Below are positions 1 through 64,000 of a stretch of 64,000 nt of DNA, piece by piece. Position 1 is the stretch's first letter; each line of letters starts with the position of its first letter. Both the position numbers and the translations under genes were made by a program. A model generated the notes under the pieces. It was not told the origin of the DNA and did not search any database. It was given only the letters and a program-made list of their open reading frames with translations. Where the stretch lies: the NCBI GenBank assembly GCA_020725545.1, contig DYEV01000008.1, positions 124,001 through 188,000 on the forward strand. Direction: 5' to 3'. Source of the DNA: Desulfobacca sp. (GTDB lineage Bacteria > Desulfobacterota > Desulfobaccia > Desulfobaccales > Desulfobaccaceae).

Positions 1-248
1 TACTTGCAACCTCAGAGCGTGGACTGCGAATATTAGGGCGTGCCTTGGTCTCAAGACATCGGCAGGTAGGAGAAATTAACCATTTAATAATTTGCCATTC
101 ACATTACTGCTGATAACATAATGTGTAGAGTTTTTTTTTGCAAGCAGATAACGTGCCCAGTCCCCGGAGTCCGACGTCGCGGGTCGGGATCGCAGACCCC
201 TGCCGGGCGTTGGACGCCAACCCTAACCGGTCCAAAAAAGGCGAACCC

Positions 249-680
249 ATGAAAATCCTGACCGCACCCCGCATGGAACGCTGTATCGGTTGTCAATCTT
301 GCTCCCTGGCCTGCGCCCGGGAGGTCCACAAACGCCTCTCCTGGGACACCGCCGGGATTCACATTCATACCTCCGGCGGCCTTTCCACCGGCTTTGAGGC
401 CCGCACCTGCCTGGCCTGTCTGCCCGCCCCCTGCGCTGCGGCCTGTCCCACCGGCGCCTTTGCCCAGAGGAAGGGAGGCGGCGTCATCGTCCGGAAAAAA
501 CTCTGTATTTTCTGCGGGGCCTGTGCCGCTGCCTGTCCGGTGGATGCGGTTTTTTTGGATTTCAGTGGGGAACCTTTCGTCTGCCTGCATTGCGGCAAAT
601 GCGTGCCCTTCTGCCCCCACAATTGTCTGGAGATGGCGAGCGTCGGGGGCACGGCCGGCAGTGAGGAGGTGGCCTCATGA
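249..680 (+). CDS. 4Fe-4S ferredoxin-type electron-transfer protein (probable partner of the downstream AOR)
   Basis: ORF track 138..680; internal ATG at 249 gives MKILTAPRMERCIGCQSCSLAC with several CxxCxxCxxxC motifs (CIGCQSCSLAC, CIFCGACAAAC, CLHCGKCVPFC); stop overlaps the start of the AOR ORF. Confidence 0.85.
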   Translation: MKILTAPRMERCIGCQSCSLACAREVHKRLSWDTAGIHIHTSGGLSTGFEARTCLACLPAPCAAACPTGAFAQRKGGGVIVRKKLCIFCGACAAACPVDAVFLDFSGEPFVCLHCGKCVPFCPHNCLEMASVGGTAGSEEVAS

Positions 681-2458
681 TCCGGGATCATTTTCGGGTG
701 TTAAAAGTGGATCTGACCACCGGCCGAGGCCAGGTGGAAACCCTGGAGGGGCGGGACCTCTATGTAGGCGGCAGCGGCCTGGCAGCGGTGCTCTTCCAAA
801 AATATGGCCAGCCTGCTGCCCCCTGGGATGACCGGGAGCAGCCCCTCATCTTCGCCATCGGCCCCCTGACCGGCTATTTTCCCCTAATGAGCAAAACGGT
901 TTTGGGGTTCAAAAGCCCGTACCATAATCAGTATGCCGAATCCCATGCCGGCGGCCGTTCGGCCCTGGCTTTGAGGTTTGCCGATTACGACGCCGTGGTG
1001 ATTACCGGCCAGGCCCCCCGCCCCAGCGTCCTGGCCATCGGCTCCCGCCACCTCAAGGTTCACGAGGCCGCCTATCTGTGGGGGATGGATGTGGTGACCG
1101 TGGGGAAGTTCCTGCGCCGCAAGACGCCTGGCGCCGGGCACCGCAGCATCCTGCGCATCGGCCCGGCCGGCGAAAACCGGGCCGCCATCGCCGGCATTAA
1201 TGTGGACACCTACCGGCATTTCGGCCGCCTGGGCGGCGGTGCGGCTCTAGGGGCTAAAAACCTCAAGGCCATCGTCATCCAGGGCGATGGCAGCTTCCCG
1301 CTGCCAGCAGGGCAAGATTATGCCAAGCTGTTTGGCGAAGTCCACCGGCAACTCACCCAGACCCAAATGATGCAGAAGTATCATAATCTGGGCACGCCGG
1401 CCAATGTGGCGGTTTTAAATGAACTCCGAGCTCTGCCCATCCGCAATTTGCAGGAGACCTCAGCCCCGGATATCGCCGGCATTACCGGCGAGCGGTTTGC
1501 CGAAGACGCCCTGCTCCGCAATGTGGCTTGCGCCGGCTGTCCGGTGGGCTGCATCCACCTGGGGTATGTGCGCCTGCGCTTTCACGCCGACCACCGCTAC
1601 TATTTCCGGCAGGTGGGCTATGATCATGAGCCCATCTTTGCCGTTGGCGCCATGTTGGGGGTCACGAACTGTGCTGACGTCCTGCAGCTCATTGATATGA
1701 CCGAAAAAATGGGGCTGGACGTCATGAGCGCCGGTGTGGCCCTGGCCTGGGCCACCGAAGCTGCGGCCAACGGCCTGATTGCCGAGGAGGAAACGATCGT
1801 CCCTTTAGCCTTTGGGGCTACCAAGCACTATGAGGCGGCCCTCCGCCACCTGGCCTTGGGGAGCACCGATTTTTACCGCCTCCTGGCCCAGGGCACGGCC
1901 AAAGCAGCCGCCCACTACGGCGGCCAGGATTATGCCTGCGTCCTGGGTCAGGAAATGGCCGGCTACGCCACCGGTGAGGTCTTTTTCGTCTCCCAGGCCC
2001 TGGGCTTCCGCCACTCCCACCTGGATACCGGCGGCTATGCCTTTGACCAGAAGCATGCGGACCGGACCGTCGAGCAGGCCCTGGACTTCCTGCTCCAGGA
2101 TGAACAGGACCGCGTCCTCCTCACCTCCCTTGTGGTCTGCCTCTTTGCCCGGGAGGTCTATAAAGATTCCTTGGTGGCCGAATGCCTGCACTCCCTGGGC
2201 TATGGCACCCTGGCCGGCCAGATGGCGGCCGCGGCCCAGAAGATCCAGCAACTCCGCTGGCACCTGCGGCTGGCCACCGGCTTTGACCCACACCAGATCA
2301 GTATCCCCAAACGCTGCCGGGAAGTGCGCACCTGGAAAGGTCCCATTGATCCGGCCTTCCTGGCGACCTTGCAGCAGCGGTATGCCCAGACCATTACGGC
2401 CTTGGCCGGCGGTGCGCCTACACATAAAGCTGGGCCGGGGAAAGGACCTTCCGAATGA
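677..2458 (+). CDS. aldehyde:ferredoxin oxidoreductase family protein (tungsten-pterin enzyme)
   Basis: 593 aa with AOR-like GGRSALALRFADYDAVVITG segment, CAGCPVGC cluster motif and a C-terminal Cys; 4-nt overlap with the upstream Fe-S gene. Confidence 0.88.
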   Translation: MIRDHFRVLKVDLTTGRGQVETLEGRDLYVGGSGLAAVLFQKYGQPAAPWDDREQPLIFAIGPLTGYFPLMSKTVLGFKSPYHNQYAESHAGGRSALALRFADYDAVVITGQAPRPSVLAIGSRHLKVHEAAYLWGMDVVTVGKFLRRKTPGAGHRSILRIGPAGENRAAIAGINVDTYRHFGRLGGGAALGAKNLKAIVIQGDGSFPLPAGQDYAKLFGEVHRQLTQTQMMQKYHNLGTPANVAVLNELRALPIRNLQETSAPDIAGITGERFAEDALLRNVACAGCPVGCIHLGYVRLRFHADHRYYFRQVGYDHEPIFAVGAMLGVTNCADVLQLIDMTEKMGLDVMSAGVALAWATEAAANGLIAEEETIVPLAFGATKHYEAALRHLALGSTDFYRLLAQGTAKAAAHYGGQDYACVLGQEMAGYATGEVFFVSQALGFRHSHLDTGGYAFDQKHADRTVEQALDFLLQDEQDRVLLTSLVVCLFAREVYKDSLVAECLHSLGYGTLAGQMAAAAQKIQQLRWHLRLATGFDPHQISIPKRCREVRTWKGPIDPAFLATLQQRYAQTITALAGGAPTHKAGPGKGPSE

Positions 2459-2694
2459 ATACTCACTATCTTGCCCAATTTTAATTGAGCCACTGGAATC
2501 TAAAAAAGGCCCCGAATGGAGTTGGGCTAGCGAAAATCACTTTGACTCCGGCGCTGGTTTGCAGTAATAATGGCAGCAACTGGTGGCGGAGGAGGGAACC
2601 CTTGCTGTGGCGCGCGCCACTTGCCCCTGACAACGCCCTCAACCCTCTGCCCTAGACCGAATTCCCTTATTCCCTGTCTGCGATTGGTGAGGCA

Positions 2695-4263
2695 ATGAGG
2701 ATTCTCTGGGCCGACTGGCGCGGCCGTTTACCGTATCGCCGCTATCATGATTGGGAGGATCGGCCCCGCCGTTTGCGGGCCCAGTTGTTCTGCCTGCTGA
2801 CGCTGGCGAGCGGCGGCGTTTACCTGGCCTGGCTGGCCACCCAAGCCTGGCAGCAGCGGACGTTCCATACCACTGTCTTTCTGGCCGCAGAATTGGCCGC
2901 CTACTTCCTGCTGGTGGTCCTCTCTGTGGACGTCTGGCGTCAGCGCTTCCACCACCCTGGGGGTTTGTCTGCCGACCGGCCTTACGCCGTCGATGTCCTG
3001 GTGACCTGCTGCGGTGAATCGTTGGAGGTCATTCGGACGACTTTGACCGCGGTACGGCATTTGGACTATACCCCTTATACCGTCTATGTCCTGGATGACG
3101 CCGGCGATGACCAGGTGGCGGCCCTGGCTCACTCTCTGGGCTTTCTCTATTACTCCCGAGTTAAAGAGGGTCTGCCCCGCCAGGATGCCAAGAGCGGCAA
3201 CCTGAATTTCGGCCTGAGCCGTAGTCAAGGGGAAATTATTCTGGTCCTGGACGCCGACCAGGTCCCCCAGCCCGATATCATCAGCCGTATGGTCGGCTTT
3301 TTCCGTCTGCCCAAAGTGGCTTATGTGCAGAGCCGCCAAGATTTTCTCCTGCCCGACGGCGATCCCTTTTACAATCGCGATGATGTGTTTTACGAAGCCA
3401 TCCAACTCAGCAACGATCAGGCCAATGCCGTCATCTCCTGCGGCTCGGGGGTGCTCTACCGCCGCCAGGCCCTGGTGGAGATGGGCGGCTTTGCCACCTG
3501 GAATATTGTCGAAGACTTTACCACCTCCTATAACCTGGTCAGCCGGGGCTGGCAAGGCATCTATTTCCCCTACGCCCTGTCCCGGGGGCTGGCCCCGGAT
3601 ACGCTGGCGGGCGTGGTGCAGCAGCGCTACCAATGGTGCCTGGATGCCATGCGGCTGTTCTTTTGGGACAATCCATTCTTGAAGGCTGGCTTGACGTTGC
3701 GCCAACGGCTGCACTTCACCATTGTCATGTTGGCTTATGCCATCAGCGGGCTAATCATACCGATTTTCTATTTTCTGCCCCTATATTGTTATATCACCGG
3801 CCGGAGTTTTCTGGTGGAGCAGGAGGTAAACTATCTCCTCTTCCGAGGAATATTTCTGGTCTGCACCATCCTGGCCTTCCATTACCTGTTCTTCCGGAAA
3901 AATGCCTTGAAACAATTAAAGATGCTCTGCGGCCTGTTCCCGGTCTATGCCTGGGGGACGCTGACTGCCCTGTGGTATCCGCCCGGCCGCAAACCTGCTT
4001 ACCGGGTGAATCTGCCCCTGGTCCCGAAACCGCTGCAGACCTTCCTGACCATCCTGCCTCACCTGAGTATCATCGGTTTGCATGCGGCCCTGCCATTTTT
4101 GGCCTTAACGCAGGGCTGGGCTACGCCCCGGCTCATCGCTGCCAATGCCCCCTTTTCGGCCTTTACCATCTGGGTTTTGGGAGAGATGCTCTTTTTGGCC
4201 ATGGCCAAACCCCGCTGGCACGCCGAAACCCATCCCAACTTAGTTTACAACGGCGAGATATAA
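2695..4263 (+). CDS. GT2 family processive glycosyltransferase, cellulose-synthase/PgaC-like
   Basis: N-terminal TM segments, LDDAGDD, VLDADQVP (DxD), IVEDFTTSYNL (ED), QQRYQW (QxxxW), then C-terminal TM helices; no PilZ domain visible. Confidence 0.85.
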   Translation: MRILWADWRGRLPYRRYHDWEDRPRRLRAQLFCLLTLASGGVYLAWLATQAWQQRTFHTTVFLAAELAAYFLLVVLSVDVWRQRFHHPGGLSADRPYAVDVLVTCCGESLEVIRTTLTAVRHLDYTPYTVYVLDDAGDDQVAALAHSLGFLYYSRVKEGLPRQDAKSGNLNFGLSRSQGEIILVLDADQVPQPDIISRMVGFFRLPKVAYVQSRQDFLLPDGDPFYNRDDVFYEAIQLSNDQANAVISCGSGVLYRRQALVEMGGFATWNIVEDFTTSYNLVSRGWQGIYFPYALSRGLAPDTLAGVVQQRYQWCLDAMRLFFWDNPFLKAGLTLRQRLHFTIVMLAYAISGLIIPIFYFLPLYCYITGRSFLVEQEVNYLLFRGIFLVCTILAFHYLFFRKNALKQLKMLCGLFPVYAWGTLTALWYPPGRKPAYRVNLPLVPKPLQTFLTILPHLSIIGLHAALPFLALTQGWATPRLIAANAPFSAFTIWVLGEMLFLAMAKPRWHAETHPNLVYNGEI

Positions 4264-4264
4264 G

Positions 4265-7200
4265 ATGCGGCGCCTCTGGCTGATCGGTACCTTGATCTTT
4301 CTGGGAGCCTTGTTCTGGCAGATCTGGGCCCAAGATCCCTATTTTTACCTCTCCGCCCACGATCTCTTCCGACGGGCCCAGTCTGCCCAGCAAGAAGGCG
4401 ACCAGGCCAAGGCCCTAGAGTTCGCCCAACGGGCTTGGGGTCGGGAACCCCAGAATTGGCAGTATGCCGAGTTCCTGGCTTGGCGCTATCTGGAAGCGGA
4501 CCGACCCGAGAAGGCCCTGGAGCTTTTTCAGCAGATCGGGCAGCAGCAGCCCACGGCGACAGCTCTGACCGGTCAAGTGACGGCCTTGACGCGTTTAGAC
4601 CGGCGGCAGGCAGCCCTCAAGCTGCTGGCCAGTCATCTGGCCGCTCATCCCCAGGATGCTGCCACCCTGCGTTTGGCTGCTGATCTGGCAGCCCAGGAGA
4701 CCGCCACCCAGGAACAGGCCCTGGCCTATTATCAGCGGCTCGCTGCCCTGACTCCCCAGGACCAGGATATTCGCCGCCGTCTGGTGGAGCTGTACATTGC
4801 CCTGGGCCGGTTTGCCGCGGCCATTCCCCTGCAAGAGCAGGTGGTGGCCGACGACCCGGAGAATGTCCAGGCCCTGCATCAATTGGCTCTGCTCTATGCC
4901 TGGCAGCAGGACCATCAGGCCGCGGTGCCCATCTACCAGCGCCTGTTGGAACGGGCGGCCGCTGACCAGGCCCTGCGGTTGGAGGCGGCCAGAAACGCCG
5001 AGGCGGCCAAGGACCTGGATCAGGCCATCTTGCATTATTTGGCGCTATACGCCCGCTCCGGCGGCCAGAAGGAGTATGCTTTGGTCTTGGCCCGCCTGTG
5101 GTCCCAGACCGGCAAACATGCCGAGGCCGCGGCGGTGCTGGCCCCTCTCATGGTGGCGCAACCGACCCTGGAGGAACGCCGTTTCTATGCCCTGGAGCTG
5201 CTCCTGGCTGGCGATTACGGCCCGGCCCTCAAGGCCTATCGCCAGGTCTGGGAGGCCGGGGATTCCCATAAAGAGACGATCCTCAATCTGGCCCGGCTCT
5301 CCGCCCAGCAGCAACACTTCCGGCAGGCGGCCGCCTTTTGGGATGAAGCGGCCCGCCGCCAGTTGCTGGATGCCGACTTGCGCCGGGAGGCGGCCTTGAC
5401 CTACGCCTACGCCCGCCGCTATCAAGATGCGGCGGCGGTGCTGCAGCCCGTGGACCGCCGGGAGCCAAAACTCTTGCTTTTTCTGGGGCAGATGCATTTC
5501 TATCAAAAACAATGGCGTCAGGCGGTTCACTATTATCAGGAGTATCTCCGCCAGGCACCCCACGACGTCGCCGCCCGGCGCCAATTGGCCCAGACCCTAT
5601 CGTTTCTGCCCGAGAGCTTAGAGGCGGCCGCCCGAGAATATGAAGCGGCGGCCCAGGCCAGCGGCGATCCGGCTTTGCTGCTGCAGCGGGCCGCGGTCCT
5701 CCTGCAGTCGGCGCAAAATGCCACAGACGACCCAGATCTCTACCAAGAGGCACCGGTACGGTGGGCGGCGGCGCACAACGCCTTGCAGCAGGTGCCAAGC
5801 ACCGGTCTAAGCCCGGAGCTGCTGCGGGAACAAGGTATTCTTTGGCTCTGGCTCGGCGACCTGGAGCCGGCCTTGGCTTGTCTGGAAAAATATCTGCAGG
5901 TCCGGCCACACGACCGCCAAGCCCACCTGGATAAAGCCCGTACCTTGATTTATTTACAGCAAGGCGCAACCGCGGCCGACGTCTTGCGCCGCCTGCCGCC
6001 TCCCAGCGTGGCGGCGCGCACCTCTGCCCAGGCCGGAGGCGAGGGGGACGAGGCCGTAGCGCCTTCGGAATCGGCGTCGCCAACTGCCGGGGGCGCTGGA
6101 ACCGAGATAGAGGTCCTCACCCTCTTCTTGGAGGCAGCCTTGGCGGACCGGCAATGGCCGGAGGCGCAACGCCGGGCCTGGCAGCTTTATCTCACCCAGA
6201 TGCCGGCCGACACCCCGGCGCCCCAGACCTGGACTGCTGCCCGGCGCCGGCTCCGTGAGGCAGGGACGGCGGTGTCTTTGCCGCCGGCCACCCGGGTGGC
6301 CATGGCCCGGGCCCTCTGCCTATACCCACAGCTCGACCAGGAACAGGAGGTGGTCCGGGTGGCCGTGGATTTGTGCATCGCCAACTTGCGCCCCCGCCCG
6401 CCGGTGGACCAGGTGAGCCGCCAATCTTATCAGGCAGCCCTCCTGCTCCTGAAATATCTCTTGCCCCGCTTGAGCCACTATGAAGACCTCCAGGAACTCG
6501 TTGACCGGCTGCCCGGCGTCCGCGCGCAGTCTCCCGAATATCTGGCCGCCTTGAATTATTTCAGCCGTGATTTGGGCCGCCAGGGCGGCAAACTGCAGTA
6601 TCTCCTGCAGACCCTAGAGGATAGGGAGAGGCAGCATCGGCCCCGACGGCCCGGCGACCTGCTCTTTTTGGCGGCCCTGGCCTCGGAATTGGGCGACTAC
6701 CGGCAAGCGGTGCGTTTTCTGGAGCAGGTCCAGCGCCTCCGGCCCCAGGATGAACGGCTGGCCACCCTGCGGCAACAAGCCCTGGCCGCAGCCCATGAGT
6801 CGGGCCGGCTGCTGCAGGCCCTGGCGGCACGTCCCCAGACCCCGGAGAACGCCCTGGCCATGGCCCAGGTCTCTCTGGAGCGCCTCCAATATGACGGGGC
6901 CTTGGCCCTGCTGGCAGCAGTAGCGCGCGGCGACCGACTCTGGCCCCAGGCCCAGATGCTGGCCATTCAGGCTTATCAAGGTCTGCAGAATTATCCGGCA
7001 GCCCTGGCGGCCATCCGGGAGCTGCAAACCCAGGGCCACCGCGACTTGGCTCTGACCATGGCCGAAGCCCAAGTGCTGGAGGCCATGGACGATCGGCGCG
7101 GGGCCCAGGCGGCTTACCAAACCGTGAGCAATCAGACCCCGGATGCCTTCACCGCCCAAATGGCCCAGGCCCGGTTGGCCCGCTTGCGCCGCGATTGGGC

Positions 7201-8536
7201 CGGGGCCTACCGGCATTTCACGGCGGCTTTGCGTGCGCGGCCCCAGGATATCGGCGTCCTCAACGAACTGGAGCAGATCCGGGAGGAGCTGAGGCCCACC
7301 TTAGCGGCCCGCAATCTGCCACCGTCGTGGCGTGGGGCGCGACGGCCCGAAGAAGCTCTGCGCCCTTGGCAGTTCGGCCGCCATGACCGGGATCCCGGGA
7401 CCTTGGGCGGCTCCCGGGGCTCGGCTCGCTCCCTTTTGCCTTTCCGACTGCCCTATGCCCTGACGCCGGAAACCACCGTCTTTCAGGACCGCCATAAGTT
7501 GGAAGCCCTGGAAACCCGCTTGGCCGGCGGTCTCTGGCTGAGCCGCCTCCTGCCCGTGCACCTGGCCCTGGGCTACCGGGTTTATCAACAGCACACCACG
7601 GGGCCGGGACCGGCCAACCTGAATCTGGGCCTCCAACCGGTGTTTCAGCAGACCAGTCACAACCGCACGACCTGGGAGCGGGGCGAAGCCACTCTGACTC
7701 TGGGGCCGTTGGTCATGGGCGAGCGCCTCAAGCTGACCGGCGACCTCAGCGGTCGCCGGTATTGGCGGCAATTAAAACAGCAGGTCAGCCAGTACGGCCA
7801 GAAAACCATTCCCTTCCCGCCAGTGATTCTCAATACCCTGGCCGGCGCAACTTTCTCAGAGAAGGAGGCTCGCAACCGCCTTCTGGGGAGCTTGGCTCTG
7901 GATATTGCCGTTGGCGCGTCAACTGATCTCACCCTGCGCTACGGCCGCCGGGATATCTTTGACCAGGACCCGGCCATTTATCCACGCCTCTTTCAGCAGA
8001 TCAGCCGTTTGGACACCTTGCCGCTCCTGACCCTAGATCAGGTGGATCTGGCCCTCAGCCATCAGTTTTTCCCAGGCCTGAGCTACCAGGGCAATCTGGC
8101 CCAGGCCTTTTTCAGCGACCTGAATCAACGTTTCACCCTCTACCAAGGGCTGCGGTGGCAGGCGGTCAATCAGCCCCACATGCACCTGGACCTGACGCCC
8201 AGCTATTATCTGGCCCTGTACCGGTACCGCCGAGAAGCCTATTTCAGTCCCCATACCTATCAGGCCTTTGGGCTGAGCATCGACTTTGACCGGCAGCTCT
8301 TCCCGATGCCCATTCTGCCGCGTTTTCTCTTTCTGCTGCCCACGTTAGTGCTGCAAGTCACGGGACAGGTGGTAGACAACGACGGCCGCTGGGGCCCGGC
8401 CTTGTCTACCCTGGCGGGACTGGAGGCCGAACCGGTGCAAAATCTCTATGTGGGCCTGCACTATTTCTTCTTCAAGGAATGGGCCACCAATTATTGGTTC
8501 AACAGCCTGATCTTTGGGCTGAAGTGGCGGTTTTAG
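4265..8536 (+). CDS. large TPR-repeat protein with C-terminal outer-membrane beta-barrel-like region (BcsC/PgaA-like exporter)
   Basis: 1423 aa; N-terminal hydrophobic segment, many TPR-like repeats, last ~400 aa rich in alternating hydrophobic/polar strands and ending in ...FGLKWRF (terminal aromatic typical of OMPs). Confidence 0.75.
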   Translation: MRRLWLIGTLIFLGALFWQIWAQDPYFYLSAHDLFRRAQSAQQEGDQAKALEFAQRAWGREPQNWQYAEFLAWRYLEADRPEKALELFQQIGQQQPTATALTGQVTALTRLDRRQAALKLLASHLAAHPQDAATLRLAADLAAQETATQEQALAYYQRLAALTPQDQDIRRRLVELYIALGRFAAAIPLQEQVVADDPENVQALHQLALLYAWQQDHQAAVPIYQRLLERAAADQALRLEAARNAEAAKDLDQAILHYLALYARSGGQKEYALVLARLWSQTGKHAEAAAVLAPLMVAQPTLEERRFYALELLLAGDYGPALKAYRQVWEAGDSHKETILNLARLSAQQQHFRQAAAFWDEAARRQLLDADLRREAALTYAYARRYQDAAAVLQPVDRREPKLLLFLGQMHFYQKQWRQAVHYYQEYLRQAPHDVAARRQLAQTLSFLPESLEAAAREYEAAAQASGDPALLLQRAAVLLQSAQNATDDPDLYQEAPVRWAAAHNALQQVPSTGLSPELLREQGILWLWLGDLEPALACLEKYLQVRPHDRQAHLDKARTLIYLQQGATAADVLRRLPPPSVAARTSAQAGGEGDEAVAPSESASPTAGGAGTEIEVLTLFLEAALADRQWPEAQRRAWQLYLTQMPADTPAPQTWTAARRRLREAGTAVSLPPATRVAMARALCLYPQLDQEQEVVRVAVDLCIANLRPRPPVDQVSRQSYQAALLLLKYLLPRLSHYEDLQELVDRLPGVRAQSPEYLAALNYFSRDLGRQGGKLQYLLQTLEDRERQHRPRRPGDLLFLAALASELGDYRQAVRFLEQVQRLRPQDERLATLRQQALAAAHESGRLLQALAARPQTPENALAMAQVSLERLQYDGALALLAAVARGDRLWPQAQMLAIQAYQGLQNYPAALAAIRELQTQGHRDLALTMAEAQVLEAMDDRRGAQAAYQTVSNQTPDAFTAQMAQARLARLRRDWAGAYRHFTAALRARPQDIGVLNELEQIREELRPTLAARNLPPSWRGARRPEEALRPWQFGRHDRDPGTLGGSRGSARSLLPFRLPYALTPETTVFQDRHKLEALETRLAGGLWLSRLLPVHLALGYRVYQQHTTGPGPANLNLGLQPVFQQTSHNRTTWERGEATLTLGPLVMGERLKLTGDLSGRRYWRQLKQQVSQYGQKTIPFPPVILNTLAGATFSEKEARNRLLGSLALDIAVGASTDLTLRYGRRDIFDQDPAIYPRLFQQISRLDTLPLLTLDQVDLALSHQFFPGLSYQGNLAQAFFSDLNQRFTLYQGLRWQAVNQPHMHLDLTPSYYLALYRYRREAYFSPHTYQAFGLSIDFDRQLFPMPILPRFLFLLPTLVLQVTGQVVDNDGRWGPALSTLAGLEAEPVQNLYVGLHYFFFKEWATNYWFNSLIFGLKWRF

Positions 8537-9748
8537 ATGCGACCCGGGCAATTGCGGCTGATCGGCTGGGGTATTCTTGCTTTGGCCTGGCTCATCCTGA
8601 GCGGCTGCGCTGAGGTGACCAAACCTGCGCCTACTCGGGCTGAGGTGGCCTCGGTGCAGGTTGCCGCCCTCACCCGGCACCCACAGGCCAGTTACCAGAA
8701 AGAGCGGGCCATGCGGGTCTTTCTGCGGCTGCTGCCCACCCTCCCCCGGATCCATGGCCGCACCTACCCCTTCCTGGGCTTCAACTGGTGGGTCACCGAA
8801 GCCGGTCAGCCCGTGGTCGATGCGGTCTGGGCGCCGTCGCCGGCCCGGGACCGCCCTTTAAAAGGACAGGCTGCCACCCTCTTGGACCCCGATGACGAAC
8901 GGTCGCCGCCCCCCGACCAGGAAGCGGCCCTCAAGCCGGGGGATCTTATCCTGGCGGTGAACGGCATGTCTATCCCCACCTGGGTAAAGGAGTGGGATCA
9001 AGCCAGCCGGACCCTGAAACAGGTTCTGCGGTCGTCGCTGCCTGGAGAATTCTTGGTGAATCTGGTTCTAACCGCCTGCGCCGCCCGGGAGGAGATGGCC
9101 GGCCGCTACCGGGGGGGGCCGGTCACCCTGCTGGTGGACCGTCAGGGCGCCAGACGCCAGGTTACCCTCTATCCCGTATATTTGCCGGCCGAATATGGGC
9201 TCTTGCTCGTCACCGGCCAGGCCGGCAATGCCTTCAATGCCTTTGCCGCGCCTGGCTGCCTCATGATTACCCGGGCCATGCTGGAGATGTGCCGCACCGA
9301 CGATGAGCTGGCCATCGTCTTGGGCCACGAACTGGCGCATCTGGCCAAAGGCCATCTGGTGCGCCGCCAGGCCTATGCCCCGGTGTCCCAATTGGTGGCC
9401 GATATCATTGCTCTGCCTTTCAAGTTTTTCTGGCCGAACTCTGCCTGGTATTATGGTGTCAGTGAAGATATTCGCCGGGTTGCCAGCGGCGCGGTGATCA
9501 GCGTTTTCAGCCGCCAGGATGAATGGGAGGCCGACGCTTACGGCCTGTGGTATGCTTATCAGGCCGGCTATGCGGTAGATCAGGGAGTGATGATCTGGGA
9601 ACGCCTGGCCGTGGTGGTCCAACAGAACGTCTTTGAGACGACTTATTACCTGGACGCCCACCCGGCCGCAGCGGCACGTCTGGCCCGCCTCAAAAAAATG
9701 GCCCGGCTTTTTCAAGAAGGCCAGGCCGCTCAGGTTTTGGTGCCCTGA
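8537..9748 (+). CDS. M48-family metalloprotease lipoprotein with PDZ-like insert
   Basis: Lipobox LILSGC near N-terminus; PDZ-like PGDLILAVNGMSI; HELAHLAKGH (HExxH); EWEADAYGL second metal-ligand motif. ATG directly follows the upstream stop. Confidence 0.82.
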   Translation: MRPGQLRLIGWGILALAWLILSGCAEVTKPAPTRAEVASVQVAALTRHPQASYQKERAMRVFLRLLPTLPRIHGRTYPFLGFNWWVTEAGQPVVDAVWAPSPARDRPLKGQAATLLDPDDERSPPPDQEAALKPGDLILAVNGMSIPTWVKEWDQASRTLKQVLRSSLPGEFLVNLVLTACAAREEMAGRYRGGPVTLLVDRQGARRQVTLYPVYLPAEYGLLLVTGQAGNAFNAFAAPGCLMITRAMLEMCRTDDELAIVLGHELAHLAKGHLVRRQAYAPVSQLVADIIALPFKFFWPNSAWYYGVSEDIRRVASGAVISVFSRQDEWEADAYGLWYAYQAGYAVDQGVMIWERLAVVVQQNVFETTYYLDAHPAAAARLARLKKMARLFQEGQAAQVLVP

Positions 9749-9930
9749 GACTGAGATTGCCGCGAACCGTCGCCCCAACTTCTGTTAAGGGTTCAACTAA
9801 GACGGGGAAGCACAGTGTGGCGCGCTCCGTTGCTGTTGACGACTCTGACGGGACTGTCCTCGGGAACTGCCATTACGTATAGAAATCACCCACGAATCAT
9901 GAAAATTCCCGATTGACACCAAGGGCTGGC

Positions 9931-9990
9931 GAGGGGCGGGCACGGAGGCCCGCTGCGTTAGTGGAATTTTCTAACCACTGACCACCGTAT
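9931..9990 (+). repeat. composite REP-like repeat R2 copy A (GC palindrome + ggaattttct + heptads)
   Basis: gaggggcgggcacggaggcccgctgcgttagtggaattttctaaccactgaccaccg; same layout as 28863-28942. Confidence 0.75.
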
Positions 9991-10003
9991 TTTCTGGCAA
10001 CTG

Positions 10004-10037
10004 AAAAAAAACAGGGGAGACGTTTATGCCTCCCCTG
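10004..10037 (-). terminator. rho-independent terminator candidate for the minus-strand HU gene
   Basis: Minus strand: CAGGGGAG-loop-CTCCCCTG stem immediately followed by T8. Confidence 0.75.
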
Positions 10038-10182
10038 CTGCTCACCCTCCAGATCTGCAATGCTGCCGACCTGCTCCCCTTGATAAAGATACTGCTAACA
10101 AATTTTCCTTTCCGCCACCCCTGCAGAGGTAAGCGCAGTCCCCCTGCCAACCCTTAACCTTCGGCGGTCAATACCTCTGCCG

Positions 10183-10461
10183 TTATTTGATGGTGTCCTT
10201 TAAAGATTTGCCGGGCTTAAATTTTACCACTTTTGTAGCAGCAATCTTGATGGGTTCACCGGTCTGGGGGTTGCGGCCTTCCCGTTCTTTTCGCTCTGTG
10301 ACCGTAAAAGTGCCGAAGCCGGCCAGGGAAATGCGGCCCTGCGTTTGCAGCACATCCGTTACCGTCTTGACAAAGGCGTTGAGGGTTTTTTCCACGTCGG
10401 CCTTTTTGACCTGCCCCGCGGCTGCGATCTGCGCAATTAATTCTCCCTTGGTCATAACCAC
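10183..10461 (-). CDS. HU/IHF family DNA-binding protein
   Basis: 92 aa MTKGELIAQIAAAGQVKKADVEKTLNAFVKTVTDVLQ...GRISLAGFGTFTVTERKEREGRNPQTGEPIKIAATKVVKFKPGKSLKD. Confidence 0.95.
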   Translation of the reverse strand: MVMTKGELIAQIAAAGQVKKADVEKTLNAFVKTVTDVLQTQGRISLAGFGTFTVTERKEREGRNPQTGEPIKIAATKVVKFKPGKSLKDTIK

Positions 10462-10839
10462 TCTCCCTTCCTATAGATAAGTACTAAGAATTATAAGGTT
10501 TTCAAGCCCCCAAACCCTGTGTTTGGCCCTGGGCACAGCCGACGCCACGCTCCCCAAAAAAAGTTCTGGTATGGTTTTGTCGCCCGGCAGGAGACAACTA
10601 ATGTGAATTATTGCTAGTATAAAGCCGTAAATTTGTTTATCCATAGCATAGATACTATAAATTTGACAATAAAAAATTACATTTTTCCAGGGTTGCCTGA
10701 AAATTTTTTCCATGGTTTGTGGGGTTGGCAGGCGCACCGATCCTGACAACAGTCTCTAATGTCTCCGGCGTCGGTCTTTGAGCCGCGCTTGTCAGCCAAG
10801 GCTTATCCTGAGAAGCCATCCGACACCGGCTTCGGCAAG

Positions 10840-11937
10840 TTAAACAGAGGTTTTATAAAGGGTCAGAATTCCGGCCAGACCAAAGGTGATATTGGCCAGC
10901 CAGGCGGCAACCGAGATGGGCAGGACGCCAACTTGGCCCAAAGAAAGGAGAAAACTGAACAGCAGCCAATAGACAAAGACTAAGGCGATACCCACAGCAA
11001 TACTTAGCGGGATATTACTGTCTTCCTGCCAGAAGATAAGCGCGCCGCCGATGAGGGTAACGATCAACGGCGTGAGCGCCATGGCAATCCGACTGTGCAA
11101 CTCTACCCAATAGGGACGTGAATCGTAGCCATCCCGTTCCAGCCGCAAAATATAACGATGCAGATCGGCCCCGGTCATCTCCGTTACTTTCCGTTCCAGA
11201 TTGGCAAAGTCTTCCGGTCTCTCCGTCAAGACAATGGTGCGGGTTTTAAAGGTTTCACCGATGACGGTACCATGGGCGCCAAAAGATTGCACCTGGCCGT
11301 CAAAAAAGAGCCAATTTTTGCCGGTCCACTGGGCCTGCCGGGCGGCCACAAGCTGGATAAGGTGAAAATGGGAATCAAAGACATAGATCCGGACATCACC
11401 CATCGTCTTAGTATCTTTCCGGAAATCGGTGATGTTAAGAATGACCCGATCACCTTTATACCAAATATACTTCAATTCAATGAGCTCCCGGACCGGCTTT
11501 TTGTCTACTTTGGTCTCCCAGATCGTGTTGATCTTCTGGGTCAACAAGGGATTTACATAAAGGTTGAGGATCAAGAGGAGGATGGCCAAGGCCAGGGAGA
11601 TGGCCAGGATGGGGTGCAGCAGGCGGACCAGATTGATGCCGGCACATTTGATGGCAATGGTCTCCTTATGGCGGGAGAGCAGCCCAAAGGTTATAATGAC
11701 CGCTAAAATGACCGCCGCCGGTAATACTTGGGCTGCGGCCACCGGCAATTTAGCGGCAAAGTATTCGACGATGGTCCGGAAGCCGATCTGGGCCCGCAGC
11801 AGGCGGTCAATCTTCTCAAAAAAATCGATGAGCAGATAAATGCTGACAAAGGCCGCCAGGGTCAGGGCAAAATTCCGGCTGAATTCTTTGGCCACATAAC
11901 GGCACAACAATTGTAGCCGGCAGAGAGCGAAGCGCAA
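10840..11937 (-). CDS. LptF/LptG-type (YjgP/YjgQ) permease
   Basis: 365 aa; RYVAKEFSRNFALTLAAFVSIYLLIDFFEKID... with N- and C-terminal TM bundles separated by a periplasmic domain. Confidence 0.85.
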   Translation of the reverse strand: MRFALCRLQLLCRYVAKEFSRNFALTLAAFVSIYLLIDFFEKIDRLLRAQIGFRTIVEYFAAKLPVAAAQVLPAAVILAVIITFGLLSRHKETIAIKCAGINLVRLLHPILAISLALAILLLILNLYVNPLLTQKINTIWETKVDKKPVRELIELKYIWYKGDRVILNITDFRKDTKTMGDVRIYVFDSHFHLIQLVAARQAQWTGKNWLFFDGQVQSFGAHGTVIGETFKTRTIVLTERPEDFANLERKVTEMTGADLHRYILRLERDGYDSRPYWVELHSRIAMALTPLIVTLIGGALIFWQEDSNIPLSIAVGIALVFVYWLLFSFLLSLGQVGVLPISVAAWLANITFGLAGILTLYKTSV

Positions 11938-11984
11938 CCTGGTCTCCTTATTTGCCGTGGTTATGCTGAGGGTTTATCAGGCCT

Positions 11985-12875
11985 ATGCACATTGGCATGC
12001 ACCTATCCATCGCTGGCGGCCTGCCCACGTCTCTGGCTCGGGCCCACTCGTTGGGCTGCAGCGCTCTGCAGATTTTTGTGCAAAATCCTCGCGCCTGGGG
12101 CTGGCGGCCGGTGCCGACCGAGGAGATCGCCAGCTTTCGGGAGAACCGGCGGCGGTACGGTATCAATGTTATCGCGGCTCACCTGTCCTATCTGCCCAAC
12201 CTGGCGGCCAACGACGAGCCCTTGTATCGACGGTCCTGGGAGCGGTTGCGGGCGGAACTGGCCCTGGCCCAAGCCCTGGGCTTGGATTACCTGGTCTGCC
12301 ATCCAGGCCATGCCGTCGATCCGGAGGAGGGGCGGCAGCGTCTTATCTCCGGGCTCCATGACGCGGTTAGCGCCCTGCCACCCCCGCCGCTGATCCTGCT
12401 GGAGAACACCGCAGGTCAGAAAAATGAATTGGGGGCCAGCCTCACCGCCTTGGGTGAAATTCTTGCCCTCTGTCAGGGGTCCGTGGGCCTCTGTCTAGAC
12501 ACCGCGCATGCCTTTGCGGCCGGCTATAACCTGCGCCAGGTCAAACACCGCCGCCGGCTGGGCCGGGAACTCGCCGCCGGACCGGGTCTGGCAGCCCTGC
12601 AGCTCATCCATCTCAATGATTCCCTCTATCCCTGCGGCTCCCGGCGGGACCGCCACTGGCACCTGGGCCAAGGCCACATCGGCCGGTCGGGTCTCCAGAA
12701 ATTCTTATGTGAATACGCCGCTGCTACCGCAGCAGTTATCTTAGAAACCCCCAAAAAAGAACCCGCCGATGATCCTCGCAACCTGGCGCTGGCTAAAGAC
12801 CTGGCCGCCAGCCTGGTTAGGAAAACTCCAGCAGTGAGACCCCCAAAGCCGGATCCAGGCGCCGGCAGACGGTAG
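11985..12875 (+). CDS. nfo: deoxyribonuclease IV (AP endonuclease IV family)
   Basis: HIGMHLSIAGGLPTSLARAHSLGCSALQIFVQNPRAW; CLDTAHAFAAGYNL; LIHLNDS; HWHLGQGHIG. Confidence 0.92.
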   Translation: MHIGMHLSIAGGLPTSLARAHSLGCSALQIFVQNPRAWGWRPVPTEEIASFRENRRRYGINVIAAHLSYLPNLAANDEPLYRRSWERLRAELALAQALGLDYLVCHPGHAVDPEEGRQRLISGLHDAVSALPPPPLILLENTAGQKNELGASLTALGEILALCQGSVGLCLDTAHAFAAGYNLRQVKHRRRLGRELAAGPGLAALQLIHLNDSLYPCGSRRDRHWHLGQGHIGRSGLQKFLCEYAAATAAVILETPKKEPADDPRNLALAKDLAASLVRKTPAVRPPKPDPGAGRR

Positions 12876-13254
12876 GGCCGGTCAGCTCCAGGACCAGGAT
12901 TTCGGCCACTAGATACACCTCATTCTCCCGGCGCAGACATCCCGTCAGGGTGGCCTCCCCTTTGCCTAAGGCGCCATGCAGATGCAGTTTGGGGGTATCT
13001 GCCTCCCAGAAGAGATTGCCCAGACCGAGAATCTCCCAACCCTGGGAAAAGGCCTGCCAGACCGGCACCGGCGGCAATTCCGGCAGGGCCGGACCGCTGA
13101 CCAATTGGCCCTGTTTCAGGGCACCCAGGAAAAACAGCCAGGCCGCCCGCACCTGTTGGCTGCTGGCAAAGTGCGCAATCTCCTGCACCAGATCATCGCC
13201 ATGGGCCATTTTGAGGAGAAAAAGTCGTCCCAGCTTGGCTTCGTGAACCTCCAT
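12817..13254 (-). CDS. PPC/DUF296 domain protein
   Basis: Internal ATG at 13254 gives MEVHEAKLGRLFLLKMAHGDDLVQEIAHFASSQQVRAAWLFFLGALKQGQL...; PLHLHGALGKGEATLTGCL-like core. Confidence 0.8.
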   Translation of the reverse strand: MEVHEAKLGRLFLLKMAHGDDLVQEIAHFASSQQVRAAWLFFLGALKQGQLVSGPALPELPPVPVWQAFSQGWEILGLGNLFWEADTPKLHLHGALGKGEATLTGCLRRENEVYLVAEILVLELTGPTVCRRLDPALGVSLLEFS

Positions 13255-13572
13255 GCTCTCTGCTCCGCACGCGCCGGCAAGGGCGCCGATCTCTATTAAA
13301 TTGATTGAATTTACTTCTTTTGACAAAAAGTGCAACTCATTTTCGGACGTTATCCCTTGGTGCCGAGATTTGCGAGGCTGCCTGCCCCAGGCGGGAGTGC
13401 GCCGGGGACTTCTGCCGCCGAAAATTGGTTGTCTGGCGGCCGCGCCCATGGTAGCTTAATATATATATGGGAAAAAATCTGCAACTGCACCAATCAACAC
13501 CTTCCCTGGTCCACAGGGCCACGGCGGTGCGAGGCCAGCTGCCGCCAGACAAAGGAGATGGTCGTCGTTATC

Positions 13573-14547
13573 ATGTCCTCTCCTCCTGAAACCACGGGGT
13601 TGGCTGAGGCTGCCGAGAGTCCATGGGTGCGGACGGCCCGCACGCTAGTGCGTTTTTACCTCTGCCGTTTTCCGCTCCGCAATGGTAAAGGCCGTGTGTA
13701 TCGGACCTTCCAGGAGAGCCTGCTGCCCCCCCAACGCTGGCAGACCATCACGGTGCGCCAGGGGTTTCGTCTGCGTTTGGACCTCATGGACCCGGCCCAA
13801 CGGCAGGTCTATTTTTTCGGCGAATACGATGAACGGCATGAGATCCGGCTGCTCCAGCGGCTTCTGCGGCCGGGGGATTGTTTCTGGGATGTGGGCGCCA
13901 ACATCGGTTATTATACGCTGACAGCCGCTGGTCTGGTGGGGTCGGCGGGACGGGTGGTGGCCTTTGAGCCGGCCGCCCCCGCCTGGCAGGCTTTGAACGA
14001 GAATGTGGCCCTGAACCCGAGCCGCGCGGTGCGGTTAGTGCGCCTAGCCCTGTCGGACCACAGCGGTCAGGCCATCTTGCACCGCCGCGCGGCTTATGCC
14101 GACGGCGGCGCCAGCTTGATTCTCCGGCATGGTTACCACCAGGAGACGGAAACAGTGGCCACTCTGTCGCTGGATGACTTCCTGGCCCAATCAGGGGAAC
14201 CACCCCCCACCTTTTTGAAGATTGATGTGGAAGGTCATGAGGCCCGCGTCCTGGCCGGTGCCCACCGGCTGCTGGCAGGTCCACAACCGCCCCTCATACT
14301 GATTGAAATGAATGACCCGGCCGGCATTAGCGAGCTGCTCCAACGAGCCGGCTACCAGGGAGCCTATCTGCACCGTCGGCGCTGGCACTGCACAGACGAG
14401 CCCCTCAGCGCTCCCTCCCGGAATATGCTGTGGTTTCGACCCGATTTCTCCTGGCAGCGAGAACGCTTGCCTTTCCTCGGCCTCTGTGCCTGCACCATGA
14501 TGGGCCCGGGCTGCCGGTCTGAGACGGCGGCGCTGCCCAACAAATAA
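13573..14547 (+). CDS. FkbM-family methyltransferase
   Basis: DVGANIGYYTLTAAGLVGSAGRVVAFEPAAPAWQALNENVALN; FLKIDVEGHEARVLAGA. Start chosen inside ORF 13330..14547; 13558 is also possible. Confidence 0.82.
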   Translation: MSSPPETTGLAEAAESPWVRTARTLVRFYLCRFPLRNGKGRVYRTFQESLLPPQRWQTITVRQGFRLRLDLMDPAQRQVYFFGEYDERHEIRLLQRLLRPGDCFWDVGANIGYYTLTAAGLVGSAGRVVAFEPAAPAWQALNENVALNPSRAVRLVRLALSDHSGQAILHRRAAYADGGASLILRHGYHQETETVATLSLDDFLAQSGEPPPTFLKIDVEGHEARVLAGAHRLLAGPQPPLILIEMNDPAGISELLQRAGYQGAYLHRRRWHCTDEPLSAPSRNMLWFRPDFSWQRERLPFLGLCACTMMGPGCRSETAALPNK

Positions 14548-14676
14548 AGCTTGAAATCATCCCAAGAAAATGCTTATAGTTATAAAATTGTGGTATGGTT
14601 TGTGCTCCTGATAAGAAAACTGGCCAAGCCGAGCCACATCCCGCACCACTCCCAATGAATTCCCCAACAGAGGACC

Positions 14677-15555
14677 ATGGCAACAGAATTTTCAGTAATT
14701 ATCCCCTGCTTTAACGAAGGGCAGGCCATCGCCCGGGTTGTCCACGACCTGAAAGACTTTTTGGATCAGCAGGCCAACGGGCTTTTTGAGATTATTGTGG
14801 TGGACGATGGCTCCACGGACAACACCCCTGTGGTCCTTCAGGACGTGCCCGGCATCCGGGTCCATCGCCATCCTGTCAACCGGGGCTACGGCGCCTCCAT
14901 TAAAACCGGCATTCGCCTGGCCGCAGGACAGTTTGTGGCCACCTATGACGGCGACGGGCAGCATAACCCGGCCGATCTCTGGCGCCTCTGCCAGAAGATC
15001 CAGCAGGAGGATTGGGCCTTGGTGGTGGGCGCCCGGACCAAGCTGCTGCACAGTTCCCTGTGGCGCATGCCCGGCAAGTGGGCTCTGGGATGGCTGGCCA
15101 ATTTCCTCAGCCGTACCAAGATCCCCGATCTCAATTCCGGCCTCCGGGTCTTCCGCCGGGAGGTCATCAGCCGCTACCTGCATCTGTGCGCCGAACGCTT
15201 CTCCTTTTCCACCACCAGCACTCTAATCGTCATGAACCGGGGCTATGCCGTGGCCTATGAACCCATTCAGGTGAACAGCCGGCAGGGCAAGAGCACCGTC
15301 AGCCTGATGACCGGCTATGAGACCTTCCTGTTGATTCTGCGGGTGGTCCTTATGTTTGATCCCCTGCGGGTGTTTGTCCCGGCCAGCCTGCTTTTGGTCA
15401 TCAGCGGCATCCTGTTGGGCATCTACCCCTATTTTATTCTCAAAAAGGGCCTGACCACCGGCTCCCTCCTGGTCATTCTGGCCGGCATTCTGGTCTTTTT
15501 TTTCGGCCTCCTGGCGGATCAGATCTCCGCCTTGCGCAAAGAAAAATATGAATAA
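14677..15555 (+). CDS. GT2 family polyprenyl-phosphate glycosyltransferase (DPM1/GtrB-like) with C-terminal TM helices
   Basis: FSVIIPCFNEGQAIARVV; EIIVVDDGSTDNT; VATYDGDGQHNPADL; SGLRVFRRE; hydrophobic C-terminus. Confidence 0.88.
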   Translation: MATEFSVIIPCFNEGQAIARVVHDLKDFLDQQANGLFEIIVVDDGSTDNTPVVLQDVPGIRVHRHPVNRGYGASIKTGIRLAAGQFVATYDGDGQHNPADLWRLCQKIQQEDWALVVGARTKLLHSSLWRMPGKWALGWLANFLSRTKIPDLNSGLRVFRREVISRYLHLCAERFSFSTTSTLIVMNRGYAVAYEPIQVNSRQGKSTVSLMTGYETFLLILRVVLMFDPLRVFVPASLLLVISGILLGIYPYFILKKGLTTGSLLVILAGILVFFFGLLADQISALRKEKYE

Positions 15556-15588
15556 GCAACTGCCAATGGTGCCTCCGGGTAGAGTTGT

Positions 15589-17490
15589 ATGTGCGGCATC
15601 TGCGGCTTAATCACAAGTGCGGCGCCCGTCCGCGAGACCGAAATCCGGGCCATGCGGGAGGTCCTGGCGCATCGGGGGCCGGACAGTTGGGGCTTGTGGA
15701 CTTCCGGCCAAGCCGGTCTGGGGCATCGGCGGCTAAGCATCATCGATCTATCCACTGCGGCCAGCCAACCCCTGTTGAATGAAACCGGCCGCATCGCTCT
15801 GGTCTTCAACGGCGAAATTTATAATTTTCAGCCCCTGCAACATCTCCTGGAGACGAAGGGCCACGTCTTCCGCTCCCGTTCCGATTCCGAGGTCATTGTC
15901 CATGCCTATGAAGAGTTCGGTGTAGACTGCCTCCAGCAGTTCCGGGGCATGTTTGCCTTTGCCCTCTGGGACCAGGACCGGCAGCGCCTTTTTGCGGCCC
16001 GGGACCGCCTGGGCAAAAAACCCTTTTTCTATTGCCAGCAGGGTGATGCCATCGCTTTCGGTTCGGAAATCAAGGCCATCCTGGCCCTGCCGAACGTCCC
16101 GCGGGAGATTGCTTGGGACAGTCTGGGCTTTTATCTCTCCCTGAATTATACTCCGGCGCCGGCCACGCTGTTCCGGGGCATCCGGCAGTTGGAGCCGGGC
16201 CAGTATCTCCTCTGGGAAAATGGTCAGCTGACCATCCGAGAATATTGGGACCTGGCCATGCCGCCAACCGTGGCCGCGGTGCCCAGCGCCCAAGTGTTAG
16301 AGGAGTTTACCGACGTCTGGCAAGAGGCCGTGCGTCTGCGGCTCATCAGCGATGTGCCCGTGGGGGCGTTTTTAAGCGGCGGCTTGGACTCGGCCGCCGT
16401 GGTTAGCACCGCCGCGGCCCTGTACCCTGGCCGACTCAAGACCTTCAGCATCGGCTTCGGCGAAAAGAGCTATGACGAGCGCGCCTACGCCCGGCAGGTA
16501 GCCCGGCGCTGGCAGACCGAGCATCACGAGATCATGGTGACCCCCCAGGTGGAGGACATTCTGCCCCGGCTGGTCTGGCACGGCGAGGAGCCCACCGCCG
16601 ACTCTTCCATGGTGCCGGTGTATTATCTGGCTCAGTTTGCCGCGCAAAACGTCAAAGTGGTCCTGACCGGCGACGGCGCCGATGAAATTCTGGCCGGCTA
16701 CCCCACCTACCAGGCCCATTATCTCTTGCGGTGGCTCCAGGCCTTGCCGCAACCCGTCCAAAAGGGCCTCTGGCGCCTGGCCCAGACCCTGCCGGTGTCC
16801 CATCGCAAGGTCAGCCTGGATTTTAAACTCAAACGGCTGACCGCGGCTCTGGCCTGGAACCTGGACTATGCCCATTATTCCTGGCGCCGCATCTGGGCCC
16901 CCGAGGAGATGGCCAACCTCCTGCCCGGGCTGCAGGTCGCAGAAGCCTACCATCTTTACCAACATTGGCTGGACCGGGCCGGGCAGACCAGTTCCTTGAA
17001 CCGCATGCTTTATGCCGACACCCGCTTTTATCTGCCCAACGACATGCTGGTCAAGGTGGACCGCATGACCATGGCCCACGGCCTAGAGGCCCGCTCCCCC
17101 TTTCTGGATCACGTCCTGGTGGAACTGGCCGCCCGCCTGCCCGAAGCCTGGAAACTCAAAGGCCTGGTCTGGAAAAAATACCTGCTGCGTCGGCTGCTCC
17201 AGGATCAAGTGCCCCCGGCCATCCGCTGGCAGACCAAACGGGGCTTCAATGTGCCCGTGGGCCTGTGGTTCAAGGGCGAACTGCGGGATTTCTGCCATGC
17301 CCATCTCCAGCAACTGCACCATCTAGGCTGCTTTGCCATGGACTATGTGGAAACCGTCTGGCAGCAGCATCAGCGGGATGAGAGGGACTGGAGCCACCAC
17401 CTTTGGGGGCTGTTGATCCTGTCGCTGTGGTGGCAGACCTTTTTCGGGTCCTCGGGAACGCCTTCTCAAGGGCACAAATTCGTGATATAA
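15589..17490 (+). CDS. asnB: asparagine synthetase (glutamine-hydrolysing)-type amidotransferase
   Basis: MCGICGLI N-terminal Cys; HRGPDSWG; GHRRLSIIDLS; VPVGAFLSGGLDSAAVV PP-loop; MAHGLEARSPFLDH. Confidence 0.92.
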   Translation: MCGICGLITSAAPVRETEIRAMREVLAHRGPDSWGLWTSGQAGLGHRRLSIIDLSTAASQPLLNETGRIALVFNGEIYNFQPLQHLLETKGHVFRSRSDSEVIVHAYEEFGVDCLQQFRGMFAFALWDQDRQRLFAARDRLGKKPFFYCQQGDAIAFGSEIKAILALPNVPREIAWDSLGFYLSLNYTPAPATLFRGIRQLEPGQYLLWENGQLTIREYWDLAMPPTVAAVPSAQVLEEFTDVWQEAVRLRLISDVPVGAFLSGGLDSAAVVSTAAALYPGRLKTFSIGFGEKSYDERAYARQVARRWQTEHHEIMVTPQVEDILPRLVWHGEEPTADSSMVPVYYLAQFAAQNVKVVLTGDGADEILAGYPTYQAHYLLRWLQALPQPVQKGLWRLAQTLPVSHRKVSLDFKLKRLTAALAWNLDYAHYSWRRIWAPEEMANLLPGLQVAEAYHLYQHWLDRAGQTSSLNRMLYADTRFYLPNDMLVKVDRMTMAHGLEARSPFLDHVLVELAARLPEAWKLKGLVWKKYLLRRLLQDQVPPAIRWQTKRGFNVPVGLWFKGELRDFCHAHLQQLHHLGCFAMDYVETVWQQHQRDERDWSHHLWGLLILSLWWQTFFGSSGTPSQGHKFVI

Positions 17491-17561
17491 AGGTTGCTGG
17501 TTTCCAGGTTTCAATTCTTGCTTGTGAATATTTGGCGCGTCGCCGGGCCCTCGCCATCGAG

Positions 17562-19022
17562 ATGACCGTCGGCTTCCCCCTTGACCGTGGAGTTATAGGT
17601 TTGAATATTTTACTTATTGAAGCGCCCTATGATTATGGGCGCATGGAAAGCATGACCAAACCCCATTTTCCCCTCGGGTTGGGGTATGTGGCCGCGTATC
17701 TGCGGCAGCAGGGACATGTGGTCCGGTTGTTGATCAAACTGACGCCGGAGGAGTTGGAGCACCAATTAACGACTTGGCAACCGCAATTGGTGGGCGTCAG
17801 TTGCATGACCCCCACCTTTCCCCAAGCCGTGGCCATCTGCCGGACCGTCAAAGAAAAGAGCGGCGCCGCCACGGTCCTGGGTGGTCCGCACGTCACCGCC
17901 TTAAAAGAAGACATCCTGGCCCTGCAGCCAGAAGTGGATTACGTGGTCTACGGCGAAGGGGAGCGGACCATCTCCGAGCTGTGCCAGGTCCTGGAGCAGG
18001 GCAATCCTGATCTGGCGGGCGTTAAAGGCTTGGTCTACCGCGGCCCGGACGGCACAATCAACGTCAATCCGCCCCGGGACCTCATCAAAGAGGTGGATTC
18101 CCTGCCCTTCCCGGCCCGGGATCTGGTGGACATGAGCCGTTTGGGCACCCACCGCTACATCGACGTGGGCCGGGTCAGCGCCACCATGATCAGCAGCCGG
18201 GGCTGCCCCTTCAAGTGCGCCTTCTGCTCCAGCCATATCACCATGGGTAAACTCTACCGCTTCCGCAGCGCCGACAACGTCCTGGCGGAAATCGACGAGC
18301 TGGTGGGCCGCTACCGGGTCAATCACGTCGCCTTTGAAGACGACACTTTTACCCTGAATCGGGACCGGGTGGAGACCATCTGCCGGGAATTGATCAACCG
18401 GCGCTACGATTTAACCTGGTATTGTCTCTCCCGGGTGGAGAGCATGGACCTGGAGTTGGCCCGCCTCATGCGCCGGGCCGGCTGCCGGCTGGTGAGCTTC
18501 GGCATCGAATCGGGCAACCCGGACATTCTTAAGAAAATCCATAAAAAGATCTCCCTGCCAGCCGCCCGCCAGGCGGTGGAGGCTTGCTACCGGGCCGGGC
18601 TGCGCAGCCAATGTACCTTTATCCTGGGATTTCCCTTCGATACCCAGCAGACTATGGCTGATACGCTGCATTTTGCCCAGGAATTGTCGCCCACCATCGC
18701 CATCTTTTTCGCCCTGGTGCCCTATCCGGGCACGGAGATGTATCGCTATCTGCCCGAATCCCTGCGGCCGCAACGGGCGGACCAGTGGCAGGATTTTGCC
18801 AACATGATCAACAATCAGGGGTATCTCAGTCTGGTGCCCGGGCTCTCCGCAGACGAACTGACCCGGCTGACGGAACAGTGGCACCTGCGCTTTTATCTGC
18901 GGCCCCGGCAGTTGTATCGCATGTTTCGGACGCTGCATTCCTGGCAGGAATTTCGCAGCTTTGCCGCCAGCGGCTGGGGTCTGGCCCAGAAAGTCTCCCG
19001 GGCCCTGCTCGGGCACGCTTGA
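17562..19022 (+). CDS. B12-binding domain radical SAM protein
   Basis: Internal start (17562 ATG or 17601 TTG, giving LNILLIEAPYDYGRME); SSRGCPFKCAFCSS (CxxxCxxC), VVYGEGERTI, FGIESGNPDIL. Confidence 0.88.
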   Translation: MTVGFPLDRGVIGLNILLIEAPYDYGRMESMTKPHFPLGLGYVAAYLRQQGHVVRLLIKLTPEELEHQLTTWQPQLVGVSCMTPTFPQAVAICRTVKEKSGAATVLGGPHVTALKEDILALQPEVDYVVYGEGERTISELCQVLEQGNPDLAGVKGLVYRGPDGTINVNPPRDLIKEVDSLPFPARDLVDMSRLGTHRYIDVGRVSATMISSRGCPFKCAFCSSHITMGKLYRFRSADNVLAEIDELVGRYRVNHVAFEDDTFTLNRDRVETICRELINRRYDLTWYCLSRVESMDLELARLMRRAGCRLVSFGIESGNPDILKKIHKKISLPAARQAVEACYRAGLRSQCTFILGFPFDTQQTMADTLHFAQELSPTIAIFFALVPYPGTEMYRYLPESLRPQRADQWQDFANMINNQGYLSLVPGLSADELTRLTEQWHLRFYLRPRQLYRMFRTLHSWQEFRSFAASGWGLAQKVSRALLGHA

Positions 19023-19033
19023 GGAGCTGGCAG

Positions 19034-19160
19034 GTTGTGGCAAAACCTCTTCTCTTATCATCCTGAACGAAATGAAGGATCCCTATCCGGATACAAAGAC
19101 AAGATTCTGCGCGGCGCTCAGAATGACATGGACTCGGCTTTCAGGGTTTTGCAACAGCTG
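19034..19160 (-). repeat. MITE-like repeat family R1, copy 1 (inverted relative to copies 2 and 3)
   Basis: Reverse complement cagctgttgcaaaaccctgaaagccg...gtcattctgagcgccgcg...aggttttgccacaac aligns with copies at 25298 and 30481; imperfect terminal inverted repeats GTTGCAAAACC/GGTTTTGCAAC. Confidence 0.85.
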
Positions 19161-19236
19161 ATGATAATTGGCCACCGGCCAATTTGGCGGAATAAATAAA
19201 AAATAGCCTTCGGCGACTTTTTTCCAAGGAACAACT

Positions 19237-20664
19237 ATGAAATGCCTTCTCATTGCCCCGCCGTTTAGCAACGTCTATGGGAATTTTAAGTCCATCATGA
19301 AGTATGGCTTCCTGAACCCGCCGCTGGGGCTCTGCTACCTGTCGGCCTCACTGCAGCGAGCCGGCCATCAGTCCCGGGTGTTGGACTGCGAGGCCCAGGG
19401 CCTGAATATTGCCAAAATATTTGAGATTATCCAGCAGGAGCGGCCCGACCTCATCGGCATCACCGCCACCTCGCCGGAGTTGGCCAATGCCCTGACCATC
19501 GCCAATGAACTCAAGGCCCGGCTGACTATCCCCATTGTTTTTGGCGGCGTGCACGTCACCATTTTTAAGGATCAGCTCCTGCGGGACAATCCGGCCGTGG
19601 ATTTCGGCGTCATCGGCGAGGGCGAGGAGACTGTGGTGGAGTTGCTGGAGGCCCTGCCCGAACCCCACCGCTATGCCAGTATCCAGGGTCTCATTTATCG
19701 GGACGGCGCTGACATCCGGGTCAATCCTTTCCGCCCCCTCATCCAGGACCTGGACACCCTGCCGTATCCAGATCGGAGCGGCCAGCCGCCGGAGCTCTAT
19801 TTCCGCAATGTCCCGAAAGTGGGGTACCAAAGCACCGCGGCCTTCATGTCTTCCCGGGGCTGCCCCTGTCATTGTACGTATTGCGCCATCGAACAGATCC
19901 CGGGATGGCGCCGGGTGCGCTATCGGTCGGCCCAGAATGTGGTGGATGAGATCGAATATCTGGTCCGGGAGCTGAAGATCAAACACATCTCCTTTAATGA
20001 CGACGTCTTGACCATGAACCGCAAAAGGGTTTATGAGCTGTGCGCCGAAATCCAGCGCCGCAACCTGCGCTTCACCTGGGAGGGGCTGTCCCGGGCCGAC
20101 TGCGTGGACTTGAATCTGCTCAAAACCATGCGGGAGGCCGGTTTTGTCCGCATTTCCTATGGCATCGAGAGCGGCAACCCGGAGATCCTGAAATCGACCT
20201 GCAAAAACGAGACCTTGGAGCAGATCGCCGAAGCCTTCCGCATCACCCGGGAGGCCGGCATCGTGGCCCGGGGCTCTTTGATCATCGGCCTGCCCTTTGA
20301 AAACCGGCAGACGGTGGAGGACTCCTTCCGCTTTGTCAATAACCTGGAGGGGATCGATCAGGTCATCATTAATATCCTGCAGCCCTATCCTGGCACCAAG
20401 GTCCGGGAGCAGGTCTTGCAGGGCGTGGGCGGGAGTCGCCTGTTAGTGGATGATATGTCGGAGCTGCGGCGGTTCGGCAACGCCTCGGTGGAGGTGAATG
20501 ACCTGACTCGCAACCGACTTATCTTCTTACAGAAATTAGGATTGTTGCGCTTCTACCTGCGGCCCCGGGTCATCCTCCGGCATCTGCAGTTTTATCATCC
20601 CAAGGCCTTTTTAATGGACGGTCTGGCCTTTTTACAATCCATTTTTTCCTGGAAGACTGCTTAG
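19237..20664 (+). CDS. B12-binding domain radical SAM protein
   Basis: MKCLLIAPPFSNVYGNF; VIGEGEETVVELL; SSRGCPCHCTYCAIEQIPG (CxxxCxxC); YGIESGNPEIL. Confidence 0.88.
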   Translation: MKCLLIAPPFSNVYGNFKSIMKYGFLNPPLGLCYLSASLQRAGHQSRVLDCEAQGLNIAKIFEIIQQERPDLIGITATSPELANALTIANELKARLTIPIVFGGVHVTIFKDQLLRDNPAVDFGVIGEGEETVVELLEALPEPHRYASIQGLIYRDGADIRVNPFRPLIQDLDTLPYPDRSGQPPELYFRNVPKVGYQSTAAFMSSRGCPCHCTYCAIEQIPGWRRVRYRSAQNVVDEIEYLVRELKIKHISFNDDVLTMNRKRVYELCAEIQRRNLRFTWEGLSRADCVDLNLLKTMREAGFVRISYGIESGNPEILKSTCKNETLEQIAEAFRITREAGIVARGSLIIGLPFENRQTVEDSFRFVNNLEGIDQVIINILQPYPGTKVREQVLQGVGGSRLLVDDMSELRRFGNASVEVNDLTRNRLIFLQKLGLLRFYLRPRVILRHLQFYHPKAFLMDGLAFLQSIFSWKTA

Positions 20665-20666
20665 CC

Positions 20667-21719
20667 GTGGGAGCGCTCAATCAGGATTCCGCCTCATTGG
20701 CCACCCCCACCGGTCGGGGCCGGGAGTGGCTCTCCCGGCTTGTGCCCATGGTGGTGGGCGGTGGTCTCCTGGCCCTCATTCTCAGCCGCGTTGATTTAGC
20801 CCGGCTCGAAGGCGTTCTCAAGGATACTCATTGGCACTGGTATGCCCTGGCCCTCCTGCTGCTGGTGGTCAACCTGCTGATTATCAGCGCCCGTTGGCGC
20901 TTTAATCTGGGCCTGCTGAAGCTGCGCTACCCTTACCTGGACCTCTTTCTCATCGACCACGCCGGGGCCCTGGCCGGGGCCGCCACCCCCGGCCGCATGG
21001 GCGATCTGGCCCGGTTGGTCTATTTCCGCCAGGACAAACCGGTGCTGGTCCGGGTAGGGGTGAGCATTCTGGTGGAGCGCCTTCTGGACCTGACGGTCTT
21101 AGTGGCCCTGGCCATGGTCTTCCTCTGGGTTCTACCGCTGCCGCTGACCTTGCAAAAGCTGGCGGCCAATCTGTTGTTGGCCGTGACCTTGGTGGAATTG
21201 GCTGTGGTCTCTACCCTCTGGCGGTTTTCCGGGAGCAACTGGTTCCAGGCCAAGATCTTGAAGCTTATCCCCGTATCCTTACAGGACCGTTTTGCCGGCA
21301 GTGGTCAGGAATTGCAAGCCATTGCCAAATGCTATGCCACCTGGCGGCTGGCCTGTTCCTTTGGCCTGACCCTCCTGGCCTGGTGGGTCAATATCCTCTC
21401 GGCCTACTGCTCGGCCCTGGCCTTGGGGCTGCCCTTAGGCCTGTGGCAGACTGGTGCTCTTTTCTGCCTGAGCACGCTGTTTACCCTCATTCCGGTGTCG
21501 GTGGCTGGCATCGGCACCCGGGAGCTGGCCATGGTATATCTCTTCTCTTTCCTCGGACTGCCGGCCGAACAGGCCCTGGCCTTCTCCTTTTTACTGCTAG
21601 GATTTTTGGTGGCCCATTCGCTCGTCGGCTTTACGGCCCTGCTCATTAAGCCGCCTCAGCCCATTCCGGGCCCCAGGGCAGCCGGTGTTGGGCCCCAAAC
21701 AACCCGGATTGAAGAATAG
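20667..21719 (+). CDS. UPF0104 / lysylphosphatidylglycerol-synthase-TM (AglD-like) flippase-like membrane protein
   Basis: GTG start; ~8 TM segments; DHAGALAGAATPGRMGDLARLVYFRQ and SVAGIGTRELAMVYLF motifs typical of the family. Confidence 0.82.
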   Translation: MGALNQDSASLATPTGRGREWLSRLVPMVVGGGLLALILSRVDLARLEGVLKDTHWHWYALALLLLVVNLLIISARWRFNLGLLKLRYPYLDLFLIDHAGALAGAATPGRMGDLARLVYFRQDKPVLVRVGVSILVERLLDLTVLVALAMVFLWVLPLPLTLQKLAANLLLAVTLVELAVVSTLWRFSGSNWFQAKILKLIPVSLQDRFAGSGQELQAIAKCYATWRLACSFGLTLLAWWVNILSAYCSALALGLPLGLWQTGALFCLSTLFTLIPVSVAGIGTRELAMVYLFSFLGLPAEQALAFSFLLLGFLVAHSLVGFTALLIKPPQPIPGPRAAGVGPQTTRIEE

Positions 21720-21765
21720 CCATGGCCGGCCGCAGCCAGCGTTACGTCTGCCCGTGGGGGTGGCT

Positions 21766-22926
21766 ATGAGCCAGGAGCCGTCGCCTTCTGCCCTCAGCAA
21801 TGTCCTGGTGATCCTCAATCCGGAGCGCACCTCGGGGGCGGATATGATGTTATTGGACGCAGTGCGGCAGTTGGATGCGAGCCGGTTTCGGGTGACCCTG
21901 GGTCTCCTGACCTCGCCCCTGGAGGCCCGCGACTTCCTGCCAGCCCACCTGCCGGTGGTGGAATTTCGCTTGCCCGGCCTCAACGGCTTGGTCTGGCTGC
22001 GGTTTTTTCTGGTCTTGGGCTGGCACCTGTGGCGGCGCCACATCCAGATTCTGCATGTCAACAGCTACATTCCCGGCAACTATGCCCGGCTGGCTGCCTG
22101 GTTGGTGGGAGTGCCCGTCATTATCGACCACTGGCACGGCTTCACCCGCTTTAACCGCAAACGGCGGTTCATCTGCCGCCTTCTGGGTCGGGTCACAACG
22201 CTGAGCCTGACGGTCTCGGCGGGCGTCAAACAGCATCTCTTGCAGCACCTGCAGTTGGCCCCGGACAGAATCCGGGTGCTTTATAACGGCATTGATCTCA
22301 ACCGCTGCCGACCCAGCCGCTCCCGCCAGGAGATGCGGACGACACTGGGTTTACCGCAGGATGTGCCGGTCCTGGCCATCGTCTCCCGCCTGGATCATTG
22401 GGGCAAAGGACATCGGGAGCTCTTCCAGGCCATGGTTCAAATAAAGGCGCACTGGCCGGTGCATTGCCTGGTCATCGGCGGTGGCCAGCGGCAGGGAGAG
22501 ATGATGGCCCTGGTCCAGGATTTGGGCTTGGGCTCCTCGGTGACCTTCGTCGGCCAGCGGCAGGATGTTCCTGATCTTTTGGGAGCGGTGGATATCTTCG
22601 TTCTGCCCAGCTACAGCGAGGGCGTCTCCCGGTCGCTGTTGGAAGCCATGGCTTTGGGCTTGCCGGTGGTAGTCAGCGAGGCCGGCGGCTCCCCGGAAGT
22701 GGTGCAGCATGCAGTCAACGGTCTGCTGGTGCCGGTCAAAGACCCGGAGGCTCTGGCCCAAGCCCTCGGCCGCCTGCTGGCCAACCCCCCGTGGGCGGCC
22801 CAGCTGGGCCAGGCCGCGGCCGAGCGCGTGGCAGCCGCTTTCTCCCTGGAGCGCCTGGGCCAGGAATTGAACGCCCTGTATGACCACCTTGTCCAGGCGC
22901 AGCAATTCGGTCATCCCAGACCATAG
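21766..22926 (+). CDS. GT4 family glycosyltransferase
   Basis: VLYNGIDLNRCRPSR; VSRLDHWGKGH; VLPSYSEGVSRSLLEAMALGLPVVVSEAGGSPEVV. Confidence 0.9.
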   Translation: MSQEPSPSALSNVLVILNPERTSGADMMLLDAVRQLDASRFRVTLGLLTSPLEARDFLPAHLPVVEFRLPGLNGLVWLRFFLVLGWHLWRRHIQILHVNSYIPGNYARLAAWLVGVPVIIDHWHGFTRFNRKRRFICRLLGRVTTLSLTVSAGVKQHLLQHLQLAPDRIRVLYNGIDLNRCRPSRSRQEMRTTLGLPQDVPVLAIVSRLDHWGKGHRELFQAMVQIKAHWPVHCLVIGGGQRQGEMMALVQDLGLGSSVTFVGQRQDVPDLLGAVDIFVLPSYSEGVSRSLLEAMALGLPVVVSEAGGSPEVVQHAVNGLLVPVKDPEALAQALGRLLANPPWAAQLGQAAAERVAAAFSLERLGQELNALYDHLVQAQQFGHPRP

Positions 22927-23073
22927 TCAAGGCGCGTACCCAGGGAAAAGAGTTGACAACCCCCCCTGGTCATGGCAAGATTAAGATGTTTTTCGCTCTT
23001 TCGGCAAGGTGTTTGCCGCGCTGGGGCCCCTGGGTCCACGCTGAGAAAGTCATCATTCAGTAAGGAGACGTTC

Positions 23074-23397
23074 ATGGCAGATATATTACAAGTAACCGAT
23101 GGCACTTTTGAGCAGGAGATCCTCAAAGCCAACATGCCGGCCATGGTGGATTTTTGGGCTGGCTGGTGCGGGCCCTGCCGAGCCATTGCTCCCGTGGTGG
23201 AAGAGTTGGCCAAAGAATATGCCGGCAGAGTAAAGATTGCCAAAATGAATGTGGATGAGAACTCCAAAACCCCGGTGAAATATGGCATCCGGGCCATCCC
23301 CACCCTCATCCTGTTCAAAGACGGCAACGTCGTCGATCAGATTACCGGCGCCGTCTCCAAGTCGCAGATTGACAATGCCATCAAAAAGCTTCTTTAA
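23074..23397 (+). CDS. trxA: thioredoxin
   Basis: MADILQVTDGTFEQEIL...VDFWAGWCGPCRAIAPVVEELAKEY...IPTLILFKDG. Confidence 0.96.
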   Translation: MADILQVTDGTFEQEILKANMPAMVDFWAGWCGPCRAIAPVVEELAKEYAGRVKIAKMNVDENSKTPVKYGIRAIPTLILFKDGNVVDQITGAVSKSQIDNAIKKLL

Positions 23398-23414
23398 TCT
23401 CGCGGTATACCTTT

Positions 23415-24347
23415 ATGCCTCACTATGATTACGATGTCATTATTGTGGGCGGCGGGCCGGCGGGTATGACCGCCGGTCTCTATGCCGGCCGCGGCCGCTT
23501 CAAAACCCTACTGCTGGAAAAACTCATCACCGGCGGCCAGGTCATGACCACCGACCACGTGGACAATTATCCCGGCTTTCCTGAGGGGGTGGCCGGCTTT
23601 GAACTCTCCCAGCGCATGCGGGATCAGGCCGAGCGGTTCGGCGTGGAGATCCGCAGCGCCGAAGTGACCGCCCTGAAGCCAGGCAACCCCTACCATACCA
23701 TCGTCCTGGAAGGGGGCGAAGAGATTATCGGGCGGGCCGTTATTATCGCCTCGGGAGCCCAACCGCGGCGGGCCGGCTTTCCCGGGGAGGCAGAATTCAC
23801 CGGCAAAGGCGTGGGCTACTGCGCCACCTGCGACGGCGCCCTTTATCGGGATGAGACCATCGCCGTGGTCGGCGGCGGCGACACGGCCCTGCAGGATGCA
23901 GTTTTCCTGACTCGTTTTGCCCAGAAGGTTTATCTCATCCACCGCCGGGACCAGTTCCGGGGGGCCAGACTCTACCAGGAAAAGGTCTTTGCCAACGATA
24001 AGATCCAGGTCCTTTTCGACACCGTAGTCACCCGGATCATGGGCGACAAAAATGTCACCGGCATCCAGATCAAGAACCTCAAGACCGGGCAGGAGTCGGA
24101 ACTGGCTGTCACCGGCGTTTTTGTCTTCGTGGGCATCCAGCCCATTACCGGTTGGCTCAGCCCCGGCTTGCTGGAGCAGGATGAATTCGGTTTTATCCGC
24201 ACCGATGCCAATATGGCCACCAATATCCCGGGAATCTTCGCGGCCGGGGACGTGCGGGTCAAACTGCTGCGTCAGATCACCACGGCCGTGGGCGACGGCG
24301 CCGTGGCCGCCTTTGCCGCAGAAAAATATCTGGAGGAACAGCACTAA
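23415..24347 (+). CDS. trxB: thioredoxin-disulfide reductase
   Basis: DVIIVGGGPAGMTAGLYAGR; CATCDGA active site; VVGGGDTALQDA; GIFAAGDVR. Confidence 0.96.
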   Translation: MPHYDYDVIIVGGGPAGMTAGLYAGRGRFKTLLLEKLITGGQVMTTDHVDNYPGFPEGVAGFELSQRMRDQAERFGVEIRSAEVTALKPGNPYHTIVLEGGEEIIGRAVIIASGAQPRRAGFPGEAEFTGKGVGYCATCDGALYRDETIAVVGGGDTALQDAVFLTRFAQKVYLIHRRDQFRGARLYQEKVFANDKIQVLFDTVVTRIMGDKNVTGIQIKNLKTGQESELAVTGVFVFVGIQPITGWLSPGLLEQDEFGFIRTDANMATNIPGIFAAGDVRVKLLRQITTAVGDGAVAAFAAEKYLEEQH

Positions 24348-24350
24348 GTC

Positions 24351-25076
24351 ATGCTGCGGCTTGGCCGACTAGCGTTCTGTCTCTTCCTGACCCTCGCTCT
24401 GGTGGCGGGCGCCGGCTGCGGCTGGTTCAGCAAAAAAAAGCCGGACCGCCCCCCTGACGTCCTAGTCGACGAGGGCTTCAAGAAACTCAAGGCGGGAAAA
24501 TACGACAAGGCTGTAGAAGACTTTGAGAAGATCCGGGATCGCTATCCTTACAGCCAGGAGGCCATCCTGGCGGAACTCAAGGCCGCCGACGCCAAGTATT
24601 TCAGCAAGAAATACGACGAGGCCCTCCAGGATTACAAAAACTTCGAGAAGCTGCACCCTTCCCATCCCCAGGTACCCTATGTCATCTATCAACAGGGGCT
24701 GTGCTACTATCGCCAGCGCAGCACCATCGACCGGGACCCCACCTTCACCTATAAGGCCTTGCAGGAATTCAAACGCCTGAAGCAGCGCTATCCCACCTAT
24801 GAGAAAATGGCCAAGGTGGATGACTACATCGCCAAATGCCAACTGGCCCTGGCCGACCACGAGTTCTACGTCGGCGAATTTTATTACAAAACCGGCCGCT
24901 ATCAGGCCGCCTTGGACCGCTTTGCCGCCATCCAGGAAGAATACCCGGATTATCCCAAGATGGCCAAAGTGAAGCAGTATACCCAACGCTGTGAGGCTAT
25001 CCTGGCCAACCCGGTGAAAGCCGAACCCCCGGCCATCCTCAAACCCTGGTATTATCTTTTCGACGCCCAGTGGTAA
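24351..25076 (+). CDS. bamD: outer membrane protein assembly factor BamD-like lipoprotein
   Basis: Lipobox-like LVAGAGCGWFS; TPR organisation DEGFKKLKAGKYDKAVEDFEKIRDRYPYSQEA. Confidence 0.85.
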   Translation: MLRLGRLAFCLFLTLALVAGAGCGWFSKKKPDRPPDVLVDEGFKKLKAGKYDKAVEDFEKIRDRYPYSQEAILAELKAADAKYFSKKYDEALQDYKNFEKLHPSHPQVPYVIYQQGLCYYRQRSTIDRDPTFTYKALQEFKRLKQRYPTYEKMAKVDDYIAKCQLALADHEFYVGEFYYKTGRYQAALDRFAAIQEEYPDYPKMAKVKQYTQRCEAILANPVKAEPPAILKPWYYLFDAQW

Positions 25077-25297
25077 AAGCAGTTGAGTGGGAGCGTCCGG
25101 GCCTGGCTTGGGCGAACGGCTTGTGATCCTGCCCACGAGTTGCCGAGGCGTTGCCTTGCCTATTCATTCCTTCTCGCCGCCGGTCTTATCATTCCCCCCA
25201 CCTCTGCAGTTTTGAAGACAGGATGAGTCGTTGGGCCTGTCGGTGCCGACCTGGAGAACGGCGATGGTTCCGGGGTTTCTTCGGTTCACAGCTTAGA

Positions 25298-25419
25298 AGC
25301 TGTTGCAAAACCCTGGGATCGAATCTTTGTCATTCTGAGCGAAGCGAAGAATCTAATCTTTACATCGAGATAAAGATCCTTCTCTCCGTTCAGGATGACA
25401 AAAAAGAGGTTTTGCAACA
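25298..25419 (+). repeat. MITE-like repeat family R1, copy 2
   Basis: agctgttgcaaaaccc...gtcattctgagcgaagcgaagaatct...caggatgacaaaaaagaggttttgcaaca; terminal inverted repeats. Confidence 0.85.
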
Positions 25420-25423
25420 CCCT

Positions 25424-26203
25424 CTAGAAATCTTCAGGCCATTCCATCCTGGCCAATGCCTCCAGGCAGTCGTAATGGGTCAGATCGTGGTGGATGGGCG
25501 TGATGGAGATATAGCCGTTTTCTATGGCCCAGTAGTCAGTACCCAGCTCCAGCTGCCGCTTGGCGTTGATTCCGGCCAACCAATAATAGATATTCTCCCG
25601 GGGGTCCACCCGGCGCTCGTAGCGCTCCACTAATACCCCGTTCTCCTGGCGGGTGAGCATCACCCCTTTGATCTGATTGGCCGGCAGAGACGGGACGTTG
25701 ACATTGAGGCAGACCCCGGCTGGCAGGTGCAGATGGGGCAGTTCCTGGGCCAGGCGGGCGGCAAAGGTCGCTGCTACCCGGAAATCCGCCTCCCGAAAGG
25801 TGCTCAAGGAGATGGCCATGGCCCGGATGCCCATGATGGTGGCCTCGGTGGCCGCGGACACCGTGCCCGAATAGAGGACGTTGATCCCCACATTGGCGCC
25901 ATGATTAATCCCCGAGACCACCACATCAGGGCGCCGGGGCAAGATTTCCGCTACGGCGATCTTGACGCAGTCCGCCGGGGTGCCGGAGACCGCCCAACCG
26001 AAGAACGAACCATTCTTGGTGACCTTTTTCACCCGCAGCGGGTTGAGCAGACTGATGGCATGCCCCACCGCCGATTGCTCGCTCTCGGGCGCCACCACCG
26101 CCACCTCGTGCTCCGCACTCAAGGCCTGATATAGGGCCAATAACCCCGGGGCATGAATGCCATCGTCATTGGTTAACAGAATATACAAAGAATTCCTCCT
26201 CAC
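25424..26203 (-). CDS. surE: 5'/3'-nucleotidase SurE
   Basis: YILLTNDDGIHAPGLLALYQAL; VVSGINHGANVGINVLYSGTVSAA; PAGVCLNVNVP. Confidence 0.95.
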   Translation of the reverse strand: MRRNSLYILLTNDDGIHAPGLLALYQALSAEHEVAVVAPESEQSAVGHAISLLNPLRVKKVTKNGSFFGWAVSGTPADCVKIAVAEILPRRPDVVVSGINHGANVGINVLYSGTVSAATEATIMGIRAMAISLSTFREADFRVAATFAARLAQELPHLHLPAGVCLNVNVPSLPANQIKGVMLTRQENGVLVERYERRVDPRENIYYWLAGINAKRQLELGTDYWAIENGYISITPIHHDLTHYDCLEALARMEWPEDF

Positions 26204-26643
26204 TGTCTCTGCAGAGCTAAAACCATTTTAGTATATACCATAATGCCAATTCCAAAGAAACTCTCTGGGAAGCAGCGCCGCCTGGAGACCATGTAGCAAG
26301 AAAGCAAATCGGCTGCGGTCAAGCAAATCCCTTGGAATTGTCTGGCAGCCAGGAGAATTTTCTGAAATACATGTTCAATTTTTTAACCAAAAAAGCAAAA
26401 TTTTTAAACCTTATAACCCATTGATATCAAACTCATATTATTTTTGGACGAAGATTGTGTTCAACTTATAAAACATTTTGTCAGGGGGCCTTAACAATCA
26501 TGATTTAAAACTATAATAAAATTAATGGGATAAAAGAATTATTTTAATGGCACAATTTTGCATACAAAAAAATTATGTTAGGTAAACAAAGTCCTTGTCG
26601 ATGCTGGGCAGTTCCTGTTCTTTTTAACCTCCGGAGGTACTTC

Positions 26644-27326
26644 GTGAAAAAAGTTTTTGTTCTGATGGTTATGGGTTTGCTGGCGACGCTGCCGCTGACG
26701 GCTCACGCTGCCCTCATTTCTACGGGGAGCATTGAGATCGCGGCCAACACAGCCGGCTCCACCGAGGGGTTAAGCAATTTCACCGGCTCCTTTTTTTTTA
26801 TGATGACAGCAACAGCGCCATTGGCCAGCTGGTGGTCAAATTAACGAACACCACGCCGGTGGGCGGTGGCTATCAGACGGGCTTCCTGATGAACAACCCC
26901 AATCTCCTCACCTCCATTACCGGCTTCAGCGCCCCCAATGCCACCTGGCAGCAACTTGGCCTGACAAACAACGGCCTGAGCGGCAGTCCTTTCGGGGACT
27001 TTGATTTCGGCGCGGCGCTGGGCGGCAATTTCCTCGGCGGGGGCAGCCCCAACGATGGCATCCCGGTCAGCTCCACCGGCACCTTTTCTTTTGCTTTGGC
27101 CGGTTCGGCCTTGAACAGCTTGACCACCCTGAGCTTTATGCAGGCGCTGTCCACCGACCCACCTTCGGCCTACGGTCCGGAATTCTTCCTGACCCGTTTC
27201 CGGGGCATTGATTTCGGCGCCGGCAGCGACAAAGTCCCCGCTGTGGTCGTCCCCCTGCCCGGCACCCAGCTCCTCTTCGGCAGTGGTATCTTGGCCCTGA
27301 TGGGTCTGCGGAAAAAACTGCTGTAA
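26644..27326 (+). pseudogene. VPLP/PEP-CTERM-like exported protein, reading frame interrupted at a T9 run (frameshift or slippage)
   Basis: GTG start preceded by ccggagg; signal peptide VKKVFVLMVMGLLATLPLTAHAA; frame shift at 26791-26799 then YDDSNSAIGQLVVKLTNTTP... to C-terminal VPLPGTQLLFGSGILALMGLRKKLL. Confidence 0.75.
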
Positions 27327-27344
27327 AGCCTCCCTCCATCCCAT

Positions 27345-27378
27345 AAAAAGGCAGGGGCCGCCCGGCTCCTGCCTTTTT
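27345..27378 (+). terminator. rho-independent terminator (possibly bidirectional)
   Basis: aaaaaggcaggggccgcccggctcctgccttttt: GC-rich stem flanked by A5/T5, just after the 27326 stop. Confidence 0.75.
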
Positions 27379-27574
27379 CCTTATCTTGGGTCTTTTTCCC
27401 CGATCTGCTGTGGCACCGGGGAGTTTCCGGTTTGCCGTTTCTCTTTTCCGGTTTATAATCTCAGGCACTCAAATCCAAATCCGGTCCGGCCGGCTGGTGC
27501 ATCCCGGCCTCCCGGCTCAATGGGATACTTATGGCTCTCTTATCAGCCGAGATCTTGGCAGGAAAGCAGACGAC

Positions 27575-28807
27575 ATGATTCCTTCTGACCCTCTCCACCA
27601 ACGCCTGGCCCGGCGGGCCGAGGCCCTCTTCCCGGAGGTGCAGCGGCTGCGCCGGGACCTGCACCAGCATCCGGAGCTCTCTAACCAGGAGGAGCGCACC
27701 GCCCGGCTGCTAGCTGATTATCTCTGCGGTTTGGGGCTGACTGTGCGGGATGGCGTGGCCGGTCATGGCGTCGTCGCCGACCTGTTCTGTAGCCAACCCG
27801 GTCCCACCGTGGCCTGGCGGGCCGATATGGATGCCCTGCCCATCGCCGAGCCGCCGGATAAGCCCTGGTCCTCTCGGACCCCCGGGGTGATGCATGCCTG
27901 CGGCCACGATCTGCATATGGCCATCGCCTTGGGGGCCGCCCGACTCCTGCAGGACTTTCAGGCAGAATTGGCTGGCCGAATCCGCTTTATTTTTCAGCCG
28001 GCGGAAGAGGGGCTGCCGCCGGGGCAAGTGGGGGGGGCCGAATTGATGGTGCGAGAGGGGGTTCTAACCGACCCGCCCGTCGCCGCCATCTTCGGCCTGC
28101 ACGTCGCTCCCATGTTGACCGTGGGGCAAATCGGTTTTTGCCCGGATATCGTCATGGCCGGCGCCGATCGGCTGCGCCTGACCATCCACGGCCGTCAGGC
28201 TCATGCCGCCACGCCGCACCACGGCGTCGATGCCATCGTCATCGCGGCCCAGATCCTCACCCTGCTGCAGGCGGTCATCTCCCAGGGGAAGGACGCCCGC
28301 TCGCCGGCCGTCCTCACCTTCGGTACCATTGCCGGCGGCTCCCGCTTTAACATCCTGGCCGACCGGGTAGTTCTGGAGGGCACCTTGCGCCACCATGAGG
28401 CCAAGGTGCGGACAAGCATTCTGGCCAAAGTGCACCAGCTCCTGGAAGGCCTCAGTGCGGCCACCGGCGCCCGCGCTGAGCTGACCAGTGAAGCCCTCTA
28501 TCCCGTCCTGCGGAATGATCCCGATCTGGGCCGCCAGGCCCTGGAAATCCTGGGACGGCATTTCAGTCCCCGGGCCTTGGTGCCGATGCGGCCAGTCATG
28601 GGCAGCGAAGATTTCGCTTTCTTTGCCCAAGAGGTACCGGCCTTTTACTTTTTCCTGGGCACCCGGGGCCCTGGCGTCGAAAGCCAGACCCTCCATTCGC
28701 CGGATTTTGACCCCGATGAGGGGGCCCTGACGGTGGGCCTCACCGCCGCCGCTCTGCTCTTGGCCGGTTTGAGCCAGGCGGCCAGCCAGTCCGACTACTT
28801 GGCATGA
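27575..28807 (+). CDS. M20 family amidohydrolase/peptidase
   Basis: RRDLHQHPELSNQEERTARLL; RADMDALPIAE; MHACGHDLHMAIALGAA; FIFQPAEEG; GSEDFAFFAQEVP. Confidence 0.92.
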   Translation: MIPSDPLHQRLARRAEALFPEVQRLRRDLHQHPELSNQEERTARLLADYLCGLGLTVRDGVAGHGVVADLFCSQPGPTVAWRADMDALPIAEPPDKPWSSRTPGVMHACGHDLHMAIALGAARLLQDFQAELAGRIRFIFQPAEEGLPPGQVGGAELMVREGVLTDPPVAAIFGLHVAPMLTVGQIGFCPDIVMAGADRLRLTIHGRQAHAATPHHGVDAIVIAAQILTLLQAVISQGKDARSPAVLTFGTIAGGSRFNILADRVVLEGTLRHHEAKVRTSILAKVHQLLEGLSAATGARAELTSEALYPVLRNDPDLGRQALEILGRHFSPRALVPMRPVMGSEDFAFFAQEVPAFYFFLGTRGPGVESQTLHSPDFDPDEGALTVGLTAAALLLAGLSQAASQSDYLA

Positions 28808-28862
28808 CTTCTATAAGTCACCCGCAAAGCATGCACATAAACCCTTGCCCCAGAAGACTGGC

Positions 28863-28889
28863 GTGGGCGGGCACGGCGGCCCGCCCCAC
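28863..28889 (+). repeat. REP-like palindrome R2 copy B
   Basis: gtgggcgggcacggcggcccgccccac, near-perfect GC stem. Confidence 0.85.
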
Positions 28890-28903
28890 TCTTGGAATTT
28901 TCT

Positions 28904-28938
28904 GACCACTAACCACTACCCACTGACCACTGACCACT
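28904..28938 (+). repeat. heptanucleotide tandem array (RMCCACT)5 just upstream of the MFS start codon
   Basis: gaccact aaccact acccact gaccact gaccact gact-ATG read directly. Confidence 0.9.
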
Positions 28939-28942
28939 GACT

Positions 28943-30190
28943 ATGCCCTTGGCCCTGCTTGATACCTTTGCCTCCTTCCGGCACCGCAACTATCGCCTCT
29001 TTTTCATCGGTCAGACCATCTCTCTGGTGGGCAGTTGGATGCAGGCGGTGGCGCAAGGCTGGTTGGTCCTGCTCCTCACCAATTCGTCCTTGATGTTAGG
29101 TCTGGCCGGAGCCTTGAACTCCCTGCCGCTGTTGCTCTTCTCTTTCTGGGGGGGCGTAGTGGCTGATCAGGCCGACAAGCGGCGCCTGCTCCTGGCCACC
29201 AACAGCGCCGGTCTGGTCATGGCCCTGACCCTGGGCCTGTTGGTCTTCACCGACCTGGTCCAGGTCTGGCAGATCATGGTCCTGCTCTTTGGCATCGGTA
29301 CGGCCATGGCCTTTGATATCCCGGGGCGCCAATCATTCATTGTAGAGCTGGTGGGTAAAGATGATCTCCCCAATGCCATTGCCCTTAATTCCAGCCTGTT
29401 TAACGGCACCCGGGCCTTGGGGCCGGCCTTGGCCGGGATCCTCATCGCCTCAGTAGGCATCGCCAACTGTTTTTTCCTTAATGCCCTGAGTTATGTGGCG
29501 CCGCTGATCTGCTTGTCGCTGCTGCGCCTGCCGGTCCGGCTGCGCCCGGCCCACCGTCTGCGAACCATTGCCGGAACCCGGGAACTGTTTGCCTTTATTG
29601 CCCGACAGCGGCCGGAATTGGGCTGGATCATGGCCATCCTGGCGGTAAATTCCGTCTTTGCCCTGTCCTATACGGTGCTCATGCCCATCATCGCCCGGGA
29701 CATCCTGCAGGCCGGGCCGCGAGGCTATGGCTTCCTCATGGCCGCCAGCGGCGTGGGCGCCTTCTTTGGTGCCCTGGTCCTGGCCGGCCTGATCCGCCGC
29801 TATCCCCCCATGAGTTTTTTCTGGGGCGGCACGGCCCTGATGTTGCTGGCTCTGTTCCTTCTTTCCTGCACCCGGTCTTTTTGGCTGGCCTTGGTCTTTC
29901 TTTTCTTTACCGGCTTCGGCATGACCATCGCCATCTCCACCGGCAATAGTCTGGTGCAGTTGCATGTCCCCGATGAGATGCGGGGCCGGATCATGTCACT
30001 CTTCGGCCTGACCTTCCTCGGCTTTACGCCATTGGGCAACTTTCTTTATGGCCTTTTGGGCCACCATCTCGGCCCCTGCCTGACCATCCGCCTGGGGGCC
30101 GGCCTGGCCGCCCTGCTGGGTCTGTACTGCTTCCTGGCCCGTCCTGAACTCCGCCGCCTCCTGTTCACCTCAGAATTGCCGAACGCCTAA
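28943..30190 (+). CDS. MFS transporter (EntS-like family)
   Basis: FASFRHRNYRLFFIGQTISLVGSWMQAVAQGWLVLLLTNSSLMLGLAGALNSLPLLLFS; ~12 TM segments. Confidence 0.9.
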   Translation: MPLALLDTFASFRHRNYRLFFIGQTISLVGSWMQAVAQGWLVLLLTNSSLMLGLAGALNSLPLLLFSFWGGVVADQADKRRLLLATNSAGLVMALTLGLLVFTDLVQVWQIMVLLFGIGTAMAFDIPGRQSFIVELVGKDDLPNAIALNSSLFNGTRALGPALAGILIASVGIANCFFLNALSYVAPLICLSLLRLPVRLRPAHRLRTIAGTRELFAFIARQRPELGWIMAILAVNSVFALSYTVLMPIIARDILQAGPRGYGFLMAASGVGAFFGALVLAGLIRRYPPMSFFWGGTALMLLALFLLSCTRSFWLALVFLFFTGFGMTIAISTGNSLVQLHVPDEMRGRIMSLFGLTFLGFTPLGNFLYGLLGHHLGPCLTIRLGAGLAALLGLYCFLARPELRRLLFTSELPNA

Positions 30191-30480
30191 CCAGCCCCTC
30201 GGTTGTTGCACGGGTGCGGTGATGGGAGGGGGCTGGGGGGCACCGCCTCCTGCCTTCTCTCTTCAAAACCTCCCCCCCCACCCCACCCTGCCGGATGGCT
30301 GCGGCAAAAGACAAAGGCCGCAGAATTTCGCCCCATCATTATCAAGATTCTCACATTGCCCTCCATACCTCTCCAAAGTTTTTTCTTCTTGCTGGATAAA
30401 AAGAAAGTGAAAAAACATTTAATTAATTTGTCAAATTAGCCGATACAGGGAGCAGGTCAAGGAGCTGGTTTCAGATGAGA

Positions 30481-30604
30481 AGCTGTTGTAAAACCCTGAA
30501 AGCCGATTCCATACCATTCTGAGCGCGGCGAAGATTCTTGTCTTGTCAGTTAGAGAGAGAGCCTTCACTTCGTTCCCGATGACAAGAAAAGAGGTTTTGC
30601 AACA
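30481..30604 (+). repeat. MITE-like repeat family R1, copy 3
   Basis: agctgttgtaaaaccctgaaagccg...ccattctgagcgcggcgaag...gatgacaagaaaagaggttttgcaaca. Confidence 0.85.
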
Positions 30605-30621
30605 AACTATAGCAATACCTG

Positions 30622-32091
30622 TTGTCAAGGAAGGCTGCGGTGCGTCGACTCAGTCAAAAATTTCTCAGATTACTCATCAAAATCCTGGACCAGGTGATCC
30701 TTCTGACGGCCCTGCTGACAGCCGCGGCCGCAGTCTACCACGATCTGGAAGACTTCAGTTTCATGGGCTTTCTCTCCCTCCGCCTGGAAATTAGCAATAT
30801 TTTCGTGGTGCTGGGCCTCATGGTCCTTTGGTCTGGTCTGTTGTCGGCCATGCATCTGTATCAGTTGCGCAAGTTCAGTTCCTGGCGCCGGGATGCACTG
30901 GATGTCTGTCAGGCGGCCACGATTTTGACGTTGGTTTTTCTCCTGGTGTCCTCCTTGATCAATATTTCTTTTGCTAAGCCTTTATTTTTCTTTCTTTTCT
31001 GGGCGATTCTGACCTTGGCCAGCCAATTGCTCCGCTTATTGTGGCGGAGCTGGTTGGAGTTTTTCCAACGTCAGGGGCTGCACCTCACCCAGGTGCTCAT
31101 GGTGGGTACCAACAGCCGGTCGGTGGCCTTTGCCCGGGCCATAGAAAACAAACTGGAGTTGGGCTATCGGGTCATCGGTTTCGTGGACAATGACTGGTTC
31201 GGCCTGAAGAAATTTTTGGCCAGTGGCTATCCCTTGTTGTCTGATCTGAAAAATTTTCCTCAGTATTTACGGGAAAATGTCGTTGACGAAGTGATCATTG
31301 ATCTGCCCTTAAATACCTACTATCAGCAGGTGGCCACCATCGTTAGCCATTGCCTGGAACAAGGCATTCTGGTGCGCTTTGTCTCCGACAGCTTTTACCT
31401 CCTGCGCAATCTGCGGCTGGGGCGCACTGCTTTTGAAGAATTCAATGATACCACCGTTATTTCCGTCTACAACGGCGTGCTGGGTGGTCTGCCCCTGGCG
31501 GCCAAACGCCTGGTGGATATGGTGGGGGCCCTGGCCTTGCTGGCACTGTTCTCGCCGCTGATGGTGGTTGTGGCCCTCCTCATCAAGCTCACCTCGCCGG
31601 GGCCGGTTTTTTTTGTCCAGGAACGTTTGGGTCTCAATAAGCGTCTGTTCCGGATGTATAAATTCCGGACCATGGTAGTCGATGCAGAACAGCATCAGGC
31701 GGAATTGGAAAAGTTGAATGAAATGGGGGGGCCGACTTTTAAAATCAAGGACGATCCCCGGGTAACCCCTCTCGGTGCCATCCTCCGACGGACCAGCATT
31801 GATGAATTGCCGCAGCTGGTCAATGTCCTGAATGGGGATATGAGTCTGGTGGGCCCGCGGCCGCTGCCAGTTCGGGATTACCGGGGTTTTAATGAGGATT
31901 GGCACCGCCGCCGCTTCAGCGTCAAGCCCGGCCTCACCTGTCTGTGGCAGATTCAGGGCCGGAATTCTCTGTCCTTCGAAACATGGATGAAACTTGATCT
32001 GCAATACATCGATCAGTGGTCCTTTTGGCTGGATATCAAGATTCTCCTGGGCACCCTGCCGGCGGTGCTCCAGAAAAAGGGGGCTTATTAG
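30622..32091 (+). CDS. polyprenyl-phosphate hexose-1-phosphate transferase (WbaP/WcaJ-type sugar transferase)
   Basis: TTG start; N-terminal TM bundle plus CoA-binding-like domain; [80 protein letters not shown]. Confidence 0.93.
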
Positions 32092-32092
32092 C

Positions 32093-32845
32093 ATGGTGGC
32101 ATTCTTCCTGTTTGGGTTCCTGCTCCTGGCCGGTCCTGCCAGTGGCGGCGAGGATATCAGGTTCGAGCAGTTTTCCCCCAGGGAAGAGCAGTTGTGGTTG
32201 GATCGGCTCCGCCGGAACCCGCAAGACGCCCGTTCCTATTTTTTCCTAGGGAGATATTATGATTTTGTGCATCGTGATCAGGACGCGGCCAATGCCTTCA
32301 AAAAGGCCACACTCTTGCGTCCTGATTGGGCCCAGGCCTTTTTCAACCTGGGGAAGCTCTATCATCGCCTGGGGCGCATGCCGGACGCGGCCGTGGCCCT
32401 GCGCCGCGCCACCCTGTTGAAAGCCGATTATGCGGCAGCCTATCATTTTCTTGGTCTGGTGGAGATCAACCTGGGGCATTATCCGGAGGCCGCCACCGCC
32501 CTGATTAAAGCCTATGACGCCAATCCGGGGTGGGCCGAAAAATACTACGACGGCACCAGTTATGGGATCCATTCGGAGTTCGAGCAGAAAGAGGTCGTCC
32601 TCCGCTTAGTACAGCTCATCTATCCCACGAACCAGCGTCTGGCCCGTCTGCTCTATAACCGGTGGGCTCGGGGAAATGCCGGTATGAAGGAATATTGGCG
32701 AGAGGTGGCCGGGGCCGAAAAACGCTCGGAAACGGGCTACCAGGAGCCCCCCCTGAGCGGTTATCCCGAACCCCCTCAGCCTGGTTACCTCCGCGGGCCG
32801 GAGGTGGGGTTCCAGCGTGGTTTGGAAGGCCGTTATGGCCGCTAA
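32093..32845 (+). CDS. secreted TPR-repeat protein in EPS cluster
   Basis: Signal-peptide-like MVAFFLFGFLLLAGPASGG; TPR-like repeats (DAANAFKKATLLRPDWAQAFFNLGKLYHRLGRM). Confidence 0.75.
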   Translation: MVAFFLFGFLLLAGPASGGEDIRFEQFSPREEQLWLDRLRRNPQDARSYFFLGRYYDFVHRDQDAANAFKKATLLRPDWAQAFFNLGKLYHRLGRMPDAAVALRRATLLKADYAAAYHFLGLVEINLGHYPEAATALIKAYDANPGWAEKYYDGTSYGIHSEFEQKEVVLRLVQLIYPTNQRLARLLYNRWARGNAGMKEYWREVAGAEKRSETGYQEPPLSGYPEPPQPGYLRGPEVGFQRGLEGRYGR

Positions 32846-32857
32846 GGAGGGGGGCCA

Positions 32858-35119
32858 ATGCGGGGAGGGAACCACATGACCAGTGAATCCCAACAGACCG
32901 GCAGACGCATCTCCCTTCGAGATGTCTTGTTTATTTTTTTCTACAAGCTCCCAGTTTTTGAGCTGGTTCTGGGTTTCATCGTCAGCTGCACCATTCTTCT
33001 GGCCCTGCTCAAAACACCGGTCTATCAGGCCAGCGGCCAGATTTTGGTTAAACCGATGTTGGAGCCGAGCCTGAAGCTGCAGGCACCGATCTCCACTAAT
33101 ATCCGGGCCAATCCAGTTACCTCCCAGGACGTCAATTCAGAGGTGAATATCCTAAAATCGCCCCAATTGCTCCGGGACGTGGTCCAGCGCCTGGAACTCT
33201 ACCGGCCCCAGGAGCCGAGCACGGTGTGGCAACGTTGGCAAAGGTGGGTCGGTGAGACCTTGAACGCGGCCCTCATCGCCAGCGGTATGCGTACGCCGTT
33301 GGGACCGGTGGAGCAGGCCCAGTTAGAGCTGGAAAAACGATTGGAAATCAAGCCGGTGACCTTATCGAATACCATTGCGGTGTCCCTGCGAGGCGAGTCG
33401 CCGGAAAAAATTGCCAAGATCGTCAACACTCTCATGGAAACATTTATTGATTACCACATCGCCGTTTTCAAGGCCAAGGGCGCCCGGGAGTTTTATACGG
33501 CCCAAGCCGAATTCTACCGGCAGCGGCTGGAGGAGGCCGAAGCCAATCTGGAGAAATTCAAAAAGAAGTGGGCCATCATCGAGATCAATGCCCAGAATGA
33601 GACCAATGTGGAGCTCCTCAAGATCCTCAATGAAAATCTCACGCTGACTCTGGCCCAAATCCGGGATCGGGAGACCAAAATCGGCGTCCAGGTCAATAAC
33701 CTGGCCAAAACCGGCGAAGTGGGGGCTCTGACCAAAGATTTGCAGAACAATATCGTGGAGGAATTGGTCCGGGTGCTGGGGCCGCTCATGGCCGAACGGG
33801 AGCGCCTGGCTGTGCATTATCAGGAGGGCAGCGACAAGCTGCTGGCCATGGAACGGCAGATCCAAGAAATCAAGGAAAAATATGACCGACAGATTAAAGG
33901 GTTGGTGCATGGGGCCCAATTAGACCTGAACGGTTTGAAAAAATACGCCAAAACCCTACAAGACAACATGCAAAAATTAAAGGAGCAGTCTGTTCTCCTG
34001 TCACAGCAGCAGATTGAATTGGACCGGTTGTTGCGGGAAGTCAAGCAGAACGAAAAACTTTATCTGCTCTATCGGGACAAAATGGAGGAAGCCCGCATCG
34101 AAGAGCAGCAGGAGGCCAACCGGGTCTCCAATGTTACCGTGACCACCTGGGCTGAACCGCCGGCCGTGCCCGTATTCCCGAAAAAGACCCTGATGGTCCT
34201 GCTGGCCGTCATTATTGGCAGTATCGTCGGTTTGGCCGGCACCTTCATTTCCTATTACCTGGATCACGCCGTGAAAACGCCTGAGGAATTGGCCTGGCAT
34301 GCGGGCCTGCCGGTGTTGGCGACCGTCCGGGAGATGGCGGAGACCCCGGCGCCAGCGCTCCCGGGGCAGGTTGCCAAAGCCGGGGGGCCGCCCTTGTGGA
34401 TGCTCACCCCGGCGGCGTACCCCCAGCTCCATGGTGATTACAGCAACATGAAAAACAATCTCTTGCTGCACAAACAGCATCATGGCTCCAAGCTCTTCCT
34501 GTTCACCGGCCCGGCTCCGGGTGTCGGAGTTTCCACGACCTGTGGCAACCTGGCGGTGCTGCTGGCCAGAGATCTTTTGGATCAACGGATTCTGCTGGTG
34601 GATGGCAATCTAGTCGATCCGGTGGTACACCTGGCTTTTCAGAAAAACAGAGCGCCTGGCCTGCTGGATTATATCTGTCAAGCCAGCCGCAATCCGGCCC
34701 TGACCGGCAACCCCACGCGGGCTGCAGCAGCGCAAGCGGCTGCGTCGCAGGCGATCTTGGAGTTTCAGCAAGTAGTGCAACCCACGGGGCTGGCTAATCT
34801 CGACCTGGTTACCCTGGGCACTCAGGATCCTCAGATCGTCTCCCCTTTTGATTTAAAGAAGTTTTCAGAGTTCCTGCAGGAGGCGCAGACGCATTACGAT
34901 CTGATCTTGTTGGATGGGTCGCCCCTGTTCAGCTCCAGCAACAGTCTGATTATTGCCGCGCAAGTGGATGGCATTGTCATGGTAGTAGAAGCCTGCCATA
35001 CCCGGTATGAAGTGGTCAGCGAAATGAAATATCTGCTGGCGCGGCACGGCAACATCAGCGGCGGGGTCTTGAATAAACGCCAGTACGTCATCCCCGGCTC
35101 CATTTATAAATACATCTGA
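32858..35119 (+). CDS. Wzc/GumC-like polysaccharide chain-length/BY-kinase-type protein with degenerate Walker A
   Basis: Wzz-like TM (IVSCTILLALLKTPVYQASGQILVKP), coiled coils, second TM, then C-terminal MinD/BY-kinase-like fold FTGPAPGVGVSTTCGNLAVLLA...ILLVDGNLVDPVVH...DLILLDGSPL. Confidence 0.85.
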   Translation: MRGGNHMTSESQQTGRRISLRDVLFIFFYKLPVFELVLGFIVSCTILLALLKTPVYQASGQILVKPMLEPSLKLQAPISTNIRANPVTSQDVNSEVNILKSPQLLRDVVQRLELYRPQEPSTVWQRWQRWVGETLNAALIASGMRTPLGPVEQAQLELEKRLEIKPVTLSNTIAVSLRGESPEKIAKIVNTLMETFIDYHIAVFKAKGAREFYTAQAEFYRQRLEEAEANLEKFKKKWAIIEINAQNETNVELLKILNENLTLTLAQIRDRETKIGVQVNNLAKTGEVGALTKDLQNNIVEELVRVLGPLMAERERLAVHYQEGSDKLLAMERQIQEIKEKYDRQIKGLVHGAQLDLNGLKKYAKTLQDNMQKLKEQSVLLSQQQIELDRLLREVKQNEKLYLLYRDKMEEARIEEQQEANRVSNVTVTTWAEPPAVPVFPKKTLMVLLAVIIGSIVGLAGTFISYYLDHAVKTPEELAWHAGLPVLATVREMAETPAPALPGQVAKAGGPPLWMLTPAAYPQLHGDYSNMKNNLLLHKQHHGSKLFLFTGPAPGVGVSTTCGNLAVLLARDLLDQRILLVDGNLVDPVVHLAFQKNRAPGLLDYICQASRNPALTGNPTRAAAAQAAASQAILEFQQVVQPTGLANLDLVTLGTQDPQIVSPFDLKKFSEFLQEAQTHYDLILLDGSPLFSSSNSLIIAAQVDGIVMVVEACHTRYEVVSEMKYLLARHGNISGGVLNKRQYVIPGSIYKYI

Positions 35120-35128
35120 GGCATGGCC

Positions 35129-35881
35129 ATGAAATTGATAAAACCAAAAAGTCGAAGGTTCGATCTACTCTGGTGGTGGAGCCTCAGCCTGCTTCTCTTG
35201 GCAGGCTGCAGCAGCATGCAGCCGGCCCGGACGGCCAGCGACCTGGCGGCGGAACCAGTGGAACCCCTGACCTTGTCGGCTGGCGACGTCATCGATGTAA
35301 AATTTTTCTATACCCCGGAACTGGACGAAAGCCAGATTGTCCGACCGGATGGCTTTATCAGCTTGCAGTTGGTGGGGGATGTGCGCGTCGACCACCTGAC
35401 CCCAGGGGGGCTCCAGCAGGAACTGCTCAGACGCTATGCCCCCCATCTCAAAAACCCAAAGATTACGGTCCTGGTCCGGCGGGTCTACGACGCCCGCATT
35501 TGGGTCGCCGGCGAAGTAAAACGGCCCGGGCCGGTCCAGATGAACGGCAGGCTCACGGTTTTGGAAGCGGTGATGGAGGTTGGCGGAGGCACCAGGCCGA
35601 CGGCGGACCTGGCTAAAGTGTTGGTGGTCCGCCAGAAAAATGACGGCCGGCACTATGGCTGCCTGGTGAATCTGAAAGATGTCCTCCAGGGTCGGGAAGG
35701 GCAGCAATTCTTCCTCCATCCCCGGGATGTGGTCTTTGTGCCGCCCACGAGCATTACCAGAGCCAATGACTGGGTCGATCAATACATCAACAAGATGGTG
35801 CCCCAGGCCCGGACCATTGTGGAATATCCCATCGGTCCGGGGGGCGGCGGCACCGCCGGCATTGATACCAGCGCCCGTTAG
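35129..35881 (+). CDS. polysaccharide export lipoprotein, Wza family (SLBB)
   Basis: LLLLAGCSSMQ lipobox; LTLSAGDVIDVKFFYTPELDESQIVRPDGFISLQLVGDVRVDHLTPGGLQQEL. Confidence 0.9.
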   Translation: MKLIKPKSRRFDLLWWWSLSLLLLAGCSSMQPARTASDLAAEPVEPLTLSAGDVIDVKFFYTPELDESQIVRPDGFISLQLVGDVRVDHLTPGGLQQELLRRYAPHLKNPKITVLVRRVYDARIWVAGEVKRPGPVQMNGRLTVLEAVMEVGGGTRPTADLAKVLVVRQKNDGRHYGCLVNLKDVLQGREGQQFFLHPRDVVFVPPTSITRANDWVDQYINKMVPQARTIVEYPIGPGGGGTAGIDTSAR

Positions 35882-35901
35882 GTGTGCCGGAAGGCAAAAA
35901 C

Positions 35902-36039
35902 ATGGCAAAAAAAACCAAACTCAGCGATATGCTGTGGCTGGTGCTGTCCATGCTGATCGGACTGATGATTATCTATGCTTTTTATCTCTTGGTGCAGTAT
36001 TGGAGCCAGTCCACCCTCCAGAACCAGTTGTTTCTCTAA
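35902..36039 (+). CDS. small single-TM protein (45 aa) between wza-like and wzy-like genes
   Basis: Not in the supplied ORF track; ATG 35902 to TAA 36037-36039: MAKKTKLSDMLWLVLSMLIGLMIIYAFYLLVQYWSQSTLQNQLFL; ggaagg SD-like motif upstream. Confidence 0.6.
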   Translation: MAKKTKLSDMLWLVLSMLIGLMIIYAFYLLVQYWSQSTLQNQLFL

Positions 36040-36093
36040 GCGACCTACGCAACGCCACTATCTGGAGACTGTCTCTCAAGAGGGGAGCCGCCC

Positions 36094-37587
36094 TTGACAA
36101 ATAAACCGCACCATCTCCCAACCCCGGGGGGCCTGGAATGGACCGGCACCGCCTTGCTGGGCCTGAGCACCGCCCTCGTCCTGGTCCAAGCCTTCCTGCT
36201 GCCTCCCAAGTGGACGGTTTTTATCCTCTTTTCTCTCTGCGCCCTGGCAGGGCTGGCCATGATCCGACGGCGAGAGAGGTTTATCATCTATCTGGCCGTG
36301 TTCTTCATGAGTGTCTACCTGGATTTTCATCCCTATTTCCTGCAAACCGACTCAACTCCCTGGCCCGTGGCCGGCATTCGCATCAGCATTTTTGATGTGA
36401 CCTTTTTTGGCCTGATGGTGGCCTGGGCAAGCCGCCTGTTGTTGCAGCCGACGGAAGTCCTGCGCTTTTATCCCGCCCTCAGCCTGCCCTTTTTTCTGTT
36501 GTGGGCTCTGGCGGTGCTGAGTTCTGCCCGTGCGGCCATCCCCCTGATCATTAAAATTGACACCTTGTGGATGGTCTTCCAGAGTTGGCTGATTTTCCTT
36601 TACTTTGCCAACACCTGCCAGGATCGTCACCTGCTGAGCGCCATTGTGGCAACCCTGCTGCTCAGCGGCGTCTTACAGGCCTTGTTGGGTCTGAGCCAGT
36701 ATATTAGCGGCAGTTCCCTGGGGTTGGAAATTTTCGGGGAAAGCAAGAGTTTCATGGAGATGCGGGCCGGCACCGAGCTGGTCAGCCGGGTAGCCGGTAC
36801 CTTTGGCCATCCTAATAATCTATCGGCCTATCTGACCATGTTGATCATGATCAATCTGGCTCTCCTCTTTGCGGATATCGACCTGCGGTGGAAATCTCTC
36901 CTGGTGCCGGTGTTGTTTCTGCTCGGTCTGGCCAATCTGTTGACCCTTTCCCGGGGTGGCTGGCTGGCCACCACCATTGGTGCCTATGTGACCCTGGCCC
37001 TCTGTTGGGGGCGCCTCTGGCGGCATCGGCTGTCAGCTTTTCTGCTGGCCGGGATAATCCTGTTTACCTTTGTCTTATCCACGTTAGTCTTTGTGGAACC
37101 ACTGAAACGTCGGTTCTTTGAGGAGGATTATGGCGCGGCCCAATCCCGGCTGCCCATGTCCCTGGTGGCCCTGAATATCATCCGCCATCACCCTTTCCTG
37201 GGTGTGGGGTTGACCAATTATGTCATGGTGGCACCCAAATATGACATCACCAAAGAAGCCATTGCCACCGACTTCGCCCGTCCGGTCCACAATGAATTCC
37301 TCCTGATCGCCGCGGAGTTGGGCCTGCCGGCCCTCCTGCTCTTTGTGACTATTCTGTTAATATTACTGCACCGGTTATGGCACCTGAGCAATACTTCCCC
37401 CGATCCGGTGCTGCCTTATCTGGCCATCGGCTTCCTGGGCACGTACATCGCCTGGATCGTCTTTCGACAGACGGATTATGCCTATGTCCTGTTAGCAGAC
37501 CCGTTCTGGATAATTGCTGGTCTCAGCCAAGCCATGATCGCCCTGGAAGCAAACAGTCTGCCAACTACAACTCATGGTAATTCATGA
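36094..37587 (+). CDS. O-antigen ligase/polymerase-like membrane protein (Wzy/WaaL family)
   Basis: TTG start; multiple TM segments; GTFGHPNNLSAYLTMLIMINLALL, LTLSRGGWLATTIGAYVTL, FARPVHNEFLLIAAELGLPALLLF. Confidence 0.82.
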   Translation: MTNKPHHLPTPGGLEWTGTALLGLSTALVLVQAFLLPPKWTVFILFSLCALAGLAMIRRRERFIIYLAVFFMSVYLDFHPYFLQTDSTPWPVAGIRISIFDVTFFGLMVAWASRLLLQPTEVLRFYPALSLPFFLLWALAVLSSARAAIPLIIKIDTLWMVFQSWLIFLYFANTCQDRHLLSAIVATLLLSGVLQALLGLSQYISGSSLGLEIFGESKSFMEMRAGTELVSRVAGTFGHPNNLSAYLTMLIMINLALLFADIDLRWKSLLVPVLFLLGLANLLTLSRGGWLATTIGAYVTLALCWGRLWRHRLSAFLLAGIILFTFVLSTLVFVEPLKRRFFEEDYGAAQSRLPMSLVALNIIRHHPFLGVGLTNYVMVAPKYDITKEAIATDFARPVHNEFLLIAAELGLPALLLFVTILLILLHRLWHLSNTSPDPVLPYLAIGFLGTYIAWIVFRQTDYAYVLLADPFWIIAGLSQAMIALEANSLPTTTHGNS

Positions 37588-38302
37588 GCTGGACAGGCAA
37601 GGGTAATCCTTCCCACCAGGACGTTGTTAGGAGCGCGGTTTCGGCTCCAAAGTCCGGATGCCCTGGATGGACCATAAGTTCCAGGGTGCGGAAGCGGGCC
37701 AGGTCTTTTTGGGATGCCTGAAATACGGTATTGAATCGGCCGAAGCCATCGGTCGTGCGGCTGGGGGGGATGAATTTCACGGCCAGGTTCCAGAAAAAGT
37801 TCTGGCGGCTGGGGCGCTGCGACGCGGGAACGAGGTTTTCTGCCAAACGGACTTTCGTGAGGCCGGTCTGCCGTTGCAGCTGCTTCAGGGTCCAAAAGAG
37901 CTGGGGCTGAACATGGACATCGTGGTGTGAATCCAGATGACTGATCCTGAGGCCTGCAGCCTGGACACGTGCGATTTGACTGAGCCACTCCCGGAAGATG
38001 GCCTGGCGCAGGGCCGCCCCAAAGCGAGCAGACTGAAAGGTGTTGCGGCTGAACCGCCCGGTCTCGTCCAGCAGCGGCTGCAAATCGGGGGTCGCGGTAA
38101 GAGGCCGGAACTGGGTCAGGTTCAAATGGACCCCGAACGAGCACCAGGGGAACTGCGCCGCCTGGCGGGCAGCCGCCTCCCAAAACGGGGCGTTGGCCAG
38201 GATAGTGGCCGAAGTGATGCGGCGACGGGCCATAAGGGCAAAGATGCACTCGCTCACCTCTTGGCTCAGACCCAGGTCATCGGCATTTACGATTATGCGC
38301 AT
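37565..38302 (-). CDS. ChbG/HpnK (YdjC) family deacetylase
   Basis: MRIIVNADDLGLSQEVSECIFALMARRRITSATILAN; FGVHLNLTQ; HLDSHHDVHVQPQLF; ELMVHPGHPD. Confidence 0.9.
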   Translation of the reverse strand: MRIIVNADDLGLSQEVSECIFALMARRRITSATILANAPFWEAAARQAAQFPWCSFGVHLNLTQFRPLTATPDLQPLLDETGRFSRNTFQSARFGAALRQAIFREWLSQIARVQAAGLRISHLDSHHDVHVQPQLFWTLKQLQRQTGLTKVRLAENLVPASQRPSRQNFFWNLAVKFIPPSRTTDGFGRFNTVFQASQKDLARFRTLELMVHPGHPDFGAETALLTTSWWEGLPLPVQLMNYHEL

Positions 38303-38428
38303 TTGTCTCCCTAGCACCTTGAGGCTGGTGAAACTCAACATGTGTGATCAGTTGTCCCCATGATATCAGGTAAAGCGGCTATTGGGCAAGGAACCTTGGC
38401 GGCCTGTTATAGTGGCGGTGGCGACAGC

Positions 38429-39220
38429 ATGCCGCCGGTTTGGACTACCCACGGTCTTCTGGCCCGGTGGGGGCGGAGTCTGCCAGCCCGCCAGACCTTG
38501 GCCCTGCTGAAACCCTACCGCACTACGGGGACCCTCCTGGAACTCGGTCCCGGCCGGGGGGATGTTTTGCTTGCGGCCCGGGCCGCCGGCTTTACGGTTT
38601 CTGGTCTGGAAATTAATCCCGAAAGGGCCCGCTGCATCAGAGAGCGGTTGGGGTTGCCCTGCGCCAGCACGCCACTGACCGACTCACCTTGGCTAGGCCG
38701 CCGCTTCGATATAGTTTACCATCGCGATGTCCTCAGCCATTTTTATGACCAGGTGGCGGAGTTTCATCGGATCCATGATGTTCTCGGGGAAGACGGCTTG
38801 CTGATTTTTGAAACGGGTAATCTGGGGGAAGTAGCGACAAGGTATCTCTCCTTGGTCCCCACCTTCGATTATCCGGAACACCTTTATTTTTTCGGGGAGA
38901 AGAGTCTGCGGCGTCTGTTGGCGCTTACCGGCTTTCACTTGCTGACCTTGCGGCGGTATGACCTGGAGGTCTATTTCTGGCTGGCACGCTTGGCCAAGGC
39001 CATGCGCAGCTATCGAACGGCAGCGGCCGATCCTGCGGGCAGGCTGCCAGGAAACCCGAAACCGCGGCGGCCGCCCGAGGCTCGTCGAGCCGGAGGCCAG
39101 GCCCTCTGTTGGCTGGGCTATGAATTTGTTGCCGAATCCCTCTGGAAATATCAGGTTGGAAGCTGGTCGCCCCGACGGGGGCGGCCCCAGACCCTGGTTG
39201 TCATCGCCCGACGGATATAA
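38429..39220 (+). CDS. class I SAM-dependent methyltransferase
   Basis: LLELGPGRGDVLLAARAAGFTVSGLEINPERARCIRERLGL; HFYDQVAEFHRIHDVLGEDGLLIFETGN. Confidence 0.85.
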   Translation: MPPVWTTHGLLARWGRSLPARQTLALLKPYRTTGTLLELGPGRGDVLLAARAAGFTVSGLEINPERARCIRERLGLPCASTPLTDSPWLGRRFDIVYHRDVLSHFYDQVAEFHRIHDVLGEDGLLIFETGNLGEVATRYLSLVPTFDYPEHLYFFGEKSLRRLLALTGFHLLTLRRYDLEVYFWLARLAKAMRSYRTAAADPAGRLPGNPKPRRPPEARRAGGQALCWLGYEFVAESLWKYQVGSWSPRRGRPQTLVVIARRI

Positions 39221-39225
39221 GATTC

Positions 39226-40392
39226 GTGCATATTCTTTATTTTGCCCCGGTAAATCTGGACCGACCCAATGCCGTGCAGACCCATACCCTGGGGCTGCTG
39301 CAGGGATTCAGCCGTCAGGGTGCCCGTGTGGCCGCGGTTCTGCCCCGACCGACGCGGCCCCTGCCAACTCTCGCCGGAGTAACCTATCATTATTACGGCC
39401 CGTATCGAGGCGGCCGCCGCCACCTACCCCGAGAAATTCTGGTCAGTTCCCTGCTGCTGGAGCGGTTGTGTCGGAGGCAAACCTTTGACGCCATCTATGC
39501 CCGGGATATGGATGTGTTTCTCGGTCCCCGCCTCTGCTCCCGATTGTTTCATCTGCCCCTGTTTTTGGAGATCGATGACACGCCGGTGGAGGGAGATTAT
39601 CCCTCCCTGATCCGCCCCTGGGTGGAATACAACCTCAGGTGTGATTATCGCCAGGCCAGCGGCCTGATCGTCCCCTCGGTGCCCCGCAGTATGATTTTGC
39701 AGGAGCGATTCCAGGTGCCGGCCGCCAAGATTCATGTGGTGCTCAATGGCGCTGAGGATATCCCCACCCAACCGCTCACTCCCGAGGAGGCCAAGGCCCG
39801 CCTGGGCCTGCCGGCCGACAGTTTCTGCCTGGGGTATGTGGGCACGGTCAACGACCGCTATGATTTTGCCACCATGTTGAAAGCCATGGCCCGGAGTGAG
39901 CCCGCAGTCCCGCACCTGCGGTTTGTCCTGGTGGGCGCCGGCCCCTGCCTGCCGGCCGTGGAGCAGCTGGTCGTCAGCATGGGACTCAGCAACCGGGTGA
40001 TTTTTACCGGGTTTGTCCAGCCGGACCGCTTCCCTGCACTGCTGCCCGCCCTGGATGTTGGCCTCATGGTTCTAACCGCCTCAGCCCTCGTGGAACACGG
40101 CCCGGTCCATACCAAACTGGCCACCTACGGCCTCTACGGGCTGCCAGTGATCACCGCAGCTTACTCCCTGGCCGGGTATCCTGAAGGTCTCCGATCAGGG
40201 CTTTTCCTGGTACCGCCCGCAGACCCGGAGAGGCTGGCAATCCTGATCATCGCTCTGGCCCAGCAGCCCCAATACCGCCAAGCCGCAGGCGCAAGCTTGC
40301 AGGATTTTGTCCGCCACAAACTTACCTGGACCATAGTGGCCGGGGAGATCCTCACGATCATGGCCAAGGCCGTCAAGGCACGGGCTCATTAA
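39226..40392 (+). CDS. GT4 family glycosyltransferase
   Basis: VVLNGAEDIPTQPLTPEEAKARLGL; LGYVGTVNDRYDF; FTGFVQPDRFPALLPALDVGLMV. Confidence 0.85.
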   Translation: MHILYFAPVNLDRPNAVQTHTLGLLQGFSRQGARVAAVLPRPTRPLPTLAGVTYHYYGPYRGGRRHLPREILVSSLLLERLCRRQTFDAIYARDMDVFLGPRLCSRLFHLPLFLEIDDTPVEGDYPSLIRPWVEYNLRCDYRQASGLIVPSVPRSMILQERFQVPAAKIHVVLNGAEDIPTQPLTPEEAKARLGLPADSFCLGYVGTVNDRYDFATMLKAMARSEPAVPHLRFVLVGAGPCLPAVEQLVVSMGLSNRVIFTGFVQPDRFPALLPALDVGLMVLTASALVEHGPVHTKLATYGLYGLPVITAAYSLAGYPEGLRSGLFLVPPADPERLAILIIALAQQPQYRQAAGASLQDFVRHKLTWTIVAGEILTIMAKAVKARAH

Positions 40393-40412
40393 ACGGGCCT
40401 TTGGAGCGCTTC

Positions 40413-41918
40413 ATGTCCCTCCCCCTTCCCCCCCAGAGCCCCGCCGCCGACACCCGGGAGACCAACCGGCTGCTGGCCATCAATACCGGTCTGCTCACCC
40501 TCACCGAACTGCTCACCAAAGTAATGAGTCTGGTACTCATCATCCTGGTGGCCCGGACCTTGGGGCCGGCCCAAATGGGCATCTATGCCTTTGCCCTGAC
40601 CTTTATCCAGATCTTTGAAGTAATAGTTAATTTTGGCTTGGAACGCTACATCCAACGTGAGGTGGGCCGCCGCGTCGGTTTGGCCGGGCCACTTTTCAGC
40701 CAGATCTTTTCTTTCAAGGCGATCCTGTATCTGCTCATCTGGATGGCCATCCTGGGACTGAGCGCTTTTTTCTTTGACAGTCCTTTGAAACGTCAGGTGG
40801 TCTGGATTCTCAGTCTTACCCTTTTTTTCCGGACCAATCTGACTTCCACCACGGCTTTTTTCCGGGCCACCCTGCAGGCCAAATATGAGGCCCTGGTAAT
40901 CATCAGCCTGCGGCTGGTTTATACCACGGCTGGCATGGCGGCGGTGTTGGCCGGTTATGGCCTGCTGACATTGGTAAGCCTGGAACTGCTGGCCACCGTC
41001 ACGGCCTGCACCTTGGCCTGGTGGCTTAGCCGGCACCGTTTCGGCTGGAGCTGGCAACGCCCAGTTTGGCCAGAGCTCTGGGGCTTGGCCCAGGCTGCCA
41101 GGGATTTTTTCCTGCTCCGGCTGGTCTTGGTCGTCTTTACGGCCATCGACATGCTCATGCTCTCCTGGCTGTGCGGTGACGTAGCCACCGGCTTCTATGC
41201 CGCGGCTATCCGTCTGACAACAGCCCTGGATTTCTTCCCCGAGGCCTTTGGCGGGGCCTTTCTGCCGGTCTTGAGCCGGCGTGTCCAGGAAGGCTGGCAA
41301 GCCTTTACCGAGGTCTTCCAAAACTACTATAAATATCTCCTCATTGTGGGGTTGGGACTGACCGTGGGCTTGAGCGGCCTGGCCGCTCCGGGGATCACTA
41401 CTCTTTTCGGGACCGCCTTTTTGCCCGCAGTGGCCACGTTGCGTTGGCTGGCCCTGGCCCTGCTGTTGGATTATCTCAACCGCTGTCTGGCCAATATTTT
41501 TATTGCGGTGGATGAGGAAAAACAACTCTTGAAAATTTTTGGCCTGGCCGCCGGCGCCAAGATTCTGTTCGCCTTTCTGCTCATACCCTTGTACCAACAG
41601 AACGGCGCGGCCCTGGCCGCAGTTCTGGCTGAAGCAGTGGTCCAGACCCAGCTGCTTTCTACGCTGGGACGGCAGCGGTTGGCCCCGCTGCGCCTGGTTC
41701 ACCTGGCCAAGCGGCCGCTCTTGGCCTCGGCCTTAACCGGCGGGGCGATATGGGGTTTCAGTCGCTGGCCGCTGCCCCTGCTGGTGCAGCTGCCATTGGC
41801 CGTCTTGGCCTTTGGCATGAGTTTGCTCTTGACCAGAGCCCTTTCCTGGCAGGAAGTAGTGGCGGGCCGTAATCTGCTGCGGACGCAAGGGAGGACGCAT
41901 GCTGCCGGGGCATCCTGA
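40413..41918 (+). CDS. oligosaccharide flippase (Wzx/MATE-like family)
   Basis: 14-TM style; LTELLTKVMSLVLIILVARTLGPAQMGIYAFALTFIQIFEVIVNFGLERYIQREVGR. Confidence 0.88.
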   Translation: MSLPLPPQSPAADTRETNRLLAINTGLLTLTELLTKVMSLVLIILVARTLGPAQMGIYAFALTFIQIFEVIVNFGLERYIQREVGRRVGLAGPLFSQIFSFKAILYLLIWMAILGLSAFFFDSPLKRQVVWILSLTLFFRTNLTSTTAFFRATLQAKYEALVIISLRLVYTTAGMAAVLAGYGLLTLVSLELLATVTACTLAWWLSRHRFGWSWQRPVWPELWGLAQAARDFFLLRLVLVVFTAIDMLMLSWLCGDVATGFYAAAIRLTTALDFFPEAFGGAFLPVLSRRVQEGWQAFTEVFQNYYKYLLIVGLGLTVGLSGLAAPGITTLFGTAFLPAVATLRWLALALLLDYLNRCLANIFIAVDEEKQLLKIFGLAAGAKILFAFLLIPLYQQNGAALAAVLAEAVVQTQLLSTLGRQRLAPLRLVHLAKRPLLASALTGGAIWGFSRWPLPLLVQLPLAVLAFGMSLLLTRALSWQEVVAGRNLLRTQGRTHAAGAS

Positions 41919-43170
41919 AATCACTCTCCGTCCCTTTCCCTTCCCGTACCGGGCAGCGCTGGCCATAGCTTCGGATATTGACGTTTGCACCCCGGCCACT
42001 TTTCTGGCCGTGCACCGCTTCCTGAACGGGGAACTAGGTCTGCCCGTAGCCGACTCGTGCTTTGGGGTAGGCCAGGAACCGGGACAACTGGCTTATTTCC
42101 TGGCCGATGGCCGCACTCCGGCGCCAACTGCGCCTCTCCTCGAGGCCGCCATCCGGGACGGCCTCATTGACTCCCTGCATAGCTGGGGTGATTTTAACGA
42201 AGCGCCTCCAGAGCCGAAGTTTCTGCGCCATCTGGCGCTGACTTTCACCGAGCACCTCCAGCGGGCCGGTTTATCCTTAAAAATCTGGATCAATCACGGC
42301 TCCCCCGCCAACCGGCAGAATTTTTTTACCCGGACCCAATCGGAGTTTGTCGGTGATGATCCAGCTTCACCGTGGTATACCGCCGATCTGGCCAAGGCTC
42401 TGGGAGTGCAATTTTATTGGGGGATGGAGCTGACGCCCTGGCCGCTGTCGATCCAGGCTCCCTGGACCAGGCCGGCCCATTGGCTCCGGGTGGGGGGCAA
42501 CTCCTTAAAAAATCTGGCGAAAATGTTTTTGGGACGTCGCTCCCAACAACGGCGCCGGGACCAGATTACCTCTTTGGCCGTGCCGTTGACCCTGCGGGAT
42601 GGCTGGCCGGTCTGGGCTTTTAGCCGATTTAACCGCCACCCCCAGGGTCTATGGGGGCGACCCAACCGGCACACCCTCAAATACGCTTTAGCCCCTGCAG
42701 TTTTAGGGCAACTGGTTCAGGAAGCCGGCTTCTTAATCCTCTATACTCACCTGGGGATGCCCCGGTCCGACCCCGGTCCACTTTTTCTGGCTCCCGACCG
42801 TCAAGCTCTGGAATTTCTGGCCGATATGTATCACCACGGGGTCATTTGGGTGGCCACCACGGCCAGATTGTTAACCTATCGGCAGGTCCAACAAACCCTG
42901 CGCTGGGACGTCCTCCGGCAGGGCGACCAGCTTGGCATTCATCTGCATACCGTAGCCGATCCCTTGCGCAGCCTCCGGCAGCCCACAGTTGAGGAGGTGG
43001 CTGGCCTGAGTTTCTATACTGACAGAGCAACGGCGACCAAACTCTTTTTGGACGGACGCGAACTGGCCACCCGCCCCATGCCCCCAGATCATACCGGGCG
43101 GGGCGGCCTGATGATCCCGTTGCCTCCGCCGCCGGCGACCGCCTGTCTGGAGGAAAGATGGCCCGTTTAG
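41899..43170 (+). CDS. polysaccharide-deacetylase-like (divergent NodB-fold) protein of EPS clusters
   Basis: YRAALAIASDIDVCTPATFLAVHRFLN; LHSWGDFNEAP; KIWINHGSPANRQNF; LILYTHLGMP; good SD (ggaggacgcATG). Confidence 0.6.
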   Translation: MLPGHPEITLRPFPFPYRAALAIASDIDVCTPATFLAVHRFLNGELGLPVADSCFGVGQEPGQLAYFLADGRTPAPTAPLLEAAIRDGLIDSLHSWGDFNEAPPEPKFLRHLALTFTEHLQRAGLSLKIWINHGSPANRQNFFTRTQSEFVGDDPASPWYTADLAKALGVQFYWGMELTPWPLSIQAPWTRPAHWLRVGGNSLKNLAKMFLGRRSQQRRRDQITSLAVPLTLRDGWPVWAFSRFNRHPQGLWGRPNRHTLKYALAPAVLGQLVQEAGFLILYTHLGMPRSDPGPLFLAPDRQALEFLADMYHHGVIWVATTARLLTYRQVQQTLRWDVLRQGDQLGIHLHTVADPLRSLRQPTVEEVAGLSFYTDRATATKLFLDGRELATRPMPPDHTGRGGLMIPLPPPPATACLEERWPV

Positions 43171-44450
43171 CCTATTTTTTTTCCACCTTCCCGAAGTTGA
43201 GCGAAACCTTTGCCCTGAGCCAGGTGCAGGCCACGCGGGCTCTGGGCTTGGCCTGTCTGACAGTGGCCAACCGGCGGCCGGCAGCCGGCGGCTATGATCC
43301 CGGCGATCGGGAGCTAGTCCGGACTACCTTCTATCTTACCCCGGCTAAGCCGCTGGTCTATGGGAAGGCCCTCCTCTGGGTCCGGCGGCAGCGGCCCCAG
43401 GCTTGGGTGCAGGCCCTTACCTTGGCGCTCACCCTGAAAGATGGTGGCCGCCACCAACGGCTGCTCCATCTGGCCCACCTGGCCGGGGCTGCGGTGCTGG
43501 CCCGATTTTGCCAAGCTCAGCAGGTAGGCCAGGTTCACGTCCACTATGCTTATGGCGCAGCCTCGGTGGCTTTGTTCCTTCAGGCCTTAGCCGGCATCCC
43601 CTATAGTCTGAGCATCCATGGTTCGGATGTGCTCCTGGAAAATCCTTTCCTCGAGGCCAAGTTGGCCGGAGCCAGATTCATTGTGTCCAACTGCCAGTAT
43701 CATTGCCGGCAACTGCGGGGGCGTTATCCCTCCCTGGCAGGCAAGCGGTTTTATGTTGTCCCGGGCGGTGTTGACTTGGGCCGGGGGTTGTGGGCCAATG
43801 CGGTGCCGCCGGCCCCGGAGGGCCCCTTGCGCCTGCTGCTGGTGGGCCGGCTGGTGCCGGTCAAAGGCATCGACCTCCTGCTCGAGGCCTGCGCCCGCTT
43901 GCGGCGGCAGCAGCTCCCCTTCATCTGCCGCATCGTCGGCGACGGTCCAGAAAAAAGTCGTTTACAACAATTAGTCCAGAGCCTTGGCTTAGGAGAGCAG
44001 GTGCAACTGCTGGGGGCCCTGTACCAGGATGAGGTGGCCCGGCTCTATGATTGGTCCCAGGTGGTGGTTCTCTCTTCCCGGAGCGAAGGCACGCCCATGA
44101 CCATTATCGAGGCCATGGCCAAGGCCCGGCCGGTGGTAGCCCCGCGTCTGACGGCCATCCCGGAGATGGTGGCGGAGGGCAAGACCGGCTTCCTCTTCGA
44201 ACCTGGCGCCGCGGCCGATCTGGCGGCCAAACTGGCTCGCTTGGCAGCCGAGTCGGACCTACGGGCGCGACAGGGAGAAGCGGCCCGGCAGCAGGCCGCA
44301 GCAAAATTCAATCTTTGGACCAACGCCCGGAAATTTTTAGCGATCCTGGCCCAGGAAGTTCCAGCCCTGGATCTTCACCAACCTTTGGAGGTGCAAGATG
44401 ACATCCGCCGCAACCTGTCGCCTATTGGTCATTACTCCCTGCCGGGATGA
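43158..44450 (+). CDS. GT4 family glycosyltransferase (WcaL-like)
   Basis: FFSTFPKLSETFALSQVQA; VHVHYAYGAASVALFLQALAGIPYSLSIHGSDV; VVPGGVDLGR; SSRSEGTPMTIIEAMAKARPVVAPRLTAIPEMV. Confidence 0.9.
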   Translation: MARLAYFFSTFPKLSETFALSQVQATRALGLACLTVANRRPAAGGYDPGDRELVRTTFYLTPAKPLVYGKALLWVRRQRPQAWVQALTLALTLKDGGRHQRLLHLAHLAGAAVLARFCQAQQVGQVHVHYAYGAASVALFLQALAGIPYSLSIHGSDVLLENPFLEAKLAGARFIVSNCQYHCRQLRGRYPSLAGKRFYVVPGGVDLGRGLWANAVPPAPEGPLRLLLVGRLVPVKGIDLLLEACARLRRQQLPFICRIVGDGPEKSRLQQLVQSLGLGEQVQLLGALYQDEVARLYDWSQVVVLSSRSEGTPMTIIEAMAKARPVVAPRLTAIPEMVAEGKTGFLFEPGAAADLAAKLARLAAESDLRARQGEAARQQAAAKFNLWTNARKFLAILAQEVPALDLHQPLEVQDDIRRNLSPIGHYSLPG

Positions 44451-45294
44451 GGCCCGGTTTCTCCCCGCCCTTATTCAGGCGGTGGCCCAGCAGAGCTATC
44501 TACCGGCTGCCTGGATTCTGGTGGACGATGGCAGCCGAGACGAGACGTTTGCCATTATGACCCAGGCCGCTGGCCAATACCCCTGGATCAAGACCATCCG
44601 GCGGCACCGTCAGGGGCCCCGCCAATTGGGGCCAGGCGTGGTCCATGCCTTTCATGATGGCCTGGCCGCCGCCCGGCTGGACTACGACGTAGTCGCCAAA
44701 CTGGACGCCGACCTGGAATTTGGCCCCCATTGCTTTGCCGCCATCCTCAAGCATTTCGAGAACCCTCGGGTCGGCATGGCCAGCGGCACCACTTTTTTAA
44801 AGGTCGGCCGCAAACTCGTCTCAGAACGCTATACCGATTTCCACGTCCCCGGCCAGGCCAAATTCTATCGCCGGGCCTGCTTCGCAGATATCGGCGGCTT
44901 GCAGCCTGTTTATGGCTGGGACATTGTGGATGAAACCGATGCCCGCCGCCATGGCTGGTTGACCCTTAGCGATCCGGCCATAGTGCTCATCCACCATCGC
45001 CTGCAAGGCTCTTCTTTCGGGGCGGTGCGCGGGCGGATCATCTGGGGGCAGGGAGCCTACGCCAGCGGCAGCCACCCCCTCTTCGCTCTGGCGCGGGGAA
45101 TCTTCCGCATGTTTGAGAGGCCCTGGCTCATCGGCGGCCTGGCTTTTCTTTGGGGATTCTTCAGCAGTTATTTGGATCCGCGCCTGCAGCGGGTGCAAGA
45201 TCAGGAGCTGATCCACTATCTCCGCCGGGAACAACTGTATCGCCTCTGCCATGGCAACAAATTATCCCCCGGCAGGTTGAAACATGTCCACTGA
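44398..45294 (+). CDS. GT2 family glycosyltransferase
   Basis: LLVITPCRDEARFLPALIQAVAQQSYLPAAWILVDDGSRDET; VVAKLDADLEF; GWDIVDETDARRHGW; SD ttggaggtgcaagATG. Confidence 0.88.
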   Translation: MTSAATCRLLVITPCRDEARFLPALIQAVAQQSYLPAAWILVDDGSRDETFAIMTQAAGQYPWIKTIRRHRQGPRQLGPGVVHAFHDGLAAARLDYDVVAKLDADLEFGPHCFAAILKHFENPRVGMASGTTFLKVGRKLVSERYTDFHVPGQAKFYRRACFADIGGLQPVYGWDIVDETDARRHGWLTLSDPAIVLIHHRLQGSSFGAVRGRIIWGQGAYASGSHPLFALARGIFRMFERPWLIGGLAFLWGFFSSYLDPRLQRVQDQELIHYLRREQLYRLCHGNKLSPGRLKHVH

Positions 45295-46024
45295 TAAAGC
45301 CATCAACATTCTGGGGGTGCCGGTGGGGGCCCATACCCTGCCGGGTCTGCTGCAGCGGCTCGAGGGGTTCTGGCAATCCCCGGGGTGCGCCTACACTTAT
45401 GGCGTCAACGCCCACAGCCTCAACCTGGCCGCCAACGATCCCGCCTTCCGGCAACGCCTCCTGGCAGCCGACCTGGTCTATGCCGACGGCGCCTCACTGC
45501 TCCTGGCCGCCCGCCTGCTGGGCCAACGCCTGCCCATGAAGATCACCACCACGGACCTGTGGCCCCCCCTGTGCGCCCTGGCTGTGCAGCGCCGCCTCAA
45601 GTTTTACCTATGCGGCGGCGAACCGGGATTAGCTGAACGGGCCAAGGAGCGAGCCTTGAAGGCCTACCCCGGCCTGGCTATCGTCGGCGTTCACGACGGC
45701 TTTACGGATATTTTTTCGCCTATCACCGTCGAGGCCATCAATGCCGTCCAGCCGGATATCGTCTGGGCCGGCCTGGGTGAACCCCTGCAAGCCCATTGGG
45801 CCTGGACCATGCGCCCCCACCTCCGGGCCAAGCTCATTATCACCTGCGGCGGCATGTTCAAGATTGTGGCCGGGGACCTGCGGCGCGTCGCCGCCGCCTG
45901 GCAGCAGCGGGGCTTGGAATGGCTCTTTCGCCTCTACCAGGAACCGCGGACCTGGCGCCGCTACCTCCTGGGCCTGCCGAAGTTCGGACTCCGGGTGTTG
46001 CTCCAGGCCGTGCGGCAGGCCTAG
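45284..46024 (+). CDS. WecG/TagA/CpsF family (GT26) glycosyltransferase
   Basis: VYADGASLLLAARLLGQRLPMKITTTDLWPPL; FYLCGGEPGLAERAKERALKAYPGLAIVGVHDGF; QPDIVWAGLGEPLQ; GGMFKIVAG. Confidence 0.92.
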   Translation: MSTDKAINILGVPVGAHTLPGLLQRLEGFWQSPGCAYTYGVNAHSLNLAANDPAFRQRLLAADLVYADGASLLLAARLLGQRLPMKITTTDLWPPLCALAVQRRLKFYLCGGEPGLAERAKERALKAYPGLAIVGVHDGFTDIFSPITVEAINAVQPDIVWAGLGEPLQAHWAWTMRPHLRAKLIITCGGMFKIVAGDLRRVAAAWQQRGLEWLFRLYQEPRTWRRYLLGLPKFGLRVLLQAVRQA

Positions 46025-46055
46025 GTCCGGACTTCCGCCACGCCAGAAATGATTG

Positions 46056-46082
46056 AGGGCGGGCACCAAGGCCCACCCCACT
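46056..46082 (+). repeat. REP-like palindrome R2 copy C (diverged)
   Basis: agggcgggcaccaaggcccaccccact. Confidence 0.6.
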
Positions 46083-46139
46083 AGATTGTTGCAAAAATGC
46101 TGTTCAGGGATGAAGCCGAGAGGGGCAGTGCCCTGGCCT

Positions 46140-48023
46140 CTATTTCAAAATTTCCTCCCGCCGGGCCAATTTCTCCAGCTCTTCTTCTTTTAGGATGGCA
46201 TCCTCTCCCCGGAGCAGGCGCTCCACGGCCGGCAGCAACTGATTCGCGGTCGCCACGTTGGGCCGCAAAACAAAATCAGCCCCGGCCGCATACAATTCCT
46301 GGGCCCGGGCATCGCTCTGGGCAATGACGATGATCTTGGCATGGGGCGCCAATACCCTGACTTCGCTGATCAGACGCAGGTTGTCGGTACCCACCAGAAT
46401 CTCATCGGTAATGGTGGAGATGGCAATCTTGACATGCTCCAGGCCAGCATGGTGCAGCGTCTGGATATTGCTGATATCCCCGTAGATTACTTTCACCTGC
46501 CGCTGGCTCAGGGCCTGATAGACCTGGGGATTGAAATCCACCACCACCAGCTTGTCTTTTAATTCGGGGCGCCGTTCTTCAATCTCATTGAGGAAGGCGC
46601 TGGCCACCCGGAAAAACCCCAACAGGGCGATATCCTTCGGTTCAGCCTCATCGGCCGCCGCCACCTGGGCGCCGATGGGTTTGAAGCCCAGACGCTCCAC
46701 GACGCCGCTCAAAACTTTTTGCAGACCTTGATTATACTTAATCATATAGGTGGAGGAAATGGAGGTGACCACGAAGACCAAGATGATCAGGGTCATGATG
46801 TCGGGGCCGATATGGTTGAAATCCGGTTTGCGGCCCAACACCGCGATGACCAGAGCAAACTCACTGAGTTGCGAGAGATTAATGGAGGTCAGGAGGCTCA
46901 CCCGGTTGCCGTTTTTCAGCCCATAAAGTACTGGAAAAACTGACAAAAAGCGGGTAGCCACCAAAAAAGTGGCCAGGACCAGGGCCAGTCCCAGCAACCC
47001 GGGGTTAACCAAGGGATTGGGAATCTTCATCCCCAGGGCCACAAAGAAGAGGGTGATGAAAAAGTCCCGGATATTAATAATCTTGCCGATGATATCCAGG
47101 TTATAAGGGAAGGTGGAGACGGCTATCCCGGCGATGAGGGCCCCCATTTCCATGGATAACCCCAGATAGGCGGCGGTGCCGGCAATAAGAAAACACCAGC
47201 CCAGGGAGGCCACCAGGATCAGTTCCGGCAGTTTGGCGATCTTGCGAAAGACCGCGCCCAGGACATATTTGCTGACCAACAGGCTTGAGACCACCAAGAA
47301 GGCCCCTTTGGTAAAGGACCAAAGAATGACCTGGATCTGGGGATCGGCCAGATTCGGTTGCACCCCCAAGAGGACAATCGCCCAGAGGTCCTGGAAGATG
47401 AGAACCCCTAAGGTCAGGCGGCCGGCCAGCGTATCAATCTCGAATTTCTCATAGAGCAGCTTGACGACGATGGTGGTGCTGCTCAAGGCCAGACAGGCGG
47501 CCAGATACAACAGGTCATAGCGGCCGCCGATGATCTTGATGCCGAGAATGGTATATTCGCAGGGGCAATAACCCCGGATGGTAAAGCCCAGGAGATAAAA
47601 AAATCCCAACCCCAGGGCCGCACACAGGATAAATTGACTGACGCCGGCGATAATAAGGGACGTCCCCGACTCTTTGATCTTTTTCAGGCTTAATTCCAGC
47701 CCGATCATGAAGAGGAGGAGGATCAGACCGATCTCGGCGATGGTCTGGATTTCTTCTTTATCCTGGATCCAGGCAAAGCCCATCTCCGGGCCGATGATCA
47801 CTCCAGCGGCCAGATAGGCCAGGATCAGCGGTTGGCGCATCAGGGTGGCCAGATAGGCCAGGACAGTGGCCGCCAGAATACTGATGCCGATCCCCGATAA
47901 CAGGGAATGCCCCCCCGCCTCCGCGGCCCACGAGGTCGAGGGCTGCAGCAGGATAAAAGCAACGAAAAGGGGGATTGGCAGAAAGAGGGTCTGTCGGTAT
48001 GGGTGCTCGGCCATGGTCGTCAT
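46140..48023 (-). CDS. KefB-type cation:proton antiporter with C-terminal TrkA-N domain
   Basis: PLILAYLAAGVIIGPEMGFAW; GLILLLFMIGLELSLKKI; C-terminal KLVVVDFNPQVYQALSQRQVKVIYGDISN. Start between 48050 and 48014 uncertain. Confidence 0.9.
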   Translation of the reverse strand: MTTMAEHPYRQTLFLPIPLFVAFILLQPSTSWAAEAGGHSLLSGIGISILAATVLAYLATLMRQPLILAYLAAGVIIGPEMGFAWIQDKEEIQTIAEIGLILLLFMIGLELSLKKIKESGTSLIIAGVSQFILCAALGLGFFYLLGFTIRGYCPCEYTILGIKIIGGRYDLLYLAACLALSSTTIVVKLLYEKFEIDTLAGRLTLGVLIFQDLWAIVLLGVQPNLADPQIQVILWSFTKGAFLVVSSLLVSKYVLGAVFRKIAKLPELILVASLGWCFLIAGTAAYLGLSMEMGALIAGIAVSTFPYNLDIIGKIINIRDFFITLFFVALGMKIPNPLVNPGLLGLALVLATFLVATRFLSVFPVLYGLKNGNRVSLLTSINLSQLSEFALVIAVLGRKPDFNHIGPDIMTLIILVFVVTSISSTYMIKYNQGLQKVLSGVVERLGFKPIGAQVAAADEAEPKDIALLGFFRVASAFLNEIEERRPELKDKLVVVDFNPQVYQALSQRQVKVIYGDISNIQTLHHAGLEHVKIAISTITDEILVGTDNLRLISEVRVLAPHAKIIVIAQSDARAQELYAAGADFVLRPNVATANQLLPAVERLLRGEDAILKEEELEKLARREEILK

Positions 48024-48144
48024 CTTACACAAAAATTGCCGGGGATGCATTAAAAACAGGAGAGGCGCGGAAGGAACGCGGCCCCAAAAGGCAACGGCCC
48101 AAAGACTGCTGGGCGCTAGGCAAAATTAGGCTTCTTGACTAAGC

Positions 48145-48213
48145 TGGCCCCAAAGCCTGGCACAACCGCGCCACCTGGCCGTCGAAGCCGCGGTTGGACA
48201 TGACCGGGACTAC
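48145..48213 (-). pseudogene. remnant duplicate of the mpl 3' end
   Basis: 48147-48210 aligns without gaps to 48757-48820 (offset 610; 58/64 identical by eye), corresponding to the VMSNGGFDGLVGRLCQALG segment of Mpl. Confidence 0.8.
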
Positions 48214-48278
48214 CTCTCGCTGTGTCTTAACAATGCTTGTTTTCTTCGGCTATTCTCTTGCCATCAGGAGAAACTGAT

Positions 48279-48485
48279 ATGACTTTCACCGGAGAATATG
48301 AGCAGGAAGAAGATGGCCGCTGGCTCGCGGCGATTCCGGAACTTCCCGGCGTTATGGTTTATGTTGCCACTCGCGAAGAAGCCCTGGCTCAAGTGCAAGC
48401 CCTAGCGTTGCGGGTGATGGCCGAGCGCCTTGACCATGGTGAGATGCTGGCCGCCCCCCTGCAGATTCTCTTCGCAGCGGCATGA
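48279..48485 (+). CDS. hicB: HicB-family antitoxin-like protein
   Basis: MTFTGEYEQEEDGRWLAAIPELPGVMVYVATREEALAQVQALALRVMAERL; SD caggag; ATGA overlap with downstream hicA remnant. Confidence 0.82.
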   Translation: MTFTGEYEQEEDGRWLAAIPELPGVMVYVATREEALAQVQALALRVMAERLDHGEMLAAPLQILFAAA

Positions 48486-48704
48486 GCCCTGGGCCAGCCC
48501 CCAAAGCCAAACGGTTCTTAGCGGCTTTAGAAAAAATCGGCTGGGAAATTAAGGGGCCAGCCAAAAAGGGCGGGCTCGCACCGCACCCTCAGAAAAACCG
48601 GCTGGCCGGATGCAGTCTTTGCTTTCCATGACAACGGCGAAAGCGGCTCCAGAATGCTGGCTCGCCCTGCCAAAGCAACTGGCTTAAAACCTGCAGATCT
48701 ATAA
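48482..48704 (+). pseudogene. hicA: frameshifted HicA-like toxin
   Basis: Frame 1: MSPGPAPKAKRFLAALEKIGWEIKGPAKKG; after a +1 shift near 48555-48572: GSHRTLRKTGWPDAVFAFHDNGESGSRMLARPAKATGLKPADL-stop. Confidence 0.78.
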
Positions 48705-48712
48705 ATTCGGCA

Positions 48713-50167
48713 TCAATCCCCAGTTCTCAAAGCACGGTTTCCCTCTCCTGCCAACTGCCCCAAAGCCTGGCACAACCGCCCCACCAGGCCGTCAAAACCG
48801 CCGTTGGACATGACCAGGACCACGTCGCCGGGATGCACTTCTTGCAGGACGGCAGTCAGGAGGGTGTCGGTGTCCGGGAAATACCAGGCCTGGCGGCCGG
48901 CCTGGATTAAGTCGGCCACGAGTTGGGGCGAAGAAAAGCGGTCATCCTCCGGCGCCTTCCAGATGTCCGAGGGCTCCCGGACAAAGATCAGGTCGGCACC
49001 GCTCAGAGCCTGGACATAATCCTGTTGAAAGACTCGGCGCCGGCTGGTGTTGGTGCGGGGTTCGAAAGCCACCACGAGGCGTCGCCCCGGGAAGCGGCCC
49101 CGGGCTGCCAGCAGGGTCTCGGCCACCGCGGTGGGGTGGTGGGCGAAGTCGTCCACCACGGTAATCTCGCCGAATTCCCCGGCCACTTCCAGCCGGCGTT
49201 TCACCCCGGCAAAATCGGGCAGGGCTTCTTGGAGGCGCTGCCGGTCGACCCCCAGGTCGTGCAAAGTGGCCAGAACCGCCAGGGTATTCAGGACATTGTG
49301 GCGGCCGGCCAGCGGCACATAAAATTTTTCCCAGAAAAGCCCCGCCCGCCAGACCTCAAACCTCATGCCGCCATCCTGCGGCGTCAGATTGCGGGCCTGC
49401 CAGAGGGCATCGGCATGCAAGCCATACAAGGCCACCTTGCTGGCTGCCTGGGCCGCCACCTGCCGCACCAGGGGGGCATCGCCCCAGGCCAGCAGTTCTC
49501 CCGCCGGCGGCAGGTGCCGGACAAACTCGGTAAAGGCCTGGACCACGTGGGGCAGATCCCGGTAGATGTCGGCATGGTCAAATTCCACCGACGTCAAGAT
49601 GGCCTGGCAGGGCTGAAAGAGCAGAAACTTGGGACGCTTGTCAAAAAAAGCGGTGTCGTATTCATCCCCTTCCAAGACCACGTACGGCCCGGCGCCCACC
49701 CGATAATTGGATTGGAAATTCTTGACAATGCCGCCGATCATAAAACCGGGATCCAGGCCGACGGCATACAGGAGCCAGGCCAGGAGGGAAGACGTGGTGG
49801 TCTTGCCGTGGGTGCCGCTCACCACCAGGGCCTGGCGGTCGCCCACCAGATAGCGGTTCAGGGCCGCGGGCATGGAGAGATACGGGATCCCCTGCTGCAA
49901 GACCGCCTGGGCCTCTGGATTTTCGGCCCGGATGACGTTGCCGATGACCACTTGGTCCGGCCGCGGCGTCAGATGCTCCGGCCGATAGCCGTTATACACC
50001 GGGATCCCCAGGCGCTCCAGAAAGGTGCTCATGGGCGGATAGGTGTGCTCATCGGAGCCGGTGATCTGGTAGCCCTGTTCCTGTAAAATCCCGGCCAAGG
50101 CCGCCATGCCGGTGCCGCAGATGCCTAGGAGATGAATATGCCGGGGGGTGTGTGGCTGTGTGGTCAT
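48713..50167 (-). CDS. mpl: UDP-N-acetylmuramate:L-alanyl-gamma-D-glutamyl-meso-diaminopimelate ligase
   Basis: RHIHLLGICGTGMAALAGILQEQGYQITGSDEHTYPPMSTFLERLGI; VSGTHGKTTTSSLLAW; LEGDEYDTAFFDKRPKFL; DDFAHHPTAV. Confidence 0.93.
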   Translation of the reverse strand: MTTQPHTPRHIHLLGICGTGMAALAGILQEQGYQITGSDEHTYPPMSTFLERLGIPVYNGYRPEHLTPRPDQVVIGNVIRAENPEAQAVLQQGIPYLSMPAALNRYLVGDRQALVVSGTHGKTTTSSLLAWLLYAVGLDPGFMIGGIVKNFQSNYRVGAGPYVVLEGDEYDTAFFDKRPKFLLFQPCQAILTSVEFDHADIYRDLPHVVQAFTEFVRHLPPAGELLAWGDAPLVRQVAAQAASKVALYGLHADALWQARNLTPQDGGMRFEVWRAGLFWEKFYVPLAGRHNVLNTLAVLATLHDLGVDRQRLQEALPDFAGVKRRLEVAGEFGEITVVDDFAHHPTAVAETLLAARGRFPGRRLVVAFEPRTNTSRRRVFQQDYVQALSGADLIFVREPSDIWKAPEDDRFSSPQLVADLIQAGRQAWYFPDTDTLLTAVLQEVHPGDVVLVMSNGGFDGLVGRLCQALGQLAGEGNRALRTGD

Positions 50168-50179
50168 TAACGATGCCGG

Positions 50180-50228
50180 TTGTTGTTTGTTAGTTGTTGG
50201 TTGTTAGTTGGTAGTTGGTAGTTGGTAG
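50180..50228 (-). repeat. heptanucleotide tandem array, six to seven units, upstream of mpl
   Basis: Plus strand 50187-50228: ttgttag ttgttgg ttgttag ttggtag ttggtag ttggtag, preceded by ttgttgt. Confidence 0.9.
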
Positions 50229-50342
50229 TTTTTGGTTGCCGGTCTCTGGCGCCTCGTGCCGGCCGGGAAAGAGTATTTTCACGGTTTGCCGGTGAAGCTG
50301 GCGTTACGAAGAGGAATCGTCTGGGAGAACTCCACTTCTGTC

Positions 50343-51446
50343 TTACCGGAACTGTCGGCTCAAGCCCAGGGCCTGGCAGACGGCCTCGTGCAGCCGCGGC
50401 CGGCAGGCCCTGATCTTATCGTTGTAACGCCCCAGATGGACACGGTTCGTCAGCAATACTACTATGAGGCCCTGGGCCAGGTCAATCCAAAAAGACACGC
50501 CGGTAAACCCCAAATGGCCGACGCTCTGGGGCGAGAAGAAGCGGCCGCAACTGGCCTCCCGGGGGGCCGGCAGATCAAAACCCAAGGCCCGAGGGGAACC
50601 CGGCGGCGGCGTCAGGAACGTGCGGACTACCGGGGGATCAAAAACTTCCGTGCCAGGCTGTTCGAAATATGCCTGATAAAGCGCCTGCGCCAGACGCCAG
50701 ACCTCCGGTCCGGTGCCGAAGAGCCCGGCATGACCGGCCACGCCGCCGGTGGACCAGGCGTTTTCATCATGCACTTCGCCCTGGCAGCGGCGCTCGGGAA
50801 TGAGCCCCGCTTCCGTCGCCGCGTAGTCAAGATGCCGGCCATGGAACCGCACCTGCGGCCGGAACCCCAGAGTGGTTAAACCCAAAGGCTCATAAAGTCG
50901 GCGCTGACAGAAGACATCCAGCGGCTCCGCCGCCGCGGTCTCCACCACCGCCTTGAGGAGCATGAAGTTCAAGTCACTATAGATAGTTAATGGCCCCGGG
51001 GTGTGTTCCAGGGGCTCGGCCGCGGCCAGCCGCTCCAAGGCCGTGGCCCGTTCTGCCATTGGCAGGGTCAACACCGTCTCGTAATAAGGCCGCCAGGCCG
51101 GCAGGCCGGAACGGTGGGTCAGGAGAGAGGTCAGGGGGAGCAGCCGCTTATCCGCCGGCAGCCAATCGTGGGGCAGGCTCTCCCCCAACGTCGCCGCCAG
51201 AGACAGGTTCCCCTCCTGCACCAGGAGCAGCACGGCCAAAGTGGTGGCCAGGGCTTTGGTAATGGAAGCCAGGTCAAAGACTGTCGCCAGGGTTGTGGGT
51301 GGACTGTCGGCTGCCTGGCTGAGTCGCCCCACCGCGGCCGTATACTCCAATCTGCCGGCCCGGCCGGCTAAGAGCACCGCGGCGGTGTACACGCCCTCGG
51401 CCAATCCCGCCTGCAAAATCTGATCGACGTCCCCCCAGTTAGTCAT
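50343..51446 (-). CDS. serine beta-lactamase/penicillin-binding (class C-like) family protein
   Basis: ATVFDLASITKALATTLA (SxxK), PLTSLLTHRSGLPAW, YSDLNFMLL (YSN-like), GHLGFTGVSFWID. Confidence 0.88.
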   Translation of the reverse strand: MTNWGDVDQILQAGLAEGVYTAAVLLAGRAGRLEYTAAVGRLSQAADSPPTTLATVFDLASITKALATTLAVLLLVQEGNLSLAATLGESLPHDWLPADKRLLPLTSLLTHRSGLPAWRPYYETVLTLPMAERATALERLAAAEPLEHTPGPLTIYSDLNFMLLKAVVETAAAEPLDVFCQRRLYEPLGLTTLGFRPQVRFHGRHLDYAATEAGLIPERRCQGEVHDENAWSTGGVAGHAGLFGTGPEVWRLAQALYQAYFEQPGTEVFDPPVVRTFLTPPPGSPRALGFDLPAPREASCGRFFSPQSVGHLGFTGVSFWIDLAQGLIVVLLTNRVHLGRYNDKIRACRPRLHEAVCQALGLSRQFR

Positions 51447-51786
51447 TGCTACCTCCTCTAGCCGGCTGTCTTCTGGCCATTGTAGCCGCTTTTGGCTCAA
51501 GGGTCAAAAAAACGGGCGCGGCGAGTCGGGAATCCCTTAGCCAAGCCCCGAGCCGCAGCGAAGGGTGATGATCGAAATTGGTTGCTAAGGAAAAATTGCC
51601 AGGCCCTGTTGCTTTTCCCCACCACTGGCCAATAACCACGGTAACCAAGTCCCCGACCGGCGTTAAGTGCAAAGATTTTCTGCGTGCATTTAGATAATTT
51701 TCATGACTAAAGCTAAAAAATGGAAACCAGCAACCAAAAACTAATAACTATTCCTGGCAAAAAAGTAATCCTCTGCTATACTGAGT

Positions 51787-52875
51787 TTGCTAAAAAGATA
51801 TCTGCCGTTGAAGGGAGAGCTGGGCTTGCCAAAGGGGAAAATAAGGCATGTGCAGTACTGGTGCATCGTCCTGGTCTGCCTGGTCGATCTCACCGTGTGC
51901 TCCAGTCAGGCCCTGGCCGGCCGGGTCCTGGACATGGTGCGGGCCAATAAGACAATTCGGGTAGGTGTCAGTGGTTTATTGCCGGTTTTTTCTTTCAAAG
52001 ACGAGGCCGGGAAGTGGCAAGGGTTGGATATTGACCTTGCCCGGGCCGTGGCGGCTGCGGTCTTGGAGGACCCGGGGAAAGTCACCTTTATCGAGGTGAC
52101 CGTTGCCAACCGTTTCCCCGTCCTCCTGGCGGATAAGGTCGATCTGCTGCTCCGCAACACCACCTATACCTTTAACCGGGAAGCTGCCATGGGCCTCCGG
52201 TTTGCCGGCGTCTATTTCTTTGATGGGCAAGCCTTCATGGTGCCGGTGGACAGTCCCATCCGTACGCTGGCGGATTTATCAGGGACCACCATTGCTTATG
52301 CCAAACGCACCACCCATGAGCAGAACCTGGCCGATTTCTTCCAGGCCAGGGGCTGGAGCTTCACCGGCCTGCCCATTGAGACCTTGTCGGAGCTCTGGGA
52401 GGCGCTGCATTCAGGTCGCTGCCAGGTGGTCACCGCGGACCGGGGCGAACTGGCCGGTATCCGGCTGCAGGCCACCGGCGGTCCCAGGGCCTGGCGGATT
52501 CTGCCGGAGGTCATTTCCGAAGAACCTTTGGCGGCCGTGGTGCGTGCCGGTGACGACGATTGGCTCCTCATCGTCAAATGGGTTATCTACGCCCTCATCG
52601 AGGCTGAGGAGCGGGGCATTACTCAGGCCAACGTCAGGGATATGCTGGCCAATCCCCCGGATTCATCTTACCGGCGCTTCCTGGCCTCCGAGGGTCTGGC
52701 CGAAAAGACCTTGACCCTCAAGCCCGGTTGGGTTCTCCGGGTCATCGAGGCGGTGGGCAATTACGGCGAGATCTATGATCGCCATTTCGGGCCCAACACG
52801 CCGTTGCAGCTGGAGCGCGGGCGTAACCGGATGGCCAAAAACGGCGGTCTGCTCTATTCGCCGCCTTTCCGTTAG
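51787..52875 (+). CDS. periplasmic solute-binding protein family 3 (amino-acid ABC-type)
   Basis: Signal-like WCIVLVCLVDLTVCSSQALAG; IRVGVSGLLPVFSFKDEAGKWQGLDIDLARAVAAAVL. Start ambiguous (TTG 51787 or GTG 51850). Confidence 0.85.
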   Translation: MLKRYLPLKGELGLPKGKIRHVQYWCIVLVCLVDLTVCSSQALAGRVLDMVRANKTIRVGVSGLLPVFSFKDEAGKWQGLDIDLARAVAAAVLEDPGKVTFIEVTVANRFPVLLADKVDLLLRNTTYTFNREAAMGLRFAGVYFFDGQAFMVPVDSPIRTLADLSGTTIAYAKRTTHEQNLADFFQARGWSFTGLPIETLSELWEALHSGRCQVVTADRGELAGIRLQATGGPRAWRILPEVISEEPLAAVVRAGDDDWLLIVKWVIYALIEAEERGITQANVRDMLANPPDSSYRRFLASEGLAEKTLTLKPGWVLRVIEAVGNYGEIYDRHFGPNTPLQLERGRNRMAKNGGLLYSPPFR

Positions 52876-52939
52876 AAGATGGTCATAAGGAACAAGGATT
52901 AAGGGAAGGAGCGGGCCACGGGAGGCTTGATATTTCGCT

Positions 52940-54286
52940 ATGTTCAATGAATACCTGCAAAATATCATCATTGTGGTCGTTTTTAGTGCGGTTATTGTGG
53001 CCATCGCCTTTGATGTCGTTGATATGCTCCTGGCCGCCCTGTTGGGCGTCAGCTTCCTCACCATCCTGGGCATTTTCAATCAGCATGACATCCTGAATGT
53101 GACCCGCAGCGCTGGCGGTCCCATAGCCCTGCTGTTCGGCGGTATGGTGGTGGCCCGGGTGTTGGTGCCCACGGGCATCTTCGACTACATAGGCTCCCGC
53201 TATGTCTTGTTCACCCGGGGCAGCGGCAAACGATTCCTCCTGAGCCTTTTTCTCTTGGTGGGCCCCCTCTGTGCCATTCTGCCCAACGCCACTACCGTCA
53301 TCCTGTTGGCCCCCATCATCATCCGGGTGGCCCAGGCCCTGAAGATTAACTTTATCGGCCCCATGATTATTACGGCCATTATCAGCAATTCAGCCGGCCT
53401 GCTGACGCTGGTGGGCGATCCGGCCACCTTCCTGGTGGGCAGCGCCATCGGCATGACCTTTGTGGGATATCTGCAAAAAGTCAGTTTGGGGGGCCTTCTT
53501 TCGGTCCTGGTTTTGGTCCCCCTCATGCCCATCTTGATGCGGGACATCTGGCAGACCGAACAGCCCCTCCGGCCTGACCTCAAGCCCGAGCCCCTGACCA
53601 AGCCCTATTTGTGCTTTTTTGCCCTCCTGATTCTGCTCATCATGGTCTTTTTATTCATCGCCGGCGAGATGCTGCCTTCCCCCATCGTCCCCCCGGCCGT
53701 GGCCATTATTGCCGCCACGTTGGCCCTGCTGCTGGTCTATGGGGCCAAGGTGGACCATATCACCGATGTCCTGAAAGATGTGGATTGGCGCACCCTGTTG
53801 TTTCTCATTGCCCTCTTCTGTCTGGTGGAGGCCTTTGCCAAGACCGGACTATTGCAAGGGCTGTCGGGCTTACTCTATGACTGGTTTGGCACCAGCCTGC
53901 TGCCCATCAGTCTTTTCATCCTGGCCTTTGTGGGTGTAAGTTCCAGTGTCCTGGCCAATATCCCGGTGGTGGCCATCATGCTCCTCATGGTCAAGGGGTA
54001 TCTGGTCACGGCCCACTTTGTCCCCGAGACTGGTTTGGCCGCCAACTTTCTGGATTGGCCCATGACCACCCTGCCGGTCTTTATTGCCATGATGTTCGCC
54101 GGCACCTTGGGCGGTAACGCCACCCTCATCGGCGCCTCCGCCAACGTGGTGGCTGCGGGCATTTGCGCGGGCCAGGGCCAGCCCATTTCCTTCATGACCT
54201 TTCTAAAGTATGGTGCCCCCCTGATGATCTGCCAGCTGCTGGTCTCGGCCCTATATGTGGCGGGGTTTTTCTATTTCCTGAGCTAA
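52940..54286 (+). CDS. SLC13/ArsB-NhaD superfamily anion/cation permease
   Basis: ~11 TM segments; LPNATTVILLAPIIIRVA; SNSAGLLTLVGDPATFLVGSAIG; GTLGGNATLIGASANVVAAGI. Confidence 0.88.
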   Translation: MFNEYLQNIIIVVVFSAVIVAIAFDVVDMLLAALLGVSFLTILGIFNQHDILNVTRSAGGPIALLFGGMVVARVLVPTGIFDYIGSRYVLFTRGSGKRFLLSLFLLVGPLCAILPNATTVILLAPIIIRVAQALKINFIGPMIITAIISNSAGLLTLVGDPATFLVGSAIGMTFVGYLQKVSLGGLLSVLVLVPLMPILMRDIWQTEQPLRPDLKPEPLTKPYLCFFALLILLIMVFLFIAGEMLPSPIVPPAVAIIAATLALLLVYGAKVDHITDVLKDVDWRTLLFLIALFCLVEAFAKTGLLQGLSGLLYDWFGTSLLPISLFILAFVGVSSSVLANIPVVAIMLLMVKGYLVTAHFVPETGLAANFLDWPMTTLPVFIAMMFAGTLGGNATLIGASANVVAAGICAGQGQPISFMTFLKYGAPLMICQLLVSALYVAGFFYFLS

Positions 54287-54315
54287 TGACCATAAAAATG
54301 GCCAGTCCAGCAAAA

Positions 54316-54445
54316 AGGCGGCTCATACCAAGGAGCTTGCAAATGGCAACGGTCATTTTTTTCCCTCTCCACCCGCTTGCGGGGGGCGAGGGGCAGGGTG
54401 AGGGGGAAAATAGGCGGTTGTTTGCAAACTGGTATCAGAGCCGCT
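54316..54445. repeat. non-coding element with imperfect terminal inverted repeats
   Basis: Left ggcggctcataccaaggagcttgcaaatggcaac; right ggttgtttgcaaactggtatcagagccgc, which reverse-complements to gcggctctgataccagtttgcaaacaac. The interior includes ccctctccacccgcttgcggggggcgaggggcagggtgaggggg. Confidence 0.7.
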
Positions 54446-54521
54446 CTTGGTTTTTCCCGGGAGGCTGCGCTTCCCTCCCCGGGAAACCCTGAAAATTCAC
54501 TGCGGCCGCCAGGCTCAGGCT

Positions 54522-54547
54522 TGGGCGGGCACGGCGGCCCGCCCCAC
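54522..54547 (+). repeat. REP-like palindrome R2 copy D
   Basis: tgggcgggcacggcggcccgccccac, essentially identical to copy B. Confidence 0.8.
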
Positions 54548-54681
54548 GAAAAAGAACCCTCCTACTTTAAGAGAATCTTTCCAATACATATCTCCAACCG
54601 GCAACCGGCAATGCATGTTTTCAAAGGTTGCCTGCAAGTAGGTAGCTTCCCGACATTTTCAGAGCAGCAACCGTTTCCTCT

Positions 54682-56736
54682 TCAGATCTCCAGGTAGCAC
54701 ATAAAACTCCGGCTGGAGGGGGTGCCCGTCACCGGATCCCGGCGGTCATCGTCCGTGAGGTTGTTGACGTTCATCTCCGGATCCACTTCGCCCCAGCCCC
54801 AGGCTAGGCGCACGACGCCCCGAGGTACCGCCGAGGTCAGCCGGGCCCGCAAGCGCACCCGGCCCCGGGGGGTGGTAATGGTCAGCATCCGGCCGGGAAC
54901 GATGCCCCGCTGCGCCGCTTCCTCGGGATGGAGATCCGCGGTGGGTTCCGGGTCGCCCCGGCGCAGGGCCGGGATGTGGAAAAACTGGGTATGGGTGAAG
55001 CGATTCACCCGGGCGCCGCTGATGCCGATGAGGGCGTCAGGGCCGGCCGTTTCGGTAAAACTGATGGGGTCTGCCGTGCTGCCGTCCTGAAAAGGCACCG
55101 CCGGTTGGCCGGCCGCAGCCAGGCGTGCGGAAGCCAGCTCCACTTTTCCTGACGGCGTGGCAAAACCCTGGGCCCGATATTTCTCAAACTTGAGAGGCGT
55201 GGCCCGCAGACCTCCCGGATTGGCCCGCAATTGCGCCACGGTCAGTCCGGACGGCTCCAACTGGTAGTCAATGGCCTCTTCCACTGTCTGCCAGGGGAAA
55301 TAGTCGGCCAGTCCCAGACGGCGCCCCAGTGCAAACGTAATCCACCAATCCGGCCGGCTCTCGCCCAACGGCGGGAGCACCTCGTTGGCCAGGATCACCG
55401 GGCTGTTGCGCAGATAGGCCCGGTTGAGCTGCGTCTTCTCGAAGCAGCTGCAGGCCGGCAGGAGCACATCCGCATACCGAGTGGTCTGGTTCTGGAACAG
55501 GTCGATCATCACCAAAAATTCCAGCTTCTCAAAAGCCCGCCGGGCCCGATTGGCATCGGCCATGGTTATGACCGGATTGCCGGACTGGACCACCACCATG
55601 CGGATGGGATAGGGTTTTTCGTCCAGGATGGCGTCCACCAACGCCGATTGCACGTGCAGACCCCAGTTATGGTGAAAGGTGTTAAATAAAGGGTGGGCGG
55701 CGGTAACAGGAGGAATATCCTGCGGACAGTGGTCCTTGGCTTGCAAATCGTTGACCGGCACCGGCTGCAGGATAAAATCACCGCCGCCTTTGTCCAGATT
55801 GCCGGTTAAAGCCCGGAGCAGGCAGACCGCCCGAGTGGTCTGAAAGACCTGCAGGTGCATGTCCAGGCCGTTGCCGTCGATGATACAGGCGGGTTTGCTG
55901 GCGGCATAGAGCCGGGCTGCTTCCCGAATAGCCTCCGGGGCCAGCCAGATTCTCGGTCCCACCTCTGCCACCGGATACTTGGCCGCGGCCGCCTTGAGCT
56001 CCTCAAACCCGATACAATAATTCTGCACAAAATCGGCGTCATACCAGCCTTGGGAAATTATTTCATGGATCATGGCCATGGCCAGCTGGCCGTCGTGTCC
56101 CGGCTTGATCGGCAGCCAGATATCCGCCAGTTTGGCCAGATAGGTCTGCACCGGATCGATGACAATGAGTTTGGCGCCCTGCTCCTTGCCGGCCAGGATG
56201 GCCTCACAGGCCCCCGGCGCAGTGTGCCGGTCGTTCTTCCCCCAGACCACAATGCACCGGGAGTCTTTCGGCTGGGCCAGGGTTAGGGAACCATAGGTAT
56301 AGACATGGGCCATCTCCCGGGCCACGTGGCAGACCGAGCCGTTGCCGATGGTGTTGGGCGAGCCGAAGAGGTTCATGAGGCGGACGGCATAATCCCAGGG
56401 CGCGCCCCAGTCCGCGGCCATGCCCCGCAGCCAGGCTACGGTTTCGGCCCCGAAGCGCTCTTTATAAGACAGCATTTTCTCGGCCACCAGATCCAGGGCC
56501 GCCTCCCAGGAGACTTCCTGAAATTCCCCGGCGGGGTTACGGATCAAAGGTTTTAGGATCCGGTCCGGTGAGTAGACAATATCCGGCGCAGCCCGGAGCT
56601 TGGGGCAGATCAGGGTTTTTTCCGGCGGCAGCAAGGACTTGCGTTCGGCCCGGATGAATCTTTCCCCTTTCACCTCAGCGATAACCGGGCAACAGGCGGA
56701 ACAGAGGCGACAGACGGTATGGATCTGCTGAGTCAT
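54682..56736 (-). CDS. molybdopterin-dependent oxidoreductase (DMSO-reductase superfamily) catalytic subunit
   Basis: HTVCRLCSACCPVIAEVKG...CPKLRA 4Fe-4S motif; GNGSVCHVAREMAHVYTYG; VVWGKNDRHTAPGACEAILAGKEQGAKLIVIDP; NNLTDDDRRDPVTGTPSSRSFMCYLE. Confidence 0.92.
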   Translation of the reverse strand: MTQQIHTVCRLCSACCPVIAEVKGERFIRAERKSLLPPEKTLICPKLRAAPDIVYSPDRILKPLIRNPAGEFQEVSWEAALDLVAEKMLSYKERFGAETVAWLRGMAADWGAPWDYAVRLMNLFGSPNTIGNGSVCHVAREMAHVYTYGSLTLAQPKDSRCIVVWGKNDRHTAPGACEAILAGKEQGAKLIVIDPVQTYLAKLADIWLPIKPGHDGQLAMAMIHEIISQGWYDADFVQNYCIGFEELKAAAAKYPVAEVGPRIWLAPEAIREAARLYAASKPACIIDGNGLDMHLQVFQTTRAVCLLRALTGNLDKGGGDFILQPVPVNDLQAKDHCPQDIPPVTAAHPLFNTFHHNWGLHVQSALVDAILDEKPYPIRMVVVQSGNPVITMADANRARRAFEKLEFLVMIDLFQNQTTRYADVLLPACSCFEKTQLNRAYLRNSPVILANEVLPPLGESRPDWWITFALGRRLGLADYFPWQTVEEAIDYQLEPSGLTVAQLRANPGGLRATPLKFEKYRAQGFATPSGKVELASARLAAAGQPAVPFQDGSTADPISFTETAGPDALIGISGARVNRFTHTQFFHIPALRRGDPEPTADLHPEEAAQRGIVPGRMLTITTPRGRVRLRARLTSAVPRGVVRLAWGWGEVDPEMNVNNLTDDDRRDPVTGTPSSRSFMCYLEI

Positions 56737-56761
56737 AAGTATTTCACTCTTGGCAATGGAT

Positions 56762-56816
56762 GGTAGCACAGGCTTCCAGCCTATGCTCTGAAAAACAGGC
56801 TGAAAGCCTGTGCCAC
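56762..56816. repeat. REP-like palindrome upstream of the molybdopterin oxidoreductase
   Basis: ggtagcacaggcttccagcctatgctctgaaaaacaggctgaaagcctgtgccac; arms complementary and each internally palindromic. Confidence 0.8.
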
Positions 56817-56843
56817 GGATTTCATAATTGACAACTTTTAAAG

Positions 56844-57779
56844 CTAGCGGCTGGCTTTGATGAAGCAGCTGCGGATCATTTCATAGTGGTTGCAGTGGGT
56901 GCGGATTTTCCACCAGATGGGGCCATGGGACTCAACCTGCCAGCAGGGATCGAGGCAGCCTTTTCTGCCTTCCAGGAGGTCGATGATATTCGTTTGGGCC
57001 CGCCCGGCGAACGGTCCGGCCTCGGAACCCCCCAGCCATTCCGTTGCCGACGCGACATCAGTGGACCAGGAAAAGGGGTCGGAAAAGAGGAATTGGGCGC
57101 CCCGGGGTTTGGCCAACCGGTTGATTTCACTCAAGTGCTGCAAGGGTTTGGGAAGTTTGTCCACCATATTCAGGGAGGCCAGGCCGGCAAAAGTCCCGGA
57201 CCGGAAGGGCAAGGCTTGGGCATCGGCGACGATGAAATCCAGGTTAAAGGTGGGCCAGTCTGGGGGGAGTTCCAAGGTAACATGGCGTTGCAACATCCCC
57301 TCTTCGGGGAGGGCCAGGTCCAGGCGCCGCTTAGACATTAATTCCCGGGCCGTGCGGATAAAGGCCACCGAGTTGTCAAGGCCAACCACCAAGTCGAATT
57401 TTTTCGCCATTTCAAAGGCAAAACGCCCCACGGCACAGCCACCGTCCAGGCAGTTCCCCGGGCTGGGCCGCATCAACCCGGCCCACCGCTGGTACGCATC
57501 GGTAGCCATCTCCTCGCCCAGGAGATCGCTGTAATGGCTCCAGAGATAGGAAGCGACGACCGCCGGCATTTCATAACGATTGGTGGCTTGCGGAATCTTC
57601 CCCTGGGGAGCCAAAAAAGCGACCCCCTCCTCAATGGCGTATACCTTTTGGCATTGGGGGCAGGATAAGGAACCGGTAATAATATCACCCTGCCGGGAAT
57701 CCTGGATGGAGGCCTGGAGCGGATATTCCCCAGGCAGACAGTGCGGACAGATGAGTAAGTCAAGAAAGGCTTGTTTCAT
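56844..57779 (-). CDS. SAM-dependent methyltransferase with N-terminal Trm112-like zinc ribbon
   Basis: LICPHCLPGEYPL...LSCPQCQKVYAIEEGVAFL; CLDGGCAVGRFAFEMAKKFDLVVGLDNS. Confidence 0.82.
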   Translation of the reverse strand: MKQAFLDLLICPHCLPGEYPLQASIQDSRQGDIITGSLSCPQCQKVYAIEEGVAFLAPQGKIPQATNRYEMPAVVASYLWSHYSDLLGEEMATDAYQRWAGLMRPSPGNCLDGGCAVGRFAFEMAKKFDLVVGLDNSVAFIRTARELMSKRRLDLALPEEGMLQRHVTLELPPDWPTFNLDFIVADAQALPFRSGTFAGLASLNMVDKLPKPLQHLSEINRLAKPRGAQFLFSDPFSWSTDVASATEWLGGSEAGPFAGRAQTNIIDLLEGRKGCLDPCWQVESHGPIWWKIRTHCNHYEMIRSCFIKASR

Positions 57780-57981
57780 GATTCCCTCGAGCAGATCATC
57801 ACGCCTGGTTTAGTCCAAAAAACGAGATTAGCGGCAGCCGCAAAGGGCTCGTCCGGCCAAAAAATGCCGACTCTACGATAATCAGCCGAGGGCGATTGGG
57901 CCAGACTCCCAGTCGCAATCCTTTTTACCTGGTTCCAGGCCGGGTGCTTCCCTTTGGTTAACCCAAGTCAGCTCAGCTAAA

Positions 57982-58100
57982 AGCTGTAGCCAAACCTTAG
58001 GGCCGATTGAGTCATTTGGGGTTTATGGAATAATCTCATCTTGCTGACTAGAGAGGACCCTGCACTTTGTCTGGGATGACAGAAAAGAAAAAGATTTTCC
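57982..58100 (+). repeat. MITE-like repeat family R1, degenerate copy 4
   Basis: aagctgtagccaaaccttagggccgattgagtcatt...gggatgacagaaaagaaaaagatttt; aligns with copies 1-3 but the right end is decayed. Confidence 0.5.
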
Positions 58101-58294
58101 CACGATCGCTGATAGAAGAATAGCTATTTTTTAATAACCCGCCTGGGATTTGTCAAGGGCGGGCCGGCCGTCCTGTCTCTGGAGCTGCCTTGCCAACATT
58201 CCGATCAGATCTTAATTTAAACATCTATTACGGCCCCGACCAGGTTCTCTCATTCTCCAGACAAGCATCCCTTTATCAGGTTGAGGAAATACCC

Positions 58295-58921
58295 ATGCAG
58301 AGAGATTTACAGACCAGGGCGCTGTGGCTCTCCTATGCCACCGTGGCCTATAATATTATTGAGGGTGTGGTGGCGCTTCTAGCGGGTTGGCTGACCGGCA
58401 GCATCGCCCTGGTGGGTTTCGGCTTGGATAGTGCGGTCGAATCCCTTTCTGGAGGGGTGATGATCTGGCGCTTCCGGCACCGTCATGAACTGACCCCGGC
58501 ACAGGAGGCACAGTTAGAAAAAAGGGCCACCCGTCTGGTGGGTTACACGTTTTTCATTCTGGCCGCCTATGTCTTCTACGAATCGGCGGAAAAACTTTTC
58601 TGGCAGGAAGCCCCGGCCCCCTCTCTGCTGGGGATTATTATCGCCACCCTGTCGCTGCTCATCATGCCAGGGCTGTTTTATCTCAAGTATCAAACCGGCC
58701 AGGCCCTGGGAAGCATGAGCCTCAAAGCCGATGCCAAACAGACCTTGGCCTGTGCCTTCCTCTCCTTGGCCCTGCTGGTGGGGCTAGGTTTAAATTATTT
58801 TTTTGGCATCTGGCAGGCCGACCCCCTGATCGGCCTCATCATTGCAATGGTCCTGTGTCGAGAAGGCTACGAAGCCCTGCAAAAAGAAAAGCTCTGCACT
58901 TGCTGCCGTCTACCCGAGTAA
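58295..58921 (+). CDS. cation efflux (CDF-like) family membrane protein
   Basis: LSYATVAYNIIEGVVALLAGWLTGSIALVGFGLDSAVESLSGGVMIWRFRH; DADPLIGLIIA-like tail. Confidence 0.83.
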   Translation: MQRDLQTRALWLSYATVAYNIIEGVVALLAGWLTGSIALVGFGLDSAVESLSGGVMIWRFRHRHELTPAQEAQLEKRATRLVGYTFFILAAYVFYESAEKLFWQEAPAPSLLGIIIATLSLLIMPGLFYLKYQTGQALGSMSLKADAKQTLACAFLSLALLVGLGLNYFFGIWQADPLIGLIIAMVLCREGYEALQKEKLCTCCRLPE

Positions 58922-59000
58922 TTATTGGGTCCCGGTTCTTCTCTTGCGAGCTCTGACGACGGCCAGCCATATTAGCGCCCCCGTCTCAGCTTGGCCCAAA

Positions 59001-59876
59001 TTATCCCGTCGCCAGATCCGCCGCCAACTGCCGCTGCAAGCGAACAAACGCTTGTTTTTTGGGCAAATAGGCGAAAAGCCGCTCCAGATAGCCCCGTTCC
59101 TGGACGATCTCCCGACTGCGGCGGAAATTGAGATGATAAAGCCAACTGCACAGCAGCAACTTAAAGTCATTGACCCAGACCATATCCTGGTAGTTGACCA
59201 TCTGACGCTGCTGCACCGCGGCCAGGATGGCCGGGGTATAATTGTCTGGATGGACTTTCAAACCCAGGTTGACGACCTTGTTGGGCGGGGCCTCAGGGGC
59301 GAAGTGGGTCAGCATGACCGCGAAGATATCCAGCTTATCGGCGTCCCGGACGATGCCGGTCAGAGACCGGGCCACGGGCGCCAGGCCCATTGGCAAGACC
59401 CGGCGGTTGTGCAGGCCGACCGCAGCCAGGACCAGCTTCTGGGCAGCAGCCGGCAAGGCGGCCAGAACCCGGTGTTTTTTGAGGGTGAGAACGCCTTGCA
59501 AACCGTGGTTGACGGATTTTTGATCATGAAAGGTATGATACCGGGCATATTGCGGGAAGCGGCCGATATCATGGAAAAGGGCGGCCAAATGCGCCAGGGC
59601 CGTCAGCTCCGGCGGCAGCGCCAAAGCCGCGGTAAGGCGCTGGGCCAGCTCCAGGACCCGCAGGGAATGATCGATCTTGAGTTGCACATTGCCCACATCG
59701 AAGGCAGAGCCTTGGAGAAATCCGGCGGTGAACTGCCGGAACCACTCTTCATACTGTTCAAATCGATAACCCTGGGGCAGTTGCCAGTCCGGCGTCGGCC
59801 AAAAGGGTGAGTCATTGCTGTCTCTGGCAGCGGTGGCCCCGGTAGCCACTGTTATTCCCTGTGGTTGAAAGTGCAT
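59001..59876 (-). CDS. HD domain-containing phosphohydrolase
   Basis: LAHLAALFHDIGRFPQYARYHTFHDQKSVNHG; IVRDADKLDIFAVM. Confidence 0.88.
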   Translation of the reverse strand: MHFQPQGITVATGATAARDSNDSPFWPTPDWQLPQGYRFEQYEEWFRQFTAGFLQGSAFDVGNVQLKIDHSLRVLELAQRLTAALALPPELTALAHLAALFHDIGRFPQYARYHTFHDQKSVNHGLQGVLTLKKHRVLAALPAAAQKLVLAAVGLHNRRVLPMGLAPVARSLTGIVRDADKLDIFAVMLTHFAPEAPPNKVVNLGLKVHPDNYTPAILAAVQQRQMVNYQDMVWVNDFKLLLCSWLYHLNFRRSREIVQERGYLERLFAYLPKKQAFVRLQRQLAADLATG

Positions 59877-59916
59877 TCCCGGTTTATTCCTCCTAACAGT
59901 AATGATGCAGGGAAAC

Positions 59917-60534
59917 TTAGGTCAAGGCAATGACTTTGTCGGCCAACTGCATGTGGCTGACGATGTCAAGCATATTGGTGGTTTCGCCCACCTGCTTCTG
60001 TTCCAGCAGGTGGAAATGATTTAGGCAGGTGCCGCAGACCAAGACCTGGACGCCGGCCGCGGCCAGTTCCTGGACGATAGGCAGGACTTCGGAACCGGTG
60101 CAGGCCAGCTTCACCCCGGCATTGAGAAAGACCAAGGTCCAGAGGCTCGGACCCATTTCCTTCAAGGTGCCGATGAAATTGACCATGAGCCGGCCGCCCA
60201 GAAAATCATCGCCCTTTCCTAAGCGGTCAGTGCCCACCATCACCATGATCTTGGCGTCGGCCGCAGCCGGCGCCGTGGCCACCGGAGCTGCCGCCGGTTT
60301 GCTCATCCCGGCTCTCCGGTCGCCCACCACCGCCAGAGCGCCTGCCGTTTCCTCCTCCCAGACGGTATAGCCGGCCCGGCTGAGGAAGCGGCTGACATTT
60401 TCCTTGGCCGCTTCATTGTCCACCAACATGACCAGCCGGTCCACCTGCTCCTGCTCCACTGTCTCCTTGGCCCGCAACACCGGCGCCGGACAGGCCAAGC
60501 CCCGGCAGTCAATAACGTATTCCGGTTTTTTCAT
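59917..60534 (-). CDS. yedF: YedF family sulfurtransferase-like selenium metabolism protein
   Basis: N-terminal TusA-like VIDCRGLACPAPVLRAKETVEQ; C-terminal DsrE-like MVMVGTDRLGKGDDFLGGRLMVNFIGTLKEM...VLVCGTCLNHFHL. Confidence 0.9.
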   Translation of the reverse strand: MKKPEYVIDCRGLACPAPVLRAKETVEQEQVDRLVMLVDNEAAKENVSRFLSRAGYTVWEEETAGALAVVGDRRAGMSKPAAAPVATAPAAADAKIMVMVGTDRLGKGDDFLGGRLMVNFIGTLKEMGPSLWTLVFLNAGVKLACTGSEVLPIVQELAAAGVQVLVCGTCLNHFHLLEQKQVGETTNMLDIVSHMQLADKVIALT

Positions 60535-60765
60535 TACTTAGTCAACCCCTGGCAATAGTTTGCGATGTTTCCTTTGCCCACATAGCTTTAATCTATCGTT
60601 AAACTATAATCCCACCGATCTCTGGTGACAAGTCCCGGCCAGAATTTCCAACCGTCAGCCAGCGGCTAAAATCCCTTTGCGAAGCAGAGTTGTTTCTGAT
60701 AAGAAGGAATCTGGACGAGTCAACGGCCCGCCCTAATAATACCCCAAAACCCATGAGGTTACGCC

Positions 60766-62061
60766 ATGATCCCCCGTTATAGCCGGCCGCAGATGGCCCG
60801 CATCTGGACCGAAGAAAATAAATTTCAGACCTGGCTGCAGGTGGAGTTGGCCGCCCTCGAGGCCATGGCCCTGCACGGCCTGGTGCCCAAAGACGCGGTG
60901 GCCAATATCCGGGCCAAAGCCCGCTTTGAGGTGGCCCGCATCGAAGAGATCGAGGCCCAGACCAAGCATGACGTCATTGCTTTTCTTACCAATGTGGCCG
61001 AATATGTGGGCGAGGACAGCCGCTATCTCCATTATGCCCTCACCTCCTCGGACATCCTGGACACTGCCATGGCCCTGCGCCTCCGGGAAGCCGCGGACCT
61101 GCTCCTGGCCGACCTGGACCTGATGATGGCGGTCCTCAAAGAGCGGGCCTACGAATTCAAAAACACCGTCTGCATCGGCCGCTCCCACGGTATTCATGCG
61201 GAACCCATTACTTTCGGCCTGAAATTTGCCCTCTGGTACGCGGAGATGGACCGGCAGCGGGAACGGCTGCTGCGGGCCCGGGAAGTAGTGAGCGTGGGCA
61301 AATTCTCCGGAGCCGTCGGGACCCTGGCCCACCTGCCGCCCCAGGTGGAGGAGACGGCCTGCGCCCTCCTGGACCTGAAACCCGCGCCCTTGGCCACCCA
61401 GGTGATTCAGCGGGACCGCTATGCCGAATATTTCACCACACTGGCCCTCATCGGCGGCACGGTGGAGAAGATCGCCGTGGAGATCCGCCACCTGCAGCGC
61501 ACCGAGGTGCGGGAAGCCGAGGAGTTTTTCAGCGCCGGGCAGAAAGGCTCCTCCGCCATGCCCCATAAACGCAACCCCATCCTCAGCGAAAACCTCTCAG
61601 GCCTAGCCCGGGTGCTCCGGGGCAACGCCTTGGCCGCCATGGAAAATATGGCCCTCTGGCATGAACGGGACATCAGCCATTCTTCGGTGGAGCGCATCAT
61701 CGCGCCGGACAGCACCATCCTCCTGGACTTTATGCTGGCCCGCCTCACCGGTGTCCTGAAAAACCTGTTGGTCTATCCCGAAGCCATGCTCCGGAACCTA
61801 AACCTCACCCGGGGGCTGATCTTTTCCCAACGCCTGCTCCTGGAGCTGGTCCGTAAAGGCCTGACCCGGGAAGAGGCCTATCTCCTGGTCCAAGGCCCGG
61901 CCATGCGGGTCTGGCAGGAGGGCCTGGACTTCCCCACCCTCGTCCGCCAGGACCCGGACATCGCCCAACACCTCACCCCCCAGGAGATCGACGCCGTCTT
62001 TGATCTGCAGGAGTATCTGCGAAACATCGACTATCTCTTAGAGCGGGTTTTTCAGAAATAA
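60766..62061 (+). CDS. purB: adenylosuccinate lyase
   Basis: MIPRYSRPQMARIWTEENKFQTWLQVELAALEAM; HYALTSSDILDTA; GRSHGIHAEPITFG; GSSAMPHKRNPILSENLSGLARVLRG. Confidence 0.96.
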   Translation: MIPRYSRPQMARIWTEENKFQTWLQVELAALEAMALHGLVPKDAVANIRAKARFEVARIEEIEAQTKHDVIAFLTNVAEYVGEDSRYLHYALTSSDILDTAMALRLREAADLLLADLDLMMAVLKERAYEFKNTVCIGRSHGIHAEPITFGLKFALWYAEMDRQRERLLRAREVVSVGKFSGAVGTLAHLPPQVEETACALLDLKPAPLATQVIQRDRYAEYFTTLALIGGTVEKIAVEIRHLQRTEVREAEEFFSAGQKGSSAMPHKRNPILSENLSGLARVLRGNALAAMENMALWHERDISHSSVERIIAPDSTILLDFMLARLTGVLKNLLVYPEAMLRNLNLTRGLIFSQRLLLELVRKGLTREEAYLLVQGPAMRVWQEGLDFPTLVRQDPDIAQHLTPQEIDAVFDLQEYLRNIDYLLERVFQK

Positions 62062-62166
62062 ACGGCCGGTGGTCGGGCAATCCCGACGCCGGGGTCTCGA
62101 CGGGCTGCCATGAGGTCGTGTTAGCATTAGCCGGGGAGACAGAAGCCCGCCCCACCGAGGAACCTT

Positions 62167-63132
62167 ATGGCCTCTGCCAACATCATCCACGTAACCGGTC
62201 TGAGCAAAAGCTTCGGCTCCCTGAAGGCTTTGGACAACGTCTCCTTTGTTGTCCGGCAGGGGGAGATCTTTGGCTACTTGGGGCCCAACGGCGCCGGCAA
62301 GACCACCACCATCAAGATCCTCTGCGGTCTCCTGCCCCGGCAGAGCGGCGAAGTCAGTATTGGCGGACTGGATATTGCTGAGGAGCCGGTACGTGTGAAA
62401 CAACGCCTGGGGGTGGTCCCCGATGAGTCCAACCTCTATCCGGAACTAACCTGCTTACGCAATTTGGACTATTTAGGCGAGCTCTACGGGCTGAGTCGGG
62501 CCGCCCGTCGGGCCCGCGCGACCGAACTGTTAGGGATTTTCGATCTTACTGATAAGAAGGCAACACCTTTCGGTGCTCTGTCCCGGGGTCTGAAGCGCCG
62601 TCTGACCATCGCCGCGGCCCTGGTCCACGCCCCGGAAATCCTGTTTTTGGATGAACCCACAACCGGTCTGGATGTACCCAGCGCCAAGGCCTTGCGGGCT
62701 CTCATCCAACGGATCAATCAGCAGGACGGGGTCACCGTCTTTCTGACCACTCACAACCTCTTTGAGGCGGAAGCCCTCTGTCATTATGTCCAGATCATCC
62801 ATAAGGGCCAGGCGCTGGCGGCCGGCACAGCCCAGGAAATCCGCCAACGGGTGACCGGCCGAAAAACCCTGGAAGTGACTTTCGATGGACCGGTGCCCGG
62901 AGACTGGTGGCAGGTGCCAGGATATCGGGGCCGACCGCCGGCACCGGTGAACGGCCGTTGGCATCTGGAAACCGCTGGCCAGGAGTTGCACCAGGTTTTA
63001 GCCTTCCTGTTGGTCCGGGCCGAGGCGGCGGGGGTAAAAATCATTGATTTGGAGGCCGGCGGCGCCAATCTGGAGGAGGCCTTCTTGGCCATCCTGCAGG
63101 AGCAACGGCCAGGCAAGGAGGAGAACCCTTGA
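62167..63132 (+). CDS. ABC transporter ATP-binding protein
   Basis: YLGPNGAGKTTTIKIL Walker A; GALSRGLKRRLTIAAALVHAPEILFLDEPTTGLDV. Confidence 0.93.
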   Translation: MASANIIHVTGLSKSFGSLKALDNVSFVVRQGEIFGYLGPNGAGKTTTIKILCGLLPRQSGEVSIGGLDIAEEPVRVKQRLGVVPDESNLYPELTCLRNLDYLGELYGLSRAARRARATELLGIFDLTDKKATPFGALSRGLKRRLTIAAALVHAPEILFLDEPTTGLDVPSAKALRALIQRINQQDGVTVFLTTHNLFEAEALCHYVQIIHKGQALAAGTAQEIRQRVTGRKTLEVTFDGPVPGDWWQVPGYRGRPPAPVNGRWHLETAGQELHQVLAFLLVRAEAAGVKIIDLEAGGANLEEAFLAILQEQRPGKEENP

Positions 63133-63860
63133 AGCAATGGCGCCGGGCCCTGGCCATCAGTCGCAAAGACATTGTCAGCTATTATGGCAAGCCGCCGCTC
63201 ATCACTTGGGGGTTGATGTTCCCCGGGGTGCTGCTGCTCTCCATTTATCTGAAGGATCCGGGCACCTATCTGCAGGTCTCCCCTGGCATTGTGGCCATGA
63301 CGCTGCTGTTTGCCAGCACCTCCATGTCGGCTATTGTCATCACCTTTGAAAAACGGGCCGGCACGTTCCAACGTCTACTTCTGGCTCCCCTGCATCTGGA
63401 CACCATCATTTTGGGCAAGACCCTGAGCGCGGCGGCCTACGGTCTGGCTACCACCCTGATCCTGGTCCTGGCCCTGGCCATTTTGCTGGGGCTGCGCCTC
63501 ACCGTCCCCGGCCTTTTTGCCATCGGCCTGCTCCTGGGGGCCGTCCTCTTTGCCCTCATGGGCCTGATTGCCTCCATGGTGGTCAAAGAGGTCTTTGAGG
63601 CCATGACCCTGATGAACTTTTTCCGTTTCCCCCTCCTCTTTATCAGCGGGGTTTTTATGCCCTGGGCCAAGCTGCCGGCCTGGCTCAAACCCCTGGCGTG
63701 GCTGTCGCCCTTGACCCATATCGTGGAACTCCTGGAATACGGCCTCACCGGGCGCAGTCATTTTCCCTCTCCCTGGCTGCCTCTGGGAGCCAGTCTGGCC
63801 TTTCTCGTCCTGGCTGCTGGGGCGGCCCATGTTACCTTTCAACGCCGGGCCTATCTCTAA
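63129..63860 (+). CDS. ABC-2 type transporter permease
   Basis: TTG start overlapping upstream stop; ~6 TM segments; FEKRAGTFQRLLLAPLHLDTIILGKTLSA; LFISGVFMPWAKLPAWLKPLAWLSPLTHIVELL. Confidence 0.88.
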   Translation: MKQWRRALAISRKDIVSYYGKPPLITWGLMFPGVLLLSIYLKDPGTYLQVSPGIVAMTLLFASTSMSAIVITFEKRAGTFQRLLLAPLHLDTIILGKTLSAAAYGLATTLILVLALAILLGLRLTVPGLFAIGLLLGAVLFALMGLIASMVVKEVFEAMTLMNFFRFPLLFISGVFMPWAKLPAWLKPLAWLSPLTHIVELLEYGLTGRSHFPSPWLPLGASLAFLVLAAGAAHVTFQRRAYL

Positions 63861-63947
63861 GGAGGTTGTTGCCAAAGTGAGGTGGAGGACGGCGGCTTTG
63901 CCCCCTGTTCCCCCTGGCTGGAAGCCTGTCGAGACCTGCTGAATAAC

Positions 63948-64000
63948 CTAAGCGGCGGCCCAGACGAGCAGGCCTAGGACCAGGGAGGCCAGGATGCCCA
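63948..64000 (-). CDS. 3' end of a minus-strand membrane protein truncated by the window edge
   Basis: Reverse complement reads ...GILASLVLGLLVWAAA-stop; too short to assign. Confidence 0.35.
   Translation of the reverse strand, partial: GILASLVLGLLVWAAA

Follow-up and report, generated by a model that had tools for sequence, protein, structure and literature searches.

The locus studied here raises the question of whether three tightly packed genes, encoding a GT2 synthase, a TPR-barrel protein and an M48 metalloprotease, together form an exopolysaccharide (EPS) secretion system, and what part a protease would play in it. Synthase-dependent systems are usually described as a synthase, a co-polymerase, a hydrolase or modifying enzyme and an exporter. 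The trio lies in a stretch of 64,000 nucleotides (the window) from a Desulfobacca sp. genome of 2.94 Mb, and its open reading frames are exactly those given in the preliminary description, with almost no space between them. The synthase stop codon (TAA, 4261-4263) is separated by one base from the ATG of the TPR gene at 4265, and the TPR stop codon (TAG, 8534-8536) is followed immediately by the ATG of the M48 gene at 8537 (gap = 0). An Rfam scan of the first 13 kb gave no match. Our analyses indicate that the trio is probably a synthase-dependent EPS secretion system.

Table 1 Features of the trio locus in the window, and neighbouring genes in related loci.
Feature	Position	Strand	Remarks
Sigma-70-like promoter candidate	2542..2571	+	Upstream of synthase; consensus scan, 10/12 matches; weak evidence
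GT2 processive synthase, BcsA-like core, 522 aa	2695..4263	+	
TPR-barrel exporter, 1423 aa	4265..8536	+	
Predicted exporter C-terminal beta-barrel, ~16 strands, PgaA/BcsC/PelB type	7459..8533	+	AF2, Foldseek, PF21197
M48 metalloprotease lipoprotein with PDZ-like domain, 403 aa	8537..9748	+	
Kinase/regulator/HD-GYP neighbours	L044, L056, L057, downstream of M48	opposite strand	

The trio was found together in all sampled members of one sulfate-reducing order, and nowhere else among the bacteria sampled from the phylum. In a search of 59 relatives, an M48 orthologue (full, split or cut by a contig end) was present in 28/28 order members, and the genomes farther off gave only generic M48 matches limited to the catalytic domain. 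In the 25 relatives whose short loci reach far enough, the M48 gene is immediately preceded by the TPR-barrel gene. In a set of 21 longer loci, comprising stretches from 20 genomes and one public contig (L038), the order GT-TPR-M48 on one strand is kept in 20/21 as well as in the window, the lone exception lying at a contig end; the TPR gene is split in two of these loci (L055 and L059), probably by frameshifts. Of 345 genomes across the phylum, the same 15 were matched by the barrel profile and by the M48 N-terminal profile, all of them within the order. The GT profile matched 14 of these 15, plus a few more distant GTs, and in the fifteenth genome (G011) the contig is broken at this point. 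The arrangement recurs at 35-85% protein identity, arguing against chance, and no flanking genes are common to the window and other genera, suggesting that the trio itself is the conserved unit. The proposed check for co-occurrence thus gave a clear outcome, with the orthologues linked wherever contigs allow. Among named relatives, an uncultured Desulfobacca is the closest (M48 protein, 79%), and plasmid and phage records gave generic M48 matches only, or none. A neighbouring aldehyde ferredoxin oxidoreductase gene was considered as a part of the system and rejected, being not common to other genera. Histidine kinases, response regulators and HD-GYP proteins adjoin the trio in many relatives (Table 1), and a link to cyclic-di-GMP is possible.

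The first protein matches PF13641 at 2.5e-21, and its GT domain is flanked on both sides by predicted transmembrane helices. The window copy carries the GT2 motifs DD, DAD, ED (in the form VED) and QRYQW, the catalytic DD, DAD and ED residues being conserved in the family, and no PilZ domain was detected on the synthase by a Pfam scan. The last motif can be refined from QxxxW to QRxQW. QR[YF]QW is present in 17/17 aligned family members, with Gln in place of the Arg of QxxRW, a change that also occurs in four more distant GT relatives and could reflect a different donor or acceptor. The best-matching family is BcsA, at 194 bits versus a curated cut-off of 699 bits (TIGR03030) that was reached in 0/30 genomes; the PgaC model scored 64.5 bits against a cut-off of 422. 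The synthase family profile (A2) matched BcsA structures at 3.6e-53 to 3.8e-52, the alignment spanning the catalytic region and the adjacent transmembrane helices. Most order genomes have no BcsA-like GT at 1e-30 other than that of the triad. In one relative (G003, locus L043), the GT match has one in-frame TAA and the open frame begins ~35 residues later, which may represent an internal start or a damaged gene.

The 1423-residue second protein had been read as a TPR protein with a C-terminal barrel, a call that held up in several respects. It matches PF14559 at 9e-25, and PgaA_barrel (PF21197), weakly matched in the window copy, matches 15/15 relatives (best 7e-8), six of which are also matched by BCSC_C. 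An AF2 model covering the C-terminal 539 residues predicts TPR helices and ~16 long strands, with the barrel at about residues 1065-1423, although the strand count is approximate given the low confidence of the model (pLDDT 60). The four best PDB matches of this model in Foldseek are BcsC (twice), PgaA and PelB (9b8a, 6tzk, 4y25 and 9h80_M). The exporter profile (A3) found no match among PDB sequences, so that it is the fold and the Pfam matches that link the protein to known exporters. Phe is the last residue of every C-terminus examined. The features expected of a TPR-barrel EPS exporter, namely a TPR array, a barrel of ~16 strands and an aromatic end, are thus present, the barrel being drawn from a low-confidence model. 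As in PgaA, the TPR and barrel regions are in one chain. PelB offers a further likeness, having a large TPR scaffold, a 16-strand barrel and an N-terminal helix with no clear cleavage site, the helix being read as an uncleaved anchor that bridges both membranes (PMC12141448). The trio exporter is alike in all three respects: behind its N-terminal hydrophobic helix (residues 4-22) comes a conserved stretch rich in Asp and Pro, and an AxA cleavage site is not consistently present, suggesting that the protein may have an anchor in each membrane, as PelB is proposed to. The polymerase of the Pel system, PelF, is a separate cytoplasmic glycosyltransferase, in contrast to the GT2 synthase of the trio, and neither a PelC ring gene nor other Pel genes (PelA, D, E, G) adjoin the trio.

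The system therefore resembles Bcs in the GT2 core, which aligns with BcsA, and in the fold of the exporter, which is like that of BcsC, yet it differs in its other components. BcsB was found in 0/29 order genomes, whereas the E. coli and B. subtilis controls gave signal. No PgaB-type gene lies next to the trio, in contrast to PgaABCD. The preliminary description had held that no accessory gene adjoins the trio, and this stands for the locus, which has neither BcsB nor BcsZ; the genome as a whole is not hydrolase-free, since a GH8 gene (the BcsZ family) unlinked to the trio is present in 28/29 order genomes. No GH8 gene was found within triad loci or, in the eight neighbourhoods examined, beside EPS genes. 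The catalytic-region motifs are kept in most of the eight GH8 copies read. In the phylum sample, GH8 is present in 15/15 order members versus 18/330 genomes outside the order. It is plausible that GH8 is a trans-acting partner of the trio, and it would then probably fill the role of BcsZ, but the case is weakened by the fact that shared ancestry of one order could also explain the co-occurrence.

The phylogeny of the synthase places all QRxQW GTs in one clade separate from ordinary BcsA (100/100). Its second branch contains a synthase from genome G117 that is sister to the triad synthases (98/96) and is their nearest relative outside the order. In G117 the genes for a TPR/barrel protein and GH8 come side by side after the GT gene, so that GH8 holds the third position, the place occupied by M48 in the window. 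The G117 and triad barrels show weak similarity (hhalign E 0.0004, probability 35%), and no further GT relatives were found in the order of G117. At this locus (L097, 4346-10128), a GGDEF/HD-GYP protein also adjoins the QRxQW GT together with the GH8 and TPR/barrel genes, and the TPR gene seems to be frameshifted. The first branch holds the GTs of G163 and G146 and the second copy of the window genome, all adjoining GH26 genes. This second copy (L100, 9805-12125, in G000:C34) is apparently cut at its N-terminus and lies beside a GH26-like gene; the GT-GH26 pairing recurs in the related loci L098 and L099, in an apparent PEP-CTERM/EPS cluster, and may represent a separate, uncharacterised polymer system.

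What the trio makes is a further question, and a cellulose-like product is favoured, if only slightly. Instead of a glucan, the product might be a uronic-acid-containing polymer made from UDP-galacturonate or UDP-glucuronate, since in 11/20 relatives (neighbourhoods L044-L059), though not in the genus of the window, the GT gene is immediately preceded by one for a UDP-GlcA 4-epimerase-like protein, and the synthase carries QRxQW rather than QxxRW. The encoded protein has its best PDB match in 5u4q at 1e-100 and also matches 6zla-type epimerases, and the position of its gene is a hint that the sugar might not be glucose. However, the epimerases of two near-complete genomes that have the trio (G002 and G010) are only 29-35% identical, and the best copy of the window genome reaches 55% and is located elsewhere. 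Moreover, the order has GH8 enzymes, for which we know of no action on polyuronates. A uronic-acid polymer is regarded as distinctly unlikely. The epimerase was also considered as a fourth core gene and rejected, as no close copy exists in the two near-complete genomes.

The description of the third protein as an M48 lipoprotein with a PDZ-like module also proved sound. It matches PF01435 at 4.8e-23 in the window copy, with M48 matches in 17/17 members, and carries a lipobox (LSGC, C24) with an invariant Cys (17/17) and Ala at +2. HELAH (264-268), DEWEAD (328-333) and HPx4R (375-381) follow; essentially every member retains HExxH, the downstream Glu and HPx4R (17/17 by count). The PDZ match is weak in the window copy, and PDZ models match up to 12/17 relatives. 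The M48 family profile also matches an Aquifex RseP homologue in its PDZ domains (3.6e-12), and the PDZ region has weak fold-level matches to those of DegS, AlgW and RseP. PDZ domains have a carboxylate-binding loop, and the sequence of an FLGF loop (79-82 in the window copy) fits this role; it is kept in 17/17 members, and precedes GD.ILAVN (GDLILAVN, 135-142) by 32 residues in those without a genus-specific insertion. The confidence of the AF2 model is low (49), the model being too poor for the PDZ domain to be placed against the protease.

The catalytic domain is BepA-like, BepA crystal structures being among the Foldseek matches of the protein, and the HExxH motif, the Glu ligand and the HPx4R motif, which acts in BepA as an autoregulatory active-site plug (PMC7950410), are shared with BepA/YfgC. 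In contrast to BepA, the trio protein has a PDZ domain in place of the C-terminal TPR domain, plus a lipoprotein signal; with 40 bits on the BepA model against a cut-off of 570 bits and no TPR, it does not qualify as a BepA orthologue. The BepA-like catalytic domain, and the wide distribution of M48 proteins, of which the window genome has five, would suit a protease for envelope quality in general whose gene happens to share an operon with the other two, the three proteins not cooperating, and operon position by itself is no proof of a client. However, the linkage is kept throughout the order, down to 35% M48 identity, while other neighbours change, and the N-terminal domain of the protein is found only alongside this barrel. 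The window genome also has a separate BepA-type M48-TPR protein, indicating that the trio copy is not the housekeeping one. Independence of the protease from the exporter is considered very unlikely.

A role in regulation was also weighed, in which the trio is an EPS synthase-exporter and the M48-PDZ protein cleaves an envelope regulator or the synthase and so sets the amount of polymer. The precedent is JspA of Sinorhizobium, an M48 lipoprotein whose loss lowers EPS-I and which acts through ExoR-ExoS-ChvI (PMC10659215), and the PDZ region has the weak fold-level likeness noted above to stress-sensing proteases. JspA, however, has a LysM domain, and its gene does not belong to an EPS synthase operon, whereas the protease gene of the trio is always directly behind the exporter gene and no regulator gene adjoins the trio consistently across the genera. 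We consider regulation of this kind unlikely.

An assembly or gating role for the protease, as first proposed, is what we infer from gene linkage, domain make-up and analogy, and participation in the assembly or quality control of the exporter is put forward tentatively. As a whole, a cellulose-like, BcsB-free synthase-dependent system in which an M48-PDZ lipoprotein acts in some way on behalf of the exporter has about an even chance of being correct. In such a system, the inner-membrane GT2 would polymerise and translocate a beta-glucan, most likely cellulose-like, without PilZ or BcsB, and the TPR-barrel protein would lead the chain through the periplasm and out via its barrel of ~16 strands. 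The M48-PDZ lipoprotein would be a dedicated exporter protease whose PDZ domain recognises the C-terminus of a client, the simplest candidate being the C-terminus, ending in Phe, of a barrel not yet assembled. Recognition may free the HPx4R plug, so that stalled barrels would be degraded or correct assembly promoted. DegS senses the C-termini of outer-membrane proteins, and this precedent, together with the Phe C-termini, suggests the barrel as the client. In its full form, this proposal gives an EPS system with a BcsB-free QRxQW synthase lineage an M48 protease of its own, which the PDZ domain guides to the C-terminus of the exporter barrel and which, having read it, turns either to assembly or to destruction. 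That form is unlikely as it stands; if true, it would amount to a private BepA/DegS-like surveillance devoted to one outer-membrane channel.

No paper naming an M48 protease as a component of a synthase-dependent EPS system was found in the open-access literature, and a classification of EPS operons mentions no protease (PMC7112194), in agreement with the earlier view that the locus fits no described subtype. An order-wide system without BcsB and with its own metalloprotease would imply that exporter assembly or turnover can belong to an EPS operon. The trio would offer a simple natural test bed for the assembly of TPR-barrel exporters, as well as for the way in which a GT2 synthase copes without BcsB and the QxxRW Arg. 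In addition, the window contains a Wzx/Wzy-type polysaccharide locus at 30622-46024, with genes for a sugar transferase (PF02397), a chain-length protein (GNVR), a Poly_export lipoprotein, a Wzy_C polymerase/ligase, a flippase, two GT4-type enzymes and WecG/TagA, and the genome thus appears to hold a second, unrelated EPS route.
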